Positions 1 to 64,000 of a DNA stretch of 64,000 nucleotides are shown here, piece after piece. Position 1 is the stretch's first letter; every line of letters begins with the position of its first letter. The DNA lies in contig CACYEN010000131.1 in assembly GCA_902773435.1 (NCBI GenBank), forward strand, positions 19,398-83,397, in the 5' to 3' direction. Under the pieces are notes generated by a model, which was not told the DNA's origin, did no database searches, and was given only the letters and a program-made list of their open reading frames with translations. The position numbers and the translations under genes are program-made. The stretch comes from an uncultured Lachnospiraceae bacterium. GTDB lineage: Bacteria > Bacillota > Clostridia > Lachnospirales > Lachnospiraceae.

Positions 1-84
1 AATCTCGAAATTCCCGATCTGAAATCCTTTCGGCACATGCTGAAGGCGAATGCCGAGATGAGGAAACATTATTCTGTAATCCAT
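1..84 (-). CDS. lgt: Prolipoprotein diacylglyceryl transferase, N-terminal fragment (runs off left edge)
   Basis: An ATG at 84 opens a frame that stays open to base 1, giving 28 residues. The segment FPHLGIRLQHVPKGFQ resembles, from memory, the N-terminus of clostridial Lgt, the membrane enzyme that moves diacylglycerol from phosphatidylglycerol onto the lipobox cysteine of prolipoproteins. A weak GGGGA ribosome site lies about nine bases upstream. The gene follows ychF on the same strand, an adjacency I recall from related Clostridia. Only the first tenth of the protein is visible and no catalytic residue can be seen, so the name is an inference from a short N-terminus plus context. Confidence 0.55.
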   Translation of the reverse strand, partial: MDYRIMFPHLGIRLQHVPKGFQIGNFEI

Positions 85-99
85 GTCGAAACATCCCCG

Positions 100-133
100 A
101 AAAAACGTGATCCCGCGCGAGGGCGGGATCACG
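100..133 (-). terminator. Terminator-like hairpin between ychF and lgt
   Basis: An 11-bp perfect stem (arms 106-116 and 123-133, GC-rich, 6-base loop) is followed on the minus strand by six T residues. It lies 23 bases after the ychF stop. Its T-run ends only 15 bases before the putative lgt start codon, leaving no room for a separate lgt promoter. It may therefore act as an attenuator rather than an absolute stop. Confidence 0.8.
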
Positions 134-156
134 GGTCATGCCATAAAGCTGCGATA

Positions 157-1260
157 TCAGACGTTGAAGCGGAACAGGATCACGTCGCCGTCCCGGACGA
201 CATAGTCCTTTCCCTCCATCCGGACGAGTCCCTTCTCCCTGGCCGCCGCGTAGGAGCCGGCGTCGAGGAGCTGACGGTAGTTGATCACCTCGGCCTTGAT
301 GAAGCCGCGCTCGAAATCAGAGTGGATCTTTCCGGCCGCCTTCGGCGCCTTGCAGCCGATAGGGATCGTCCAGGCGCGCGTCTCGTCCTCCCCGGTCGTC
401 AGGTAGCTCTGCAGGCCGAGTATGTGGTAACTGGCGGCGATCAGCTTCTCGAGGCCCGACTTCGTGATGCCGAGGTCGGCGAAGAACTCCGCCTTCTCCT
501 CGTCGCTGAGTTCGGAGATCTCCTGTTCGATCTCGGCCGAGATCACGAAGACCTCCGAGCCGCTCTCCTTCGCGATCTCCCGGACCGCCGCCACATAGTC
601 GTTGGACGCCCCGTCGTCCGCGAGATCCTCGTCCGCGACATTGGCGGCGTAGATCACCGGCTTGTCCGTGAGAAGGTCGAGGCTATTCCTGAACGCCTCG
701 TCCTCCTCATTGTCAAGCTCAAGCGTGATGCAGGGATTGCCGTCCTCCAGCCAGGCGTGGATCTTCTTCAGCAGGTCGTATTCCCGCTTCGCGTTCCTGT
801 CCGCACCGGATTTCGCCGAGCGCGCCGTCTTCGCGATCCTCCGGTCGAGAACCTCGAGATCCGCGAAGAGCAGCTCAAGATTGATTGTCTCGATGTCGCG
901 CCTCGGGTCGACCGAGCCGTCGACGTGGATGACGTTCGCGTCGTCAAAGCAGCGGACGACGTGGACGATCGCGTCGCACTCACGGATATTCGCGAGGAAC
1001 TGGTTGCCCAGCCCCTCCCCTTTGGATGCCCCCTTCACAAGTCCCGCGATATCGACGAACTCGATCACAGCCGGCGTCACCTTCTTCGAGCGGCTGAAAT
1101 CTCCGAGCAGCTTCAGGCGGTCGTCCGGGACCGCGACTATCCCGATGTTCGGGTCAATAGTGCAGAACGGGTAATTGGCGGATTCCGCCCCGGCCTTCGT
1201 GAGGGAATTGAACAGTGTGCTCTTGCCTACATTAGGAAGGCCGACGATACCCAGTTTCAT
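157..1260 (-). CDS. ychF: Ribosome-associated P-loop ATPase YchF (OLA1 family)
   Basis: The 367-residue length is typical of YchF/OLA1, an Obg-related P-loop protein that prefers ATP over GTP, binds ribosomes and influences stress responses. The Walker A motif GLPNVGKST is at residues 7-15. The position of the usual NKxD guanine motif holds NVAD, which fits ATP preference. The C-terminal 85 residues match the TGS-like domain ending in DGDVILFRFNV. A good AAGGAG site precedes the ATG. It is probably the last gene of the long murE-led run and is followed by a strong hairpin. Its coupling to lyxose isomerase (129-base gap) is looser than elsewhere in the run, so a private promoter is possible, though I see none. 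Confidence 0.95.
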   Translation of the reverse strand: MKLGIVGLPNVGKSTLFNSLTKAGAESANYPFCTIDPNIGIVAVPDDRLKLLGDFSRSKKVTPAVIEFVDIAGLVKGASKGEGLGNQFLANIRECDAIVHVVRCFDDANVIHVDGSVDPRRDIETINLELLFADLEVLDRRIAKTARSAKSGADRNAKREYDLLKKIHAWLEDGNPCITLELDNEEDEAFRNSLDLLTDKPVIYAANVADEDLADDGASNDYVAAVREIAKESGSEVFVISAEIEQEISELSDEEKAEFFADLGITKSGLEKLIAASYHILGLQSYLTTGEDETRAWTIPIGCKAPKAAGKIHSDFERGFIKAEVINYRQLLDAGSYAAAREKGLVRMEGKDYVVRDGDVILFRFNV

Positions 1261-1389
1261 ATTGTATTCTCCTTGTCATTTACTCTCCGGACATTCCTGC
1301 CGGCCGTTTCGTCCGGAAGCACGGCACTCACCGGAGCGGACCCAGGCCGCCCGCGCGGTTCATCCCTGAACGGCGATACCGCCCGCGTC

Positions 1390-2061
1390 TCACTCCATGA
1401 CGTATCCGCCGCACAGCAGATGGCGGACCGGCTCATCCTCGTCGATCGTGAGATGCATCTCCTTCGTGAAGTGATTGTCGGCCGCGTCGTCGTTGACCTT
1501 GGAGACCTCGCCGACGATCACATCCCCGCCCTCGGCGTAGAAGAGATGATAGACGTAGGGGGTCAGCGTAATGCTGTTCCCGTTCGTCACCTTGATGACT
1601 CCGCCCGCGGGAACCGTGACGGCAATTCCGTCGCAGTAGAGATGGACGTCGGACTTCTCGTCGACCTTGTAGCCGTCCTCTTTGCTTGTGGAATTCCAGA
1701 CCTGTACGCAGAGCGTGCCGCCGGCGCGGTTGATGATGTCCTCTGTCTTCTCATAGTGGAAATGACAAGGCAGGATCTGCCCGTCCTTCATGGCGATCAT
1801 CTTCTCGCAGTACGGACGGCCCGGGTCTTCAAGGCTGCCGTTCCTCATCGTGAAGAGGACAGCGCCGATCTTGTCGAAATTCCCGCTCGCGTAATCCGTC
1901 ACGTCCCAGCCGAGGCCGACTTCGCGCATACGCCCGGTCTCGGCTTCTTTTGCAGCCCACTCCTCCGGTGTCCAGAAGGCAAAACCCGGAAGGTTGAAGT
2001 TCTCTTTTTTGCAGAGATCCATCGCCCACTCGATACTTGAATTGACCAAAGAACGTTTCAT
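1390..2061 (-). CDS. D-lyxose/D-mannose ketol-isomerase (cupin family)
   Basis: This 223-residue protein matches the D-lyxose ketol-isomerase family, metal-dependent cupins that interconvert D-lyxose and D-xylulose and often D-mannose and D-fructose. Candidate metal ligands are His100, His102 and Glu107 in CHFHYEKTED and His172 in YVYHLFY, the pattern expected of the family. AAAGGAGG lies 9 bases before the ATG. It sits between thiN and ychF, inside an otherwise housekeeping run. Rpe two genes upstream handles pentulose phosphates, which offers a loose metabolic link, but no sugar transporter or kinase is nearby. The true substrate cannot be settled from sequence. Confidence 0.85.
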   Translation of the reverse strand: MKRSLVNSSIEWAMDLCKKENFNLPGFAFWTPEEWAAKEAETGRMREVGLGWDVTDYASGNFDKIGAVLFTMRNGSLEDPGRPYCEKMIAMKDGQILPCHFHYEKTEDIINRAGGTLCVQVWNSTSKEDGYKVDEKSDVHLYCDGIAVTVPAGGVIKVTNGNSITLTPYVYHLFYAEGGDVIVGEVSKVNDDAADNHFTKEMHLTIDEDEPVRHLLCGGYVME

Positions 2062-2113
2062 GACTTGTCTCCTCCTTTATATCTTTGAAAATACTTCTGT
2101 GATTCATCCGTAC

Positions 2114-2764
2114 TCAATCATCAGACAGGACCACGATCAGGGTCCCGGCAGTGAACGTGACCTCCGCCGTCTCCGCGGCGATCTCATTGCTGATGCCGAG
2201 GGACGCGTGCGCCGATGTGAGGATTGCGCCGTCCGCGGCGTACCGGAATCCCCGGAGAACAACGCCCTCCACCGGTCCGTCGAGCGGAAGCAGCGACACA
2301 TATCTCCCGGCCGTCTCCTCTTTTCTCAGTGTAAACGGCCGGTCGGCGAGAAAGATCTCGTTCTTTTCGTCGATCAGCCTCGCGGGAATTCCGGCTTCAA
2401 GCGGGATGCGCAGATCCAGGACATTGGCGAGAAAGTGGTCCAGCCTTCCCCCGCATCCCCCGAGAAAATCGATCTCCGAGCTTCCGATCCTGACCGCGGC
2501 GCGGAGCGCGGATTCCGCATCGGAGAAGTCCTTCTCGCAGGGATAGGTCTCGACCGGGATCCCCCTCCCCTTCAGTTCATCGAGCGCCGCCCTGTCCGCC
2601 AGGCTGTCGTAGTCGCCCACCACGAGGTCAGGCCAAAGGCCGGCCTCCAGCATGACGTCGAGGCCCGAGTCCGCCGCGATCAGGAAATCGCTGTCCCTCC
2701 GGGCCGCGAACCCTGCGAGGAAAGCCGGGGAAAGATCCCCTCCTCCCGCAATCAGCGTCTTCAT
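2114..2764 (-). CDS. thiN: Thiamine pyrophosphokinase
   Basis: This 216-residue cytosolic enzyme transfers pyrophosphate from ATP to thiamine to make the cofactor TPP. The family signature VVGDYDSL lies near residue 50, followed by the EKDFSDAE segment and GGCGGRLDH around residue 100, all active-site elements of the Tpk fold. The ATG overlaps the rpe stop by four bases (ATGA), so translation is probably coupled. Location after rsgA and rpe is the standard Firmicutes arrangement. No TPP riboswitch is visible upstream, as expected for a gene inside an operon. Confidence 0.95.
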   Translation of the reverse strand: MKTLIAGGGDLSPAFLAGFAARRDSDFLIAADSGLDVMLEAGLWPDLVVGDYDSLADRAALDELKGRGIPVETYPCEKDFSDAESALRAAVRIGSSEIDFLGGCGGRLDHFLANVLDLRIPLEAGIPARLIDEKNEIFLADRPFTLRKEETAGRYVSLLPLDGPVEGVVLRGFRYAADGAILTSAHASLGISNEIAAETAEVTFTAGTLIVVLSDD

Positions 2765-3426
2765 TTCTCCCTGGCCCGGAATATATCCATGAACGCCTTC
2801 GCATTACCCCGGATATCTCCCCTGAACACGGAACTCCCTCCGACGATGACGTTGGCGCCGGCGTCCAGCACCTCGTGGACGTTCTCCCTGTAGATGCCGC
2901 CGTCCACCTGGATGTTGAGATCGAGGCCCAGCTTCTCCGCTTCCTCCCTGATCCTCGTGATCTTGGGGAGCGTGTCCTGACGGAGTTTCTGGCCTCCGAA
3001 ACCGGGCTCGACGGTCATGACGAGAACCATATCCACCTGCCCGAGGTAAGGGAGGATGTCCTCCACAGGTGTCCCGGGCTTCAGCGAGATGCCGACATCC
3101 TTCCCGCAGCCCCTGATCTCGCTGATCACGGCGCCCGGGTCCGGAGCCGCCTCGACGTGGAACGTGATGCCGTCCGCGCCGGCATCGGAGAAAACCTTGA
3201 TATACCTGATGGGATCGGTGATCATGAGATGGACGTCAAAGTAGAGATCAAGATGCTTTCTCAGAGTTTCGACGACGGGGACGCCGATCGACAGATTCGG
3301 GACGAACACGCCGTCCATCACGTCGACATGGAGCCACTCAGCCCCTCCGTCCCTCGCCTCCTCGATTTCCCGGCCGAGATTCCAGTAATCCGACGCGAGA
3401 ATTGACGGTGACAGAATCTTTTTCAC
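2761..3426 (-). CDS. rpe: Ribulose-phosphate 3-epimerase
   Basis: The 221-residue TIM-barrel enzyme interconverts D-ribulose 5-phosphate and D-xylulose 5-phosphate in the pentose phosphate pathway. Recognisable elements are ILASDYWNLG near the N-terminus, HVDVMDGVFVPNLS (catalytic Asp and metal ligands), DVHLMI, VEPGFGGQK and QVDGGI, which binds the phosphate. The start is GTG at 3426, with a strong AAGGAGG seven bases upstream. It overlaps the rsgA stop by four bases. An ATG start would lose the conserved N-terminus, which supports the GTG choice. Confidence 0.96.
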   Translation of the reverse strand: MKKILSPSILASDYWNLGREIEEARDGGAEWLHVDVMDGVFVPNLSIGVPVVETLRKHLDLYFDVHLMITDPIRYIKVFSDAGADGITFHVEAAPDPGAVISEIRGCGKDVGISLKPGTPVEDILPYLGQVDMVLVMTVEPGFGGQKLRQDTLPKITRIREEAEKLGLDLNIQVDGGIYRENVHEVLDAGANVIVGGSSVFRGDIRGNAKAFMDIFRAREK

Positions 3427-4310
3427 AGATATTTCCTCCTTTCCGCCTCCTTCAGCTCTTCGTAGAGCTGCACATAGTTCTCATACCTCAGCCGGCTGAT
3501 CCTTCCGTCCGCAGCCGCCTCCTTGACGGCGCAGTCCGGCTCGCCGACGTGGACACATCCCTGAAAGCGGCACATCCCGTCGTAAGGCCTGAATTCCCCG
3601 TAGTAGTCTCCGAGCTCCTCCTTGGGAAGCGCCGCGGTGTCAAGCGCCGAAAACCCGGGCGTATCGCAAAGAAATGTCCCCTCCCCGAGATCGAGAAGCT
3701 GCGAGTGCCGGGTCGTGTTCTTCCCTCTCGCGAGCTTTCTGGAAATCTCCCCTGTCTCCATCATCACGCGGCCCGACAGGGCATTTGTGAGGGAAGATTT
3801 TCCGACTCCCGAGGGGCCGGCCAGAACCGTCGTCTTCCCGGCGAGACGGGCGCGCAGGTCTTCGAGACCGAGGCCCGTCCTGACGCTGATAAAATCGACC
3901 GGATATCCGCAACCCCCGTAATCCGCCAGGATCCGGTCAGCCTCCTTCTCCCGCGCCGCGTCCGCCTTGTTGAAGCAGATCAGGCAGGGGACCCCCGCGG
4001 TCTCCGCGGAGAGCAGGAACCGGTCGAGAAGCAGAAAGTTCGGATTCGGGTCCCTGAACGCCATGAGTATCAGAACCTGGTCGATGTTGGCGACTTCCGG
4101 GCGCCTGAGCTCATTCCTTCTCCGGAGGATCGAGATGACGTTCCCCTCCCTGTCCCCCTCGTGCGTGACCTCCATCTCCGCGTCGTCCCCGACGAGGGGC
4201 TTCACGCCGTTCTTCCTGAAGATGCCTCTTGCCCTGCATTTATAAATACCGGATTCCACTGCGTCCACGTAGTAGAATCCGGCAATCGCTTTCACTATCT
4301 TTCCCTGCAT
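3423..4310 (-). CDS. rsgA: Ribosome small-subunit GTPase RsgA (YjeQ)
   Basis: RsgA is a circularly permuted GTPase that checks late 30S ribosome assembly. The 295-residue protein has an N-terminal OB-fold, then the permuted order G4 (CFNKADA), G1 (GPSGVGKSS) and G3 (DTPGF). A C-terminal zinc knuckle follows, with cysteines and histidine in CRFQGCVHVGEPDC. It lies three bases after the prkC stop and overlaps rpe by four bases. The prkC-rsgA pairing is conserved in Firmicutes, where PrkC-type kinases are reported to phosphorylate this GTPase. Confidence 0.96.
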   Translation of the reverse strand: MQGKIVKAIAGFYYVDAVESGIYKCRARGIFRKNGVKPLVGDDAEMEVTHEGDREGNVISILRRRNELRRPEVANIDQVLILMAFRDPNPNFLLLDRFLLSAETAGVPCLICFNKADAAREKEADRILADYGGCGYPVDFISVRTGLGLEDLRARLAGKTTVLAGPSGVGKSSLTNALSGRVMMETGEISRKLARGKNTTRHSQLLDLGEGTFLCDTPGFSALDTAALPKEELGDYYGEFRPYDGMCRFQGCVHVGEPDCAVKEAAADGRISRLRYENYVQLYEELKEAERRKYL

Positions 4311-4313
4311 CCG

Positions 4314-6614
4314 TCAGCCTTCCGCAAATGACACCGGCCAGGCGGCAAGCGCGATATACTCCTCGTCGGCGGACTTCTCATAGAGATAGACCTGGCCTTC
4401 AGCCACACCGGGCTCTCCGGTCACCTGGAGCGTGTACGGGAACGCGAGCGACGTGCTGCTCTCCTCGATCAGCGTCTCCTTGTCCTGTCCTCCCACATTC
4501 TGAACCAGCATCAGCCTGTAGGGTCCGCCCGCGTAGTTCTCGGGCTGAAGCAGGCTCGCGACCGCAACCCAGTCGGACGCCGCCTCCCCGGAAGCTTCCG
4601 CCTCGGAGCCCGTATCCGTCGTAATCGGAACAGTCTGCTCCGGAATCGCCGGTTCTTCACTGCTCTCGGACTCCTCCTTCGGAGCCTCCGTCGGCGCCGG
4701 CGCCGAGCCCGGGGTCTGGGACCCGGCCTTCTCGGCTCTCTTCGCCTCCTGCTCCGCATAGAGTTCCGCGTTGTTGACAGTCAGCGTAATATCCGTTCCC
4801 ATCGGGACGGAGGTGTTCGCCTCCACCGTCTGGCTCATGATCACATCAGTCCCGAATTCCTCGGAGGAGCCGTAGTCGAGCGATACGATGAGACCGCTCT
4901 GTCTCGCGTCCTCGTAGGCGGAGTCGAGACTCCATCCGACATAGTCGGAGATCCTCACCGTGCCGGCGTCCGCGGATCCGCGGCTGACCGTGAGAAGGAC
5001 CTCGGAGTCGACCGTGACGAGCTCGCCTTCCGCGGGCGTCACGGAGAGGACGGTTCCGACCGATGAGCTCTCAGAGGCTTCCTTCTCCACCCTCACGTTG
5101 GTAAAACCGGCTGCCTCGAGGGCTTCCTTCGCGGCACCGATCTGTCCGCCGGTCACGGTCGGAATCGCGTGCGTCTCAGGACCGCTGCTCTTGAAATAGC
5201 TGATCGTCGAGTTCCGCTCGACCTGCGTGCCCTGGGCCGGATCCTGTTCGATGATCGTTCCCTCGGCCTGGTCGGAGAATTTCTCACCCGCGAACTTGAT
5301 GCCGAGTCCCTTGTCCCTCGCGATCTTCTGGGCGTCGGATTCCGTCATGCCGAGGATGCTCGGCACGGAGACCGTCGTCACGATCTGGCTCGCGCCCGAC
5401 TCCTCCGAGGGAGTTCCGCTCTCGGTCACCTCCGCGGAGGACGTGACGGACGGCTGCGGATTACCGGAATTTCTCGAATTGCCGACGAGGCCGGCGGCCT
5501 TCGCGATAAAGAAGATCAGCACGAAGATGATGAGTCCGCAGACGATAAAGCTTCCGATCGTCACGGCCTTCTCGAGCCCGGAGCTCTCATCGGATCCGTC
5601 GTCGTCATTCTCGTCGTCATTCTCCTGGGACTCGTCGCGTCCTCTCCTTGCCGCCTCGATCGATGTAAATGTCTGCGCGGCGGGAGGCATGGTGCCGGAC
5701 TTTCCGGCGCTCTTGATCTCCTGCTGCTCCTTCTTCGTCAGGAGGACTGTCGGCGCGTGGTCGGAGAGCGGCGCAAGCTGGACGAAATTGCCCTGCGGCT
5801 CCATGAGGGACCGCTTCAGGTCCGTGATCACGTCGTTCATCGACTGGTACCGGCGGTCGACGCTCTTCTGCGTGCACTTGTAGATGATCTGCTCGAGGGC
5901 GTGGGGAAGATCCGGCGTATACTTCGTCGGCGGCTCCATCTCGTCCTGGAGGTGCTTGATCGCGATGGCGACCGTGGTCTCCCCGTCGAACGGAACCCTT
6001 CCCGTGACCATCTCGTAGAGGGAGATGCCCAGCGAATAGATGTCGGATCTGGAGTCCGAGTAGCCTCCCCGGACCTGCTCCGGCGAACTGTAGTGCACCG
6101 ATCCCATCGCGTTGGCGCTGATCGTGTTCGAAGACGCCGCACGCGCGATGCCGAAATCCGTCACCTTCACCTTTCCGTCAGTGGAAATGATGATATTCTG
6201 GGGTTTGACGTCGCGGTGGACGATTCCCTGGTCGTGCGCTGCGGCGAGTCCCATACAGACCTGGATGGCGATACTCGTCGCCTCCCGGACGGACAGCTTG
6301 CCCTTCTTCTCTATGTACTCCTTGAGGGTGATGCCCTCGACGAGCTCCATGACGATGTAGTAGTTCCCCTGATCCTCACCGACATCGTAGACGTTGACGA
6401 TATTGGGATTCGCGAGTCCGGCTGCCGCCTGGGCCTCGCGCCTGAATTTCGAGACGAATGTGCTGTCCCCCTGGAACTCAGGCTTCATCACCTTGACGGC
6501 CACATAGCGGTTAAGCTTGTGGTCCATGGCTTTATAGACATCCGCCATGCCGCCGGAGCCGATCCTTCCGACGATCTCATAACGATTCGCTAACATTACT
6601 CCCGCTTTTAACAT
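4314..6614 (-). CDS. prkC: PASTA-domain Ser/Thr protein kinase PrkC/PknB
   Basis: A membrane kinase that senses muropeptides or lipid II and phosphorylates cell-wall and translation proteins. I start it at the ATG at 6614 (766 residues), two bases after the stp stop and preceded by GAGGTG. The longer frame adds ten residues inside stp. The cytosolic kinase spans about residues 10-270, with GSGGMADVY, Lys41, HRDVKPQN (Asp135) and DFGIA. An acidic juxtamembrane stretch (about 325-345) precedes one membrane helix (352-374). Three PASTA repeats lie at about 416-476, 483-545 and 553-614. A Glu/Ser/Pro-rich linker then leads to a beta-rich C-terminal domain of about 90 residues, which many PrkC proteins lack. 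Confidence 0.96.
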   Translation of the reverse strand: MLKAGVMLANRYEIVGRIGSGGMADVYKAMDHKLNRYVAVKVMKPEFQGDSTFVSKFRREAQAAAGLANPNIVNVYDVGEDQGNYYIVMELVEGITLKEYIEKKGKLSVREATSIAIQVCMGLAAAHDQGIVHRDVKPQNIIISTDGKVKVTDFGIARAASSNTISANAMGSVHYSSPEQVRGGYSDSRSDIYSLGISLYEMVTGRVPFDGETTVAIAIKHLQDEMEPPTKYTPDLPHALEQIIYKCTQKSVDRRYQSMNDVITDLKRSLMEPQGNFVQLAPLSDHAPTVLLTKKEQQEIKSAGKSGTMPPAAQTFTSIEAARRGRDESQENDDENDDDGSDESSGLEKAVTIGSFIVCGLIIFVLIFFIAKAAGLVGNSRNSGNPQPSVTSSAEVTESGTPSEESGASQIVTTVSVPSILGMTESDAQKIARDKGLGIKFAGEKFSDQAEGTIIEQDPAQGTQVERNSTISYFKSSGPETHAIPTVTGGQIGAAKEALEAAGFTNVRVEKEASESSSVGTVLSVTPAEGELVTVDSEVLLTVSRGSADAGTVRISDYVGWSLDSAYEDARQSGLIVSLDYGSSEEFGTDVIMSQTVEANTSVPMGTDITLTVNNAELYAEQEAKRAEKAGSQTPGSAPAPTEAPKEESESSEEPAIPEQTVPITTDTGSEAEASGEAASDWVAVASLLQPENYAGGPYRLMLVQNVGGQDKETLIEESSTSLAFPYTLQVTGEPGVAEGQVYLYEKSADEEYIALAAWPVSFAEG

Positions 6615-6615
6615 A

Positions 6616-7350
6616 TCACACCTCATCCGCATCGGGCGCCGCAAGAATCACCGCGATGTTATCCTTTCCGCCGTTGTTGTTCGCTTCCTCAATAAGCGCT
6701 TCAACCTTCGATTCCAGATTCACGGATCTCGAAAGGACTTTTCTGATGCCTTCATCATCAACCATATTGGTAAGTCCGTCCGAGCACATCAGAATCATGG
6801 AATCCGGCGGCAGCTGGTAGTCGAAGAAGTCAACCTCCAGTTCGTCGGCTGCTCCGACCGCTCTTGTGATGTAGTGCCTCTTGGGATGAACGCGGGCATC
6901 CTCTTCCGTGATTTCCCCGAGCCTGACCATCTCCTCCACGAGTGAATGGTCCCTCGTGACCTGCCTCAGCGAGCCGTCAAAAAGATACAGGCGGCTGTCA
7001 CCCACATTCGCCGTGTACGCGTACTGGCCGACGACGGTCGTGACGACGATGGTCGTCCCCATACCGTACATCTCCTCGTGTTCACCGGCTTCGCGGATGA
7101 TGCCGCTGTTGGCCAGCCTGATCGCCTCGTCGATGAGTTTAACCGGGTTCTTCTCCCTGCTCTCCGCGATGAATTCCCTCACTGTGTTGACCGCGTACCT
7201 CGACGCGAAGTCGCCCGCGTTGTGGCCCCCCATGCCATCAGCGACTATATACAGATTCGGGAGATTTCCGACAGGACTGTCGGAAGCGAATATGCTGTCC
7301 TGATTGATTTTTCTTTTTTGACCTACGTCTGTGGCCGAGAAAGATCTCAT
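6616..7350 (-). CDS. stp: PP2C-type protein phosphatase Stp/PrpC
   Basis: This 244-residue metal-dependent phosphatase removes phosphate from PrkC and its substrates. Family motifs are visible: TDVGQKRKINQDS near the N-terminus, VADGMGGHNAG (metal-binding Asp and Gly), GDSRLYL, DHSLVEEM, CSDGLTNMV and GGKDNIAVI. It overlaps rlmN by four bases at its start and ends two bases before prkC. The cognate phosphatase and kinase should therefore be made together. Confidence 0.97.
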   Translation of the reverse strand: MRSFSATDVGQKRKINQDSIFASDSPVGNLPNLYIVADGMGGHNAGDFASRYAVNTVREFIAESREKNPVKLIDEAIRLANSGIIREAGEHEEMYGMGTTIVVTTVVGQYAYTANVGDSRLYLFDGSLRQVTRDHSLVEEMVRLGEITEEDARVHPKRHYITRAVGAADELEVDFFDYQLPPDSMILMCSDGLTNMVDDEGIRKVLSRSVNLESKVEALIEEANNNGGKDNIAVILAAPDADEV

Positions 7351-8438
7351 AATCTACTATCCATTTCCGTGCAGCGTTTTCTCAGCTGCCCGCAGGCACC
7401 GTCAATATCTCTGCCCATTTCTCTTCTAATAGTAACATGAATTCCATGATTTTCAAGTTTTTTCTTGAACGCGGAGGCCCCCGCGGAGGTCGGTTCCCTG
7501 AACCCCGTTTCAGTCACGGGATTCACCGGAATCAGATTGACCAGCGCGTTGTATCCCCTGAGCAGGGAGGCGAGCTCTTCGGCCTCCTCCGCGCCGTCGT
7601 TGACCCCCCGGATCAGGCTGTACTCAAACGTGAGCCTGCGCCTTCCCGCGCTGTAGTAGTCGCGAAGGGCATCCATGATCTCGGCGAGGGCATACTTCCT
7701 CGCAACCGGCATCAGGGTCCGGCGCAGGCTGTCCGTCGGGGCGTGCAGCGAGAGCGCCAGATTGATCATCAGGTGTTCGTCCTTCAGTCTCCGGATCCCG
7801 GGGACCAGGCCGCAGGTGGACAGCGTGATGTTCCGCTCGCTGATGTTGAGCCCGTCGGGGCCGGAGATCATCCTGATGAACCGGACCGAGCTGTCGTAGT
7901 TGTCGAGCGGCTCCCCGGTCCCCATCATGACGATGTTCGACACCCTGCTGCCGGTGTCGCGCTCGATCGCGTAGACCTGCAGAAGCATCTCGCCGGCCGT
8001 CAGGTTCCTCGTCAGGCCGAGCAGCGTGGACGCGCAGAACGAACAGCCCATCCTGCAGCCGACCTGTGTGGAGACGCAGACGCTGTTGCCGTGGTGATAG
8101 GGCATGAAGACGCTCTCGACGTAGTTTCCGTCTCCAAGCCGGAAGAGGTACTTTCTCGTGCCGTCCGCCGCGGAGACCTGCCTCTCCCTTATGACCGGCG
8201 GGTCAAAGGAAACCGCGGCTGCCAGACGTTCCTTCAGCCGCCGCGGTACATTCGTCATCTCATCATAGGTGTATGCCCGCTTCCTGTGGATCCATTCGTA
8301 AAGCTGTCCGGCCCTGTAGGCCGGCTCCCCGAGCTCCCTGACCAGGTCCTCAAGCTCCGGTTTCGTAAATGACCGGAGATCCGGCAGCCTGTCTTTCGCG
8401 GCTTCTCCGCCGCTCCCCGCACCGCCCGTCTCCGTCAT
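7347..8438 (-). CDS. rlmN: Dual-specificity 23S rRNA/tRNA adenine-C2 methyltransferase RlmN
   Basis: A radical-SAM enzyme that methylates A2503 of 23S rRNA and A37 of some tRNAs. I place the start at the ATG at 8438 (363 residues), which overlaps the rsmB stop as ATGA; the longer frame runs back inside rsmB. The cluster ligands are Cys128, Cys132 and Cys135 in CRMGCSFC. GTGEPLDNYD follows, and Cys349 in GACGQL near the C-terminus is the likely methyl-carrying cysteine. The first 20 residues are Gly/Glu-rich and look disordered. Confidence 0.96.
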   Translation of the reverse strand: MTETGGAGSGGEAAKDRLPDLRSFTKPELEDLVRELGEPAYRAGQLYEWIHRKRAYTYDEMTNVPRRLKERLAAAVSFDPPVIRERQVSAADGTRKYLFRLGDGNYVESVFMPYHHGNSVCVSTQVGCRMGCSFCASTLLGLTRNLTAGEMLLQVYAIERDTGSRVSNIVMMGTGEPLDNYDSSVRFIRMISGPDGLNISERNITLSTCGLVPGIRRLKDEHLMINLALSLHAPTDSLRRTLMPVARKYALAEIMDALRDYYSAGRRRLTFEYSLIRGVNDGAEEAEELASLLRGYNALVNLIPVNPVTETGFREPTSAGASAFKKKLENHGIHVTIRREMGRDIDGACGQLRKRCTEMDSRL

Positions 8439-9787
8439 ACCCTCTTCCTCTTCAGCCTTGCGATAAAGAATCCGTCCGTGTCGTGGATACCCGGCAGGAG
8501 CTGCAGATAGCCCTCGGCCGTCGTCAGCCTCCTTAAGGCCGCCGGAATCAGGGGGTCGAGGCTCTCCGTCTCGTACGGGAAATTCCCGAGGAACCATCTG
8601 AGATTATCCAGGTTCTCGCTGTGTCCGACCGTACAAGTGCTGTAGATCAGGTGCCCACCCGGCATCACGTACTGGGCGGCGTTCTTCAGGATCTGCCTCT
8701 GCAGCTCCTGCAGGCTGTTCATCCGCTCGGGCGTCACCCGGTACTTGATGTCGGATTTCCTTCCGATCACGCCGAGCCCCGAGCAGGGGACGTCGCAGAT
8801 CACGATGTCCGCCTTGCCCTCCGAGCTCATGTCGTAGGTCAGCGCGTCCATCACAACGGGGCGCACGTTGATCAGATCGGCCCTGTGGACATTTTCCCTG
8901 ATCAGGGCGACCTTGTCCTCCGTGAGGTCCCTTGCCTCCACCATGCCAAAGCCCCCCATCTTGTCCGCTATGTGGAGACTCTTTCCCCCCGGCGCCGCGC
9001 AGACGTCGATGACGTAGTCTCCCCTCATCGGAGCGGCGGCCTCACCGACCAGCATCGAACTCACGTCCTGGGGGAAGATCCAGCCGTTCTTGAAGGCGTT
9101 GAGGGCAGGGAGATAGTTGTAGTCCGAGAGAATGAACGCGTAGGGGAGGTACGGCGCCCTCTTCACCGTCACGCCCTGTGACTCGAGGGACCTGATGATC
9201 GTGTTCTTCGAGATGCGGTCTGTCTTGAACCTGACGACGGTCGGCCTCTCGCTCAGGCTGCTCTCGAGCATCTTCTTCGTGACGAAAAGCCCGAACTCCT
9301 CAATCCAGCCGGTCACGATCCACTCCGGCATCGAATACCTGACAGACAGCGCTCTCGCGGGCTCTTGTGCCTCATCCGGATAGGGGATGTCATCCCCTCC
9401 GCGTATCACGTTCCGGAGGACGCCGTTCACGAATCCCTTCAGGTTGTAGAATCCCTTCTTCTGGGTCAGCTTCACGGCCTCATTGACCGCCGCCGAGTCC
9501 GGGACGCCGTCCATGAACCTGATCTGGTACACGGCGCTCCGCAGAATGTCGCGGATCACCGCCTTCATCCTCGAAGCGGTGACCGTCGAGTAGCAGTCGA
9601 TGATGTAGTCCAGCTCGATCATCCGCTCAACAGTCCCCTCACAGACCCGGGTGATAAACGCGCGGTCCCTCTTCGGCAGGAACTGGTACCTGTCGAGAGC
9701 CCCGCGGATCGCCATATGGCTGTATATTCCGTTTTCACTGATCTCCGTGAGAACCTGGAGAATGATCTCCCTGGTGTTTTCGGTCAT
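8435..9787 (-). CDS. rsmB: 16S rRNA cytosine-C5 methyltransferase RsmB
   Basis: This 450-residue enzyme makes m5C967 in 16S rRNA. The N-terminal about 140 residues form a NusB-like RNA-binding domain. The C-terminal Rossmann domain shows the SAM loop DVCAAPGGKS, the VPCSGLGV motif, and YSTCTV containing the catalytic cysteine. AGGGAGG lies about nine bases before the ATG. A 46-base gap separates it from fmt. That gap contains a small inverted repeat (9808-9813 with 9821-9826) just ahead of the ribosome site. Confidence 0.96.
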   Translation of the reverse strand: MTENTREIILQVLTEISENGIYSHMAIRGALDRYQFLPKRDRAFITRVCEGTVERMIELDYIIDCYSTVTASRMKAVIRDILRSAVYQIRFMDGVPDSAAVNEAVKLTQKKGFYNLKGFVNGVLRNVIRGGDDIPYPDEAQEPARALSVRYSMPEWIVTGWIEEFGLFVTKKMLESSLSERPTVVRFKTDRISKNTIIRSLESQGVTVKRAPYLPYAFILSDYNYLPALNAFKNGWIFPQDVSSMLVGEAAAPMRGDYVIDVCAAPGGKSLHIADKMGGFGMVEARDLTEDKVALIRENVHRADLINVRPVVMDALTYDMSSEGKADIVICDVPCSGLGVIGRKSDIKYRVTPERMNSLQELQRQILKNAAQYVMPGGHLIYSTCTVGHSENLDNLRWFLGNFPYETESLDPLIPAALRRLTTAEGYLQLLPGIHDTDGFFIARLKRKRV

Positions 9788-9833
9788 CTGACTTTTCCTC
9801 CCTGAGACCGGAGAAATAACCTCCGGCTTTCCC

Positions 9834-10784
9834 TCACGCCCGGTCCCTGGTCAGGTCGTTGTTCCTGATCACGGAACCCCTGAGAAATTCCTGGGCCGTC
9901 ATCTTCTTTCTTCCCTCCGCCTGGACGATCTCCGGCACAAGGATCCCCTTCCCGGTCTGGATGTAGAATCCTCCGGCGTCCTGGCGCACGATCCTGCCGC
10001 ACGTATCAGGCGTCCCGGAGAGCTCCCTCTTCTCGACATGGGCTTTCCATATCTTGAGGATCCTTCCGTCAAGATATGTCCAGGCGCTCGGCCAGGGATC
10101 CATGGCCCTCACAAAACGCTCGATCTCCGCGGCCTCCCGGGTCCAGTCGATCCTCCCCATCGCCTTGCTGATCATGCCGGCGTAGGGGGTCGTGCTCTCC
10201 GCCGGCTGGGGAACCGGCTCGATGCTCCCGTCGACGATCCCGGGGATCGTATCCGCGAGGAGCTCCGCCCCGACGCGGCTCAGCGTCCCGAAGAGGCTTC
10301 CTCCCGTGGTCTCCTCCGTGATCGGCACCTTCCTCTGGGACAGGATGTCCCCGGTGTCGAGGCCCTCGTTCATCAGCATGATCGTGACCCCGGTCTCGGT
10401 GAGACCGTCCAGGATCGCGTGCTGGATCGGGGCCGCGCCGCGGTAGGCCGGAAGAAGGGACGCGTGAACATTGACGCATCCGTACTTCGGCATCTCAAGG
10501 ATTTCCTTCGGGATGATCTGTCCGAACGCCGCCACGACGATGAGGTCCGGGTTCATCCTGCGGATCCTCTCCACTGCCTCCGGGTTCCTGACCCTCGCCG
10601 GCTGGAAGACCGGGAGGTTTCTTCTCAGCGCCTCGGCCTTTACCGCGCCGGGAACGGGTTCCCCGGATCTGCCCTTCGGCCGGTCCGGCTGGGTCACGAC
10701 CCCGGTGATCGCGTATCCTCTGTCCGCGAGGATCCCGAGAGACGCGACGGCGAAATCGGGAGTTCCCATGAATACGACGTTCAT
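9834..10784 (-). CDS. fmt: Methionyl-tRNA formyltransferase
   Basis: Fmt uses 10-formyl-tetrahydrofolate to formylate initiator Met-tRNA. Starting at the ATG at 10784 gives 316 residues, the usual length, and an ATGA overlap with def; the longer frame is read-back into def. MGTPDFAVASL opens the protein and HASLLPAYRGAAPI holds the formyl-transfer site. VTIMLMNEGLDTGDIL is the other highly conserved block. The C-terminal tRNA-binding OB-like domain follows from about residue 205. Def, its functional partner, is the preceding gene. Confidence 0.96.
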   Translation of the reverse strand: MNVVFMGTPDFAVASLGILADRGYAITGVVTQPDRPKGRSGEPVPGAVKAEALRRNLPVFQPARVRNPEAVERIRRMNPDLIVVAAFGQIIPKEILEMPKYGCVNVHASLLPAYRGAAPIQHAILDGLTETGVTIMLMNEGLDTGDILSQRKVPITEETTGGSLFGTLSRVGAELLADTIPGIVDGSIEPVPQPAESTTPYAGMISKAMGRIDWTREAAEIERFVRAMDPWPSAWTYLDGRILKIWKAHVEKRELSGTPDTCGRIVRQDAGGFYIQTGKGILVPEIVQAEGRKKMTAQEFLRGSVIRNNDLTRDRA

Positions 10785-11266
10785 TCCTCGTCCTCCTCTT
10801 CCTCGTAGACGACATCGTGGATCGGCCCCTCGACGAATTCCGTGTACATGTGGCCGTCCAGGTGGTCGATCTCGTGGCACAGGGCGCGCGCGAGCAGCTC
10901 GTCGCCGACGACGGTCCTCATCTTCATGTCCCGGTCCTGCGCCTCGACGACCACGTGGTTCGGCCTCGTCACGATCCCGGCCTTCCCCGGCAGGGACAGG
11001 CAGCCCTCGTCGCCGGTCTGCTCCCCTTCCTTCTCCGTGATGACCGGATTGATCAGCACGATCGGATCCTCCCCGGTCGTGTCGACCACCGCGATGCGCT
11101 TCAGGACGCCGACCTGCGGGGCGGCAAGGCCCACGCCGCTCTCGGCGTACATCGTCTCAAACATGTCATCGATCAGCTCGGATATCCTCGGGGTCATCTC
11201 CTTCACTTCCCTGCACTTCTTCTCAAGCACCGGGTCCCCCGCAATCCGGATCGTCCTCTTCGCCAT
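10781..11266 (-). CDS. def: Peptide deformylase
   Basis: Def removes the N-formyl group from nascent proteins. The ATG at 11266 gives 161 residues. The three family motifs are present: GVGLAAPQVG, EGCLSLPG (metal-binding Cys) and HEIDHLDG (metal-binding His pair and catalytic Glu). The first motif and spacing suggest a type 1 enzyme. The C-terminus is short and acidic (EEEEDEE). It overlaps fmt by four bases and lies 19 bases after priA. Confidence 0.96.
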   Translation of the reverse strand: MAKRTIRIAGDPVLEKKCREVKEMTPRISELIDDMFETMYAESGVGLAAPQVGVLKRIAVVDTTGEDPIVLINPVITEKEGEQTGDEGCLSLPGKAGIVTRPNHVVVEAQDRDMKMRTVVGDELLARALCHEIDHLDGHMYTEFVEGPIHDVVYEEEEDEE

Positions 11267-11285
11267 CTGCTTCCTCCATCCAACG

Positions 11286-13502
11286 TCACACGTTAAAGTC
11301 AAACTGAATCCTGATGTTCTCAAACCCGCTGTTGACCGACACGTACTCCTCTATGTAGTCCTTCGCCAGGACGAGCATGTCCCGGTCGCGGTGCCTGATA
11401 TAGATAACCTGCCGGTAGCAGTCCCGGATCCGGCCGACGGCGTCCGGGGCCGGCCCGATCGCCATGAGTTTTCCCTCCGGGTCGATCCGGTCTATATAGC
11501 GCCTGATGTAGCCCATCCCCTTTGACAGCAGCGCCTCGTCCCTGGAGAAGCCGAAGATCGCCGCCATGTGGCCCGCGGGCGGGTACGACATGAGCGACCG
11601 GAATTTCATCTCCTCTTCATAAAATGCCCGGTAATCCTGCCCCGCCCCTGCCGTCACCGCGTAGTGCTCCGGCTGGTAGGTCTGGATCAGGGCAGTCCCC
11701 TTCTTCTCACCTCTTCCTGCCCTTCCGACGGCCTGGGCGATCAGGGAATACGTCCGCTCCGCGGACCTGTAATCGCTGTCGGAGAGCGAGAGATCGGCGA
11801 GCAGGACCCCGACGAGCGTGACGCCCGGGAAATCGTGGCCCTTCACGATCATCTGCGTTCCGACAAGGATATCCGCCCTGCGGGCGCCGAATTCCGTGAG
11901 GATCCCGGCGTGCCCCTCCTTCCCCTTCGTGGTGTCCGCGTCCATCCTCAGAATGCCCGCGCCGGGGAACGCCGAGCGGAGAAACTCCTCGACCTGCTCC
12001 GTTCCGACCGTGATCCCCCCGATGTGGGGGGAGCCGCAGGCAGGACAGACCGCGGCGTCAGGCTGCTCGTGGCCGCAGTAATGGCAGACGAGCCGCCCGT
12101 TTCTGTGCTTCGTAAGGGAGATGTCGCAGTGGGGGCATTTGATCACGTTTCCACAGGATCTGCAGGTGATGCTTCCGGTGTATCCCCTCCGATTGAGGAA
12201 GAGCATGACCTGGTTTCCCGAAAGAAGGGTCTCCCCGATCCGGTCACTGAGCTTCCGGCTTATGACCGACCGGTTTCCGGACATCAGCTCGGCCCGCATG
12301 TCGACGATCTCCGCCTCGGGCAGGATGCTGCCGCCGTACCTCTCGGCGAGCGTCACGCCGAGGTACTCCCCCTGCTCCGCCCTGTATGCCGAGATGACGG
12401 ACGGGGTCGCCGACCCCATCACGACGTGGGCTCCCTCGAGCTCCGCCCTTCTGACCGCGGTCTCCCGCGCGTGGTATCTCGGGGAATTCTCCGAGTGGTA
12501 GGTCTCCTCGTGCTCCTCGTCGATGACGATGAGGCCGAGGTGCGGAAACGGCGCGAAAAGGGCCGATCTCGGCCCGACCATCACGCTGACCTCCCCCCTC
12601 CTCGCGGCCTTCATCTGGTCGTAGCGCTCCCCGCCCGAGAGGCGGGAGTGCATAAACGAGACTTTCTCCCCGAACCTCCTGACGAAGCGGAGAACCGTCT
12701 GCCGGGTGAGGGCGATCTCCGGAATCAGGACGATCGCCTGCTGTCCGCTACCGATCACCCGCGAAGCGAGTTCTATGTAGACGGCGGTCTTGCCGCTCCC
12801 CGTCACCCCGTTGATGAGGACGGGACGGTTTCTTCCCTCCCACTCCTCGAGGATGAGATCGACGGCCCGTCTCTGCATCTCCGTGAGAACCGGGGCGGGA
12901 AATGTCTCCGCCTCCTTCACGACTCTCCGCAGCTCCGAGACGGAGGAGATCTCCGCGACGCCGTCCTCCTCCAGCTTCCTGATCACGCCGCCGTCCACGT
13001 TCGCGGCGCTCCGGAGCTGGACGACCGGGAGTTCCCCGTACCGCATCAGCTCCTCCACGGCGCGCAGGCGGGCCTTCCAGCCCTTCTGCCTGCAGAGGGC
13101 GGCGTATTCATCCGCGCGGCACCTGTCCGTGAGGGAGATCGTGGTGACCGTGACTTCCCCGTATTTTTTCCTCACGGGGACGACGGTCTTCAGCGCCTGG
13201 ATCATCGTCGATCCGTAGTTCCTGCTCATCCAGGCCGCGAGGGAAATGAGCTTCGATTCAGAGGTCTCATCTCCCGTGTCGAGGGAGACGACGCTCTTGA
13301 CCCGCGCGTCATCCAGTCCGCAGCTGTCGGAGAAGCCGACGATATACCCCCGGATCAGCCTTCCGCCGTTTCCGAACGGAATCGTCACTGCGCTGCCGGG
13401 CACGGCAGCCTCCCTCAGCTCCTCCGGGAGCGCGTAGGTGAAGGGCCGGTCCAGCTTCTCATGGGAGATATCGACAATAACCTCAGCGTACAGTTTCTTC
13501 AT
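11286..13502 (-). CDS. priA: Primosomal protein N' (replication restart helicase PriA)
   Basis: A 3'-5' DNA helicase that reloads the replisome at stalled forks. The ATG at 13502 (738 residues), preceded by AGGGA, is preferred over the adjoining TTG. Order: N-terminal 3'-OH-binding domain, winged helix, helicase lobe 1 with GVTGSGKT and DEEH, VMGSATPS, and an eight-cysteine zinc region (CRSCG, CPHC, CHYCG, CPACG). Lobe 2 carries GTQMIVKGHDFP and QAVGRAGRG. The 5' end overlaps the murE stop by 20 bases. Confidence 0.97.
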   Translation of the reverse strand: MKKLYAEVIVDISHEKLDRPFTYALPEELREAAVPGSAVTIPFGNGGRLIRGYIVGFSDSCGLDDARVKSVVSLDTGDETSESKLISLAAWMSRNYGSTMIQALKTVVPVRKKYGEVTVTTISLTDRCRADEYAALCRQKGWKARLRAVEELMRYGELPVVQLRSAANVDGGVIRKLEEDGVAEISSVSELRRVVKEAETFPAPVLTEMQRRAVDLILEEWEGRNRPVLINGVTGSGKTAVYIELASRVIGSGQQAIVLIPEIALTRQTVLRFVRRFGEKVSFMHSRLSGGERYDQMKAARRGEVSVMVGPRSALFAPFPHLGLIVIDEEHEETYHSENSPRYHARETAVRRAELEGAHVVMGSATPSVISAYRAEQGEYLGVTLAERYGGSILPEAEIVDMRAELMSGNRSVISRKLSDRIGETLLSGNQVMLFLNRRGYTGSITCRSCGNVIKCPHCDISLTKHRNGRLVCHYCGHEQPDAAVCPACGSPHIGGITVGTEQVEEFLRSAFPGAGILRMDADTTKGKEGHAGILTEFGARRADILVGTQMIVKGHDFPGVTLVGVLLADLSLSDSDYRSAERTYSLIAQAVGRAGRGEKKGTALIQTYQPEHYAVTAGAGQDYRAFYEEEMKFRSLMSYPPAGHMAAIFGFSRDEALLSKGMGYIRRYIDRIDPEGKLMAIGPAPDAVGRIRDCYRQVIYIRHRDRDMLVLAKDYIEEYVSVNSGFENIRIQFDFNV

Positions 13503-14976
13503 CAAGAATGTCCCTGATCAGGTCGCGCTCATCCATCGGATACTTCACGCCCCTGATCTCCTGGTAATCCTCGTGCCCCTTTCCCGCGAGCACGATCACG
13601 TCCCCCGGCTTCCCGTTCCGGATGGCGTAGGCGATCGCCTCCTTCCGGTCCGCGATCGTGATGTACTCTCCGTCAGTCCTGCCGATTCCCTCCACGATGT
13701 CGTCCATGATCGCGGACGGCTCCTCAAACCTCGGGTTGTCCGACGTGATGATTGTGAAGTCGGCCAGCCGCCCGGAGACCTCGCCCATCTCGTAGCGCCT
13801 CGACTTCGCCCTGTTGCCCCCGCACCCGAAGACGCAGACGATCCGCTTCGGGTTGTAATCGCGGAGCGTCGTGAGCAGGCTCTCAAGCGCCATGGCGTTG
13901 TGGGCGTAGTCGATCATGAGGGAGAACTCATCGGATACCCTGACCGGCTCGATCCTGCCCCTCACCCTCGCGTCGAGCAGGGCGGCCCGGATATCCTCCT
14001 TCCCGATCCCGAAGCGGCTGCAGACCGCGATCGCGCAGAGGGCGTTCATGACCGAGAAGAGGCCGGGAACCCCGAGCTCCACGTCGAGCTCCGTCCTGCC
14101 TGTGACCCGGAACTTCATGCCGAGCGAACCGCCGTCCGCGACATGGACAATGTCCACCGCCCGGAAATCCGTCCCCTCCTTCTCAATCGAGTAGGTCAGG
14201 ACGTCACAGGTATGCCCTTCGAGCACCTGTTCCGTGTGAGGGTCGTCCGCGTTCACGATGCCGAGCCTGCACTGCCGGAAGAGGAGCCCCTTGCACCTCA
14301 AATACTCCTCGAACGAGGAGTGCTCGTTCGGCCCGATGTGGTCCGGGGACAGGTTCGTGAAGACGCCGATCTCGAACAGGATGCCGTCCGTCCGGTGCAT
14401 CATGAGGGCCTGCGACGAGACCTCCATGACCGCGCACTCCATCCCCTCGCTGATCATCTCGCTCAGGTATTTCTGGATCACGTAGGACTCCGGCGTCGTG
14501 TTCTCCGCGTGGATATGCCGGTCTCCGACGATCGCCTCGATCGTCCCGATGAGTCCGGTCCGCATCCCGGCGTGTTCCAGGATCGAGCGGATCATGTAGG
14601 TCGACGTCGTCTTTCCCTTCGTCCCGGTGATGCCGATGACGGGGATCTTCTCCGACGGGTAGCCGAAATACGCGGCGGACACGAGCGCGAGGGCTTTCCT
14701 CGTATCGTCGGTCTCGACGACGGGAACCCCCTCCGGTATCTCCAGATCCTGCGGAAAATGGCCGCTCTCCGCGATGACCGCTGCAGCGCCCTTTTCAAAG
14801 ACGTCCTTCAGGTAGGAGTGCCCGTCGGAATTGGCTCCGACGATACAGATAAAGAGCGAACCGGGCCCTGCCTTCCTTGAGTCGTAAACGACCTCCGCGA
14901 TCTCGGTTCCGGCGCCGTCCGCGCCCTCGTTCAGAAACCTGTAATCCGTGCGTTCAAGAAGTTTCCCAAGAATCAT
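13483..14976 (-). CDS. murE: UDP-MurNAc-L-Ala-D-Glu:meso-diaminopimelate ligase MurE
   Basis: This 497-residue cytosolic Mur ligase adds the third amino acid of the peptidoglycan stem. The ATP loop GITGTKGKTTST lies near residue 115. The motif DNPRFEEP marks meso-diaminopimelate rather than L-lysine specificity. A central domain and a C-terminal Rossmann domain complete the fold. It is first in the run and has a good sigma-A-type promoter about 36 bases upstream. Its neighbour is priA rather than the dcw cluster, so wall synthesis appears co-transcribed with translation and PrkC-signalling genes. Confidence 0.97.
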   Translation of the reverse strand: MILGKLLERTDYRFLNEGADGAGTEIAEVVYDSRKAGPGSLFICIVGANSDGHSYLKDVFEKGAAAVIAESGHFPQDLEIPEGVPVVETDDTRKALALVSAAYFGYPSEKIPVIGITGTKGKTTSTYMIRSILEHAGMRTGLIGTIEAIVGDRHIHAENTTPESYVIQKYLSEMISEGMECAVMEVSSQALMMHRTDGILFEIGVFTNLSPDHIGPNEHSSFEEYLRCKGLLFRQCRLGIVNADDPHTEQVLEGHTCDVLTYSIEKEGTDFRAVDIVHVADGGSLGMKFRVTGRTELDVELGVPGLFSVMNALCAIAVCSRFGIGKEDIRAALLDARVRGRIEPVRVSDEFSLMIDYAHNAMALESLLTTLRDYNPKRIVCVFGCGGNRAKSRRYEMGEVSGRLADFTIITSDNPRFEEPSAIMDDIVEGIGRTDGEYITIADRKEAIAYAIRNGKPGDVIVLAGKGHEDYQEIRGVKYPMDERDLIRDILDEETVR

Positions 14977-15011
14977 TTCCTATTCCCCCTGCAAGTACTA
15001 CGGTTTTTTAT

Positions 15012-15039
15012 TTTATACCAAAACAGAGGCGCAAGTCAA
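15012..15039 (-). promoter_or_regulatory. Sigma-A-type promoter for the murE-ychF run
   Basis: TTGACT at 15034-15039 and TATAAA at 15012-15017 are separated by 16 bases. The predicted start near 15005 leaves a leader of about 30 bases before murE, with GGGGGA as a ribosome site. It is the only strong promoter I see for the 13 genes from murE to ychF. Confidence 0.75.
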
Positions 15040-15248
15040 ACCGGACGGACGGCCCCGCTGCCGCACTCTTCCGGGGAATCTCCCCGTCTCCCCGGCCGGG
15101 TATGTCTTCCCTCTCCGCCGGCCCTTCTATTTATACTTTTTTTAGATTTTTAACGTTTTGTTTCCAGGGCATTCATACTCTCTCCATATTTATCTTTTAT
15201 TATGGCTTCAGATAGTTCAATAAGCCATTAACTATCTCCCCCCTCATG
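15040..15248. other. Gene-free stretch with two overlapping inverted repeats
   Basis: No coding frame is convincing here. The stretch is unusually AT-rich for this genome, especially 15130-15240. It holds two interleaved inverted repeats. ATGGCTT at 15202-15208 pairs with AAGCCAT at 15222-15228. AGATAGTT at 15210-15217 pairs with AACTATCT at 15230-15237. The two pairings overlap, so they are alternatives or form a pseudoknot. Function is unknown; a small RNA or upstream control region for murE is conceivable. Confidence 0.5.
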
Positions 15249-15298
15249 AAATGACAGGAAAGAAGAGAGCCTCCGGGCTCTCTTCTTTCCTGTCATTT
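15249..15298 (-). terminator. Long perfect hairpin after the carbamate kinase gene
   Basis: Two perfectly complementary 23-base arms (15249-15271 and 15276-15298) flank a 4-base loop, 21 bases after the arcC stop. The minus-strand 3' arm ends in only three T residues, so it is a weak classical terminator despite a very stable stem. On the plus strand the loop reads UCCG closed by C-G, a UNCG-type tetraloop. It probably ends the carA-carB-uppP-arcC transcript. Confidence 0.65.
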
Positions 15299-15319
15299 AT
15301 GTTCCGGCGCATCTCCGGG

Positions 15320-16261
15320 TCAGAGGCTGTTCACGATCTCCGTCCCGGCCCTGCCCATATAGGCGGCCTTCGCCCTCGGTATCGAGGTGATCAGGGCGCG
15401 CCTTCCCGCGCCGAGCTCGACGAAATCGACCGCCGCCTCGAACTTGGGCAGCATCGACCCCTTCTCGAACTGGTTCTCCCTCATATAGCTCTTGGCCTGG
15501 TTCGCATCTATCTTCCCGATCATCTTCTCGTTGTCCGATCTGTAGCCGAGCGCGACCTGGTCCACCGAGGTGAGGATCATCAGCACGTCCGCGTTGAGGT
15601 CGATCGCGAGGAGGCCGGCGATGAGATCCTTCTCGATGACGGCCGACGCGCCGCGGAGATCCACTCCCTGCTCCATGACCGGGATGCCCCCGCCTCCGCA
15701 GCAGATGACGATCTGCCGGTCATTGAGGAGCGCCTTCACGGCATCCAGCTCGATGATCTCCTTCGGTCTCGGGGACGCGACGATGCGCCTCCAGCCGCCC
15801 TCGGACTCAACGACGAAATTCCCCTTCTTCTCCTCCGCCTCGGCCTCCTCCTTCGTGAGGACCCGGCCGATAATCTTGGACGGCTCGTAGAACGCCTCGT
15901 CGTAGGGATCCACCAGCACCTGCGTGAGGACTGTCGAGACGGGCCTGTAGATTCCCCGCGTAATCAGTTCCGCGCGGATTGAATTCTGCAGGTCGTATCC
16001 GATGTACCCCTGGCTCATCGCCGAGCAGACGGACATGGGACAGACCGTGTATTCGGGATGGTTCTGCGCGAACTCGCTCATCGCCATGTGGATCATTCCG
16101 ACCTGCGGCGAGTTGCTGTGGGAAATCACCACATCCGCCCCGGTCTCGACGATGTCCGCGACCGCTTTCGCCGCCTCCTTCGTCGCTCTCTTCTGCTCCG
16201 GAAGCGTACTGCCGAGCGCCCTGTGTCCGAGCGCGATCACCACTGTCTTTCTGTTCTCCAT
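15320..16261 (-). CDS. arcC: Carbamate kinase, atypical YqeA-like branch
   Basis: Carbamate kinases interconvert carbamoyl phosphate plus ADP with ATP plus carbamate. The 313-residue length and the blocks PMSVCSAMSQGYIGYDLQN, RRIVASPRPKEI, CCGGGGIPV and VIEKD fit the family and resemble E. coli YqeA more than ArcC. The usual GGNAL loop reads GHRAL here, HGNGPQVG reads HSNSPQVG, and GSMGPKV reads GSMLPKF. Glycines of the nucleotide and substrate loops are therefore partly replaced. GAGAGGGGG precedes the ATG. Being downstream of carAB puts a potential consumer of carbamoyl phosphate beside its producer. No arginine deiminase or ornithine transcarbamylase gene is nearby. Confidence 0.85.
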   Translation of the reverse strand: MENRKTVVIALGHRALGSTLPEQKRATKEAAKAVADIVETGADVVISHSNSPQVGMIHMAMSEFAQNHPEYTVCPMSVCSAMSQGYIGYDLQNSIRAELITRGIYRPVSTVLTQVLVDPYDEAFYEPSKIIGRVLTKEEAEAEEKKGNFVVESEGGWRRIVASPRPKEIIELDAVKALLNDRQIVICCGGGGIPVMEQGVDLRGASAVIEKDLIAGLLAIDLNADVLMILTSVDQVALGYRSDNEKMIGKIDANQAKSYMRENQFEKGSMLPKFEAAVDFVELGAGRRALITSIPRAKAAYMGRAGTEIVNSL

Positions 16262-16290
16262 ATTTACCCCCTCTCAGGTGCCGCCGGGTG

Positions 16291-17145
16291 TCACCTGACG
16301 GCATTCAGGATAGAAAATACGACAAGCACAACAGCTCCGAGTACGATGCGATAGGCGCCAAAGACCTTGAAGTCGTGATTCCTGATGTACCTGAGCAGGA
16401 ACCTGATCGCAGCGGCGGAGACCGCGAAAGCGACTGCCATCCCGAGCACCAGGTAACCGACCTGCGCTCCGGTGAAACCTCCGCCGGACTTCACGAGCTT
16501 CAGGATGCTCGCGCCGAACATGGTCGGGATCGCGAGGAAGAACGTGTACTCCGAGGCGCATTTTCTCGACATGCCGATCAGGATTCCCCCGAGGATCGTC
16601 GCCCCCGACCTCGAAGTGCCCGGTATGATCGCGAGCGCCTGGAAGACGCCGATGAGAAGCGCCGTCGTAATCCCTATGTCCGCCGTCCTCCTGATCCGGG
16701 CCTTCCTCCCGCGGTTCCTGTTCTCGATCAGGATGAACAGTACACCGTAGACGATCAGCATGACGGCGACCGTCACGTAATTGTAGAGATGCGCCTCGAT
16801 CCAGTCGTCGATCGTGAGCCCGATAATCGCGGCGGGAATACAGGAAATGGCGATCTTCGCCCAGAGGACGACCGCCTTCCTGTCAAAGACGCTCAGGAAC
16901 CTCGCCGTGCCCCGGGCCTCCGGATCGGGCATCCGGAACGGCCAGAGCCTCCGGAAAAACATCACGACGACCGCCAGGATCGCCCCGAGCTGGATCACTA
17001 CGAGGAACATGGACCAGAACGGGTCCTGCTCGCTGATGTGGAAGAGTTCGTAAAAGAGGAGCATATGCCCGGTCGAACTGATCGGGAGCCACTCGGTGAT
17101 CCCCTCCACAATGCCGAGAATAATTACTTCCAGAATTGTCAGCAT
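16291..17145 (-). CDS. uppP: Undecaprenyl-diphosphatase UppP/BacA
   Basis: This 284-residue integral membrane enzyme dephosphorylates undecaprenyl pyrophosphate to recycle the lipid carrier used for peptidoglycan and surface polysaccharides. Both family motifs are present: EGITEWLPISSTGH near residue 15 and PGTSRSGATI near residue 175, carrying the catalytic Glu, Ser and Arg. Several further hydrophobic helices follow. GAGGAG lies eight bases before the ATG. It sits between carB and arcC in one transcript with no obvious pathway link to either. Confidence 0.96.
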   Translation of the reverse strand: MLTILEVIILGIVEGITEWLPISSTGHMLLFYELFHISEQDPFWSMFLVVIQLGAILAVVVMFFRRLWPFRMPDPEARGTARFLSVFDRKAVVLWAKIAISCIPAAIIGLTIDDWIEAHLYNYVTVAVMLIVYGVLFILIENRNRGRKARIRRTADIGITTALLIGVFQALAIIPGTSRSGATILGGILIGMSRKCASEYTFFLAIPTMFGASILKLVKSGGGFTGAQVGYLVLGMAVAFAVSAAAIRFLLRYIRNHDFKVFGAYRIVLGAVVLVVFSILNAVR

Positions 17146-17175
17146 GATTTCGTCTCCTCACGAGAGCGTTTTTTC

Positions 17176-20100
17176 TTACTCCTGCTCGCTGTCCCCGCTC
17201 CCGTTCCGGATCGAGGCAATATTGACGATGGACATATTCTCCCTGTCCATGTTCTCAAGCGACGTCACGAGCGCTTCCGCCGTGTCGATCGCGGTCAGCA
17301 CCGTCACACCCGTCTCGATCGCGCTCCTGCGGATCACGAAACCGTCGTGCTGGTGCTCCGCGCCCTGGGGCGGGAGGTCAATGACGAGATCGATCCGGTG
17401 TCCCAGGATCAGGTCCATGAGATTCGGGTGGACCTGCTCGATCTTGTTGGTCCTCACGGCGCGCACGCCGTGCTCATTGAGGCACCTGGCCGTTCCCCGG
17501 GTCGCGTAGATCCTGTAGCCCAGCTTCTCGAACCTCGCGGCGATCGGCACGATCGCCTCCTTGTCCTCATCGCGGACGGTGATGATCATGTTCCTGTATT
17601 TCGGGAGGTTGATCCCCGCCCCGAGGAAGGCCTTGTAGAGAGCTTCCCCGGCGGTCTCGGCGACGCCGAGCGCCTCCCCGGTCGACTTCATCTCCGGGCC
17701 GAGGGAGATGTCGGCGTCGCGGATCTTCTCGAATGAGAACACCGGCATCTTAATCGCCGTGTACTTCGCCTCTTTCTGGAGGCCCGGCTCATAGCCGAGT
17801 CCGCGGATCGTCGCTCCGAGCATCACCTTCACGGCGAGCGGAACGATCGGGATCCCCGTCACCTTGCTGATGTAGGGCACGGTCCTCGAGGAGCGCGGAT
17901 TGACTTCTATGCAGTAGATCTCGTCGTCTTTCGCGATGAACTGGATGTTGATCATCCCCTTCACGTGAAGCGCGGCGGCAAGCCTGCCCGTGTAGTCGAT
18001 GATCTTCTCCTTCGCGGCAGCCGAGATCGTCCGCGCCGGGTAGACCGAGATCGAATCCCCGGAGTGAATGCCGGCTCTCTCGACGTGCTCCATGATGCCG
18101 GGAATCAGGATGTCCGTCCCGTCGCAGACGGCGTCTACCTCCACCTCCCTGCCCAGCACATATTTGTCGACCAGGATCGGGTGATCCTGCGCGATCCGGT
18201 TGATCACGCCGATGTACTCGTCAATATCCTCGTCGTTGATCGCGATTCTCATCCCCTGGCCGCCCAGCACGTAGGAGGGGCGGACGAGGACGGGATAGCC
18301 GAGCGAGGCTGCCGCCTTCTTAGCGGCGGCCGCGGTGAACACGGTCTCGCCTTCGGGGCGCCTGATCCCGCATTTTCCCAGAACTTCGTCGAACCGCTCG
18401 CGGTCCTCCGCGGCGTCGACGTCGTCCGCCGACGTGCCCAGGATCGGCACCCCCATCTCCATGAGGGCTTCCGTGAGGCCGATCGCGGTCTGGCCGCCAA
18501 ACTGCACGACGGCGCCGTCCGGGCGCTCGACGCGCACGACGTTCTCGACGTCCTCGGGGGTCAGCGGCTCGAAATACAGCCGGTCCGCGATGTCGAAATC
18601 GGTGCTGACGGTCTCCGGGTTGTTGTTGATGATGACCGTCTCCCACCCCTCGGCAGAGAAGGCCCACGTGCAGTGGACGGAACAGAAATCGAACTCGATT
18701 CCCTGTCCGATCCTGATCGGGCCCGAGCCGAGGACGAGGACCTTCTTCCTCTCATGGGACGGGACCGATTCGTTCTCCCCGTCGTAGACCGAGTAGTAGT
18801 AGGGCGTCTCCGCCTGGAACTCCGCGGCGCAGGTGTCGACCATCTTGAACGCGGCAGTGATGCCGTGTTCCTCTCTCATCGCCCTGACCTCGTCCGCCGC
18901 CATCCCCGAGAGCTTCGCGATGAGGGTGTCGGGGAACTCAATCCGCTTGGCGCTCCGGAGCAGCTCCGGAGTCAGCTTCCTCGTCCTCAGCGAGTACTCC
19001 ATCCCGACGAGGATCGAGATCTTGTCGATAAACCAGAGGTCGATGCCGGTGATCCTGCGGATATCCTCGTGCGTCATCTGTCGTCTCACCGCCTCGGCGA
19101 TCTTCCAGATCCTTCTGTCGTCTACGATCCGGAGTTCCGTCTCGAACTCCTCGTCCGTCAGCTGCGAGTAATCGTAGGACAGGAGCGAGTCGACGTGCTG
19201 CTCGAGCGAGCGGATCGCCTTCATCAGCGCGCCCTCGAAGTTCGTCGAGATGGCCATCACTTCCCCGGTCGCCTTCATCTGGGTCGACAGGGTGTGGGCC
19301 GCGGTGATGAACTTGTCGAAAGGCAGCCGCGGGATCTTCACGACGCAGTAGTCGAGCATGGGCTCGAACGAGGCAAATGTCTTCTTCGTGATCGCGTTCG
19401 GAATCTCGTCGAGCGTGTAGCCCACGGCGATCTTGGCGGAAACCCTGGCTATCGGGTAGCCGGTCGCCTTCGAGGCGAGCGCGGAGCTCCGGCTCACCCT
19501 CGGATTCACCTCGATGACGCAGTATTCGAAGGATTCCGGGTTCAGGGCGTACTGGACGTTGCAGCCGCCCGTGATCCTCAGCTCGTCGATGATCCGGAGC
19601 GCGGAGGATCTCAGCATCTGGTACTCGCGGTCCCCGAGCGTCTGGGACGGCGCGACGACGATGGAATCCCCTGTGTGCACTCCGACCGGGTCGATATTCT
19701 CCATGTTGCAGACGGTGATGCAGTTGCCCTTCGCGTCGCGCATCACCTCATACTCGATCTCCTTCCAGCCCGAGATGCACCGCTCGACCAGAACCTCGTT
19801 CACTCTGGAGAGCCGGAGCCCGTTGGACAGGATCTCCCTGAGCTCCTCCTCGTTATGGGCGATGCCTCCCCCGGAGCCCCCCAGCGTGTAGGCCGGGCGG
19901 AGAACCACGGGGTAGCCGATTCCCTTCGCGAATACGGCGCCCTCCTCGACGGAGTGGACGACAAGGCTCGCGGCGATCGGTTCCCCGATCTTCTCCATCG
20001 TATCCTTGAACGACTGCCTGTCCTCGGCTTTCCTGATCGTGAGCGCCGTCGTCCCGATGAGGCGGACTTCCGGATGTTCCTCGAAATATCCGCGGTCCGA

Positions 20101-20406
20101 GAGCTCCATCGCGAGGTTGAGGCCCGCCTGGCCGCCCAGCGTCGGGAGAATCGAGTCGGGCTTCTCCTTCTCGATGATCCTCATGACCGTCTCGGCCGTG
20201 AGCGGCTCGATGTAGACCTGATCGGCGATGTCGCGGTCCGTCATGATCGTGGCGGGATTGCTGTTCAGCAGGACAACCTCGATGCCCTCCTCCCTGAGCG
20301 CGCGGCAGGCCTGGGTCCCCGCGTAGTCAAACTCGGCGGCCTGCCCGATGATAATCGGGCCGGAGCCGATCACCAGTACTTTTCTGACAGATGAATTCTT
20401 CGGCAT
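17176..20406 (-). CDS. carB: Carbamoyl-phosphate synthase large subunit
   Basis: The 1076-residue protein makes carbamoyl phosphate from bicarbonate, ATP and ammonia delivered by CarA. It has the duplicated architecture: two ATP-grasp halves (about 1-400 and 550-935, with EVNPRVSRSSAL and EVNPRSSRTVPY in the two active sites), an oligomerisation domain between them, and a C-terminal allosteric MGS-like domain from about residue 935. The start is two bases after the carA stop. Full length, with no sign of disruption. Confidence 0.98.
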   Translation of the reverse strand: MPKNSSVRKVLVIGSGPIIIGQAAEFDYAGTQACRALREEGIEVVLLNSNPATIMTDRDIADQVYIEPLTAETVMRIIEKEKPDSILPTLGGQAGLNLAMELSDRGYFEEHPEVRLIGTTALTIRKAEDRQSFKDTMEKIGEPIAASLVVHSVEEGAVFAKGIGYPVVLRPAYTLGGSGGGIAHNEEELREILSNGLRLSRVNEVLVERCISGWKEIEYEVMRDAKGNCITVCNMENIDPVGVHTGDSIVVAPSQTLGDREYQMLRSSALRIIDELRITGGCNVQYALNPESFEYCVIEVNPRVSRSSALASKATGYPIARVSAKIAVGYTLDEIPNAITKKTFASFEPMLDYCVVKIPRLPFDKFITAAHTLSTQMKATGEVMAISTNFEGALMKAIRSLEQHVDSLLSYDYSQLTDEEFETELRIVDDRRIWKIAEAVRRQMTHEDIRRITGIDLWFIDKISILVGMEYSLRTRKLTPELLRSAKRIEFPDTLIAKLSGMAADEVRAMREEHGITAAFKMVDTCAAEFQAETPYYYSVYDGENESVPSHERKKVLVLGSGPIRIGQGIEFDFCSVHCTWAFSAEGWETVIINNNPETVSTDFDIADRLYFEPLTPEDVENVVRVERPDGAVVQFGGQTAIGLTEALMEMGVPILGTSADDVDAAEDRERFDEVLGKCGIRRPEGETVFTAAAAKKAAASLGYPVLVRPSYVLGGQGMRIAINDEDIDEYIGVINRIAQDHPILVDKYVLGREVEVDAVCDGTDILIPGIMEHVERAGIHSGDSISVYPARTISAAAKEKIIDYTGRLAAALHVKGMINIQFIAKDDEIYCIEVNPRSSRTVPYISKVTGIPIVPLAVKVMLGATIRGLGYEPGLQKEAKYTAIKMPVFSFEKIRDADISLGPEMKSTGEALGVAETAGEALYKAFLGAGINLPKYRNMIITVRDEDKEAIVPIAARFEKLGYRIYATRGTARCLNEHGVRAVRTNKIEQVHPNLMDLILGHRIDLVIDLPPQGAEHQHDGFVIRRSAIETGVTVLTAIDTAEALVTSLENMDRENMSIVNIASIRNGSGDSEQE

Positions 20407-20408
20407 AT

Positions 20409-21485
20409 TCAGATCCTCCCCCGGCGCATCATCTTCATGAACCTGTCAAACAGATAATTCGCGTCCTGAGGACCCGGGCAGGCCTCGGGGTGGAACTGGA
20501 CGGTGAAGATGTTCTTCCCCTCGTAGGCGAGGCCTTCATTCGTCCCGTCGTTGACATTTTCAAAAGCGGGACGCGCGACCGCCGGGTCCACCGTGCTGAT
20601 ATCCACCGCGTACCCGTGATTCTGTGACGTGATGCAGACCTTCCCGTCCCCGAGAAGGTCCCGCACCGGGTGATTCCCGCCCCTGTGGCCGTATTTCATC
20701 TTATAGGTATCCGCGCCGGTCGCGAGCGCCATCAGCTGGTGGCCGAGGCAGATCGCGAAGATCGGCACGTCGGACTCATAGAGTTTCGCGATCTCGCGGA
20801 TGATCCGCGGATTGTCCTTCGGATCCCCGGGGCCGTTCGTCAGCATGATTCCGTCGGGCTTTCCCGCGAGAATCTCCCCGGCGGAGGTCCCGGCGGGCCA
20901 GACCGTCACGGCGCAGCCGCGCTTCAGAAGATTGTCCCGGATGTCCCTCTTCGCCCCGAAATCAAAGAGCGCGACGCGGGGACCGCTTCCGGGGAATTCG
21001 CCCGCCGACGCGCAGGTGACGCGGTCCACGACCTGCCCGACCCGGTAGTCCCGGATGCGGGACAGCGCTTCCTCCGCACGGATATCTTCCGTGGTGATCA
21101 TCCCGTTCATCGTGCCTTTCTCCCGGAGGATCCTGGTGAGGGCCCGCGTATCGATTCCGGAGATCCCCGGAATATCATTTTTCTCAAGAAAATGCTGAAT
21201 CGTCTCTTCCGAACGGAAGTTGCTGGGAAGTCTGGACAGTTCTCTCACGATAAAACCGTCCGTCCAGGGACCCGCGGATTCCATGTCCTCCGCGCAGATC
21301 CCGTAGTTGCCGATCAGAGGCCACGTCATGCAGACGGCCTGCCCGGCGTATGACGGGTCCGTCAGGACCTCAAGATATCCGGTCATCGACGTGTTAAATA
21401 CGATTTCGCTGACAACGGTCCTCCCGGAGCCGATGGAGGTTCCGTGAAAGACCGTTCCGTCTTCAAGGATAAGGGATGCCTTCAA
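20409..21485 (-). CDS. carA: Carbamoyl-phosphate synthase small (glutaminase) subunit
   Basis: This 358-residue subunit hydrolyses glutamine and channels ammonia to CarB. The N-terminal CPSase domain (SGIDTRALTRILREKG) is followed by a class I glutaminase. That domain has the catalytic Cys in AICLGHQLMALA, GATASGADTYKMKYGHRG-like spacing before NHPV, and the catalytic His/Glu in HPEACPGPQD. The start codon is TTG at 21485 with AGAGG about nine bases upstream; no in-frame ATG would keep the conserved N-terminus. A promoter lies 54 bases upstream. No pyrimidine genes or PyrR-binding leader are visible. Confidence 0.97.
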   Translation of the reverse strand: MKASLILEDGTVFHGTSIGSGRTVVSEIVFNTSMTGYLEVLTDPSYAGQAVCMTWPLIGNYGICAEDMESAGPWTDGFIVRELSRLPSNFRSEETIQHFLEKNDIPGISGIDTRALTRILREKGTMNGMITTEDIRAEEALSRIRDYRVGQVVDRVTCASAGEFPGSGPRVALFDFGAKRDIRDNLLKRGCAVTVWPAGTSAGEILAGKPDGIMLTNGPGDPKDNPRIIREIAKLYESDVPIFAICLGHQLMALATGADTYKMKYGHRGGNHPVRDLLGDGKVCITSQNHGYAVDISTVDPAVARPAFENVNDGTNEGLAYEGKNIFTVQFHPEACPGPQDANYLFDRFMKMMRRGRI

Positions 21486-21538
21486 TACCGTCGTCCTCTC
21501 TTAGCTGATTTGCTCTTCATACGAGAATATGCGATGCA

Positions 21539-21567
21539 ATTGTACAATATGAAAACTGCAAATGCAA
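21539..21567 (-). promoter_or_regulatory. Sigma-A-type promoter for carAB-uppP-arcC
   Basis: TTGCAT at 21562-21567 and TACAAT at 21539-21544 have ideal 17-base spacing. The AT-rich 118-base gap also shows no terminator for the upstream CotH gene, so read-through from that operon into carA is possible. Confidence 0.65.
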
Positions 21568-21603
21568 TAAAGCCGGTCAAATATAATGAGAGGGACAGGC
21601 TGC

Positions 21604-23928
21604 CTATTCCTCCTGGTTGAAGGGGTCAGCCTGTCTCCTCTTCTCGTCGAGATTATTAAAATAGACGAACCGGTTCGTCAGATTGATGCGTCCGTAGGTC
21701 TCATAGCGGCTCATCCTCGGGACGACGAGGCTGTCCGCGATCCTGCCGTCCGGGCCGGTGAGAAAGAGCGTCTCCCCGTCCCTCAGGTTGAAGTTGCAGA
21801 TGTATTCCCCGACCGCGTAGTAGTTCTTCCGCCCGTTGATCAGCACGGACTCGCCGGGCCCGAGTTTCTTATCGGGGAGCGTGTACATCTGCGGGTCGTA
21901 CTCGCGGTCTGAGAGGCAGTACTCGGAGAGGTCCACCGCCGCGCTCCCGACGTTGCTCAGCCTGATCCAGTCGGAATCGCTCTTCGCTGAGATCTCCTGG
22001 ATCAGGAGAAGCGGGCCTTTTACCTGCCGCGTCACAGCCTTGATGACGCACCTGCCGCCCGGGGCGCTGCTGCCGTCTATGTCGAGCTCCGGGCTGTTCA
22101 CCTTCTCGCCGTTCACATTCCAGCAGACGAACCGGTAGCCCGGCGCCGCCTTCGCGCTCATGCGGATGACAGGGTCGCTGTAATATCTGCACCTGTAGGA
22201 GCCCCCTCCCCTCACCTCCATCTGGTTCCAGCTCACGGCGGCTCCGTCGCCGACGGAGAGCACCAGGTCATACTTGTCCTCCAGTCCGAAATACTCCCTG
22301 AAATCCTCCTCCATCTCGTCGGCGCGGATGTCGGCGAGCTTCTCGGACGCCTGAATGCTGCGGAGCATCTCCTCGTCGAACTCCTCGCCCCTCCACCTGA
22401 GCAGTTCCCGCCTCTTCCCGATATAGATCTGCTCCATCAGCGTCCTGACGTGGCTTGCGTCGAACGAGCTGTTGAGCAGGTCCGTCACGATCGTCACGAA
22501 ACGGTCCCGGTACTCCTTCGACCGCATGACGTTGGAAAATTCCGACGATCCGCCGTAGAATTCGCGGTCCATCAGGTTGCGGAACGTGTCCGTTCCCCTC
22601 TCCTTCTCGGAGACCCTGTCCCTGGAATACATGAAGTCGAGGTCGTAGAGCAGAAATCGCAGCCTGCCGTCCGAGGCGGCATTTCCCGGCTCCTTCACCG
22701 AGGAGCGCCAGGCCTCGTAATTGTTCCTGGGCCAGTCCGTGTTGTTGAAGAGAACCTCGATGGCGTAGTAGAGCAGATAGTTGTCCATATCCACTCTCTC
22801 CTCGAGCAGCTCCCGGTTCTTCTCATCCGTAAGATCGCTCTGGAATAAGGGCAGAACCCCGGTCTTCTCGAGAACTCCCGCCTCGGATTTCTTGAACTTC
22901 TCTATGAATTCCGACTGGCCGACGCTGAACCTTCTCGAGATGTAGGAATCGGAAAATGAGGGCATCAGGTCCACCAGGCTGTAGTACTGCCCGTTCAGGA
23001 AGAGAATCGCGGGTTTTGAGTACTGGTAGCCGTCAAAGCCGCTCTCCGCGGCGAGGATCTTGCCGAGCTCGCCGGAGAAGGCCCGCGACCAGTGCTCGCT
23101 GCAGCGCAGCTTCAGATTCGTGAATTCATTGACGTAGGAGAGCTCGTCGCTGTCCGTATCCTGGAAGATATCCAGGCGGAACTTGTCGTTCTCCATGTCG
23201 TAGGGAGCCCCGGCCTTGATCTTGAACGACTTCTTCTCCCAGGTGCGGCTGAAGCCGCCGGAGACGGACAGGCCGATGTTCTGGTCCAGAAGGACGCCGC
23301 CCTCCGGGCTGAACATGGTGACGCGCCCCCCGCGGATCCACTGGTCCCCCTTCTGGAAGTAATTTCCGGAGAGGGTGCCGGAATTGCCCGTCACATTTGC
23401 CATCGACTTCGTGAGGCCGTCCGCCAGGATTCCCTGCTCATAGCTGTAGAGTCCCCGGTAGGGGCTCGTGATGCTGATCACGGGGATGGAGAACTTCTGC
23501 TCCTCGTCCCTTGTGATGACATACGTCCAGCTGTAGGTGGGGCTGACCTCGTCCTGATAGAATATCCTCGCCTTGAGGGGCACCACCGAAGGACCGTCCT
23601 CTGAACCCCCGATTTCAATCTCCTGCAGGTACGCTTCGCTCTTTCCGGAGGGATCGTCGCCGTTCAGCGTGTAGCGGATCCTGGCGCCGTCGGGAACCTC
23701 CATGTTCAGCCTGAGCGAAACCCTGATCGGCTCCCCGTAAAAGCCGGTCTCCCTGGAAGCCGTGATCGCGCTGCCCTCCGCGTACCTGAGCGCCTCGGCG
23801 AGCGATTTTGTCTCGGCCCGTCTCCTCACGAGGTAGAGCGCAATCAGGCATACGAAGACGAGAAGCATCCACAGCTTCCGCAAAAGACCGTTTTTTCGGT
23901 TATTCTGAAGATCAGCCAAGTGAATCAC
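21604..23928 (-). CDS. CotH-kinase/lamin-tail surface protein
   Basis: The 774-residue protein starts at GTG 23928 and has one N-terminal membrane helix (about 17-35), so most of it should be outside the cell. A chitobiase C-terminal-like beta domain (about 50-139, YTLNGDDPSGKSEAY) comes first. A CotH kinase-like domain (about 145-510) follows, including FLLYDLDFMYSRD near residue 426. A lamin-tail domain lies at about 636-735. CotH of Bacillus is an atypical protein kinase that phosphorylates spore-coat proteins. Here the partner genes are DUF4956 (17-base overlap) and a VTC protein, a recurring trio of unknown overall function. The ribosome site is weak, in line with coupling. Confidence 0.85.
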   Translation of the reverse strand: MIHLADLQNNRKNGLLRKLWMLLVFVCLIALYLVRRRAETKSLAEALRYAEGSAITASRETGFYGEPIRVSLRLNMEVPDGARIRYTLNGDDPSGKSEAYLQEIEIGGSEDGPSVVPLKARIFYQDEVSPTYSWTYVITRDEEQKFSIPVISITSPYRGLYSYEQGILADGLTKSMANVTGNSGTLSGNYFQKGDQWIRGGRVTMFSPEGGVLLDQNIGLSVSGGFSRTWEKKSFKIKAGAPYDMENDKFRLDIFQDTDSDELSYVNEFTNLKLRCSEHWSRAFSGELGKILAAESGFDGYQYSKPAILFLNGQYYSLVDLMPSFSDSYISRRFSVGQSEFIEKFKKSEAGVLEKTGVLPLFQSDLTDEKNRELLEERVDMDNYLLYYAIEVLFNNTDWPRNNYEAWRSSVKEPGNAASDGRLRFLLYDLDFMYSRDRVSEKERGTDTFRNLMDREFYGGSSEFSNVMRSKEYRDRFVTIVTDLLNSSFDASHVRTLMEQIYIGKRRELLRWRGEEFDEEMLRSIQASEKLADIRADEMEEDFREYFGLEDKYDLVLSVGDGAAVSWNQMEVRGGGSYRCRYYSDPVIRMSAKAAPGYRFVCWNVNGEKVNSPELDIDGSSAPGGRCVIKAVTRQVKGPLLLIQEISAKSDSDWIRLSNVGSAAVDLSEYCLSDREYDPQMYTLPDKKLGPGESVLINGRKNYYAVGEYICNFNLRDGETLFLTGPDGRIADSLVVPRMSRYETYGRINLTNRFVYFNNLDEKRRQADPFNQEE

Positions 23929-24586
23929 CTGTCTTTGCGATCCAGTTGACAGAATCGACTCCCGCCAGTTTCATCAGTTCTTCCTGCATCTTCTTGTTGA
24001 CACCGGCCGAGGAGGCCTCGATGATCATCTCCTGGTGTTCGGGGGAGATATTGACGGATCTCACCTTCACGCGGCGCGCGCTCCGCCTCACCGTGTGCTC
24101 GACCATATAGACGTCCATCGCGGCATCCGTTCCGCCCCTCACTACGATCAGGTAGCCGGAGCCCCTGCCCGAGACGACGCTGAAGAAAAGGACGATCAGC
24201 GCGATCGCGAGCGTCGTCGTAAACGCGAGCACGTTGTTCCTCGACCCGACGCACAGGCCCTCGGAGATCGCCCAGAATATGAAGACGGTGTCCCCGCTGT
24301 CCTTGATCGCGGTCCTGAACCTGACGATCGAAAGGGCGCCGACCATGCCGAGCGAGATCACGATATTGCTGCTGATCATCAGCATGATCACGACCGAGAT
24401 GAGAAGGATCACGACGAGTGACCCGTTAAAGCGCGCGCTGTAGGCCGCCGTCCGGTTTGTCAGATAGTAGGTGATATAGATGATCGCCGCGACGGCGAGC
24501 CCTGAAAGAAGCGTGTAGAGAATCGTCTTCACGCCGAGATTTGCGCTGTTCGCCGCGAAATATTCAAAGATCTGCTCTTTAGTCAT
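23912..24586 (-). CDS. DUF4956 membrane protein
   Basis: A 224-residue protein with an N-terminal tail, three to four hydrophobic helices in residues 18-145 and a C-terminal soluble domain of about 80 residues. The conserved core includes RFRTAIKDSGDTVFIFWAI, typical of DUF4956. No biochemical role is established that I know of. It lies between a VTC-domain gene and a CotH gene. The soluble tail could face the cytosol and act as a regulator or ligand-binding unit. GGAGG sits seven bases before the ATG. Confidence 0.85.
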   Translation of the reverse strand: MTKEQIFEYFAANSANLGVKTILYTLLSGLAVAAIIYITYYLTNRTAAYSARFNGSLVVILLISVVIMLMISSNIVISLGMVGALSIVRFRTAIKDSGDTVFIFWAISEGLCVGSRNNVLAFTTTLAIALIVLFFSVVSGRGSGYLIVVRGGTDAAMDVYMVEHTVRRSARRVKVRSVNISPEHQEMIIEASSAGVNKKMQEELMKLAGVDSVNWIAKTGDSLG

Positions 24587-24632
24587 TGTCTGCCTCCGTA
24601 TCTTATCAGAGTATTCGTCAGCCGCGCTTCTC

Positions 24633-25334
24633 TCACAGATAGCAGCCGGGTCTTCCCATGCTGTACTTGCTGACGGCCATCCGGGTCAGGTTATAGGGCC
24701 TCAGGATGTCGGAAATGAACTTCATCAGGTAGCCGTCAAATTTCAGCTCCAGGATCGTCCTGTCGTACATGAGCGGCACAAGTCCCGGGTCCCTGCGGAA
24801 CAGGTCGAGATCCGACTCGCTGCACATAACGCGGCTGTCGAGGGTGATCCTTGTCCTGCACTCCGGATACGTGAACGCGTACCTGTGGTACTCGATCAGC
24901 GTCACCGGCCTCACGCACCCCAGCATCATCTCGGTATACAGAAGAAGGGCGGTCCCGCCCGGGTCCCCCTCCGCGTAGTTGAGCAGCACGCTGTAATCTC
25001 CTCCGATCAGGATCTCCGCGTCGGTCCTCGAGATCACGAGGGTCCGCTTGTTGTGCAGCTCCCCCACTTTCAACTTGATCTCCAGGCTGCACCACTCGGC
25101 GTCCGGGGAGTAAACACGCAGCCTGATCTTCTTCCGCTTCTCAACGCCGGCCATCCTGAGCTCATAGTCCGTGTCGTCCGGCGTGTCAAAGTACAGGCTT
25201 CTAACGCAGTATCCGTCAGGGCCGGAGTGGGGATCGGTGCTGAGCAGGGCGGCCAGCCGCTTCCTGAGGTCGAACGCCTGGCTCTCACCGAGAAGATATT
25301 TATATTCTCTACGTCTGACAGAATTCTGTTCCAT
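24633..25334 (-). CDS. VTC-domain polyphosphate polymerase-like protein
   Basis: The 233-residue protein has the tunnel-fold VTC domain, known in yeast Vtc4 for making polyphosphate from ATP. Visible elements are RREYKYLL at the start, YFDTPDDTDYELR, KIRLRVYSPD, LEIKLK and ILELKFDGYL. The alternating basic and acidic residues would line the tunnel. I start at the ATG at 25334: the upstream in-frame ATG at 25370 lies inside the promoter. The ATG is only seven bases from the -10 box, with no ribosome site. Whether it makes polyphosphate or another anionic polymer is unknown. Confidence 0.88.
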   Translation of the reverse strand: MEQNSVRRREYKYLLGESQAFDLRKRLAALLSTDPHSGPDGYCVRSLYFDTPDDTDYELRMAGVEKRKKIRLRVYSPDAEWCSLEIKLKVGELHNKRTLVISRTDAEILIGGDYSVLLNYAEGDPGGTALLLYTEMMLGCVRPVTLIEYHRYAFTYPECRTRITLDSRVMCSESDLDLFRRDPGLVPLMYDRTILELKFDGYLMKFISDILRPYNLTRMAVSKYSMGRPGCYL

Positions 25335-25341
25335 AAAAATG

Positions 25342-25370
25342 ATTATATTTTTTTGACAATAATGTGTCAA
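25342..25370 (-). promoter_or_regulatory. Fully consensus promoter of the VTC-DUF4956-CotH operon
   Basis: TTGACA at 25365-25370 and TATAAT at 25342-25347 are both perfect consensus with 17-base spacing. The expected transcription start falls at or within a base or so of the A of the ATG at 25334, which predicts a leaderless message. Confidence 0.85.
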
Positions 25371-25423
25371 CCATTAACGGTTTTGTCTCAGAATCTTAAC
25401 AAAAGGCCGTCGTGAAATTATTA

Positions 25424-25452
25424 TTGACGAATCAATCGAAACATAGTAAACT
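25424..25452 (+). promoter_or_regulatory. Promoter for tRNA-Leu
   Basis: TTGACG at 25424-25429 and TAAACT at 25447-25452 are 17 bases apart, about 31 bases before the mature tRNA. It faces away from the VTC promoter, 53 bases apart. Confidence 0.65.
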
Positions 25453-25482
25453 ATCGGATGTTGACGAAAGAGTCAGCGGTCA

Positions 25483-25566
25483 GCAGGAGTGGCGGAATTG
25501 GCAGACGCGCAGGCTTCAGGTGCCTGTTGTCGCAAGGCAGTGAGGGTTCAAGTCCCTTCTCCTGCA
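25483..25566 (+). tRNA. tRNA-Leu (anticodon CAG)
   Basis: The 84-base gene has a perfect 7-bp acceptor stem (GCAGGAG with CTCCTGC) and discriminator A. The anticodon stem CAGGC/GCCTG closes the loop TTCAGGT, so the anticodon is CAG and reads CUG. The long variable arm is typical of class II leucine tRNA, and GGTTCAAGTCC forms the T arm. The CCA end is not encoded. CUG is a common leucine codon in this GC-rich sequence. Confidence 0.97.
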
Positions 25567-25575
25567 TAAGGATTT

Positions 25576-25612
25576 AAGGAAGTTTGCAGATATCTGCAGA
25601 CTTCCTTTTTTC
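25576..25612 (+). terminator. Terminator of tRNA-Leu
   Basis: A stem of AAGGAAGT with ACTTCCTT, continuing through TGCAGA/TCTGCA, is followed by a run of T residues. It lies ten bases after the tRNA. Confidence 0.85.
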
Positions 25613-25710
25613 ATGCTATAATGCCCGGAAATACAGGCTTTTCCATACCCTCATCCGTGTTATTTCTTTCCGCCCCGCTCCATGGTGTTTTGGCGGTTTT
25701 TACGGCGGGT

Positions 25711-25746
25711 GACAGTCAAAATAATAGTCAAAATGACAGTCAGAAA
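25711..25746. repeat. Three 12-base tandem repeats (GACAGTCAAAAT type)
   Basis: Three consecutive near-copies with core AGTCAAAAT or AGTCAGAAA lie in the non-coding gap between the tRNA terminator and the zinc-ribbon gene. Apart from the nearby hairpin at 25792, nothing else is visible in this gap. Confidence 0.6.
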
Positions 25747-25791
25747 AAGCCCCTGGTTTCAAGGGCCGGGAGACGTTCTGCGGTGTAAGGA

Positions 25792-25834
25792 AAAAGGGCG
25801 TGTGAAAAAGCTCCCGTTTTTCACACGCCCTTTT
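25792..25834 (-). terminator. Terminator after the zinc-ribbon gene
   Basis: Two perfect 18-base arms (25792-25809 and 25817-25834) with a 7-base loop have A-rich and T-rich outer ends, so the hairpin can work in both directions. It lies 66 bases after the end of the zinc-ribbon gene. Confidence 0.8.
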
Positions 25835-25899
25835 ACTGCCGCCCCGCATGGCAGGGCGGTATCTCCGTCTTCAGTTGCTCTCCCGGACAGCCCTTCCGC

Positions 25900-26670
25900 T
25901 TATTCCGCGGGCGTCTCCGGCGACTCGCAGGACTCCGGCTCACCCGATGCCTCCGGTTTTACCGCTTCCGCCGTCTCCCCGCAGGCCGCGGGCTCCGCCT
26001 CCGGCTCTTCCTCCGGCACCGCGGGATTTTCCGCTTCCGCCGCATCATCTGCCGCAGGGGTTTCCTCCGCCGGGCAGGCCTCGCCGGCTTCCTGTCCGCT
26101 CACATCGCCCTCGCCGGCGACGGGGGCAGCTTCCGCATCATCCACCACCTGGAACTCGGCGTCGAGCACGTCCTCCGCCTCATCCTCCGGCTCCGTCCCG
26201 GCCGTCTCGATTTCGGTGAACGGCCCGTCATCAGCCGCGCCGGCTCCCGCTTCCCCGCCTTCGGGCGTCTGAGCCTCATCGGCGGCGTCATCCGCGTCGA
26301 GCGGGGGCAGCTTTCCTCCGCACCTCGAGCAGTAGGCGGAATCGGCACTGACCAGCTCGCCGCACTGGGGGCACGTCCGCTTTCCGGACAGCGAAGCGGC
26401 TTTCGACGTCAGCGCCGCGATATTCGCGAGATGGCCCCTGATATCGCCCATGATGCGCTCCTCGTCCTCGTCGGACCCGGTCCCGCCGCTCTCCGCTTTC
26501 TTGAAGACGCGCTCACCGAGAAGCTGGTAGAGCTTCGCGATCTCACGGTGTTCCTCGCTGATCTTCGTCTTGAGCCTTGCGGAAGCGATCGCGTTCTCCG
26601 TTCCGCCCGCCGCCTTCTTCGTCAGCTTTGAGAAAGACTCACCGACGCTGCTGAAAAAATTCTTTGCCAT
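25900..26670 (-). CDS. Zinc-ribbon protein with long acidic tail
   Basis: A 256-residue protein I cannot assign to a studied family. Residues 1-95 are helical and amphipathic, with the look of a coiled coil (ISEEHREIAKLYQLLGERVF). A zinc ribbon follows with Cys100, Cys103, Cys114 and Cys117 (CPQCG, CSRCG). The last 130 residues are almost entirely Ala, Glu, Asp and Pro and should be disordered and strongly acidic. No signal peptide or membrane helix, so probably cytosolic. It follows clpX by 40 bases with a good AAAGGAG site and is the last gene before a terminator. It may be a Clp-related adaptor or substrate, but that rests on position alone. Confidence 0.8.
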   Translation of the reverse strand: MAKNFFSSVGESFSKLTKKAAGGTENAIASARLKTKISEEHREIAKLYQLLGERVFKKAESGGTGSDEDEERIMGDIRGHLANIAALTSKAASLSGKRTCPQCGELVSADSAYCSRCGGKLPPLDADDAADEAQTPEGGEAGAGAADDGPFTEIETAGTEPEDEAEDVLDAEFQVVDDAEAAPVAGEGDVSGQEAGEACPAEETPAADDAAEAENPAVPEEEPEAEPAACGETAEAVKPEASGEPESCESPETPAE

Positions 26671-26710
26671 GACATATACTCCTTTCCTGCTGACCGGTGC
26701 CGGTCCGGCA

Positions 26711-28132
26711 TCAGCCCCGCATCCTGATCACGGGCACCCCTTTGTGTTTCAGATAATCCTCCGTGATGATGACCTCTCCAATGCTGCTGTCCTTCGGTAT
26801 CTCATACATGATATCGAGCATATATTCCTCAAGGATGGACCGAAGGGCCCTCGCGCCCGTATCCCGCGCGAGCGCGCGCGAGGCGATCTCCGCGAGCGCG
26901 CCGTCCTCGAAGGTCAGCTTCACTCCGTCCATCGCCAGAAGGGTTTCATACTGTCTGAGGATCGCGTTTTCAGGCTCCCTCAGGATTCTCACGAGCATCT
27001 CCTCCGTGAGGGCCTCCAGCGGACAAATGACCGGAAGGCGCCCGAGAAACTCGGGGATCATCCCGAACTTCCTGAGATCTTCCGTCTCGGCGAACCTGAC
27101 GATGTTCCGGTCGCCGTCGTAGCGGTCCTTCAGGTCGGCGTGGAAACCGATCCCGCTGTGGCGGTTCAGGCGTTCCTTCACGATATCCTCGAGTCCGGGG
27201 AACGCTCCTCCCACGATGAACAGGATATTCTTCGTGTTGACGGTCTTCATGGGAACCATCGCGTTCTTGCTGGAAGCCCCGACCGGGACCTCCACCTCCG
27301 CCCCCTCGAGAAGCTTCAGCATTCCCTGCTGCACCGCCTCTCCGCTCACGTCCCTCTGGTTCGTATTCTTTTTCTTCGCGATCTTGTCGATCTCGTCGAC
27401 GAAGATAATGCCGTGCTCGGCCTTCTTCACATGATTTCCCGCGGCCGCGAGAAGCTTGGAGACCACGCTCTCGATATCGTCACCTATATAGCCTGCCTCG
27501 GTGAGCGACGTCGCGTCGGTAATGGCCAGCGGGACATCCAGCAGTTTCGCAAGCGTCTGGACCAGGTACGTCTTTCCGCACCCCGTCGGGCCGATCATGA
27601 GCACGTTGGATTTCTCGATCTCCACCGGCTCGCGGGCGCCGGGATCAGGCAGGCGGTCCTTTCCGGCCTGTTTCCTGTAGTCCCGGACTTTCTCCTCCCC
27701 GATGATCCGCTTGTAGTGATTGTAGACGGCGACAGACAGCACTTTCTTGGCGTGCTCCTGTCCGACAACGAACCGGTCCAGCTTCTTCCTGATGATGTGG
27801 GGAGCCGGGATATCGGCCATCTCGAACCGGGGTTCCTCTTTCTCCTCCTGTTCCTGCGCAGCCCTGCCGGCGTCCCCGCCGAAGAGGCTGCCGAGGTTCA
27901 GGAATGAGAAGTGGGGCAGGTTCTCCGTCAGCTTCCGGAGCTCTCCGTTGTTCCGGAATTCGTTGACGCTCTTCTGCATGCAGTCGCCGCAGACCAGAAA
28001 TCCGTTGGGGAGCTCGAGCAGGCTTCCCGCCTCTCTCTCCGTCCTCCCGCACATCGAACAGCGCCTGCTGTCCGCGTCATTGCCGCTCCCACCGCCCGGG
28101 GATCCGGTATCCTTCCTGTCCTGATCGCTCAT
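26711..28132 (-). CDS. clpX: ATP-dependent protease unfoldase ClpX
   Basis: This 473-residue AAA+ protein unfolds substrates and feeds them to ClpP. The N-terminal zinc-binding domain has CSMCG and CGDC pairs near residues 25-50. An insert of about 50 residues precedes the AAA+ core. That core shows GPTGCGKT, TDATSLTEAGYIGDD and FVDEIDKIA. SGIGFHADL is the ClpP-docking IGF loop, and PEFLGRLP is sensor-region sequence. It is longer than the usual 420 residues because of the N-terminal tail and the insert. ClpP and trigger factor are not beside it; instead it follows htrA. Confidence 0.95.
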   Translation of the reverse strand: MSDQDRKDTGSPGGGSGNDADSRRCSMCGRTEREAGSLLELPNGFLVCGDCMQKSVNEFRNNGELRKLTENLPHFSFLNLGSLFGGDAGRAAQEQEEKEEPRFEMADIPAPHIIRKKLDRFVVGQEHAKKVLSVAVYNHYKRIIGEEKVRDYRKQAGKDRLPDPGAREPVEIEKSNVLMIGPTGCGKTYLVQTLAKLLDVPLAITDATSLTEAGYIGDDIESVVSKLLAAAGNHVKKAEHGIIFVDEIDKIAKKKNTNQRDVSGEAVQQGMLKLLEGAEVEVPVGASSKNAMVPMKTVNTKNILFIVGGAFPGLEDIVKERLNRHSGIGFHADLKDRYDGDRNIVRFAETEDLRKFGMIPEFLGRLPVICPLEALTEEMLVRILREPENAILRQYETLLAMDGVKLTFEDGALAEIASRALARDTGARALRSILEEYMLDIMYEIPKDSSIGEVIITEDYLKHKGVPVIRMRG

Positions 28133-28210
28133 AAAACCTTCCTGCTGTCCCTGTCAGCATATAAAACACTTCACCGCCATCCCCGGAACGCGCCGCCGCT
28201 CCGCGGGGCG

Positions 28211-30094
28211 TCATTTCGAAAAATCGGGGATGTTGTACTCGTCCCTGTTGTTTCCGAAGAGGCCCCCGAAGTCAAAGCCGCCGTCCTCCCCGCCGCCGTC
28301 ACCGGCTTCCGGCGCGGATGGCTGCCCTTCCGGTGCGGATGGCTGCTCTTCCGGCGTCTCCGGGGAGACCGCCTCCGCGGCCCCGGATTCCGCATCTGCC
28401 GCTTCCTCTCCGTCGTCCTCCGGCGCAGGGGCGGATGGTACCGGACCGGGGTCCGGCTCTGCGGTTCCGTCGTCACCGTCCTTCCCCGGGGCTTCCCCGC
28501 CGGCGTCTTTCTCCGCCTTGCCCGGCTCCGCCTTCTCCAGGACGTCATAATTCTGCCCGGGCGTCCCGTCTTCCCTCAGGAAACCGTCCCTGACCGCCCG
28601 GCTTCTGCTGCCGAGTGAGACGAGGACCCTCAGCTTGCTGAACTCGTCGGCCTCCCTGTCGTATCTGCTGACGGAGACCGGGAGCTCCTCGCCGGCCCTG
28701 TAGTACCTGAGCAGATCGACGAGCGTATCCGCATCCGGAACCTCCAGGCCGTCGATCGACGTGATGATGTCGTGCGTGAGGATCCCGGCTCTCGCCGCGG
28801 GTCCGCTCTCGTCGAGATCGGAGACATAGACGCCCGCGGGAAATCCCGATGCGAGGTAGTACTCCGGCATCGTGACGCAGATGACCCCGAGATAGGAGGC
28901 CTCCTCCTCTTCGACGGGTTCCCTCGGCTCCCTCGCGGCGAGCCGCTCAAGAACCGGCATCGCCTCCGCGGCGGGGATGGCGTAGCCGACTCCCTCCACT
29001 GTGACGCCGACGGATTTGATCTCATTGATTCCCACGAGTTCGCCCCGCATGTTGATCAGGGCGCCCCCGGAATTGCCCGGATTGATCGAGGCGTCGGTCT
29101 GGATCATGTAGCTGACGCCGCCGTCCTTCGCGTAGACGGGCCTTTCGACCGCGCTCACGATCCCTCCCGAGACGGACTGTCCGTAGCCGAGCGCGTTCCC
29201 GATCGCCGCAACCGTCTCCCCGACTTCCAGGCTGTCCGAATCCCCGATCTCAATCGCGCTGACCGCCGCCCGCGCCGACTTTCCGAGCTCCGACATGTCC
29301 ACGCTTATCAGCGCGAGATCGCTGTCCGCGTCGGAACCCTTCAGGGTCCCGTCCGCGAAAGAGCCGTCCTCAAACCCGACGCTGATCCCGGAAACTCCGG
29401 AGACGACGTGGCCGTTCGTCGCGATGAGGAGCTCGCTCTCCGTCTTCCGGATGATGATCCCGGTCGCCATGACCGCATCTCCGGACGAGGATTCTTTATT
29501 CGAAAATCCGGCCGTATCCGCGGCCGGAGAACATGTGATGGATACCATGGAGGGCATGACTTTTCTGACGGCTTCCGTCATCGGGAGGATCGGATTCACG
29601 TCCTCCCCCGTCGGGACCTGTCCGCCCGCGGATTCCGCTGTTGCGGACTTGTCTTCCGCCGGTTCGGAGGCCGCGCCCCCGGAGACCGCCGTCTCCGCCT
29701 TCCCGGCCGCCGCCCGCCGGTTCCTGCCTGATCCGGAGATCGCGGAGACCAGAACGACAAGAAGAAGGATCCCGGCCGCCGCAAGGCAGAGCCAGAGCAG
29801 GATCTTCCTCATCTTTTCGTTGTCGCCATTTCCACCTTCCGGTGAGTTTCCGGCGGAATCTCCGGGCCTCAGGAATCTGTACACGTCATAGCGGCTCCGG
29901 TATTCCCCGCCGCGTTGATCCCCTTCCCCGGCATTTCCGCAGAACCTGACGTTCTCGCGGTATCCCGGATACCCGTACTCCGGCATTCCGGCATCCCCTT
30001 CGTCCGCGGGGCCCTCTTCCGGTGCGCCGGCCGCGGGATCCGTCCCTGCCGGATCTTCACCGTATTCGGGGAATTCTCTGTTTAAATCTTCCAT
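28211..30094 (-). CDS. HtrA/DegP-type membrane serine protease with PDZ domain
   Basis: The 627-residue protein has a cytosolic acidic N-terminus (about 95 residues) and one membrane helix (98-120). An extracytoplasmic trypsin-like domain follows, with catalytic His229 (NGHV), Asp259 (DSDLAL) and Ser342 (NPGNSGGAL), all intact. One PDZ domain lies at about 400-490. The final 120 residues are Pro/Glu/Ala/Gly-rich and end in a short aromatic segment. Such proteases degrade or refold misfolded envelope proteins. The gene lies between a GT2 gene and clpX, so two protein-quality genes are adjacent. AAGGAG is nine bases before the ATG. Confidence 0.93.
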   Translation of the reverse strand: MEDLNREFPEYGEDPAGTDPAAGAPEEGPADEGDAGMPEYGYPGYRENVRFCGNAGEGDQRGGEYRSRYDVYRFLRPGDSAGNSPEGGNGDNEKMRKILLWLCLAAAGILLLVVLVSAISGSGRNRRAAAGKAETAVSGGAASEPAEDKSATAESAGGQVPTGEDVNPILPMTEAVRKVMPSMVSITCSPAADTAGFSNKESSSGDAVMATGIIIRKTESELLIATNGHVVSGVSGISVGFEDGSFADGTLKGSDADSDLALISVDMSELGKSARAAVSAIEIGDSDSLEVGETVAAIGNALGYGQSVSGGIVSAVERPVYAKDGGVSYMIQTDASINPGNSGGALINMRGELVGINEIKSVGVTVEGVGYAIPAAEAMPVLERLAAREPREPVEEEEASYLGVICVTMPEYYLASGFPAGVYVSDLDESGPAARAGILTHDIITSIDGLEVPDADTLVDLLRYYRAGEELPVSVSRYDREADEFSKLRVLVSLGSRSRAVRDGFLREDGTPGQNYDVLEKAEPGKAEKDAGGEAPGKDGDDGTAEPDPGPVPSAPAPEDDGEEAADAESGAAEAVSPETPEEQPSAPEGQPSAPEAGDGGGEDGGFDFGGLFGNNRDEYNIPDFSK

Positions 30095-30129
30095 TTCCTA
30101 TGCTCCTTACACATATCCGCGCGGTCCCG

Positions 30130-31074
30130 TCAGTACTCGGGATTCTCCGGAATCCCGTTCTTCCAGAACGAGCGGTTCATGCTGAAGGCTTTCACCATCC
30201 AGGCGGGCAGGGACCTGAAATTCTTTCCCAGGCGGAACCCGAGTACCCGCATGAAGCACTGCCAGTAGAACTGGGGCAGCAGGTAGATTCTTCCCGTCTG
30301 CCACAGTTTGCGCGTCACGTACCTGACGAGCCGCATCCCCTCCCCCTCCGACCTGAGTCTTCCGAAGATCTCGGGGTGCATGGCCTGGGAGACGCCGTTG
30401 TCGAAATTCCTGTGGAACTGCTGCAGGGCTGAGTAGTTGTGGGAGTGGCAGACGCACGCGTCAGCCTCGTAATACACGATATATCCGAGGTTCAGGATGC
30501 GGCCGGCGTAGACCATGTCCTCATTGAAAATGGCCGGCGCGCTGAATCCCTTCATCTCGTCGAACAGGCGCCGGTCGTAACAAGCGCAGACATTTGAGCA
30601 GAAGAACGCCTTCACCCCGGCGGTCTGCACGTCTTCTATCTTCTGGCTCCTGCTTCTGTCAGGGTAATTGAAGCTGCGCACGAATCCCTCGGCGATGCGG
30701 CAGTCCTGCTTGGGAATCTGCCGCGCGTAGACGACCCTGACGAGCGGGTCGTCGAAGGGCTTCAGCAGCCGTTCGATGAGATACTCATCGACCGGAACCG
30801 CGTCCTGCGTCATGAACAGGATCGTGTCCGCAGCCGAAAAGCCGACGCCCATATTTCTGGTCGCCGCGTGATCAAACTGTTCTTTCGATATGTGGAAGAC
30901 TTCCGTTCTCTCCGCCCCCGCGATGAGACTTTCGTCCCAGTCTTCCTCCCCCGTATTAATAATCAGTATATGGTCAGGGTGCACACTCTGACGGCCCAGC
31001 ATCCTGATCAGCTCCCTGAAGGAGCCGTCCGGCTTTCTGGTCGGCACAACGACATCCACCGTCCTTTTCCCCAT
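30130..31074 (-). CDS. GT2 family glycosyltransferase (rhamnosyltransferase-like)
   Basis: A 314-residue cytosolic or membrane-associated GT-A enzyme. VDVVVPTRKPDG opens the nucleotide-sugar domain. The DxD-like segment is TQDAVPVDE, and NEDMVYAGRILNLGY is the acceptor-side ED motif. The overall layout resembles RfbF/WbbL-type rhamnosyltransferases, which fits the dTDP-rhamnose genes nearby. It lies just outside the LCP terminator and precedes htrA by 35 bases. GGGGGAG sits six bases before the ATG. Donor and acceptor cannot be read from sequence. Confidence 0.85.
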   Translation of the reverse strand: MGKRTVDVVVPTRKPDGSFRELIRMLGRQSVHPDHILIINTGEEDWDESLIAGAERTEVFHISKEQFDHAATRNMGVGFSAADTILFMTQDAVPVDEYLIERLLKPFDDPLVRVVYARQIPKQDCRIAEGFVRSFNYPDRSRSQKIEDVQTAGVKAFFCSNVCACYDRRLFDEMKGFSAPAIFNEDMVYAGRILNLGYIVYYEADACVCHSHNYSALQQFHRNFDNGVSQAMHPEIFGRLRSEGEGMRLVRYVTRKLWQTGRIYLLPQFYWQCFMRVLGFRLGKNFRSLPAWMVKAFSMNRSFWKNGIPENPEY

Positions 31075-31156
31075 AATTTACTCCCCCGAATAACTCCGCT
31101 TCTCCCCCGAATCGCGGATGAGGCATCTTCCGGCCGGTCAATATCCCATCAATCAC

Positions 31157-31189
31157 AAAAAGTACCATCGCGGAAGCGGATGGCACTTT
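31157..31189 (-). terminator. Terminator after the LCP gene
   Basis: AAAAGT and ACTTTT arms with an inner CCATC/GATGG pairing and one internal mismatch surround a small loop, with T residues following on the minus strand. It lies about 90 bases after the LCP stop, in a 206-base gap that otherwise shows nothing but the upstream region of the GT2 gene. Confidence 0.65.
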
Positions 31190-31280
31190 TATGTCTTTTT
31201 CAATGAACTGCCGGCGCGCTGTCCGCGCCTTCCCCCATGTATCTGAAACGCTCTGCCCTGCCTTCCCCGGCTCGCGCGGG

Positions 31281-33290
31281 TCAGATGACGACATCCGCCT
31301 CTCCGCCTGACAGGCCGATCACGCTGTTCTGGATCGCCGCCTCCCTGCTCTTCGCCGTGAGGTTGGACAGGGACTCGATATCGGCGCTGAATTCCGCGAC
31401 GGTCGAGCTGACCTGATAGTCCGTGTCGTCGAACAGGAATTCGTGGAGCTCCGCGACGTTGTCGGCCAGCGTCACCGGCACGACGGCATCGAGTTTCTTG
31501 GAGCCCGCGTAGACATTTTTCTCGAGATGCTCGAACGGGAACCCCGACGTCTTCTCGATCTCAAACGTGAACATCTGCGACGCGAGCCGGATGATCTCGG
31601 AAGCTGAGAACGACGTCTTGCAGAGCGGGAACACGTCCCTGATCATGCCCTGGACGGTCTGGATTCCCCTCTTCTTCGCCTTGTTCACGATCTTGTGGAT
31701 GACAACGCGCTGACGCTGGGTCCGCTTCATGTCGTTGCCCGTCGTGTAGCGTATGCGCGCGTAAGCCACGGCCTGGACCCCGTTCAGATGGTAGTCCCTC
31801 GGCATGGTTTCGGGCTCGATCGGAACATACTCGAGCCCCGTCACACTGGAGGTCTCGATGCAGTAGTTGTTCATGTGGACAACCTCCTGCTCCGTCATCC
31901 AGACGTCGATCCCGTCGATGTCGTCGACGAGCTTCGCGACCGCGTTGAAGTCGACCACGACATAGTCGTGGATATTCAGGTCGAAATTCCGGTTCAGCAT
32001 CGTGAGCAGCTGCCTGGCGCTGCCGTTGGCGTAGGCGGCGTTCGCCTTGTCATACTTTCCGGCGGCTGTCGTAACGCCGGTAAATCCGTTGGATTCCTCG
32101 GAGATCGTCGCGGTGTCGTAATCCGTGTTGTTCGCGTAAGTGACTTCCGGAGTCTCCTCCGTGGTTTCACCGGCTTCCGCGCCTTCCCCGGTCCCCGCGC
32201 CCGCGCCCTGGCTGCCGCTTTCCCGGTTTCCCGTGTCCTGGCTGCCGGACCCGCTGTTCCCGCTGCCTGAGCCGGGATCTTCGCCGTCCGTGGCCGGGAC
32301 TAAAGTGCCTCCGTCAGGGGGATTTCCCTCTCCTGCGGGCTCCTCGCCCCCGCCTTCGCCTGCAGGCTGTTCCCCGCCGCCGTCTCCGGTCTCTCCGGCA
32401 CCTGCGTCGTCGGGACTGCCTTCACCCGGGGCAGCTTCGCCGGCATCCTCTGTGCCCTCTCCGGCACCGCCTTCGCCGGCATCCTCTGCGCCCTCTCCGG
32501 CGCCGCCTTCACCGGCGTCCCCGGTGTCCTCTCCGGCACCGCCTTCACCGGTCTCTCCGGCTCCCTCTCCCGCGTCTCCGGCGCCATCATCGCCGCCTTC
32601 ACCCGCGGGTTCGCCTTCGCCGGCGTCTCCGGCGTCTCCGCCCGTGTCCGCCTCGCCGGTATCGTAGTCGTAGTACTCCATATCCTCCTCATAGGTGGCG
32701 ACATCCTCTTCGAAGTCAGCGGCCCACTCGGCGCCGTCGTCGTCACCCTGGGGAACCTCGGCGTCGGACTTCGTCCCGATATTGAGAAGGGTATCCCTGT
32801 AAAGCGAGATCAGGCGCACCTTGCCCGTCTCGTTGTTGATGCTCGCGATAATCATCGTATCGCTGTTCGCGTAGTCAATCTGATCCGTGTCTCTCGTGTC
32901 GATCCCGACGAGGGCGATATTGGTGTAGCCCTTCATCCTCCTGTTCGAGGTGACTTCGGTATTCTCCTCCGCTGCATCGGCGTCCGCGTTCGGATCCGGG
33001 GTAACAGCCGCGGGAACCTTCACCTGCCCGCCCTCCGCGGGATCACTTTTCGCGCCGGCGGAGCTGCTCCCCTTCGGCACGTCCTTCCCGGCGGTCACGG
33101 TTCCGGCCGACGTATTCACGCCGGCGTGAGCCCCTGCCCGGGATCCGATGCTCCTGAGCCCGGCGTTGATCTTCGCGAAGACAAAGATCCCGCAGACCAG
33201 AATCATCAGAACCAGAATCTCGGCAAGAAAGATAATCAGGCTCTTTCTGGACTTGCCGCTCTTTTTGCTGTTTTTCCCCGATCGTGACAT
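31281..33290 (-). CDS. LytR-CpsA-Psr (LCP) ligase with a large low-complexity insert
   Basis: LCP proteins transfer undecaprenyl-linked polymers onto peptidoglycan outside the cell. The 669-residue protein has a short basic cytosolic tail, one membrane helix (18-40) and a linker. The LCP domain starts at about 122 with NIALVGIDTRD and SLYRDTLLNI (the pyrophosphate-binding Arg) and resumes at about 411 with KYDKANAAYANG, then VVVDF. In ordinary LCP proteins these blocks are nearly adjacent. Here about 235 residues of Gly/Glu/Asp/Ala-rich sequence, including three exact-length 12-residue repeats, separate them. It sits 18 bases after a priming sugar transferase, which suits a polymer-attachment role. 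Confidence 0.92.
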   Translation of the reverse strand: MSRSGKNSKKSGKSRKSLIIFLAEILVLMILVCGIFVFAKINAGLRSIGSRAGAHAGVNTSAGTVTAGKDVPKGSSSAGAKSDPAEGGQVKVPAAVTPDPNADADAAEENTEVTSNRRMKGYTNIALVGIDTRDTDQIDYANSDTMIIASINNETGKVRLISLYRDTLLNIGTKSDAEVPQGDDDGAEWAADFEEDVATYEEDMEYYDYDTGEADTGGDAGDAGEGEPAGEGGDDGAGDAGEGAGETGEGGAGEDTGDAGEGGAGEGAEDAGEGGAGEGTEDAGEAAPGEGSPDDAGAGETGDGGGEQPAGEGGGEEPAGEGNPPDGGTLVPATDGEDPGSGSGNSGSGSQDTGNRESGSQGAGAGTGEGAEAGETTEETPEVTYANNTDYDTATISEESNGFTGVTTAAGKYDKANAAYANGSARQLLTMLNRNFDLNIHDYVVVDFNAVAKLVDDIDGIDVWMTEQEVVHMNNYCIETSSVTGLEYVPIEPETMPRDYHLNGVQAVAYARIRYTTGNDMKRTQRQRVVIHKIVNKAKKRGIQTVQGMIRDVFPLCKTSFSASEIIRLASQMFTFEIEKTSGFPFEHLEKNVYAGSKKLDAVVPVTLADNVAELHEFLFDDTDYQVSSTVAEFSADIESLSNLTAKSREAAIQNSVIGLSGGEADVVI
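32442..32549 (-). repeat. Three 36-base tandem repeats coding GEGGAGExxxDA
   Basis: Three head-to-tail units, residues 248-259, 260-271 and 272-283 of the LCP protein, differ only at the middle positions (DTG, GAE, GTE). Degenerate copies continue on both sides. The unit length is a multiple of three, so copy-number change would preserve the frame. Confidence 0.85.
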
Positions 33291-33308
33291 TACTGCACTG
33301 GCTCCTGA

Positions 33309-34742
33309 CTAATATGCGTTCTTGTTCACAAATCCCCTGAACACCGTGAGGAACAGGATCTTCAGGTCGAGGCCCAAAGTCCAGTTCTCGATATAATAGA
33401 GGTCGTAATCAATTCGCTTCCTGATGGAGGTATCCCCCCGGTAGCCGTTGACCTGGGCCCAGCCCGTCATCCCCGGGCGGACCTGGTGCTTGACCATGTA
33501 CCGCGGAATCTCCTCCTGAAACTTCTCCACAAAATAAGGTCTCTCCGGTCTCGGACCGACGAGAGACATATCTCCCTTGAGGACATTGAAAAGCTGAGGA
33601 AGTTCATCGATGCTGGTCTTCCTCATGAACCTGCCGACCGGGGTCACCCTCGGATCGTCCCTTGTCGTCCACTTCTTCCTCTCGGCGGAATCGTCCTGGA
33701 CGATCATGGAGCGGAACTTGTACATCATAAAGCGCCGGTTGCGGAGCCCGACCCTCTCCTGCGAGTAGATCAGGGGGCCCGGAGAAGTCGCCTTGACCGC
33801 GAGCGCGAATATGAGCATGACCGGCGAGAAAAGCACGATCAGCACTATGCTCCCGACGATATCGATGACTCTCTTGACCATCGCCGGAAACGCGTTGGAC
33901 AACGGCACGTACCTGATGTTGATGACCGGAAGCCCCAGTATGTCCTCCGTATAGGGCTTCGTCGGTATGATGTTGTTGTAGTCCGGTATGAACTTGGTGT
34001 GGACACCGGACTTCTCGCAGAGCGATACGATGGACTCGAGCCTGTAATACTCCGAAAGTCCGAGCGTGATCGCGATCTCGTCGAGATGGTTTTCGGGGAG
34101 GATGATCATGAGATTGTCGACTCTCCCCAGAACCTTTATTCCCTTGTATTCAGTTCCCGCCTCGATTCTGTCATCCAGGATCCCCCTGATATTGAGTCCC
34201 CACTGCGGATTCATCGCGACACGGTCAATATACTCCTCCGCGGCCCGGCTGTATCCGACCAGAAGGACATTTCTCACAAACCGGCCCCGCCTGCGCATAT
34301 TCATCATGATCTGTCTGATGATCATGCGCATGATCAGGTCAAGTGTCGTGTTCAGAGTAAAGAACACCGCAATCATGACTCTCGACCAGTTGACCTGATG
34401 GATCAGGTACAGGATCAGGATGAAAATCATGAATCCGATGATGTTGGAGAGCGCGACATTGCCAATCTCAGAGCGCCGTCCCTTCATCCGGTTCGCGCGG
34501 TACAGTCCGAACCCCGAGTAGAGAATCAGAATTCCCGGTACGATAAAAAAAAGTGCCGTCATGTAGGAAGTGAACGGCACAGATTCAACCGAATTCCCGG
34601 GCAGAACCCTGGTGCGGAACTTCAGGTACCAGGCGAGAACATAGGAGATCGCGGCAATCAGGATATCGCAGACAGCCAGAAGGCGACTGAAATACTTTTG
34701 ATTATCCTCTATCAAATCAGTATCCCCGTACTTCTGCACCAT
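33309..34742 (-). CDS. Polyprenyl-phosphate sugar-1-phosphate transferase (priming enzyme)
   Basis: The 477-residue membrane enzyme starts polymer synthesis by moving a sugar phosphate from a nucleotide sugar to undecaprenyl phosphate. Four to five N-terminal helices and a Rossmann-like CoA-binding-type domain precede the catalytic domain (from about residue 285). That domain has KRVIDIVGS, SPGPLIYSQERVG, YKFRSM, IDELPQL, GPRPERP and RPGMTGWAQVNGYRG. The ATG at 34742 has no ribosome site at the normal distance; an in-frame stop lies two codons upstream. A strong site 25 bases away fits a short overlapping leader frame instead. LCP follows directly. Confidence 0.94.
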   Translation of the reverse strand: MVQKYGDTDLIEDNQKYFSRLLAVCDILIAAISYVLAWYLKFRTRVLPGNSVESVPFTSYMTALFFIVPGILILYSGFGLYRANRMKGRRSEIGNVALSNIIGFMIFILILYLIHQVNWSRVMIAVFFTLNTTLDLIMRMIIRQIMMNMRRRGRFVRNVLLVGYSRAAEEYIDRVAMNPQWGLNIRGILDDRIEAGTEYKGIKVLGRVDNLMIILPENHLDEIAITLGLSEYYRLESIVSLCEKSGVHTKFIPDYNNIIPTKPYTEDILGLPVINIRYVPLSNAFPAMVKRVIDIVGSIVLIVLFSPVMLIFALAVKATSPGPLIYSQERVGLRNRRFMMYKFRSMIVQDDSAERKKWTTRDDPRVTPVGRFMRKTSIDELPQLFNVLKGDMSLVGPRPERPYFVEKFQEEIPRYMVKHQVRPGMTGWAQVNGYRGDTSIRKRIDYDLYYIENWTLGLDLKILFLTVFRGFVNKNAY

Positions 34743-34762
34743 ATATCATGAATAGTATTCAA
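34712..34762 (-). CDS. Possible 16-codon leader peptide overlapping the sugar transferase start
   Basis: A TTG codon at 34762 lies seven bases after AGGAGG (within 34767-34776), and its frame closes at 34712. It spans the out-of-frame ATG of the sugar transferase at 34742. No family is recognisable in so short a peptide. The evidence is the position of the ribosome site, which serves no other start codon. Confidence 0.3.
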   Translation of the reverse strand: MNTIHDIWCRSTGILI

Positions 34763-34853
34763 TTAACCCCCTCCTCGAAGGGAGCCCGCCGACATGTCCC
34801 GCAACACGGATTCTTCAAAATTCCGCGCTCCAAAAACCTATCAGGCAGTTACA

Positions 34854-34882
34854 AATATACTATATCGGTGAACTCATGGCAA
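34854..34882 (-). promoter_or_regulatory. Promoter of the sugar transferase-LCP operon
   Basis: TTGCCA at 34877-34882 and TATATT at 34854-34859 are 17 bases apart. The predicted leader is about 105 bases long, unusual for this window, and contains the possible leader peptide. Confidence 0.65.
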
Positions 34883-34906
34883 GATATTTATGGAAACCTG
34901 ATTTGT

Positions 34907-34946
34907 AAAAAAAACGGGAACCCCGCCTTTCGTGCGGCGGGATTCC
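34907..34946 (-). terminator. Terminator of the rhamnose polysaccharide operon
   Basis: AATCCCGCC and GGCGGGGTT arms enclose an 8-base loop and are followed on the minus strand by CCCG and eight T residues. It begins two bases after the last glycosyltransferase stop and ends the run that begins at rfbB. Confidence 0.88.
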
Positions 34947-34947
34947 G

Positions 34948-35931
34948 TCAGGTCCGGAACAGTCTCCGGACCACGTTGATCCAGAGCTCAAGCTGTATTT
35001 CCGCGTAGCTTCGCGCGTATTCGGGCTTCGGCTTCACGCGGAGCCCGTCCCGTCTTCCCTCCGCGCTCATCCGGAAACCCCGGGCGATGCCGGCGAGGTA
35101 CTCCCTCCCGAAGCCCCGGGCGGCGAAGAACACCGCCTTGACAAGGAATCCCGGGAGGAGCAGGGGCAGATTGAGGATGATCTGCCAGGCCGGCATGTTC
35201 TTGGAGATCAGGTAGATGCTGTTCCGGGAGGTATTCTTCACCTTGAAGAGGTTGTAGACGGACCCGGTCGTCGCGCTCCCCGCGTGGAGCACGCGCGCGG
35301 ACGGGACATAGAGGTTCTTCCAACCGTGGATCCTCGCCCTCCAGCCGATATCGCAGTCCTCCAGATAGGCAAAATGGCGCTCGTCGAAGAGTCCGATCTC
35401 ATCGAGCGCGCTCATCCGGTAGATCGCCGCCCCCGCGCAGGAGAAAAAGACGGGACACGGCTTCTCAAATCTTCCGGAGGGCTTCCCCTTGCCCCTCGCG
35501 AAGGCCCAGCCGAGCGAACAGTAGAGGTCGCCCGCGTCGTCGATCTTCCCGGGATCCGCCATGCTCAGCATCATCGCCTGGCACGAGAACGCGCGGGGAT
35601 TCGCCTCCATCGCCGCTACCAGTTCCCCGGTAAACTCCGGTTCCGCGCGGGTGTCGTTGTTGAGCAGGACGCAGTAGTCCATCCCGGCCTCCCGCGAGGC
35701 CCCGATTCCGGCGTTGACCGCCCCGCAGAACCCCGTGTTCCCGGGAAAGAGGATGAGCTCCGTCTCAGGATAGTTCTCCCTTACAAAATCAGCGCTGCCG
35801 TCGGAGGACCCGTTGTCGACGACGACCACGAGGTCCGGCTTTCTCCTCTGCCGTCTCATCGCGTCCAGGCAGTCCGGCAGCCAGCGCAGCCCGTTGTAGT
35901 TCGGTATGACGATCGATACCGATGGTTCCAT
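34948..35931 (-). CDS. GT2 family glycosyltransferase (rhamnosyltransferase-like)
   Basis: About 327 residues from the ATG at 35931; an in-frame ATG at 35961 would overlap the upstream gene by 25 bases, and neither has a good ribosome site. The GT-A domain begins at once with VSIVIPNYNGLRWLP, then DNGSSDGSADF, LLNNDTRAEPEF (DxD-like NND) and EDCDIGWRARIHG. The C-terminal 90 residues are hydrophobic and basic, suggesting membrane association. It resembles dTDP-rhamnosyl transferases and is the last gene before the operon terminator. Confidence 0.88.
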   Translation of the reverse strand: MEPSVSIVIPNYNGLRWLPDCLDAMRRQRRKPDLVVVVDNGSSDGSADFVRENYPETELILFPGNTGFCGAVNAGIGASREAGMDYCVLLNNDTRAEPEFTGELVAAMEANPRAFSCQAMMLSMADPGKIDDAGDLYCSLGWAFARGKGKPSGRFEKPCPVFFSCAGAAIYRMSALDEIGLFDERHFAYLEDCDIGWRARIHGWKNLYVPSARVLHAGSATTGSVYNLFKVKNTSRNSIYLISKNMPAWQIILNLPLLLPGFLVKAVFFAARGFGREYLAGIARGFRMSAEGRRDGLRVKPKPEYARSYAEIQLELWINVVRRLFRT

Positions 35932-35936
35932 TTTCT

Positions 35937-37736
35937 TTATACCCGAAGGGAATAATTCCATTTTTTCACCGAGAGACTGGGATTATAGTTCGGGTCGCCT
36001 TTCTTCAGAATATCTGTCCATGCGGAGCGGAAGTACTCGATCTCCGACTGGAAACGCCTGACCTTCTCCGGAGTGTCCTCCGGCCCCCTGGTCCTGGATT
36101 CGTCGTGGTACAGCTCGGCGAACGGGTCGTAGACGACGCGGTACCCGCACTTGATCACCTTCAGGCAGTAATCGACGTCGTTGAACGCCACCGCCAGCTC
36201 CTCCGTGAATCCCCCGGCCTTTACGAACGCCTCCCTCTTCGTCATCATGCAGGCGGCGGTGACCGCGCTAAGGTCCTGTATGAGGGAAGCCTTGTGCATG
36301 TAGCCGCTCCTGCCCCTCGGAAGGTCCACGAACATGGAACCCGCGATTCCTCCCATTCCGACGACGATCCCGGCGCTCTGGACCCGGTTGTCCGGGTAGT
36401 AGAGCTTCGCCCCGACCGCGCCGACGTCCTCCCGCATGAGCATGCCCAGCATCTCCGTCAGCCAGTCCGTCGAGATCGTTCCACGGACGTCGTTGTTGAG
36501 GAAGAGCAGATAGTCCCCGTGCGTGTACCTGACCCCGTAGTTGTTGATGGCCGAGTAGTTGAATCCCTTCTTCCAGCGCACGAGGTGGATTTCGTCGAGG
36601 GCGGAAATCTCCCTGTAATACTCGAACGTCGCCCTGTCGCGGCTGCCGTTCTCGACGATGACGATCTCCAGGTTCGGATACCCTGTATCGAGGAGCGAAT
36701 TCAGGCACGACCGCAGGGCTTCGGACTCATCCCTGTTCGGAATCACGACCGAGACCATCGGACTGTCCTTCACCGGATACCGCACCCTGTAGAATCCGAA
36801 GTCGGGGAGAAGCTCCACGGTTCCCTCTGTTCCCGTCCTGAGGAGGTTCCCCTCGATGGCCCTTTTGCCGGCCTCATAGGCGTACATCTTGCTCATCGGG
36901 TTGTCCGCCGTGGAGGTCTCGTGCGTCCTCCAGTGATAGAGGACGCGCGGAACGCGGACGATCCTCCCCGCCTTCTCCGCGCAGCGGAAGATCAGGTCGT
37001 AATCCTGCGCCCCGTCCATCTCCGGATCGAACATTCCGGCCTCGAGGATGAGCGACTTCTTTATGACGAGGAGGTGCGTGATATAATTGTTCGACCTGAG
37101 GAGGTCCAGGTTGAACTCGGGCTTGAAATGCGGCTGGTAGTAGCTCGACCTGTCCGACGTGACCTTGTCCTCGTCCGTATAGATCAGGTCCGCGCCGCCC
37201 ATAATCGCCCCGGCTACCTCATAGAGCGCGTCCGGTTCCAGGAGGTCGTCGTGGTCGAGAAAGGCGATGTACTCCCCTCCCGCCGCGCTGATTCCCCGGT
37301 TCGTGTTCTCCGAGATCCCCAGGTTCTCCTCGAGGGCGACGTATGTGATCCTCGGATCCCTGGAACGGAGCTCCTCCGCCATCTCCCGGACCGTCCTGCC
37401 CTTTCCCGCGGACTCATCCCCTCCCGCGTCGACGATGACGAGCTCCCAGTTGTCGAAGCTCTGGTCCAGAACGGATTCCGCCATCTGCATAAAATAGCGC
37501 TCAGGGGTCCTGAACGCGGGCACGACGACGGAGATCCTGGGGGCGCCGGTGATCGGGTGGTTCTTCTGGTGCTTGATCACGTCCTCCTTCGCCCTGTGGG
37601 TATCCCTCCAGGGCCCGTAGGGGACGTCCTCGGGTTCCAGGCGGTCCATCAGATGATTGATGAATTCCTTTGTCCCGAAGTGCTTCCAGTAGAGGTATGC
37701 TTTTTTGACCTTATATGGTGTGATCGGAAACTGCAT
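35937..37736 (-). CDS. Tandem-domain GT2 glycosyltransferase, 599 residues
   Basis: Two GT2 modules follow an N-terminal leader of about 60 residues. The first has ISVVVPAFRTPERYF, AFLDHDDLLEPDAL and YTDEDKV. The second has VSVVIPNRDESEAL, VENGSRDRATF, FLNNDVRG and NDVDYCLKV. This layout matches bifunctional polysaccharide polymerase-type enzymes that add alternating sugars. It ends in YNPSLS, a C-terminal signature shared with the two larger GT2 proteins of the same operon. The gene lies four bases after rfbD, with GGGGGAG upstream. Confidence 0.9.
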   Translation of the reverse strand: MQFPITPYKVKKAYLYWKHFGTKEFINHLMDRLEPEDVPYGPWRDTHRAKEDVIKHQKNHPITGAPRISVVVPAFRTPERYFMQMAESVLDQSFDNWELVIVDAGGDESAGKGRTVREMAEELRSRDPRITYVALEENLGISENTNRGISAAGGEYIAFLDHDDLLEPDALYEVAGAIMGGADLIYTDEDKVTSDRSSYYQPHFKPEFNLDLLRSNNYITHLLVIKKSLILEAGMFDPEMDGAQDYDLIFRCAEKAGRIVRVPRVLYHWRTHETSTADNPMSKMYAYEAGKRAIEGNLLRTGTEGTVELLPDFGFYRVRYPVKDSPMVSVVIPNRDESEALRSCLNSLLDTGYPNLEIVIVENGSRDRATFEYYREISALDEIHLVRWKKGFNYSAINNYGVRYTHGDYLLFLNNDVRGTISTDWLTEMLGMLMREDVGAVGAKLYYPDNRVQSAGIVVGMGGIAGSMFVDLPRGRSGYMHKASLIQDLSAVTAACMMTKREAFVKAGGFTEELAVAFNDVDYCLKVIKCGYRVVYDPFAELYHDESRTRGPEDTPEKVRRFQSEIEYFRSAWTDILKKGDPNYNPSLSVKKWNYSLRV

Positions 37737-37740
37737 AGGA

Positions 37741-38658
37741 TCAAATCTCCCCCTGCTCCCTGAGCTCCTCCAGGTAGCGCCGGAGCGCGTCCCTCCACTC
37801 GGGCAGCGGCATAAATCCGTTCTCCGCGATCGCGGAGCGGTCCATCCTGCTGTTGGCAGGCCGTTTCGCCGCGGCCCCGTACTCCTCCGTCGACACGGGG
37901 ATGACGGTCATCTTCGTGATTCCCGCGGCCCGGAAGATCTCTTTTGAAAAATCATACCAGGAGATGTAATCCCCCTCGTTCGTCACGTGATAGACCCCGT
38001 AGCGGTCCGTGAGAATCATGTCGACGACGAGCCTCGCGAGATCGCGGGTGTAGGTGGGGGTTCCGATCTGGTCGTTCACAACCCTCAGCGTATCCCGCAT
38101 CTGGGCAAGCCGGAGCATCGTTTTCACGAAGTTCTTTCCATTCAGGCCGAATACCCACGCGATGCGCAGGATGAACCATTTCCGGGCATACTCGCGCACG
38201 GCTTCCTCTCCCTCGGCCTTCGTCGCCCCGTAAACGCCGATCGGATTCACGGGATCCTCCGGGCGCCACGGCCTTGTCCCCTCCCCGTCGAAGACATAAT
38301 CGGTCGAAAAATACATGATCGGAATGCCGAGCTCGCCGCAGACCCTGGCGACATTCGCGGTCCCGCCGGCGTTGACGTGCCTGCACATCTCGGGATTCTC
38401 CTCCGCGCTGTCCACGGCCGTCCAGGCGGCGCAGTGAATCACCGCATCCGGCTTCTCGCGGAAAAGCACGCCTCTGACTTCCTCGGCGTCCGTGATATCC
38501 AGATTCACGAGGGGCATCCCCATCGCGACGGACCGGTTCGCGGTCCCCTTGCTGTCGGAGAACCTTCCGCTCCCCACACATTCGATCCCGCGGCCGGCGA
38601 GTTCTTTCATCACGTCGTGGCCGAGCTGTCCCCCTGCTCCGGTTACTAATACCTTCAT
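37741..38658 (-). CDS. rfbD: dTDP-4-dehydrorhamnose reductase
   Basis: The last step of dTDP-L-rhamnose synthesis, NADPH-dependent. From the ATG at 38658, after GGGGAG, it is 305 residues; the longer frame runs into the DUF2142 gene. The Rossmann loop is VTGAGGQLGHD. YFSTDYVFDG and YGATKAEGE hold the SDR catalytic Ser/Thr, Tyr and Lys, and EYGAAAKRPANSRMD is the substrate-binding block. Unlike rfbABC, which are together, it lies about 11 kb further down the same operon, between a membrane protein and a GT2 gene. Confidence 0.95.
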   Translation of the reverse strand: MKVLVTGAGGQLGHDVMKELAGRGIECVGSGRFSDSKGTANRSVAMGMPLVNLDITDAEEVRGVLFREKPDAVIHCAAWTAVDSAEENPEMCRHVNAGGTANVARVCGELGIPIMYFSTDYVFDGEGTRPWRPEDPVNPIGVYGATKAEGEEAVREYARKWFILRIAWVFGLNGKNFVKTMLRLAQMRDTLRVVNDQIGTPTYTRDLARLVVDMILTDRYGVYHVTNEGDYISWYDFSKEIFRAAGITKMTVIPVSTEEYGAAAKRPANSRMDRSAIAENGFMPLPEWRDALRRYLEELREQGEI

Positions 38659-38695
38659 TGCTATACTCCCCGATTCTGACACTCCGTCCGTGCCG

Positions 38696-40795
38696 TCAGA
38701 CATAGTACCTGTAGACCGTCAGCATAACCGCTGAAACAGCCGCTGAAAACGCGCACGCGATCGCGGCCGTCCCGGCAATTTCCTCCGGAACCGCGCTTCC
38801 CTGCGCCTTTTTTCTCTTAAATGCTTTGTATAACAAGTTTCCTGTTTCGTCAAGTCCCTGACACACAAAATAGAACAGCGGCACCGCGGCGGGAAGAATA
38901 TACCTTCCCTGCGGCTGAAAATCGCCCGCGTAGGAATAGATGACCGACAGGACGGGCGGCACCGCCATCGCCGCGAGCATCGCGATCTGCGCGGCGGCGC
39001 TCATCCGGAACGCCGAAAAGCGGCTCACCGCCTGTTCCCCGCCCGCTTCGGCGGCGCGTATCCGCCGCTTTTCCCGGGGAATCGAGAGCAGGAGCCTGAG
39101 GCTTCCGGCAAGTCCCACCGCGATCATGATGAGCCACAGCCTGACAACCGGCATCTTGACCTGCAGCGAGAAGTTTGAGAATCGTCCGACGAAGCTCGTG
39201 AGGGTCTCCTTGACGAACTCCGTCTCCCTGAACATCGAAGAGACGGTCATCCCGCTGCTCTTCGGCGTCACGATCTGGGAGGGCCGGTAGCCGTCCTCGG
39301 CGTAGAGCTCCGCGGTCTTCCTCATGGTTTCCCTTCCGAGAAAATCCCCGTCGTAGAGCACGGCGTTTCTGACAAACCACCACCCGCAGACGGCGGACAC
39401 GATGAGCGCGATGAAGACAATCTTCGCGGCCGTCTTCTTCGCCCTTCCCCTCCGGAATCCCGACGTCGCGAGAAACAGGAGAACGCTCACGAGAATGAAC
39501 CCGTAGCAGTTGTAGTAGGACAGCGCGCAGAGTCCGATGCCGGCGGCGAGGAAGAAGCAGTCCCGGTATCTCCACCTCTTTTCGATCCCGGCGGTCCACG
39601 CGCAGACGATCATCGCCGTCGTCATCAGCCCGAACGCGTCGCAGTTGACATAAGTCGACACAAAGAGAATCTGCGGGAACAGTCCGACGAGAGCGGGCAT
39701 CACGTATTTCATCGGGCTCTCCGGAAAGATCCGCCTCGCCGCCGACGCGGTGAAGAGGACGGCCAGCGTTCCCGACAGCACGCTCACGAGGCGGGCGGCG
39801 AACAGAAGGTCGTCGGAGATGCCGAAGAAAGCCAGCACTTTCCCGGCCCACGCCCCGAGCATAAACGGCAGGATCGGCGAGAAGGCGTAGGAGAATCCCC
39901 ATCTCGGATCGATCACCGCCGGGTCGTCCCCTCTCGGGAGGGCTCCGTTTTCAAAGATATATCTCACGACATCATAGTGCATCACCTCGTCCGGCCCTTC
40001 CCCGAACGGCGCCGCGGAAGCCCACCAGAGGGCGGTGAAGAACACGACGATAAGGAGCGCGGCCATGAAGACCGGATATTTCCCCTTCCTGCCCGGGAAG
40101 AGAAACAGGAACAGCGAGACCGCCGCGAAGAGGCTGAAGAAGAAGAACATGGGCTGGATACGCATCGTCGGGGAGGCCAGCAGCGCCGCGCCGCCCGTGC
40201 ACATGACCAGCATGAAGCCGGCCGCGAACAGGACCGCCCCCGCCTGCGTGAGGAGAACGGAGAGAACCATGACCGCCGGGATAAAGACAGCGGCCGCCGC
40301 CGCGAGGAACGGGAGGTTGACGAAGCGGTTGGGATTGATGACGATCCGGCCGATGTCGATCAGCTTCCCGTGCATCCCCGTGAAATCCATGCGCAGCTTT
40401 GTCACGGACCCCACGCTCCCGTCGAACGCGAACCGGACCGTACCCGGCCTGATGTGGGCCGCGTCGGAGGCGTAGAGGCTGTAGTTCCCGTCGCCCGCGT
40501 AGATCCTGAGCGTCTGCGGGTACTCCTTCTCCTCCGAGCCGAGTATGCTGAAATCCACGTCGATCATCCGCACGCGCGTCCCGGGGATCTCCACCTCGAG
40601 GGACGGCTCGTAGACCATGGCCCGGAACCGGTTCGCGTCATACCGGTCCCCTCCTTCGAATACCGCGCCTGAGAGGTCGTCGACGACTGAGACCGGAAAC
40701 CTGTACTGTTCGACGCGCACGGCGCACACGAAGATCAGGACCCCGATGATCCCGACCACAAGCGCCGTAAAACTGTTCCGAAGCCTGATTGCCAT
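38696..40795 (-). CDS. DUF2142 multi-pass membrane protein (GT-C-like)
   Basis: A 699-residue protein with an N-terminal helix, an extracytoplasmic beta-rich segment (about 35-155) and then about eleven hydrophobic helices. The conserved PFGEGPDEVMHYDVV loop between early helices carries acidic residues placed as in GT-C glycosyltransferases. These use polyprenyl-phosphate sugars outside the membrane. DUF2142 proteins are common in polysaccharide loci but their reaction is not firmly known. GGAGGAAG precedes the ATG. Confidence 0.85.
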   Translation of the reverse strand: MAIRLRNSFTALVVGIIGVLIFVCAVRVEQYRFPVSVVDDLSGAVFEGGDRYDANRFRAMVYEPSLEVEIPGTRVRMIDVDFSILGSEEKEYPQTLRIYAGDGNYSLYASDAAHIRPGTVRFAFDGSVGSVTKLRMDFTGMHGKLIDIGRIVINPNRFVNLPFLAAAAAVFIPAVMVLSVLLTQAGAVLFAAGFMLVMCTGGAALLASPTMRIQPMFFFFSLFAAVSLFLFLFPGRKGKYPVFMAALLIVVFFTALWWASAAPFGEGPDEVMHYDVVRYIFENGALPRGDDPAVIDPRWGFSYAFSPILPFMLGAWAGKVLAFFGISDDLLFAARLVSVLSGTLAVLFTASAARRIFPESPMKYVMPALVGLFPQILFVSTYVNCDAFGLMTTAMIVCAWTAGIEKRWRYRDCFFLAAGIGLCALSYYNCYGFILVSVLLFLATSGFRRGRAKKTAAKIVFIALIVSAVCGWWFVRNAVLYDGDFLGRETMRKTAELYAEDGYRPSQIVTPKSSGMTVSSMFRETEFVKETLTSFVGRFSNFSLQVKMPVVRLWLIMIAVGLAGSLRLLLSIPREKRRIRAAEAGGEQAVSRFSAFRMSAAAQIAMLAAMAVPPVLSVIYSYAGDFQPQGRYILPAAVPLFYFVCQGLDETGNLLYKAFKRKKAQGSAVPEEIAGTAAIACAFSAAVSAVMLTVYRYYV

Positions 40796-40866
40796 CCGTC
40801 TTCCTCCCGCCCCGTCCCTCTCCCGGGGGACATAAGGTCCTCATCTCTTCTCCGGAGATGCCTCCG

Positions 40867-43290
40867 TCAGTTTCTCCTGAGCGAAAAATCCTGTGTGATC
40901 ATGGACAGATTCGGGTTGTAGTAGGGATCCCCCTTCTCGAGGATCTCCGGCCAGCGCTGCTTAAACAGCTGGATCTCCCTGCTGAAGCGGCTCTGTTTCT
41001 CCGGTGTGTTCTCGAGCCCTCTGGATTTCGACTCGTAGTGGTAGAGCTCCGCGAAGGGATTGTAGACGACGAGGTACCCCGCCTCCCTCACCTTCATGCA
41101 GAGATCGATATCGTTGAACGCCACCGCGAGTTCCTCGTTGAACCCGCCGACTTCGCGGAACACCTTCGCCGGCATCATCATGCAGGCGGCCGTCACCGCG
41201 CTGTAGTCCTGCTGGCAGATGATCCGGTGCTGGTAACCCGAGATGCCGCGAGGCTGGTTGACGAACGCGTGGCCGGCGACGCCGCCCCACCCGACGATCG
41301 CGCCGGCGTGCTGGATGGTGTCGTCCCCGTAGTACAGTCTCGCGCCGACCGCCCCGACATCGGGCCTCATCGCGAACCCCATCATCTCCCTCACGCAGTC
41401 GCTGACGCTCTCGGTATCGTTGTTGAGGAAGAGCAGGTAGTCGCCCTTTGCCTCTTTCACTCCGAAATTATTGATCGCGGAGTAGTTGAACGGGCCGCTG
41501 TAGCGGATGACCCGGATCCGGCCGTCGCTCTTCTCCAGCTCCCCGTAGCCCGAAAATGTCTCCTCCTCCGTGCTGTTGTTCTCGATCACGATGATCTCGA
41601 GGTTCGGCCAGGTGCCGGTGCGAAGCAGCGAGGAGACGCACTTCGTCAGGTCGTCCATGTGGTCCTTGTTCGGGATGAGGACGGAGACCATCGGCTCCTC
41701 TTTCCACTTCCAGACCGTGCGGTAGAGGCCCGGGTACTCTCCCATCAGAACCTCGGCCGGAAGGCCGAGCCGGTCGTAGTGAGCCTGTACGGCCCTCTGT
41801 CCCGCCTCGAAGGCGTAGAGCTTGCTCTCCGGGTTCGCGGACGTGCTGCCCTCGAAGAATCTCCAGTGGTAGAGGATCTTCGGGATGTGGCGGATCTCCT
41901 TCGTCTCCTCCGTGCACCGGAGGATGAAGTCGTAGTCCTGGGCCCCGTCGTACTCCGGGCGCAGCCCCCCGACGCGGTCGAGAAGCTCTCTCTTCACGAC
42001 GAGCAGATGGCAGATGTAGTTCACAGAATTCAGGAAGTCCGGGGAGAAGTCGGGCTTCAGGTTCGGCTGGATATACTTGTCCCCGGCCCCGATCTTGTCC
42101 TCGTCGGTGTAGATGAGCTCGGCCGCGGGATCTTCGTTGATCAGTTTCGCGCACTCAAAGAGCGCGCTCCTCACGATGAGGTCGTCGTGATCAGAGAAGA
42201 CGATCCAGTCTCCCTTCGCGGCGGCGAGCGCTGCGTTTGTGTTCTCCGCGATCCGCAGCAGCTTCCCGTTTCTGACGACGCGGATCCTCTGATCCGAAGA
42301 CCCGAGTTCGCCGAGCACCCCCTCTATGGGGGAATCGGGGCCGCTTCCGTCCGAGAGGATCAGCTCGAAGTTCCGGTAGCTCTGGCCGAGCACCGAATCC
42401 ACGAGCTCGCGGAGATACTTCTCCGGCGTCCTGTAGCAGGGGACCACGATGCTGAAGAGAGGCCCGTCGTCGAACTTCACCGATCTCTGGGCGGCGAGCT
42501 CGCGCTCGGAGGGCAGGTGCTTTTTGATCCAGTTCCCGTACTGGATCGTGCGCATGGCCGGGTTGAACAGCTTGTTCCACGTCTTCTTTATGAGCGTCCC
42601 GGCGCCGCCGTAGACGAACGCGTCCCTCGCCTTCGCGGCGTAGGTCTCCGCTCTCTTAAGCGCCGCGCCGGCGCGGCTGGTCGGATACTGAAGGACGACC
42701 TCGTCGCCCGCCGCCCTCATGCGGACCGTCACGGTTCCGGAGGGGATCGGCCGAAGCTCGATGTTAAACCCGCAGTTGTCGTCGATCGGGTATTCCTCGA
42801 AGAGCTCCGCGGTGTCGTACCGCCTGTACCGCTCCACTTCGGGAAGCAGCTTCGACCCGTCTTCTCCCGTCACCTCGATGAGGACGGGTTCCTTCGCGAC
42901 GGCCCAGCCCTGGATCCTCATGAGCCCGTCGGCCCGGAGGAGCTCATAGCTGTCGACGAACCAGCGGATCTCCCCGCGCTTCCTGAGGAGCTCCTTCACG
43001 GAGATCGCGAACGAGAGGCGGCTCTCCTCCCCGCTCCCCGCGAAAACTTCCAGCTTTCCGGCGCCGTCCAGATCATTTTCACCGAAAATGACATCGATCC
43101 GCGTCTCGCGCCCGCCGTACCGCTCGTCGGTGTAGTCCGCGAGGGCCTGCTCACTGAAGCGGCACTCCTTCCCGTCGAGCAGCACCCTGACGCCGGCGCC
43201 GTCTTTCAGCCATCCCGTCAGCCGGTAGCAGTTCCGGTCCGTCAGGAGGAAGCGGTCATTTTTGACAATAAATCCGTGGTTTTCGGTCAT
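40867..43290 (-). CDS. Tandem-domain GT2 glycosyltransferase, 807 residues
   Basis: The ATG at 43290 overlaps the previous stop as ATGA; the longer frame lies inside that gene. Residues 1-250 are a beta-rich region without recognised catalytic motifs. GT2 module one (about 300-520) has FSIVVPCYRTPEKYL, FSDHDDLIV and YTDEDKI. Module two (about 550-780) has VSVLIPNKDHMDDL, FLNNDTES and NDIDLCMKV. It ends in YYNPNLSMITQDFSL, nearly the same as its upstream neighbour. It may add a repeat-unit sugar pair to the growing polymer. Confidence 0.9.
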   Translation of the reverse strand: MTENHGFIVKNDRFLLTDRNCYRLTGWLKDGAGVRVLLDGKECRFSEQALADYTDERYGGRETRIDVIFGENDLDGAGKLEVFAGSGEESRLSFAISVKELLRKRGEIRWFVDSYELLRADGLMRIQGWAVAKEPVLIEVTGEDGSKLLPEVERYRRYDTAELFEEYPIDDNCGFNIELRPIPSGTVTVRMRAAGDEVVLQYPTSRAGAALKRAETYAAKARDAFVYGGAGTLIKKTWNKLFNPAMRTIQYGNWIKKHLPSERELAAQRSVKFDDGPLFSIVVPCYRTPEKYLRELVDSVLGQSYRNFELILSDGSGPDSPIEGVLGELGSSDQRIRVVRNGKLLRIAENTNAALAAAKGDWIVFSDHDDLIVRSALFECAKLINEDPAAELIYTDEDKIGAGDKYIQPNLKPDFSPDFLNSVNYICHLLVVKRELLDRVGGLRPEYDGAQDYDFILRCTEETKEIRHIPKILYHWRFFEGSTSANPESKLYAFEAGQRAVQAHYDRLGLPAEVLMGEYPGLYRTVWKWKEEPMVSVLIPNKDHMDDLTKCVSSLLRTGTWPNLEIIVIENNSTEEETFSGYGELEKSDGRIRVIRYSGPFNYSAINNFGVKEAKGDYLLFLNNDTESVSDCVREMMGFAMRPDVGAVGARLYYGDDTIQHAGAIVGWGGVAGHAFVNQPRGISGYQHRIICQQDYSAVTAACMMMPAKVFREVGGFNEELAVAFNDIDLCMKVREAGYLVVYNPFAELYHYESKSRGLENTPEKQSRFSREIQLFKQRWPEILEKGDPYYNPNLSMITQDFSLRRN

Positions 43291-46200
43291 TTTGCGTCTG
43301 TCTCCGTAATTCCGGCCCCTCCCGGGGCCTGCCCGCGCGCCGGCAGCTCCCGAAGAGAGAAGTCCGGCCTTAAGCGGGTCAGGTTCGGGTTGTAGTAAGG
43401 ATCTCCGTCCCTGAAGATGGCGGGCCATTTTTCCCTGAGCAGGGCTGCCTCGCGCATGAGTCTTTCGTGCCTGCCGCGGTCGGCGGAAGCTTCGTCGCTT
43501 CCCCGGCTGAGCGATTCATGGTGAATGAGCTTCGCGAAGACGTTGACCGCGACGAGGAGCCCCTTCTCCCTGACCTTCAGGCAGTAGTCGATATCATTAT
43601 AAGCGATTTCAAAGCGCTCGTCGAACCCTCCGGTCTCCGCGAAGACCGACCGCTTCGTCATCATGCAGGCCCCGGTCACGGCGCTCAGGTCCTGCTGGGA
43701 GAGCGACCTCCCGCCCCCCGGGTAGTCCGCCGGGTCCATCCCGCCGAACATGTGCGTCGCGGCCCCGCCGACCCCTACGATGACACCGGCGTGCTGGATC
43801 ATGCCGTCCGGGTATTCGAGGTAGGCGCCGACGCACCCGGTCCCGGGCCTTCCGCAGAACCCGGCCATCTCCCCGATCCAGTCCTCCGAGACGACCTCAG
43901 TGTCGTTGTTGAGGAAGAGCAGGTACTCCCCCTCCGCTTCCCCCGCCGCGAAATTGTTGACGGCGGCGTAGTTGAAGGGCCGATCCCAGGTGAGCACCCT
44001 CACCCGCGGGTCGAGGGCTCTGAGCTCCTCGTAGAGCCGGAACGTCTTCTCCTCGGTGCTCCCGTTTTCAATGATCAGGATCTCGAACCGCTTCCACGAC
44101 GTCTTTCTCAGGATCGAGTTCACGCAGGTCCGGAGCGTGTCCGCCTGGTCCCTGTTCGGGATCAGGATGCTGACGAGCGCTTCCTCCGGAACCTCGTAGC
44201 GCGTCCTGTAGTGGCCCGGGTGTTCCGTCATGCTGACGGCCGCGGCGGTCCCGGTTCTCCGGAAATGGTCCTCCACCGCCTTCCTCCCGTTCTCGAACGC
44301 GTACATCTTGCTCTCCGGGCTCATCGCCGTCGAATCCGGATGCGCGCGCCAGTGGTAGAGCGCTCTCGGCACGTGGCGGATCACACGGGCACGCTCGCAG
44401 CACCTGAGGATGAAGTCGAAATCCTGGGCGCCGTCGTACTCGCTCCTCATTGGCCCCGCCTCCGCGGCCAGGGTCCTCCTCACCGCGAAGAGGTGGCAGA
44501 TGTAGTTGCCCGAGCACAGATAGTCGGGATCATAGTCGGGCTTGAAGTGCGGCCCGAACAGGAAATGTCCCGAGACCGTCAGCTTGTCCTCGTCCGTGTA
44601 GACGATGTCGGTGTCCTTCGACATCATCGCCGCGCGGGCGATCTCAAGGCACGCGTCGGGATCGAGTGTGTCGTCGTGGTCAGCCAGCGCAATAAAGTCC
44701 CCGGACGCCATCGCGAGCGCCGCGTTGGTGTTGCCGGATATCCCCAGGTTTTCGTGGAGATGCCTGTAGCGGATCCGGCTCTCGCCCGGGTAGGCGGACC
44801 GGATGAAGGCGCCGAGGGAGTCGTCCGGGCTCCCGTCGGCGAGGCAGATCTCGATCTTTTCCCAGGTCTGCGCGGTGAGGGAGTCGAGCAGCTCCCTGAG
44901 GTAGGGCTCCGGCGTCCTGTAGAGTGGGACCGCGACGCTGATCAGCGGGCCTTCTCCCGGGGACGGGGCTGGTCTCTCCTCTGTGCCTCCCTCCTCCGCG
45001 AGGAGGTCGAGCCTCCACTCGTCGTACTCGGTGGTGAGCGGGACGAGGACCTGCGACTCCCCTCTCCTCACCGCTGCCCGGAGATCCTCTCTCTTTTCAA
45101 GGTCCGTCTCGATATCGAGCGGGAGGCGCAGGATCCCCCTCGGGTTCTCCGCGACGATGAAGAGCGGGAGACGCTCCAGCTGACCGTACTCAACGAGGAT
45201 GTTGAAGCCGGTGAAGCGGTCGCTTTCGGTCCCGAGCGTCCCGTTGACGTCCTCCCGGACCAGCCTCTCCGTCTTCACGTCGAGGCGCTTTCCGTCGGAA
45301 TCTGTGAGATAGAGTCTCTCGCCCCTGTAGGCGGGGTCGAAGAACCACCCCATGAGATAGATGCCCTCGGGCTGGTAGCTTCTGCGGTCGAGCACGAGGT
45401 GGACGTCCCGGCCGTTGACGAGCGCCGGCCTGACCGAATCAAACGGGTCCGTCTTCCCCATCGCACCTCTCGCCGCCCGGTAGAGCTTCTCCGCGCGGGT
45501 ATGTCCGATCGCGTCGACGGCTCTCCCGACCCTCTCAAGCGTCTCCTCCTCCGAGGACAGGCGCTCGCCGAGGAAGCGGATCCTCTCCTCTTTCGCCCGC
45601 AGCACCTCCTCCGTCTTTCTCCTGATTTCCGCGGGATCCGTGATCACCCTGAAGCTGACGGAGGCGGCTTTCGCTCCGCCCGGCAGGGGGCCTGTCAGGA
45701 TCTGCGGGTCGTCGCCGGTCAGCACGAAGAGGCGATGGTCAGCCGTAAACCCGTTGGACGCGACGGTCTCCGGATCAAGCATCCTGCCGTCGATGCTGAT
45801 GCCGCTGAGGACAACGGCGCAGGCGCGCTCCGCCGGATCGATACGGAGTTCCCGGACGCCGTCAAGGACAAGGTCCATCCTGACGTTCCCGTCCTCCGGA
45901 ACCGGCGTCCTGACCGTATCCTCCTCGGTGAAGCCCGCCCCGCGGTCGAAGTAGGCGGCCGCTGACAGCGCGCCGGCATATCCGCCGTCCCCCCGCTCTG
46001 ACGGGCGGAAGAAGCCCTCCGAGACGTCCGGATAGAGTTTCCACAGCGGCTCCGCGTCCCTTGCGAGGTATTCCTGGAAATGTTCCTCCATTTTCACGAA
46101 ATACGGGATGTCCTCCCTCCGGATCCCCGCCTTCGCGAGAAGGGCTCCGGCGTCGGCTCCGCTCCGCCCGCTGCTCCCCGTGTAGTAGTGGACGGCTCTC

Positions 46201-47663
46201 CACTTGATGTAGTCGGCCGGCACGGGGAACGGAAATGTCCATTCATAGTCGATCACGCTCCACCTGTCCCCGTCCGCGATGACGTTGGAGGGGATGAGGT
46301 CCACGTCGGAGACGGCCGGCGCCATGAAAGGCCTCTCCGGCACCTCGCTCCCGAACACCTCCGTGAAGCCGTCCGTAACGCGGAAGTCCCGGCCGGCTGT
46401 CCGGTCGATCTCCCGGAAAAACGCCCCGAAGAGCTCCGTAAGCCGCTCCGGCTCCCGGAGATGCGAGTCCATCTGCTCCTCGAGCGTTCCGCCCCGGACA
46501 AACTCGAATTCCGCGGCGTCCCCGATAATCCCGGCGCATCGGTTCGGCTCAAACCGGGTGCCCCGGAACACATCCCCAAGCCTCCGGCAGATCTCCGGCA
46601 TGCTCCGGACATGGGCCTCCGCCTCGGGGCAGACGGCGATCTTTCTCACCGACGGCTCCCCGCCGGCCGTGATGTCGGTCCTGATCGAGAATCGGGGACT
46701 CCTGTCGTTGGAGAACTTGATGAAGTCCGCGCCGGTGCCCGGGATCTCCTCCTCGGAGAGCGTGACGAAGAAGGAATTGGAGAACAGGGGATACTCCTCC
46801 GGCAGGAGGGCGTCGTAGGCCTTCGCCTCGTCGAAGAGCAGCATTCTCCTCCGGTCGAAATTGACCATGTTGTTCCGGAGTTCCCCCCTCTTCGGCAGGT
46901 ACGCGTCGGAGTAGAGCGCCATCGGGAACTTGTAGTCCGGATAGGGATAGCGGAATTCGCAGTTCCTGAAGCCCGCCTCCCGGAAGATCCGGAGAAGCCC
47001 GGCCTTCGAAAACGTACGCACGTAGTCCGTCTCCGGATACCCCTCGATCCCGTCGAAGAACCGCCCGGTGTGATCCTCCGTGCAGCCGGCGAAATACTTG
47101 AGTCCGAGCCGGTTCTCGATGGCGATGACGATCCTGCCCCCCGGCGCCAGGTGCCTTCCGACGATTCGGAGGAAGTCCTCGTAGGGCTGCTCCGAGTCGA
47201 TGTAGCCGCTCCCGTACTCGAACACGCCGATCAGCGTGATCAGGTCGTAATCGCTGCCGAGTTTCTTCTCGACGTCCTGGAAATTGCCGAGCCGGATCTC
47301 GATATTGCCGAAGCCGCGGTTCCTCCACGCGTTGACATAACTTCTCTTCTTCGACAGGTCCACGCAGGTGACGTGCCCGGCGCGGGCGGCGAGCGTCCTT
47401 GTCACGGCGCCGCAGCCCGCGCCGATCTCCAGCACGCGGTCGGTGTCCCTCACGGGAAACCAGCTCAGGATATTCTGCCTGACCGTTGAAAAATGGTACA
47501 TGACGGGCCAGGACTTCCTCGACGCGACGACCCTGTCGAAATCCGCGGGATCCGTGTTCATCGCGATCCCGAGGAGCTCGTCCTCGACCGCCCCGTCAGA
47601 ATAGAGATCCTCTCCCGGGTAATCATCGTCGTTCAGAATGACTCCGCCTATGCGCTCGCTCAT
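43287..47663 (-). CDS. Methyltransferase / kinase-like / double GT2 megaprotein, 1458 residues
   Basis: A fusion of at least five parts. A class I SAM methyltransferase lies at about 60-250 (VLEIGAGCGAVTR, Asp102 after VTC). A region at about 315-490 resembles small-molecule kinases, with DVDLIPSNV and VIDYEWTF in place of HxDxxxxN and DxE. A predicted coiled coil lies at about 670-715 and a beta-rich domain at about 738-848. Two GT2 modules follow at about 908-1130 and 1160-1410 (ADHDDTLDP, YTDEDKL, FLNNDTEV). In Gram-negative WbdD, a methyltransferase plus kinase caps O-antigen and sets chain length before ABC export. Here similar activities may be joined to the polymerase itself, but that is inference. 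It overlaps both neighbours by four bases. Confidence 0.88.
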   Translation of the reverse strand: MSERIGGVILNDDDYPGEDLYSDGAVEDELLGIAMNTDPADFDRVVASRKSWPVMYHFSTVRQNILSWFPVRDTDRVLEIGAGCGAVTRTLAARAGHVTCVDLSKKRSYVNAWRNRGFGNIEIRLGNFQDVEKKLGSDYDLITLIGVFEYGSGYIDSEQPYEDFLRIVGRHLAPGGRIVIAIENRLGLKYFAGCTEDHTGRFFDGIEGYPETDYVRTFSKAGLLRIFREAGFRNCEFRYPYPDYKFPMALYSDAYLPKRGELRNNMVNFDRRRMLLFDEAKAYDALLPEEYPLFSNSFFVTLSEEEIPGTGADFIKFSNDRSPRFSIRTDITAGGEPSVRKIAVCPEAEAHVRSMPEICRRLGDVFRGTRFEPNRCAGIIGDAAEFEFVRGGTLEEQMDSHLREPERLTELFGAFFREIDRTAGRDFRVTDGFTEVFGSEVPERPFMAPAVSDVDLIPSNVIADGDRWSVIDYEWTFPFPVPADYIKWRAVHYYTGSSGRSGADAGALLAKAGIRREDIPYFVKMEEHFQEYLARDAEPLWKLYPDVSEGFFRPSERGDGGYAGALSAAAYFDRGAGFTEEDTVRTPVPEDGNVRMDLVLDGVRELRIDPAERACAVVLSGISIDGRMLDPETVASNGFTADHRLFVLTGDDPQILTGPLPGGAKAASVSFRVITDPAEIRRKTEEVLRAKEERIRFLGERLSSEEETLERVGRAVDAIGHTRAEKLYRAARGAMGKTDPFDSVRPALVNGRDVHLVLDRRSYQPEGIYLMGWFFDPAYRGERLYLTDSDGKRLDVKTERLVREDVNGTLGTESDRFTGFNILVEYGQLERLPLFIVAENPRGILRLPLDIETDLEKREDLRAAVRRGESQVLVPLTTEYDEWRLDLLAEEGGTEERPAPSPGEGPLISVAVPLYRTPEPYLRELLDSLTAQTWEKIEICLADGSPDDSLGAFIRSAYPGESRIRYRHLHENLGISGNTNAALAMASGDFIALADHDDTLDPDACLEIARAAMMSKDTDIVYTDEDKLTVSGHFLFGPHFKPDYDPDYLCSGNYICHLFAVRRTLAAEAGPMRSEYDGAQDFDFILRCCERARVIRHVPRALYHWRAHPDSTAMSPESKMYAFENGRKAVEDHFRRTGTAAAVSMTEHPGHYRTRYEVPEEALVSILIPNRDQADTLRTCVNSILRKTSWKRFEILIIENGSTEEKTFRLYEELRALDPRVRVLTWDRPFNYAAVNNFAAGEAEGEYLLFLNNDTEVVSEDWIGEMAGFCGRPGTGCVGAYLEYPDGMIQHAGVIVGVGGAATHMFGGMDPADYPGGGRSLSQQDLSAVTGACMMTKRSVFAETGGFDERFEIAYNDIDYCLKVREKGLLVAVNVFAKLIHHESLSRGSDEASADRGRHERLMREAALLREKWPAIFRDGDPYYNPNLTRLRPDFSLRELPARGQAPGGAGITETDAK

Positions 47664-49000
47664 TCGCCCTCTCCTCCAGAATCTCCGCCCGCCGTGCGGA
47701 CAACCGTCGTCTCCGGCTCCATGTCGTAAAACCCGACCGTGTTCTTCGAGGAGACGCAGGTGACGTTCAGGACGTCGTAGAGCCTGTGAAAGACCCTGAA
47801 GTCCCCCTCGTGGTATCCCGTGCAGCCGAAGGAGATCAGGTACTCCCCGCCCTGGAGCGTCATCCGCTGCCTGAAGCAGGTCTCGTAGACGTCCCCGGGC
47901 TCCGCCCTGTCGACCGGTACCTTCTCGAACATCGTGTTGGTTCCGGTGATCTCCGTCCCCTGCAGGTTCTTGATCGTGTAGGCGAAGATCGGGCTCTCCA
48001 CCTTCTGCAGGAACTCCACGCGCATCCTGATGGCAAAAGTGTCCCCCTTCTCGATCGCGTTCGTGATCATCCCGCTCCCGTCCTCGGTGACGACCCGCAC
48101 GATCTTCGCCTGCCCCTCGCCGTACTCCAGCGTATTGGGGTTCATCGGGAGCGGCCCGGTCAGGCCGTCCGCGCTCTTTCCGTCCCCGGTCTTCGCGTCC
48201 GCGCCGCCCGGAGCCGCCGGCGTCTCCCCTTCTTCACCGTCCGCCTTCTCCTCACCGTCGGCGAGGTTGACCAGGAGCTTCTTGTAGAGGTCCACGATCT
48301 CCTTCGGCCTTCCTTCGGCTTTCATGACGCCCCTGTTGAGAAGGACGACCCTGTCGCAGTACTTCGAGATGCTGCTGAGGTCGTGGCTGACGAACAGGAT
48401 CGTCCGCCCCTCCTTCCTGAACTCCTCGAACTTGTGGTAGCACTTCGCCTGGAAGAAGACGTCGCCGACCGAGAGCGCCTCGTCGACGATCAGGATCTCG
48501 GGGTCGATGTTGATCGCGACGGCGAAGGCGAGCCGCACGAACATACCGCTCGAGTAGGTCTTGACCGGCTGGTACACGAAGTCGCCGATGTCCGCGAAAT
48601 CGAGAATGCTCTGGAGCTTCGCGTCGATCTCCTCCTTCGTGAAGCCGATCATCGTCCCGTTCAGGTAGACGTTTTCGATCCCGGTGTACTCCATGTTGAA
48701 GCCGGCGCCGAGTTCGAGGAGGGCGGAGATGCGCCCGTTCACGCGGACCTCGCCCGACGTCTCCTTGAGGACCCCGGTGATGATCTTCAGAATCGTCGAC
48801 TTTCCGGATCCGTTGGTCCCGATGATGCCGACCGTCTCACCCTTCGCGACCCTGAAGCTCACGTCGTCGAGGGCTCGCAGCTCCGTGCTGCGCGCCCTTT
48901 TTGAAAAACCGAGAGCCTCCCGAAGTCGATCGGAAGGCCTGTTGTAGAGCTTGTAGATTTTCGTCAGATGCGATACTTCGATCGCGCTGTCATTTTCCAT
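47660..49000 (-). CDS. wzt: Polysaccharide ABC exporter ATP-binding subunit with Wzt C-terminal domain
   Basis: The ATG at 49000, with GAGG upstream, gives 446 residues; the longer frame is non-coding read-back. The ATPase has GTNGSGKST (61-69), YSSGMFVRLAFA as signature and ILIVDEALSVGD as Walker B. After a Glu/Gly/Ala-rich linker, the C-terminal about 150 residues match the Wzt carbohydrate-binding beta-sandwich, which recognises the finished chain end in O-antigen export. That fits a terminal modification made by the adjoining methyltransferase/kinase-like fusion. Confidence 0.94.
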   Translation of the reverse strand: MENDSAIEVSHLTKIYKLYNRPSDRLREALGFSKRARSTELRALDDVSFRVAKGETVGIIGTNGSGKSTILKIITGVLKETSGEVRVNGRISALLELGAGFNMEYTGIENVYLNGTMIGFTKEEIDAKLQSILDFADIGDFVYQPVKTYSSGMFVRLAFAVAINIDPEILIVDEALSVGDVFFQAKCYHKFEEFRKEGRTILFVSHDLSSISKYCDRVVLLNRGVMKAEGRPKEIVDLYKKLLVNLADGEEKADGEEGETPAAPGGADAKTGDGKSADGLTGPLPMNPNTLEYGEGQAKIVRVVTEDGSGMITNAIEKGDTFAIRMRVEFLQKVESPIFAYTIKNLQGTEITGTNTMFEKVPVDRAEPGDVYETCFRQRMTLQGGEYLISFGCTGYHEGDFRVFHRLYDVLNVTCVSSKNTVGFYDMEPETTVVRTAGGDSGGEGE

Positions 49001-49065
49001 ATGCGCCTCATCTGCCCCGCGGACCCGGTCCGCGTCCCCTTCGACGGACAGCACGCGTCCGACGG

Positions 49066-49884
49066 TTACAGCACGTCCGCGAAATGGACGCGCAGCTTCC
49101 GGAATACATGTGTGCCCAGAATAAACATAAGGACCGCCCACGCCCAGAAATAGGCGGTGTACCAGCCCCTCTCCCAGAACCAGGCCCGGCCGTAGATCGC
49201 GTCGCGGTAGCCCGTCACGATATAGTACATCGGGTTGATCCTGAATATCCAGGCAAACGACGACGACTCAAACGTCTTCAGGGAGAACATGATCGGAACC
49301 GACCAGATGCCGATCTGCAGGGCAATGGCGATAATCTGCGACAGGTCCCGGAAGAACACGACGACCGCGCAGGTGCCGTAGCAGATCCCGATCACCAGGA
49401 TGAACATCGCGGCGAAATAATAGACCAGCTGGATCAGATAGACCGAGGGGTAATGCCCGTAGAGGATCCCGATCACGATCGCGACCAGAATAAAGAACGC
49501 GTGCACAAAAAAAGCCGAGAGCGCCTTGACAAAGGGCAGGACGGCGATCTCGAACACGACCTTCTTCACGAGATAACTGTATTCAAGAAGAACGGCGGTG
49601 CCGGAGATCAGGATCTCCTGAGCGTAGAACCAGGGGACGATCCCGCACGTGAGATAGAGAACGAACGGGACGTCCGAGTCCGACGGGCTCTTGAACCCGA
49701 ATCCGAACACCAGCCAGTATACGAGCACTGTGACGACGGGCTGGACAAAAGCCCAGATAATGCCGAGGTAGGACCCGGCAAATCTGGTCCGGAAATCATT
49801 CTTTGCGAGTCTTCCGATCAGCCGCCTGTTCTTCGCGACTCCCGACAGAAGATCAATCGCGAACGGCTTACTTTGCCTCTTCAT
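49066..49884 (-). CDS. wzm: Polysaccharide ABC exporter membrane subunit
   Basis: An ABC-2 type permease of about 272 residues with six hydrophobic helices. The N-terminal amphipathic region RRLIGRLAKNDFRTRFAGSYLG is typical of Wzm/TagG proteins. It pairs with the downstream ATPase to export lipid-linked polymer. Two starts are possible: ATG 49884 (17-base overlap with rfbC) and ATG 49902 (35-base overlap). Neither has a strong ribosome site, so coupling to rfbC translation is likely. Confidence 0.93.
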   Translation of the reverse strand: MKRQSKPFAIDLLSGVAKNRRLIGRLAKNDFRTRFAGSYLGIIWAFVQPVVTVLVYWLVFGFGFKSPSDSDVPFVLYLTCGIVPWFYAQEILISGTAVLLEYSYLVKKVVFEIAVLPFVKALSAFFVHAFFILVAIVIGILYGHYPSVYLIQLVYYFAAMFILVIGICYGTCAVVVFFRDLSQIIAIALQIGIWSVPIMFSLKTFESSSFAWIFRINPMYYIVTGYRDAIYGRAWFWERGWYTAYFWAWAVLMFILGTHVFRKLRVHFADVL

Positions 49885-50458
49885 GGGTTCTGCCCGTCCC
49901 ATAATTTCTCGCCATATAGTCCCGGAACGTCTCCCAGCGGGTATCCTTGTCCGAGAGCGTCAGCGGAACGATGGGGATCAGCGGCCAGTCGATCGCGATA
50001 TCCGGATCGTCCCAGGCGAGCCCGCCCTCGTCGTTCGGGTGGTAGAAATCCGAGCACTTGTAGGTCAGCTCGGCTGTCTCCGTCAGCACATAGAAGCCGT
50101 GGGCAAACCCCTTGGGGATATAGAACTGCTTCCTGTTCCAGGACGACAGGCGCACGCCGAACCACCGTCCGAACGTCTCCGAATCCTCCCTCAGGTCGAC
50201 GGCGACGTCGAAGACCTCCCCCTTGACGACCCTCACGATCTTCTCCTGAGGGTAGTGGATCTGAAAATGAAGTCCGCGCAGCACGCCGCGCACACTCGAC
50301 GACTGATTGTCCTGCACGAAACTGCTCTCGATCCCCGCAGCCCTGAAATCGTTCAGGTTGTAGGTCTCCATGAAATAGCCGCGGCGGTCTCCGTAGACCT
50401 CCGGCGTAATGACTTTCAGCCCCTTAATATCGCAGGTTTCAACTGTGATTTTCCCCAT
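49868..50458 (-). CDS. rfbC: dTDP-4-dehydrorhamnose 3,5-epimerase
   Basis: From the ATG at 50458 the protein has 196 residues, usual for RmlC. The cupin fold shows DRRGYFMETYN, FVQDNQSSS, RGLHFQIHYPQEK (catalytic His), VAVDLR and KGFAHGFYVL. It epimerises C3 and C5 of dTDP-4-keto-6-deoxyglucose, the third step to dTDP-L-rhamnose. AAGGAAG lies upstream. Confidence 0.96.
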   Translation of the reverse strand: MGKITVETCDIKGLKVITPEVYGDRRGYFMETYNLNDFRAAGIESSFVQDNQSSSVRGVLRGLHFQIHYPQEKIVRVVKGEVFDVAVDLREDSETFGRWFGVRLSSWNRKQFYIPKGFAHGFYVLTETAELTYKCSDFYHPNDEGGLAWDDPDIAIDWPLIPIVPLTLSDKDTRWETFRDYMARNYGTGRTHEEAK

Positions 50459-50517
50459 ATTCCCGTTCTTCCTTCTTTTAGTCCCCGCGGCCGGAATCCC
50501 GGCCGCGGACACCGGTG

Positions 50518-51393
50518 TCAGACTCCGAGCCCTTCCGATATCTCAATCAGGTACTGCCCGTAGGCAGTCTTGAGAAGCGGCTGGGCGAGCGCGACCAGCT
50601 GCTCCCTGTCGATAAACCCTTTCTTGAAGGCAATCTCCTCTATGCAGGAGATATAGAGCCCCTGTCTCTTCTGAAAAGCAGACACGAAATCCGCCGCGTC
50701 GAGCAGCATGTCGTGGCTGCCCGTGTCGAGCCAGGCGAAGCCCCTGCCGAGCGTCTCGACGAACAGCTTTCCCCTCTTCAGGTACTCGTTGTTGACCGAG
50801 GTGATCTCGAGTTCCCCTCTCGCGGAGGGCTTCACGTTCCGCGCGATCTCCAGCACGTCGTTGTCGTAGAAGTAGAGGCCGGGCACGGCGTACTTCGACT
50901 TCGGATGCTCCGGCTTCTCCTCGATCGAGATCGCCCTGCCTTCCGCGTCAAATTCCACGACCCCGTACTCGCGGGGATCCTTGACGTAGTAGCCGAAGAT
51001 GGTCGCCCCGTCCTCCCTCTGCGCCGCCTCGTCAAGGACCTTGGAGAAGCTCTGGCCGTAGAAGATATTGTCGCCGAGAACGAGCGCCACCCGGTCGGAC
51101 CCCACAAAGTCCGCCCCGATGATAAACGCCTCCGCCAGGCCGCCCGGATGCTCCTGGACAGCGTAGGAGAAGCTCATGCCGAGCTGGCTCCCGTCGCCGA
51201 ACAGCTCCTCGAACGCGGGCAGGTCCCTCGGCGTGGAGATAATCAGGATGTCCCTTATGCCCGCCAGCATCAGTGTGGACAGCGGATAATAGATCATCGG
51301 CTTGTCGTACACCGGCATCATCTGCTTGCTCACTGCCTTGGTCAGGGGATAGAGCCTCGTCCCGCTGCCTCCGGCAAGTATAATTCCCTTCAT
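50518..51393 (-). CDS. rfbA: Glucose-1-phosphate thymidylyltransferase
   Basis: RmlA makes dTDP-glucose from dTTP and glucose 1-phosphate. The 291-residue protein begins [22 protein letters not shown], the nucleotide-binding loop, then [40 protein letters not shown] and [11 protein letters not shown]. The start is ATG 51393 rather than the adjoining GTG; GGGGGA is upstream. Confidence 0.97.
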
Positions 51394-51472
51394 CACATTT
51401 CCCCCGGATAACCGTAAATAGCTGTCGTGGCCGGCGGCGCGGCCGTCACAGAATCAAGATACCGCCTGCGCG

Positions 51473-52552
51473 TCACTCGCTGTACATCTCTTTGTAATAT
51501 GTCTGATAGGCGCCCGACGTCACGTGTTCCATCCACTCCGGGTTGGCGAAGTACCAGCCGATCGTCTTCCTGATCCCGTCCTCGAAAGTGGTCTCGGGAT
51601 ACCACCCGACCTCCTTCCGGATCTTGTCGGGCGCGATCGCGTATCTCCTGTCGTGGCCCTTCCTGTCCGCTACGTAGGTGATCAGGTCCTCCGTGACGTT
51701 CGCCTTCCGTGGATCGCTGTCCGGGAGCATGTCCCGGAGCGTGGAGATGATCGTCTTCACGATCACGATGTTCTGTCTCTCGTTGTGGCCGCCGATATTG
51801 TAGGTCTCGCCGAGAGTCCCCTTCTCCATGACGAGGTCGATGCCCTTGCAGTGATCCTCGACGTAGAGCCAGTCCCTTACGTTGAGGCCGTCCCCGTAGA
51901 CCGGAAGCTTCCTGCCGTTCAGGGCGTTGTTGATCATGAGCGGGATCAGCTTCTCCGGGAACTGGTAGGGCCCGTAGTTGTTGCTGCAGTTGGTGATGTT
52001 CGCCGGGAACCCGTAAGTATCCATGTAGGCCTTCACCATGAAATCGGAGGACGCCTTGGACGCGGAATACGGGCTGTGCGGGTCATACTTCGTCGTCTCA
52101 TAGAAATAGGTGTCCGGCTCGCTCAGGGACCCGTAGACCTCGTCCGTCGAGACGTGGAGGAACCGGTGGTCCTCCGGGTAGGAGCCGTCGGGCCTCTCCC
52201 ATGCCGCGCGGGCGGCATTCAGCATTACGAGCGTGCCGAGCACGTTCGTCCTCACGAAGACGCCCGGATCCCGGATGCTCCGGTCGACGTGGCTCTCGGC
52301 CGCGAAGTGGACCACTCTCGAGATGTCGTTGTCCCGGAAGATCTCCCCGATCGCGTCCGCGTCGCAGATGTCCGCCCGGATGAATGTATAATTCTCCCTG
52401 CCGGAGACATCCCTCAGGTTCTCGAGGTTGCCCGCGTAAGTCAGCTTGTCCACGTTGATCACGCGGATCGAATCGCCGTACTTTCCGAACAGGTAATGGA
52501 TGAAATTCGAACCGATGAAGCCGGCGCCGCCGGTCACGAGATAAGTGCGCAT
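51473..52552 (-). CDS. rfbB: dTDP-glucose 4,6-dehydratase
   Basis: RmlB, first gene of the polysaccharide operon. From the ATG at 52552 it has 359 residues; a GTG seven codons upstream is in frame but lacks support. VTGGAGFIGSNF binds NAD. HVSTDEVYGSL and YSASKASSDFM carry the catalytic Asp-Glu and Tyr-Lys, and DWLYVEDHC is also conserved. A GGGG stretch about nine bases upstream may serve as ribosome site. The 76-base gap to rfbA holds a small GGCCG/CGGCC hairpin. Confidence 0.97.
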   Translation of the reverse strand: MRTYLVTGGAGFIGSNFIHYLFGKYGDSIRVINVDKLTYAGNLENLRDVSGRENYTFIRADICDADAIGEIFRDNDISRVVHFAAESHVDRSIRDPGVFVRTNVLGTLVMLNAARAAWERPDGSYPEDHRFLHVSTDEVYGSLSEPDTYFYETTKYDPHSPYSASKASSDFMVKAYMDTYGFPANITNCSNNYGPYQFPEKLIPLMINNALNGRKLPVYGDGLNVRDWLYVEDHCKGIDLVMEKGTLGETYNIGGHNERQNIVIVKTIISTLRDMLPDSDPRKANVTEDLITYVADRKGHDRRYAIAPDKIRKEVGWYPETTFEDGIRKTIGWYFANPEWMEHVTSGAYQTYYKEMYSE

Positions 52553-52585
52553 AAAAAACCCCCGTTTTAACACATAATCACTGGA

Positions 52586-52614
52586 ATTATAACATTGATA
52601 ATGACGCTTTGCAA
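52586..52614 (-). promoter_or_regulatory. Promoter of the rhamnose polysaccharide operon
   Basis: TTGCAA at 52609-52614 and TATAAT at 52586-52591 with 17-base spacing, about 33 bases ahead of rfbB. The rest of this 202-base divergent gap holds an imperfect GC-rich inverted repeat (about 52632-52672) and TATCAT at 52682-52687, a possible -10 box for the plus-strand gene without a clear -35. Confidence 0.75.
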
Positions 52615-52754
52615 CCTTGACAGGAGCGCAAAAGACGGAGCGGCGCGGCCGATAATCCGTGCGCCGTCTTCAAATATATGTTATCATGTATCTTGGGTCC
52701 CGGGTCCCCGGTATCCCGAAAATCAAACCAAACCGACGAAAGGGCCGTATATCT

Positions 52755-54470
52755 ATGTCAGCTCTGCGCAAACATATCACTTCATTTCCGGTACTGCTTC
52801 TGATCTCCACGTTCCTCTGCTCGATCCCGTTCGCGTTCATGAAGGTCTACTACATGTACGCGGACGATTATCTGATGAACTACATCGCGAACGGCTCCTA
52901 CGGCGTCGAGTACAGCGACCATCTCGTCTTTCCCCGGATCCTGTTCGGAACCGTGACGAAATTCCTGTACGGCATCACGAGATCGGTGAACTGGTACGCG
53001 GTCCTCCTGGTCGCGACGCTCTCCGTCTCCTTCGCGGTCTTCCACTACGTGATCACCAGGATGAGCGAAAACCGGATCGCTTTCCTCATCTCCCTGGTCT
53101 TCAACGCGGTCACCGTCCCGATGATGATCACGTTCACGGTCTGCGGTTTCCTCGCCGTCGCGGCGGGGTCGCTGCTCCTCGTGTGCTCGTTCTACAGAAA
53201 GAAATCACTCCACCTGATGGTCGGTGGCGCGCTGCTCATGCTCTGGGGCTACGTAATCCGGACGAACACGTTCGTGCCCGTCGTCGGCATGATGCTCCCG
53301 CTCGCCCTTCAGGCCCTCACCGTGCTGATCCGCGAGAAGGACGGGGAGGAGAAGAAAGTCTATGTGAGGAACCTCATGCTGCTCGCCGCGACCGCCGCGG
53401 TCTCCCTGCTCTGCCTCCTCGGCATGCGCAAGTGGGAGCAGACCGCCTACGGCAGCGAGGGCTGGCCGGAGTACAACAGCTACAACGACGCGAGATCCGA
53501 GGTCCTCGACTTCCCGATGGTCGGCTATCAGACGCTCGGGGAAGAATTCCGCAAGATTGATCTCACGACCGAGCAGTACACGCTCCTCAACAGGTGGTCC
53601 TTCTGCGACAAGAGGTCCTTCCCGGAGGAGCGCCTCCTGCAGATCGCCGCGATCCAGAAGAATATCTACTCCCACCCGTGGAGGCTCCAGTACACGAAGA
53701 AGACCATAAAAGGCCGCCCGAACAGGTATATCATCGCGTTCCCGTTCGTCATCTTCCTGGTCTTCCTGATCATCGACCGCAGGTTCCGGTGGTTCACGGC
53801 GCTCCTTGAGGCGGGCATCTTCTTCGCGGCGATTCTCGCCCTTTGCTACATCCGCATGCGCTTTCTTCTCCGGGTGTCGGTCCCCCTGTCCATGGTCAGC
53901 ATCTACACGGTCCTCGTCTGCACGAGGGCGAAGGAGAGCCTCCTCCGGGGATCCCACGCCGCGGTGAAAGCCGCGCGGATAGCCGCGCTGGCCGCGGCCT
54001 GCGTTCTCACGGGGTACGTCACGGTCAGGTTCTCCATGGGGTTCTACGATTCCGTCTTCTATCTCCGCTACCCGGAGATCAAGGTGTCGGCGCAGGCCGC
54101 GCTCGACGAGGTCAGATCGCACCCCGACCGCGTATATCTCGCCGAGAGCTACGCCTTCGGCCGCATGTACTACTACGGCCACCCGATCAGCGACGTGCAC
54201 ACGATCGACGACTATCAGCACCTGATCCGCTCGGGAAGCTGGGACAGCTTCACCCCGAGATATTACCGGATCCTGGAGGATCTCGGCTTCTCCGATCCCG
54301 ACAACCTGATATCCAGCCTTCTCACCGAGGACAACTATTATATGATCACCGACACCCCGGAGATCACCAGGAACTACCTGGCATCGGTGACGGGCAGGGA
54401 GATCCGGGTGAAGTCCGAGGAGATCGGGGACGGCGTGCTCAAGCTCGCGAGGTTCAGCTACAAGGACTGA
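52755..54470 (+). CDS. Multi-pass membrane protein, GT-C-like, unassigned family
   Basis: From the ATG at 52755 the protein has 571 residues; the longer frame runs back into non-coding DNA. About ten hydrophobic helices occupy residues 8-430, followed by an extracytoplasmic tail of about 140 residues. Early in the first outer loop is YMYADDYLMNY, whose paired aspartates are placed as in GT-C glycosyltransferases. I do not recognise the family beyond that. It is a lone plus-strand gene between two convergent and divergent sugar operons. The ribosome site is weak (AAAGGG). Confidence 0.75.
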   Translation: MSALRKHITSFPVLLLISTFLCSIPFAFMKVYYMYADDYLMNYIANGSYGVEYSDHLVFPRILFGTVTKFLYGITRSVNWYAVLLVATLSVSFAVFHYVITRMSENRIAFLISLVFNAVTVPMMITFTVCGFLAVAAGSLLLVCSFYRKKSLHLMVGGALLMLWGYVIRTNTFVPVVGMMLPLALQALTVLIREKDGEEKKVYVRNLMLLAATAAVSLLCLLGMRKWEQTAYGSEGWPEYNSYNDARSEVLDFPMVGYQTLGEEFRKIDLTTEQYTLLNRWSFCDKRSFPEERLLQIAAIQKNIYSHPWRLQYTKKTIKGRPNRYIIAFPFVIFLVFLIIDRRFRWFTALLEAGIFFAAILALCYIRMRFLLRVSVPLSMVSIYTVLVCTRAKESLLRGSHAAVKAARIAALAAACVLTGYVTVRFSMGFYDSVFYLRYPEIKVSAQAALDEVRSHPDRVYLAESYAFGRMYYYGHPISDVHTIDDYQHLIRSGSWDSFTPRYYRILEDLGFSDPDNLISSLLTEDNYYMITDTPEITRNYLASVTGREIRVKSEEIGDGVLKLARFSYKD

Positions 54471-54553
54471 GCGGGAAGGACCGCTCCCCTCTCTCCGAGA
54501 GACCGCCGAAGGTTTGAAAGAAGCAGGCAGAGCTGAAGGACCGGTGAAAGACG

Positions 54554-54608
54554 AAGGAGACGCGCCCCGGCGCGGCAGAAGAACTGCCGCGCCGGGGCGC
54601 GTCTCCTT
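54554..54608. terminator. 25-bp perfect hairpin between convergent genes
   Basis: Arms 54554-54578 and 54584-54608 are perfectly complementary and very GC-rich, with a 5-base AAGAA loop. There is little T-run on either strand. It separates the plus-strand membrane gene from the minus-strand EamA genes and probably stops transcription from both sides. Confidence 0.75.
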
Positions 54609-54622
54609 GTCCTCACGGCGGA

Positions 54623-54976
54623 TCAGAACAGGTTGAAGACGATGATGCCCGCGATGATCAGCGCGTTTCCGGCCAGCTTTCTCTTTGTCACCGGCTCCCG
54701 GAAGAACAGGAAGGAGAGAAGCATGACCCACAGATTGCCGATCGACTCCATGACGGACCCGCTCTGCATGCTCACGTTCCTCGCGTAGCCGAGGACGCAG
54801 AGCAGCATTCCGACGACCATCAGGCCGTAGCCCGCGATCACCTTGATATTCATGTATTCCCTGATTACGCTGCTGTGGGGTTCCGACGCGCTCTTCTTCA
54901 GGAGCATCTGCGAGAAGGCAGCGATGAGCGAGGAGAGAGCAAAGAGAAGGACCCACGGATTCCATTTATTCAACAT
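54623..54976 (-). CDS. Small four-helix EamA/SMR-type membrane protein (ArnF/ArnE-like), 117 residues
   Basis: Four hydrophobic helices with a SQMLLKKSA end to helix one and a VMLLSFLFFREP motif in helix three, as in half-size EamA and SMR proteins. The pair ArnE/ArnF of this size flips undecaprenyl-phosphate aminoarabinose. Here too a second four-helix gene overlaps by 11 bases and a polyprenyl GT2 lies upstream, which favours a lipid-sugar flippase over drug efflux. Last gene of its operon. Confidence 0.82.
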   Translation of the reverse strand: MLNKWNPWVLLFALSSLIAAFSQMLLKKSASEPHSSVIREYMNIKVIAGYGLMVVGMLLCVLGYARNVSMQSGSVMESIGNLWVMLLSFLFFREPVTKRKLAGNALIIAGIIVFNLF

Positions 54977-55376
54977 CGCTGTTCACCGTCATGATTCCGC
55001 AGAACACAATAATGATCCCGATCAGTCTGAGCGGCTTTACCGGCTCATGGAAGATCAGGACACTCCATATGAAGGTCCAGAAGATTGCGAACGCCCTGTT
55101 CGCGTAGGCGATCGAGAGGTCGTATCTCTTAATGATCTGCTGCCACACGACCGCGTAGAGGCCGAGGCAGAGCACCTCAAGAAAGAGCCACCTGATCCCG
55201 GCCGGGCTCAGGCCGCTGATCTCCATGCCGAAGATCCTGATGCTTCCCGGATGGGTTCCCGCCATCTTCGCGCAGACCGACGAGACGGTGTACAGCATGA
55301 CCGCCAGCTGGATCGCCAGGATCGAAAGAAGTCCCTTCGGCCCTTTTATCTCATGTTTTTTCGTATTCTCCATCAT
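54966..55376 (-). CDS. Small four-helix EamA/SMR-type membrane protein, 136 residues
   Basis: Partner of the downstream four-helix protein. Helix three carries FAIFWTFIWSVLIFHEP, the same position and Glu-Pro ending as in its partner. The N-terminus is basic and cytosolic. Start candidates are GTG 55379, ATG 55376 and ATG 55373; GTGGAG upstream fits either ATG, and the first overlaps the ATP-grasp stop. Two different half-size proteins encoded together suggest a heterodimer. Confidence 0.82.
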   Translation of the reverse strand: MMENTKKHEIKGPKGLLSILAIQLAVMLYTVSSVCAKMAGTHPGSIRIFGMEISGLSPAGIRWLFLEVLCLGLYAVVWQQIIKRYDLSIAYANRAFAIFWTFIWSVLIFHEPVKPLRLIGIIIVFCGIMTVNSDVE

Positions 55377-57781
55377 CACTCCACAATAACCCTGACGTAC
55401 CTGTCTATATGCTGAAGGGCGTCCGTCATCCCGCCGGCGTCGTCAAACGCAAGGATCATGGCCCCGACAGCGAACGACGCGTTCCGGAAGCGGGACACGG
55501 GGTCCCCCTCCTCCACGAAGAGCTTCTGAAGCAGGATGTGTCTCACGAACCCGGGATCGACCTCGAGTCCCCTGAAGATCCCGTCCGACGCCGAGTGCAG
55601 GATGTAGGACGAAGTGTATCTGTAGGCCCGCGCCGCGGCGGGAAGCCCCGGCGGATCCCCGACCGCCTGACGGACGACCGCGAGGGCGAGATCCGCCCCG
55701 CACGCCTCCCTGATCGCGTCGGAGATCAGGTTTCCCCCGCTTCTCGGCCCGAGCTCCATGATATACACGGTTCCGTCCGCGCGGACGATGTACTCGAGAT
55801 TGAAGGCCCCGATCGAGAGGCCGAGCAGGTCGATCATCCCCTGTACCTGCCGCATCGCCTCGTCCTGATACTTCCGGTCCTGGCAGGACGGGAAGCTGTG
55901 GCCGGTCGGCGTGAACCTGGACACGGCGTTGTCGTGGTGCTGGTCACAGAGCCCCCTGAAGACGATCCTTCCCCCGTCGACAAAGATGTCCCCGTCGATC
56001 CGGAAGCCCTCGTGGTCCAGGAACTCCTCGACCATAATCTCTCCCGATCTCGCGTAGCTTCGCGCCTCCTCCCAGGCAGCGTCGAACTCCGGCCCGGGCA
56101 GGGCGAGGCCCACCCCCTTGCTGCCGGACGAGTCCGTCGGCTTGACGATGACCCGCGTCCCGATCTCCCGCGCGAACGCGGAAGCCCGGTCCCGGTCGGA
56201 GAAGCATCCGAAGCGCGGGTGGGGGAAGCCGTTCTCAGCCTGGAAGCGGCGGAACAGGTTCTTGTGCGTCAGGAGCCAGACGGAGGAGAGCGGGTTCGTC
56301 GGGAGCCTGAGGTTCCCGGCGACATAGGCGGCTGTCGGAGCCGACACGTCCGACGCGTAGGAGACAATCCCGTCGATCCCAAGCTCCCGGGCCTTCGCGA
56401 GCACCTGTTCCCGGTCCACCGTGCTGATATTATAGTACTCGTCGGCGGCGGCGTGGGCGGGGTTCGAAGGAAGGTAGTCCACGCTGACGACGTGATAGCC
56501 CGCGCGCTTAGCCGCGAGCGTCGCGGTCTTCTGGTAGAAGTTTCCCCCGAGCATCATGATCTTCTTCCGGGGCAGGGAACTCTCCTCCGCCAAAGAGGGC
56601 TCGATCGCGATCGCCGCCCTCACCTCGAGCGCGGCCTTCTCCGCCTCTTCCACATCCGCCGTCTCCAGGATGACATGCCCTATGCGGTCGGTCCCGTTCC
56701 TCATCGTGTGGACGGTGTCCCCGACCTCCGGGTCCACGCGAAGCCCGCTCAGCTTTCCCTCCAGTTCACCGATCCTGAACCGGTCAATACTCTTCACGGT
56801 TCCGTTGACTTCGCTGAAGATCAGCCTGGAAATGCAGGGAACGGCCCTCCGGGGCTCGAGATCGGGCTCCCTCCCGAAGGCGATATCGATGATCGCCCTG
56901 TAGTAGTCGATGCCCGTATAGATCGAGATCAGCTCGGGAATGCAGGTCGCTCCGCAGCGTCCGCCCGCCTCAAGTACGGAGATCTCCCCGTCGGGCCTCA
57001 CGATCATGTCGCAGTTGACCGCGCAGTTGTTGAGCCCCGTCGCACAGATGATCCGCCCGAGCTGTTCTTCGGCGCGGCGGCTGACTCCGGCGTCCATGGG
57101 AAGCGGGAACACGTGCCCCGCGGGGACGACGATTCCGCCGGCGGAGGCGTTGATTTTCCCGTGCGGCATGAAGAGACCCGCCCTGTGATTCACGACGAGC
57201 GCGTCGACGCCGATCTCTATGCCCTCCTCGAATTTCTCCACAACGAAGTGATCCGTCCTTGAGGCGCTGCATGCGCTCTCCCACGCCGCGGGAAAGGCCT
57301 CCTCTTCGTCCACCTTCGTGATCCCGCGGCTTCCGGACACGTCACACGCCTTGACCATGACCGGGAAGCCGATCTCCCGCGCTGCGGAAAGCCCCTCAGA
57401 GAGGCTGCGGACGACGCGGTGCGGGGAGGTGTTCACGATACCTCTCCACACGTCCTTCATGAGCGCCTTGTCCGAGAGAATTCTCGCTGCGCTCCCCGAT
57501 ATCCCGGGGAGGCCGAGCTCGTCACAGACAAGTCCGAGGGACCGGACGGCGACGTCCGTCCCGGTCGTCACCGCGGCGTCGATGCCCTCGGCTCTCGCCG
57601 CGGCAAGCACCGCCGGTGGATCGGCGGTATTGATCTCCAGTACCCTGTCCGCGATCCGGAATCCCGGATAATTTCCCGGCACGCTCAGCACCACGGTCGA
57701 TATTCCCATCTCCCTGGCCTTTCGGATCAGGGGCTCCTGATAGAGCCCCGCGCCGAGAATCATCAGCTTCTTCCCGCTCAT
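55376..57781 (-). CDS. Tandem ATP-grasp ligase, 801 residues
   Basis: The ATG at 57781 overlaps the GT2 stop as ATGA; the much longer frame is antisense-like read-through. Residues 1-400 and 406-801 are each a full ATP-grasp unit with its own pre-ATP-grasp fold. Openings are KKLMILGAGLYQEPLI and KKIMMLGGNFYQKTAT. ATP-lysine segments are GFPVMVKACDVSGSRG and IVKPTDSSGSKGVG. Metal sites are VLEAGGRCGATCIPE and IMELGPRSGGNLI. ATP-grasp ligases join a carboxylate to an amine or similar group through an acyl phosphate. Neither substrate can be read here. Both halves look catalytically competent. Coupling to a lipid-sugar GT2 and small flippases suggests action on a surface-glycan precursor. Confidence 0.9.
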   Translation of the reverse strand: MSGKKLMILGAGLYQEPLIRKAREMGISTVVLSVPGNYPGFRIADRVLEINTADPPAVLAAARAEGIDAAVTTGTDVAVRSLGLVCDELGLPGISGSAARILSDKALMKDVWRGIVNTSPHRVVRSLSEGLSAAREIGFPVMVKACDVSGSRGITKVDEEEAFPAAWESACSASRTDHFVVEKFEEGIEIGVDALVVNHRAGLFMPHGKINASAGGIVVPAGHVFPLPMDAGVSRRAEEQLGRIICATGLNNCAVNCDMIVRPDGEISVLEAGGRCGATCIPELISIYTGIDYYRAIIDIAFGREPDLEPRRAVPCISRLIFSEVNGTVKSIDRFRIGELEGKLSGLRVDPEVGDTVHTMRNGTDRIGHVILETADVEEAEKAALEVRAAIAIEPSLAEESSLPRKKIMMLGGNFYQKTATLAAKRAGYHVVSVDYLPSNPAHAAADEYYNISTVDREQVLAKARELGIDGIVSYASDVSAPTAAYVAGNLRLPTNPLSSVWLLTHKNLFRRFQAENGFPHPRFGCFSDRDRASAFAREIGTRVIVKPTDSSGSKGVGLALPGPEFDAAWEEARSYARSGEIMVEEFLDHEGFRIDGDIFVDGGRIVFRGLCDQHHDNAVSRFTPTGHSFPSCQDRKYQDEAMRQVQGMIDLLGLSIGAFNLEYIVRADGTVYIMELGPRSGGNLISDAIREACGADLALAVVRQAVGDPPGLPAAARAYRYTSSYILHSASDGIFRGLEVDPGFVRHILLQKLFVEEGDPVSRFRNASFAVGAMILAFDDAGGMTDALQHIDRYVRVIVE

Positions 57782-58698
57782 AGGTTCACCTTGTCCCGCA
57801 CGATATACTGCGGTGTCGAGTAGACTGACAGCACGATCTCCCCGATATACTCCCCGATAATTCCGAGAACCAGAAGGATCAGGCCGAAGAAAATCAGCAG
57901 GATACAGACGAGAGAGGACCAGCCCATCGTCATCCCGGGATGAAGAATCTTGTGAATGACCGTCACGACCGCGGCGATGAAGCCCACCACCGAGGTGACG
58001 CCCCCGACCACCGAGGCGATGCGGAGCGGAAGCACCGAGAAATTCCAGTACGCCATCCAGAGTTTCAGCAGCTTTCTCAGCGTATAGCCGGACTCGCCGT
58101 ATTCCCTTTTGTGGTGCTCGATCTCGACATTTCCGATATTGTGCGTGCACCGGAAGAAGATCCCGTCGACGTAGGGGTTGTAGTTCTTGTACTGGATCAC
58201 CTGATCCCGGACATTCTTCGTGATCATCCAGAAGTTGCTGGATTCTATGTCTTTGGGCCTTCCGAGCAGCATGCTGGACGACACCTTGTTGAGCCAGCTC
58301 GTCACGCGCTTCCCGAACCTGTTCGTGCTCTTTCTGTACACGCCGTAGACGACGTCGAAGCCGTCTTCCATCCTCCCGATGATCTTCCTCAGCTGGGACG
58401 GATGCGTCTGCATATCGTCGTCCATGCCGATGCAGAAGTCGCCCTCTGCGTAGTTGAGGCCGCACATAAGGGCATTGTGCTGGCCGAAATTCCTCATAAG
58501 GCTGATCCCCTTCACCTCGGGATACTCCGCCGCGAGCTCCCTGATCTTATCGTAGGTTCCGTCCGCAGAGCAGTCGTTGACCAGCACGAATTCGCATCCG
58601 TAGCCGTCCATCCGGGAGAACTCCTCCCTCACGAGGCGCACGACCTCCCCGATCGTTTTCTCGGAATTGTAGCAGGGGATTATCACTGACACGAGCAT
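57778..58698 (-). CDS. Polyprenyl-phosphate glycosyltransferase (ArnC/GtrB-like GT2)
   Basis: The 306-residue protein has a GT-A domain with VSVIIPCYNSEKTI, LVNDCSADGTYD and MDDDMQTHP (Asp93-95), then two C-terminal helices at about 225-250 and 257-285. This is the layout of enzymes that move one sugar from a nucleotide donor to undecaprenyl phosphate on the inner face. GGAGAA is nine bases before the ATG. It starts the coupled four-gene operon with the ATP-grasp and two EamA proteins. Confidence 0.92.
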   Translation of the reverse strand: MLVSVIIPCYNSEKTIGEVVRLVREEFSRMDGYGCEFVLVNDCSADGTYDKIRELAAEYPEVKGISLMRNFGQHNALMCGLNYAEGDFCIGMDDDMQTHPSQLRKIIGRMEDGFDVVYGVYRKSTNRFGKRVTSWLNKVSSSMLLGRPKDIESSNFWMITKNVRDQVIQYKNYNPYVDGIFFRCTHNIGNVEIEHHKREYGESGYTLRKLLKLWMAYWNFSVLPLRIASVVGGVTSVVGFIAAVVTVIHKILHPGMTMGWSSLVCILLIFFGLILLVLGIIGEYIGEIVLSVYSTPQYIVRDKVNL

Positions 58699-58728
58699 GG
58701 CATTGTTCTCCTAAGATAAAAATGTCAG

Positions 58729-58744
58729 GACCGCCGACGCGGTC
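58729..58744. repeat. 16-base palindrome GACCGC-N4-GCGGTC, copy A
   Basis: A perfect 6-bp inverted repeat between the desulfhydrase and GT2 genes. The following 12 bases (CACCGCGGGATAA type) are shared with copy C, so 25 of 28 bases match over 58729-58756. Confidence 0.6.
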
Positions 58745-58771
58745 ACCGCGGGATAAAAGATGAGGCCTTCG

Positions 58772-58787
58772 CGCCGCCGGCGCGGTC
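58772..58787. repeat. 16-base palindrome, imperfect copy B
   Basis: CCGCCGGCGCGGTC with two mismatched outer bases, overlapping the stop codon of the PLP enzyme gene. It lies 43 bases from copy A. Confidence 0.45.
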
Positions 58788-59784
58788 ACCCCCGGGAGCG
58801 CGACCGGCCCAGCGCGTCAAAGAACAGCGGCAGGCCGCCCGTATTGATGAAGAGGATCTTCTTCCCCGAGATACCGTTCTCCCGCAGGTAATCGCACATC
58901 CCCCTCCAGGCCTTCCCGGTGTACTCGGGGGCGAGCGCGACAGAATTCTGCAGGAACATGTCCCGGACCGCCTGCGTCACGCGCCCGTCGACGATGCCGT
59001 ACCCGCCGCAGTTCCTGCCGGTTTCAAGATGGATCCTCTCGTCGATCCTCTCCGGCCCGGGGACGTCCGCCCCGTCGGAAGCCCTGTCGGCGAAGTAGCT
59101 TCTTACGGTCTCCCGGAGCACGCTCCGCGCTCTCTCACCAGTTCTCGAGGAGACGGAGATGCCGAGGATCCTGTCCTCATCGCGAAGCTCCATCGCCCCG
59201 GCGATCAGGCCGCCCTGTGTGGCTCCCGTCCCGTAAGGGACGGCGATCAGGTCAAAGCGGATGCCGAGCTCCTTCTCCTCAGCGAGGATCTCCCGGTAAG
59301 CCGAGGCATATGCCCGCGCGGCAATCCCCTCTCTCCCGGTTCCGAACCGGTTCCCGTAGATGTAGTACGGATTCCTCCCCTCGCTCCGGAAGCGCTCCAT
59401 CTCCTCATCGACGGCATCCGCGATCCGGTCCGCCGGGCACGTCCGGACCGGAACGCCGAATCCCTCCGTGATCATCTCATTAAAGGAAATGTCCGTCCCT
59501 TCCCTCTCCCCTCCGGGCCTCGTCGCGATCATTCTGGCGGGTATTCCGCTCACGGCGCACATCCCGGCAAGAATCCTGCAGAGGTTCGACCTGGCGTCGC
59601 CGTAGATCAGCATGGCGTCGTATCCGCCCTCCGTGAGGTCCCGCATGAACTCCCAGCCGATCCTGACCTTGTTGCCTCCGAAGGAGAACGGCTGGAGGTC
59701 CTCCCTCTTCATATAAAATTCATTTCCGGGATCCTCTTTCCAGAGCACCCTGGTGATTGGGGTTGAGACAACCGGATCCGTCAT
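58786..59784 (-). CDS. PLP-dependent D-cysteine desulfhydrase / ACC deaminase-like enzyme
   Basis: A 332-residue fold-type II PLP enzyme. Lys39 in SFGGNKVRIG should bind PLP; KREDLQPF precedes it, and YGTGATQGGLIAGAM forms the phosphate-binding loop. Members deaminate D-cysteine, ACC or related amino acids; specificity is not readable. AGGAGG lies 11 bases before the ATG. It has its own promoter and precedes the GT2/ATP-grasp operon by 87 bases, so it could supply or remove an amino acid used there, but that is inference. Confidence 0.85.
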   Translation of the reverse strand: MTDPVVSTPITRVLWKEDPGNEFYMKREDLQPFSFGGNKVRIGWEFMRDLTEGGYDAMLIYGDARSNLCRILAGMCAVSGIPARMIATRPGGEREGTDISFNEMITEGFGVPVRTCPADRIADAVDEEMERFRSEGRNPYYIYGNRFGTGREGIAARAYASAYREILAEEKELGIRFDLIAVPYGTGATQGGLIAGAMELRDEDRILGISVSSRTGERARSVLRETVRSYFADRASDGADVPGPERIDERIHLETGRNCGGYGIVDGRVTQAVRDMFLQNSVALAPEYTGKAWRGMCDYLRENGISGKKILFINTGGLPLFFDALGRSRSRG

Positions 59785-59817
59785 GATTTCTTACGCCTCC
59801 TGAAAAAGACTTTAACT

Positions 59818-59846
59818 ATCGTATAACCTTTTCCGACCACCGTCAA
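59818..59846 (-). promoter_or_regulatory. Promoter for the PLP enzyme gene and perhaps the GT2/ATP-grasp operon
   Basis: TTGACG at 59841-59846 and TACGAT at 59818-59823, 17 bases apart. Its -35 box lies only 14 bases from that of the divergent promoter. Confidence 0.65.
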
Positions 59847-59860
59847 TGGGATTCTCCACC

Positions 59861-59889
59861 TTGAAGAAGCCCCCGGATTCTTATATAAT
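59861..59889 (+). promoter_or_regulatory. Promoter for the aminotransferase-yfhO operon
   Basis: TTGAAG at 59861-59866 and a consensus TATAAT at 59884-59889 with 17-base spacing, about 38 bases ahead of the start codon. Confidence 0.8.
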
Positions 59890-59926
59890 AGCGAATGTAT
59901 GCACTGTTATGATCGGGAGAAACACC

Positions 59927-61063
59927 ATGATGATCGACTTTAACATTCCGCCCTTCGCGGGAACGGAACCGGAATACATGAAGCAGGCCGCACTCAACAG
60001 GAAGATCTGCGGGGACGGCCCGTTTACAAAGAAATGCCAGGCCTGGATCAGCGAAAAGTTCGGCCTGCCCGCCTCGTTCCTCACGACCTCGGGGACATCG
60101 GCCCTCGAGATGAGCGCGCTGCTCTGCGATATCCGGCCGGGCGATGAAGTCATCATGCCCTCCTATACCTTCTGCTCCACGGCGGACGCCTTCGTCCTCC
60201 GCGGCGCCTCGCTCGTGTTCGTCGACATCAGGCCGGACACGATGAACATCGACGAGCGGCTGATCGAGGACGCCATAACGGAGCGGACCCGGGCCATCGT
60301 CGTCGTCCACTACGCCGGAGTCGCCTGCGAGATGGATACGATCATGGATATCGCGCGCAGGCACTCCCTCTTCGTCGTGGAGGACGCCGCCCAGGCGTTC
60401 GGCTCCTCCTATAAGGACAGGTTCCTCGGGACCATCGGCGATTTCAACTGCTTCTCCTTCCACGAGACGAAGAACTTCTCCATGGGGGAGGGGGGCGCGC
60501 TCGCTCTCCGCGATCTTGCTTATCGCGACAGGGCCGAGATCTACAGGGAGAAGGGAACGGACCGCAGCAGGTTCTTCCGCGGCCAGGTCGATAAGTACAC
60601 CTGGCAGGACTACGGCTCGTCCTATCTGCCGAGCGACATCAACGCCGCCTACCTCTGGGCCGAGCTCGAGGTCTACGACCGCATTTACGGCGACCGCATG
60701 CGGACCTGGAACGAATATGACCGGGTCTTCCGCCCGCTCGCCGGCGAGGGGCTTTTCGAAGTTCCCTCCGTCCCGGCGGAGTGCTGCCACAACGCGCATA
60801 TGTACTACCTGAAAGCCCGGGACCTCGGCGAGCGCACAGCCCTGATCCGGCACCTGAAAGAGAACGGCGTGCTCGCCGTCTTCCACTACATTCCCCTGCA
60901 CTCTTCCCCGGCCGGACTCCGGTTCGGGCGGTTCTTCGGCGAAGACAGATATACCACGCGCGAGAGCGAGCGTCTCGTCAGGCTGCCGCTGTACTACGGC
61001 CTCTCAGACAGGGACCGTGGCCGCGTGATCGAGGCGGTTCTTTCATTCTACCGCCGCGCGTAG
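59927..61063 (+). CDS. Sugar aminotransferase, WecE/RffA-like
   Basis: From the ATG at 59927 (GGGAG seven bases upstream; ATG 59930 is also possible) the protein has 378 residues of the DegT/DnrJ/EryC1 family. Such enzymes transfer an amino group from glutamate to a keto-sugar nucleotide. TTSGTSALEMSALL binds the PLP phosphate. Lys182 in HETKNFSMGEGGAL is the Schiff-base lysine. The N-terminal FNIPPFAGTE and overall pattern resemble dTDP-4-keto-6-deoxy-sugar aminotransferases such as WecE. Its likely substrate class, dTDP-4-keto-6-deoxyglucose, is made by RfbB in this window. Confidence 0.9.
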   Translation: MMIDFNIPPFAGTEPEYMKQAALNRKICGDGPFTKKCQAWISEKFGLPASFLTTSGTSALEMSALLCDIRPGDEVIMPSYTFCSTADAFVLRGASLVFVDIRPDTMNIDERLIEDAITERTRAIVVVHYAGVACEMDTIMDIARRHSLFVVEDAAQAFGSSYKDRFLGTIGDFNCFSFHETKNFSMGEGGALALRDLAYRDRAEIYREKGTDRSRFFRGQVDKYTWQDYGSSYLPSDINAAYLWAELEVYDRIYGDRMRTWNEYDRVFRPLAGEGLFEVPSVPAECCHNAHMYYLKARDLGERTALIRHLKENGVLAVFHYIPLHSSPAGLRFGRFFGEDRYTTRESERLVRLPLYYGLSDRDRGRVIEAVLSFYRRA

Positions 61064-61074
61064 AGGAGGCTCTC

Positions 61075-63858
61075 ATGGAAAGATTCAACAGGAAATTCGG
61101 CGGCATCGTCATACTTCTCCTGGCCAACGCGGTTTTTTTCGCGCTCTATTTCCGTTTTTTCACCGGCGAGGCTGTCTATCTCTACACGGATATCGGCTCG
61201 GACTCGATCAATTCCAGTCTCCCGATCATCTCCATGCTGCAGCGGCTCTTCGCCGCCCGCGACTTCTCGGGATTCAGCTTAAACTCCGGGATCGGGGCTC
61301 CGACGCTCGTGTCGGCCCTCAAGTACCTGAATCCCATCAAGACGCCGCTTCTTTTCTTTACCGGGGACAGGCTTCCCCTCGGGCTCATGGTTGAGCTCCT
61401 GATCCAGACCAACGTCATCGCCTTCTTCTCCTGGTTTTTCTTCCGCAGGCTTCTCTCCCACGGCGGGGCGGCGCTGTTCGCCTCTCTCGCGTGGACATTT
61501 TCCGGATATATAACGCTCTGGAGCCAGAACCTGACGACCGGCAGCTGCATGGCGATGTTCACGGTCATGATGGCCGCCCTCCTTCCCGTGCTCATGAAGC
61601 CGACGGTGAGGAGATGCCTGCTCCTTACGCTCTCCCTCTCGCTGTTTCTCCTCACAAACTACTATTACTGCTACATGTCGGCGTTCTACGTCCTTGTCTT
61701 CCTGATCTTTTACTCCGCGGGATCCGGGAAGACGGTCACGCAGTTCTTCATCAGCGGGCTGGAAGTCCTCGGAAGCGCCGTCTTCGCGGTCTTCCTCGCG
61801 GCCGCGCCGCTGATCCCCTCTTTCACGGGGTTCTCCGGCTCGGGCAGAACGAACGCCCTCTCCGTCGTCGGGTCAGGGCTGAAGCTGGCGCAGGGAAGGG
61901 AGCTGTTCACGCTTCTCGGGAGACTGTTCTCGGTCAATTCTCTCGGGACAGCCGCGGAGTACACCGGGGTCATGAACTACTACGAGGCGGCGGCTCTCTC
62001 CACAACCGCCCTCGCCGTCACAGCTGTCATCTACCTGATCGCGGTCGACAGGACGCGGGTGATCACCGTGCTCGCGGCAATCGTGTGCGCCGCTTCACTC
62101 ATCGTCAAGAATACCGGCGCTTTCGTCCAGTTCAATATCGGCGTGCACCGCTACTCCTTCATGATCGTCTTCACCTCAGCCGTTGCCGTCGGCTTCTTCA
62201 TGAAGGAGATCCTGACCCAGCCCTATGGGATACCCCTCTTCTGGTCGGCGATCATCTCGCTGGCCCTGTCCGCGGCGGCCATCTTCTACCTGGCGACACA
62301 GGACGCCGGTCTCGGCGTCCGGACCGACGTGCGGACTCTCAAGTACGCGGGGGCGGCGTGCCTCATTTTCTCGGTTCTCGTGATGCTCTACGCGTTCGGC
62401 TTTAAGATTTCGAGGGCGGTTCCGCTCCTCATGATGCTCGCCCTTATGGCAGAGCTCGTCGTCATGAATTACGACACGGTCTACACGAGACGTGTCCTGA
62501 CGCCCGCCGAATATGCCGCCCACATGGACGACGGCACGAAGGAGGCGGTCTCCGCGGTACAGTCGGGCGACGGCGGCCTCTACAGGATCTCCGCGGGCAG
62601 CGACACGGACGACGCGAACATCGGCATGCTGCTCGATTTTCCCGCCGCCTCCGTCTACAGCAACGTGAACGCGGCTTCCCTGACTTCGCTCACAAAACTC
62701 CACGGAACCTGCCAGCTCTCGCCGAATCATTTCCTGGTGGACGGGGACGAGTTCGGCCAGGCACCCCTCCTCGCCGTCCGGTACCTGATCAAACCGAATT
62801 CGGGGCTGTCGACGGACACCCCCTCCTCGCTGCTCTATGAGAAAGTCGGAGAGACCCCCGACGGAAGCCGGGTCGTCTACCGCAGCAGGGCCGCGCTCCC
62901 GTTCGGATATCTCTACACAGACAGCGTCTCGGCGGCCGATATCAGGGAGCTTCCGCTTCCAGAGCGGATGCTGACGCTGACGGACACCTGTTACAGAACG
63001 GACGGAATCTCCACGTCCGGGAACGCGGACGCTTCCACGGACTCCTCTCCGGAGACCGATCCCGGGGAGAGCGACGGCGGGGACGAACCCGGCCGGAACC
63101 GGTCGGATCAGGAAGGCCTCTTCACGCAGGAGGATCTCCTGGATTCCGGGAAAGAGTCCAATCACCTGAAGCTTCGAAAGACAAGTTCCGGCATCGTCTT
63201 CAGGCCGACCGGCGGCGATCCTTACATCTACTACAACATTGGGAAAGCTGAAAAAGAGACCGTCCGCATGCTCTATATGCGGCTGAAGAGCACGAACTTC
63301 AACAAGGTGCGCCAGATGCAGATCTTCTTTATGAGCGCTGAAAATGAGGATCCGGATCCGGCGGACAGCAGGCTCTTCTTCCTCGGGCGCGGCTATCCTG
63401 AGACCTGCATCATCCTCCCGGACGATGTGCGGCGGATCCGTCTCGACTTCCCCGAGGATTATCTCGATACGAATGTGGCGGAACTCTCGATCATCTCGGC
63501 GAAGGACATCGTCGGCATGTACGACGGCCTCGCGAAGACGGACATCACCGATATCTCCATGAATGGAGGGACCTACCGGGCGACGGTCAGTTCGGACAAA
63601 GGGGGCACCCTCTGTGTCCCGCTGCTCTTCTCCGGAAGCTGGCGCGCGAAGGTGAACGGAGATGCCGCGGATGTCCGCAGCATCAACGGGGGGCTCGTCG
63701 GAATTGAACTTGAAAAGGGCAGATCCGAGGTGGTCCTGACCTGGGAGACGCCGTTCTGGAAGGCTGGCCTTGCGGTGAGCGCTGCCATGGTCCTGCTCTT
63801 CATCATTCTCTTCGCGGCCGCTCCCGTCCTTGAGAGGCGCGCGCGGAGGAGCCGCTGA
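61075..63858 (+). CDS. YfhO-family multi-pass membrane protein (GT-C-like)
   Basis: The ATG at 61075, with GAGGAGG upstream, gives 927 residues; the longer frame is read-back into the aminotransferase. The first loop YLYTDIGSDSINSSLP contains acidic residues typical of GT-C enzymes. About twelve hydrophobic helices follow to about residue 460, then a large outer domain with a Ser/Asp/Glu-rich insert (about 640-685), and a last helix near 895-915. Bacillus YfhO decorates lipoteichoic acid using lipid-linked sugar. The gene lies 11 bases after the sugar aminotransferase, suggesting it transfers the amino sugar made there. Confidence 0.88.
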   Translation: MERFNRKFGGIVILLLANAVFFALYFRFFTGEAVYLYTDIGSDSINSSLPIISMLQRLFAARDFSGFSLNSGIGAPTLVSALKYLNPIKTPLLFFTGDRLPLGLMVELLIQTNVIAFFSWFFFRRLLSHGGAALFASLAWTFSGYITLWSQNLTTGSCMAMFTVMMAALLPVLMKPTVRRCLLLTLSLSLFLLTNYYYCYMSAFYVLVFLIFYSAGSGKTVTQFFISGLEVLGSAVFAVFLAAAPLIPSFTGFSGSGRTNALSVVGSGLKLAQGRELFTLLGRLFSVNSLGTAAEYTGVMNYYEAAALSTTALAVTAVIYLIAVDRTRVITVLAAIVCAASLIVKNTGAFVQFNIGVHRYSFMIVFTSAVAVGFFMKEILTQPYGIPLFWSAIISLALSAAAIFYLATQDAGLGVRTDVRTLKYAGAACLIFSVLVMLYAFGFKISRAVPLLMMLALMAELVVMNYDTVYTRRVLTPAEYAAHMDDGTKEAVSAVQSGDGGLYRISAGSDTDDANIGMLLDFPAASVYSNVNAASLTSLTKLHGTCQLSPNHFLVDGDEFGQAPLLAVRYLIKPNSGLSTDTPSSLLYEKVGETPDGSRVVYRSRAALPFGYLYTDSVSAADIRELPLPERMLTLTDTCYRTDGISTSGNADASTDSSPETDPGESDGGDEPGRNRSDQEGLFTQEDLLDSGKESNHLKLRKTSSGIVFRPTGGDPYIYYNIGKAEKETVRMLYMRLKSTNFNKVRQMQIFFMSAENEDPDPADSRLFFLGRGYPETCIILPDDVRRIRLDFPEDYLDTNVAELSIISAKDIVGMYDGLAKTDITDISMNGGTYRATVSSDKGGTLCVPLLFSGSWRAKVNGDAADVRSINGGLVGIELEKGRSEVVLTWETPFWKAGLAVSAAMVLLFIILFAAAPVLERRARRSR

Positions 63859-63875
63859 GAAGCCTGCGCGGCTGT

Positions 63876-63891
63876 GACCGCCGGCGCGGTC
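63876..63891. repeat. 16-base palindrome GACCGC-N4-GCGGTC, copy C
   Basis: A perfect inverted repeat 18 bases after the yfhO-like stop. Together with the following 12 bases it matches copy A at 25 of 28 positions, about 5.1 kb away. Confidence 0.6.
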
Positions 63892-63918
63892 ATCGCGGAA
63901 TAATCAAACCGTACGAAA

Positions 63919-63957
63919 AAAGTACGCCTCCGGGTCTTCACCTGAAGGCGTACTTTA
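63919..63957. terminator. Bidirectional terminator at the right edge
   Basis: AAAGTACGCCT and AGGCGTACTTT arms enclose a 17-base middle. The minus-strand side ends in six T residues, better than the plus-strand side, which implies a convergent minus-strand gene from beyond the window. Confidence 0.75.
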
Positions 63958-63969
63958 AATTTCCTGAAG

Positions 63970-64000
63970 TTATTTTCGCTCGTCTCCGCTTGCTTTCTTA
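63970..64000 (-). CDS. C-terminal end of a minus-strand gene entering from the right
   Basis: Reading leftward from the edge gives KKASGDERK then TAA at 63972-63970, 13 bases before a hairpin with a minus-strand T-run. Only nine codons are visible, so no product can be named. The case rests on the terminator's orientation. Confidence 0.35.
   Translation of the reverse strand, partial: KKASGDERK

Follow-up and report, generated by a model that had tools for sequence, protein, structure and literature searches.

The window analyzed here, a stretch of 64,000 nucleotides from an uncultured Lachnospiraceae bacterium, contains an operon in which a GT2 glycosyltransferase gene is coupled to the gene of a double ATP-grasp ligase, and this pairing recurs at nearly all of the related loci that we surveyed. 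We consider it fairly likely that these genes encode a transmembrane glycosylation system with a dedicated acylation of Fuc4N, of which we infer the substrate, the acyl group, the order of the steps, the flipping and the acceptor. In the proposed mechanism, RmlA/RmlB and WecE would supply dTDP-Fuc4N, and GT2 would place Fuc4N onto undecaprenyl phosphate. Either before or after the GT2 step, a core LAL-type ATP-grasp ligase would couple a carboxylate, in all likelihood that of an amino acid, to the 4-amine of the sugar; a PALP-type PLP enzyme would produce or alter the amino acid, which the second ATP-grasp half would extend or prepare. Once acylated, the lipid-linked sugar would be flipped by a pair of EamA proteins, and YfhO, perhaps together with an orphan GT-C-like protein, would transfer it to a rhamnose-type wall polysaccharide.

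One coupled operon on the minus strand (54623-59784) encodes the PALP-family enzyme, GT2, the protein with two ATP-grasp halves and a pair of half-size EamA proteins. A gap of 87 bases separates PALP from GT2, and the genes that follow run into one another: the GT2 stop and the ATP-grasp start share an ATGA overlap, 4 bases are common to the end of the ATP-grasp gene and the start of the first EamA gene (given the listed GTG start), and 11 bases to the two EamA genes. The WecE and YfhO genes lie on the plus strand, divergent from this operon. The initial annotation of this DNA had described the same coupled genes, preceded by a PLP amino-acid enzyme and with a sugar aminotransferase and YfhO divergent from them; ORF coordinates and the Pfam and NCBIfam families agree with that description, including the PALP family match at 58786-59784.

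The GT2 gene (57778-58698, minus strand; PF00535, 7.5e-30) encodes the proposed undecaprenyl-phosphate Fuc4N transferase. Its nearest NCBIfam models are PgfS (1.3e-47; 162.6 bits against a cut-off of 500) and the ArnC-type PRK10714 (1.6e-40), both under cut-off, and the ArnC model scored 139 bits against a cut-off of 529 (NCBIfam). A simple hydropathy count placed two C-terminal hydrophobic segments at 220 and 254. The protein thus has the sequence features of a membrane-linked GT-A (GT2) enzyme, with undecaprenyl phosphate as its predicted substrate.

When 299 family genomes were searched with the ATP-grasp protein, 43 genomes matched at 1e-40, and every match except the window's own covered about one half of the protein. 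We fetched 40 regions, then 20 more from 42 genus genomes by alignment of the N half, and added L081, a single named locus from an uncultured Lachnospiraceae MAG. N-half orthologues, defined by scores above 400 bits with models built from the fetched sequences, were present at 46 loci (window included) from 45 genomes, G152 contributing two. Excluded from the 46 were L057 and L058, with ligases of 266 and 232 bits, and the loci from the wider phylum; five matched genomes (G090, G105, G153, G217 and G292) are absent from the locus counts, and G090 is counted among the 25 ligase-positive genomes described below. Among 398 phylum genomes, a score above 400 bits was reached only in the window's own, and 12 others matched at 205-247 bits. 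In one of these 12 (G532, locus L140), GT2 and WecE occur together with an EamA pair and a further ATP-grasp.

A GT2 gene was found within 6 kb of the N-half ligase orthologue at 43 of the 46 loci, the nearest one within 1.8 kb in all 43. The three loci scored as lacking it were L050, L075 (a weaker GT2 of 153 bits) and L116, which ends near a contig start. By comparison, none of 14 control loci holding only a C-type paralogue had a GT2 of at least 150 bits; looser clustering of these control loci gave a broad-group GT2 in 2 of 14 and a DegT sugar aminotransferase in 10 of 14. Absence of conserved linkage of the ATP-grasp gene with the GT2 and EamA genes had been set beforehand as the refuting outcome, and the idea came through this test strongly. 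Viewed from the other gene, the 42 genus genomes contain 25 close GT2 genes (more than 380 bits), of which 24 adjoin a ligase or ligase fragment and the remaining one, next to PALP, is cut off where its contig ends. Locus L130 repeats the gene order of the window, including the ligase-ligase fusion, and has a second GT2-ligase pair beside the first. Ligase distances correlated with those of GT2 (Mantel r 0.74, 45 pairs; 0.75 with WecE distance removed, 20), PALP (r 0.76, 27) and WecE (r 0.43, 22), and shared ancestry inflates all of these correlations.

Only GT2 and the ligase are near constant, since within 6 kb of the ligase PALP was found at 26 of the 46 loci, WecE at 21, each EamA gene at 16 and YfhO at 12. 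RmlB was likewise present at 12 loci, an orthologue of the C half at 8, another ATP-grasp at 4 and the orphan membrane protein at 4. The co-occurrence across relatives that had been proposed as a check of the whole set stood for GT2 and the ligase, with the EamA pair limited to those 16 loci and the tandem fusion to the window and L130.

The double ATP-grasp protein (55376-57781, minus strand; 801 amino acids counted from ATG) consists of two differing ligase paralogues, residues 1-398 and 405-801. The N-terminal half (56588-57781, minus strand), which we propose as the core ligase, carries the LAL_C2 domain that marks the L-amino acid ligase family (PF18603, 4e-14; 53.1 bits against a Pfam cut-off of 29.4), and the C-terminal half (55376-56569, minus strand) matches PF13535 (1.9e-14 at 542-686). 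Aligned with BacD, a ligase of solved structure, both halves retain residues at its active-site positions, and we take these to be active-site residues here as well. Searched against the PDB, the N-half profile matched 4DIM best, at 433 bits, followed by the amino-acid ligases BL00235 and BacD. The 4DIM entry was deposited as a phosphoribosylglycinamide synthetase although it matches this ligase profile so closely; from its sequence, the deposited name is probably a misnomer.

Most relatives keep the two ligases apart, and in some the PLP enzyme is fused to a ligase; both features had been missed in the earlier reading. The C-half orthologue is a separate gene in 6 of the 8 loci that have it (L061, L062, L081, L116, L117 and L118), and the ligase-ligase fusion occurs in 2 loci only, the window and L130, so we rejected the idea that the tandem protein defines the system. 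A phage-borne origin of the ligase was also discarded: a phage collection gave 4 weak matches, at ∼23% identity and to the C half.

The WecE orthologue, a dTDP-4-amino-4,6-dideoxygalactose transaminase, is encoded at 59930-61063 on the plus strand (NF008687, 600.9 bits; cut-off 375). Its start is probably at 59930, within an ORF that runs from 59846, because residue 29 is the first one covered by the family match. WecE places an amine at C4 of a 6-deoxyhexose, and this amine would be a natural target for the ATP-grasp ligase. We defined a ligase-positive genome by an N-half orthologue at 1e-100, which gave 25 of the 299 family genomes. WecE exceeded its cut-off in all 25 of these versus 71 of the 274 others (Fisher p 4.2e-14), and an earlier list of ligase genomes, made from the fetched loci, had given 24 of 24. 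The proposal of a WecE-type product as the amino sugar is thus well supported. The two genes need not be neighbors: WecE lay anywhere in the fetched stretch at 23 of the 46 loci, and some WecE genes are away from the ligase. Within the genus the association is weak, with WecE in 22 of 22 ligase genomes (two only as fragments) versus 15 of 20 others (p 0.02), or in 20 of 22 versus 15 of 20 when the WecE cut-off is applied (p 0.23).

The PALP-family PLP enzyme (58786-59784, minus strand; PF00291, E 2e-26) is D-cysteine desulfhydrase/ACC deaminase-like, and we propose that it supplies or shapes the amino acid. It falls below the NCBIfam cut-offs of TIGR01275 (114.3 versus 289.4), TIGR01274 (100.2 versus 392) and CuyA (124.3 versus 450). 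On alignment to solved enzymes, the equivalents of the Lys, Ser and Tyr residues that we presume to be catalytic were invariant across 11 PALP sequences. PALP is fused to an ATP-grasp protein in 11 relatives. The fusion partner is the N-type ligase in 9 loci (L048, L050, L061, L062, L081, L115, L116, L117 and L118) and an ATP-grasp of a third type in 2 (L045 and L052). PALP is also present in all 8 loci with the C-half orthologue. These PALP-ligase fusions, together with the ligase-ligase fusions, suggest that the PLP enzyme and the ligases act in one series of steps. High-scoring PALP (more than 430 bits) occurred in 11 of the 299 family genomes, all 11 ligase-positive. The 5 remaining PALP genomes hold a weaker group (301-378 bits; L157-L161), in which a PylC-like ATP-grasp gene adjoins PALP in 4 and lies ∼5 kb off in 1, and a DegT sugar aminotransferase lies within ∼3 kb of PALP in 5 of 5. 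Pfam confirms all ten of these PylC-like and DegT genes, which apparently belong to a separate glycan acylation set.

PALP is missing within 6 kb at 20 of the 46 loci, and 7 of these 20 hold another acyl-type gene. A PaaK-like protein is found in 6 of them (L067, L071, L074, L076, L077 and L078), such as the adenylate-forming protein near the GT2-ligase pair of L074 (12309-13604, minus strand), and a GNAT in L073. For the PaaK-like proteins of L074 and L077, scores with the NCBIfam models for PaaK and its relatives stayed below the cut-offs, and the four that were scanned had no Pfam match. Weaker PaaK-like relatives (46-59 bits) occur in L116, L125 and L127, all with PALP; L076, without PALP, and L072, with PALP, come from one genome. 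We also inspected ten stretches from ligase-negative genus genomes, picked for GT2 and WecE matches near each other. Seven of them (L147-L153) have WecE and YfhO together with distant forms of GT2 (231-249 bits) and ATP-grasp (83-115 bits), WecE being ∼11 kb from the distant GT2 in L151. From the PaaK-like, GNAT and distant ATP-grasp variants, it appears that the acid or the way of acylation may differ between loci that otherwise keep the system constant. As a more speculative extension, which we put forward tentatively, a swappable capping cassette might sit on a constant GT2/WecE/YfhO core. Here the lipid-linked sugar would receive a custom cap, an amino acid or dipeptide produced in place by a PLP enzyme and two ATP-grasp ligases, and elsewhere the PLP enzyme and second ligase could give way to a GNAT, a distant ATP-grasp or an acyl-activating enzyme of PaaK-like type, so that relatives would bear different acyl codes on a single type of wall polymer. 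A protein of ∼325 amino acids is encoded between the distant GT2 and the distant ATP-grasp in L148 (10685-11659, minus strand), with similar-sized ORFs in L149-L151 and L153; the two copies scanned had no Pfam match.

The two EamA/SMR half-size proteins are the proposed flippase subunits. The first (54966-55379, minus strand) scored 27.2 bits with EamA, for which the Pfam cut-off is 28.2, and 1.4e-8 with ArnE; the second (54623-54976, minus strand) scored 32.5 bits with EamA, over the cut-off, and 1.7e-7 with ArnE. Both are far below the NCBIfam cut-offs for ArnE/ArnF (35.0 and 31.4 versus 92; 21.7 and 16.6 versus 99). No GtrA was detected in the window's own genome, which is 89% complete, and the EamA pair is found there instead; the lack of GtrA fits the EamA pair as the flippase. 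Across relatives, a role for EamA as the universal flippase was not upheld, given its presence at 16 of 46 loci and a GtrA-type protein in 12 of the 17 ligase genomes tested (window's own genome among the 17). Three genus genomes (G209, G323 and G338) had neither GtrA nor, in the fetched stretch, an EamA pair. In L133, a WbqC-like protein is encoded between the ligase and the EamA genes (2327-3037, minus strand).

YfhO (61075-63858, plus strand; PF09586, 1.1e-42) is the proposed transfer enzyme and has a carbohydrate-binding-like C-terminal domain. Foldseek matched its structural model (12 sequences, pLDDT 68) to AftD (3e-7), OST (9e-5) and EmbB (1e-3), with further matches to carbohydrate-binding modules from E 2e-3, and Asp39 was invariant in 12 aligned sequences. 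By this model, which is of middling confidence, YfhO has the characters of a GT-C transfer enzyme. Among the genus loci other than the window that show WecE, 13 in all, YfhO adjoins it in 11, and this placement, along with the fold, supports the GT-C role first suggested for YfhO. AftD and OST are described as typical structure matches of YfhO proteins, and a carbohydrate-binding domain is suggested for one YfhO, in the portion of a review consulted here (PMC8035078).

The orphan polytopic membrane protein (52755-54470, plus strand) had been named as another possible transfer enzyme. It has no Pfam or NCBIfam match, and Foldseek gave no match to its model (5 sequences, pLDDT 63) at 1e-3 or better; the first six matches were to ArnT, OST, DPY19 and AftA (E 4e-3 to 2e-2). 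On this model of middling confidence it is likely a GT-C protein, possibly the second one of the system. Its fold is only weakly GT-C-like, and it occurs within 6 kb of the ligase at 4 of 46 loci.

Three genes that, from their Pfam families (dTDP_sugar_isom, NTP_transferase and GDP_Man_Dehyd/Epimerase), we take to be RmlC, RmlA and RmlB (49868-52573, minus strand) would provide dTDP-4-keto-6-deoxyglucose for both rhamnose and Fuc4N. The window between 30 and 52 kb encodes RmlA, RmlB, RmlC and RmlD types, Wzm/Wzt types, tandem GT2 proteins, a PMT_2 GT-C protein, an initiating sugar transferase and an LCP-family protein, and so has the look of a rhamnose wall-polysaccharide locus. RgpF lies ∼3 kb from the module in L061. 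We infer a rhamnose-type wall polysaccharide as the acceptor. A 1458-amino acid protein encoded within the wall-polysaccharide locus (43287-47663, minus strand) joins a methyltransferase domain to two GT2 domains that follow it.

Several other readings of these genes were weighed. That an ordinary glycosylation operon merely has an ATP-grasp gene as a chance neighbor is scarcely credible: nothing beyond the single-locus view favors it, and we rejected it on the GT2 counts (43 of 46 loci versus 0 of 14 control loci), which show that the linkage is not due to chance, and on the genome association with WecE. It is very unlikely that a soluble peptide or dipeptide is the product of the ATP-grasp and PLP genes, which would then simply adjoin the glycosylation operon. 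BacD and BL00235 form dipeptides, and the N-half profile matches these LAL members; against this stand the GT2 beside the ligase, the co-variation of the two, WecE in every ligase-positive genome, and a sugar aminotransferase close to the relatives of the PLP enzyme in all 5 of the other loci that have them. We also regard as improbable a reverse polarity like that of the Campylobacter capsule, in which the ATP-grasp protein would amidate a glycan carboxylate with an amine; the PLP enzyme would here supply the amine, or ammonia, through elimination. Members of the PALP-type PLP family release ammonia. In the part of the report on Cj1438 drawn on here, its C-terminal ATP-grasp domain amidates glucuronic acid (PMC11800379). 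However, the constant genome partner WecE yields a sugar amine and not an acid, and no uronic acid gene was seen among those window proteins, a subset of the window genes, that were scanned with Pfam.

The order of steps within the acylating glycosylation system is a separate matter. Should the system be right, we give serious, if not preferential, weight to the ligases acylating dTDP-Fuc4N in the cytosol, with GT2 then loading the N-acyl sugar. Co-variation of GT2 and ligase would be expected if GT2 recognizes the acyl sugar, and the ATP-grasp/DegT loci without this GT2 suggest that acylation is possible without it; the ATGA overlap and the paired duplication are compatible with acylation in the cytosol and on the lipid alike.

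If the acylating glycosylation system is as proposed, it equips the decoration of wall polymers by undecaprenyl-phosphate sugars with a dedicated step of N-acylation, served by an amino-acid enzyme of its own, and predicts N-acylated Fuc4N on the surfaces of these bacteria. It would also give a functional setting to the solved ligase structure 4DIM, whose name is doubtful, and would extend the proposed use of an EamA pair for flipping beyond the Arn system.

Among known systems, the streptococcal protein-glycosylation enzyme PgfS is the best NCBIfam match of GT2, which nevertheless scores far below the PgfS cut-off, and we know of no ligase in the PgfS system. The ligase resembles BacD, BL00235 and 4DIM, its closest solved relative by sequence, in its LAL_C2 domain and aligned active-site residues, but unlike BacD and BL00235 its genetic setting is a lipid-linked sugar and not dipeptide antibiotics. 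The Arn pathway, with ArnC, ArnE/ArnF and ArnT, is an undecaprenyl-phosphate 4-amino sugar route that involves a formyl group. The system predicted here from its genes shares with it a GT2 acting on undecaprenyl phosphate, a 4-amino sugar, an EamA/SMR pair and a GT-C enzyme; it differs in that scores with the ArnC, ArnE and ArnF models all stay below the cut-offs, an acceptor other than lipid A is expected, and a ligase stands where the Arn route has the formyl group (Arn genes are listed in PMC12826051). The Cj1438 capsule amidoligase of Campylobacter likewise brings GT2 and ATP-grasp together in glycan decoration, but there, in the passages of PMC11800379 drawn upon, the ATP-grasp is TupA-like, a sugar acid is amidated and GT2 builds the capsule chain.

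The closest likeness in overall plan, with a GT2, a small candidate flippase and a YfhO/GT-C enzyme, is to the multi-component transmembrane glycosylation systems CsbB-GtcA-YfhO, CsdAB with CflA, and GacI-GacK-GacL. In the sections consulted of a review of these systems, a GT2 with membrane helices charges undecaprenyl phosphate, some systems act on rhamnan wall polymers, the flippases are of GtrA or Wzx types, and no ligase is listed among the systems tabulated (PMC8035078). Unlike them, the system described here would use a WecE product as its sugar, has an EamA pair as candidate flippase and a dedicated ATP-grasp ligase, and often includes a PLP enzyme. A search of the open-access literature found no description of a ligase and PLP module acting on lipid-linked Fuc4N. 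The known frame is a multi-component transmembrane glycosylation system with Arn-like logic, and what appears new, by the open-access papers searched, is the module of ligase and PLP enzyme.
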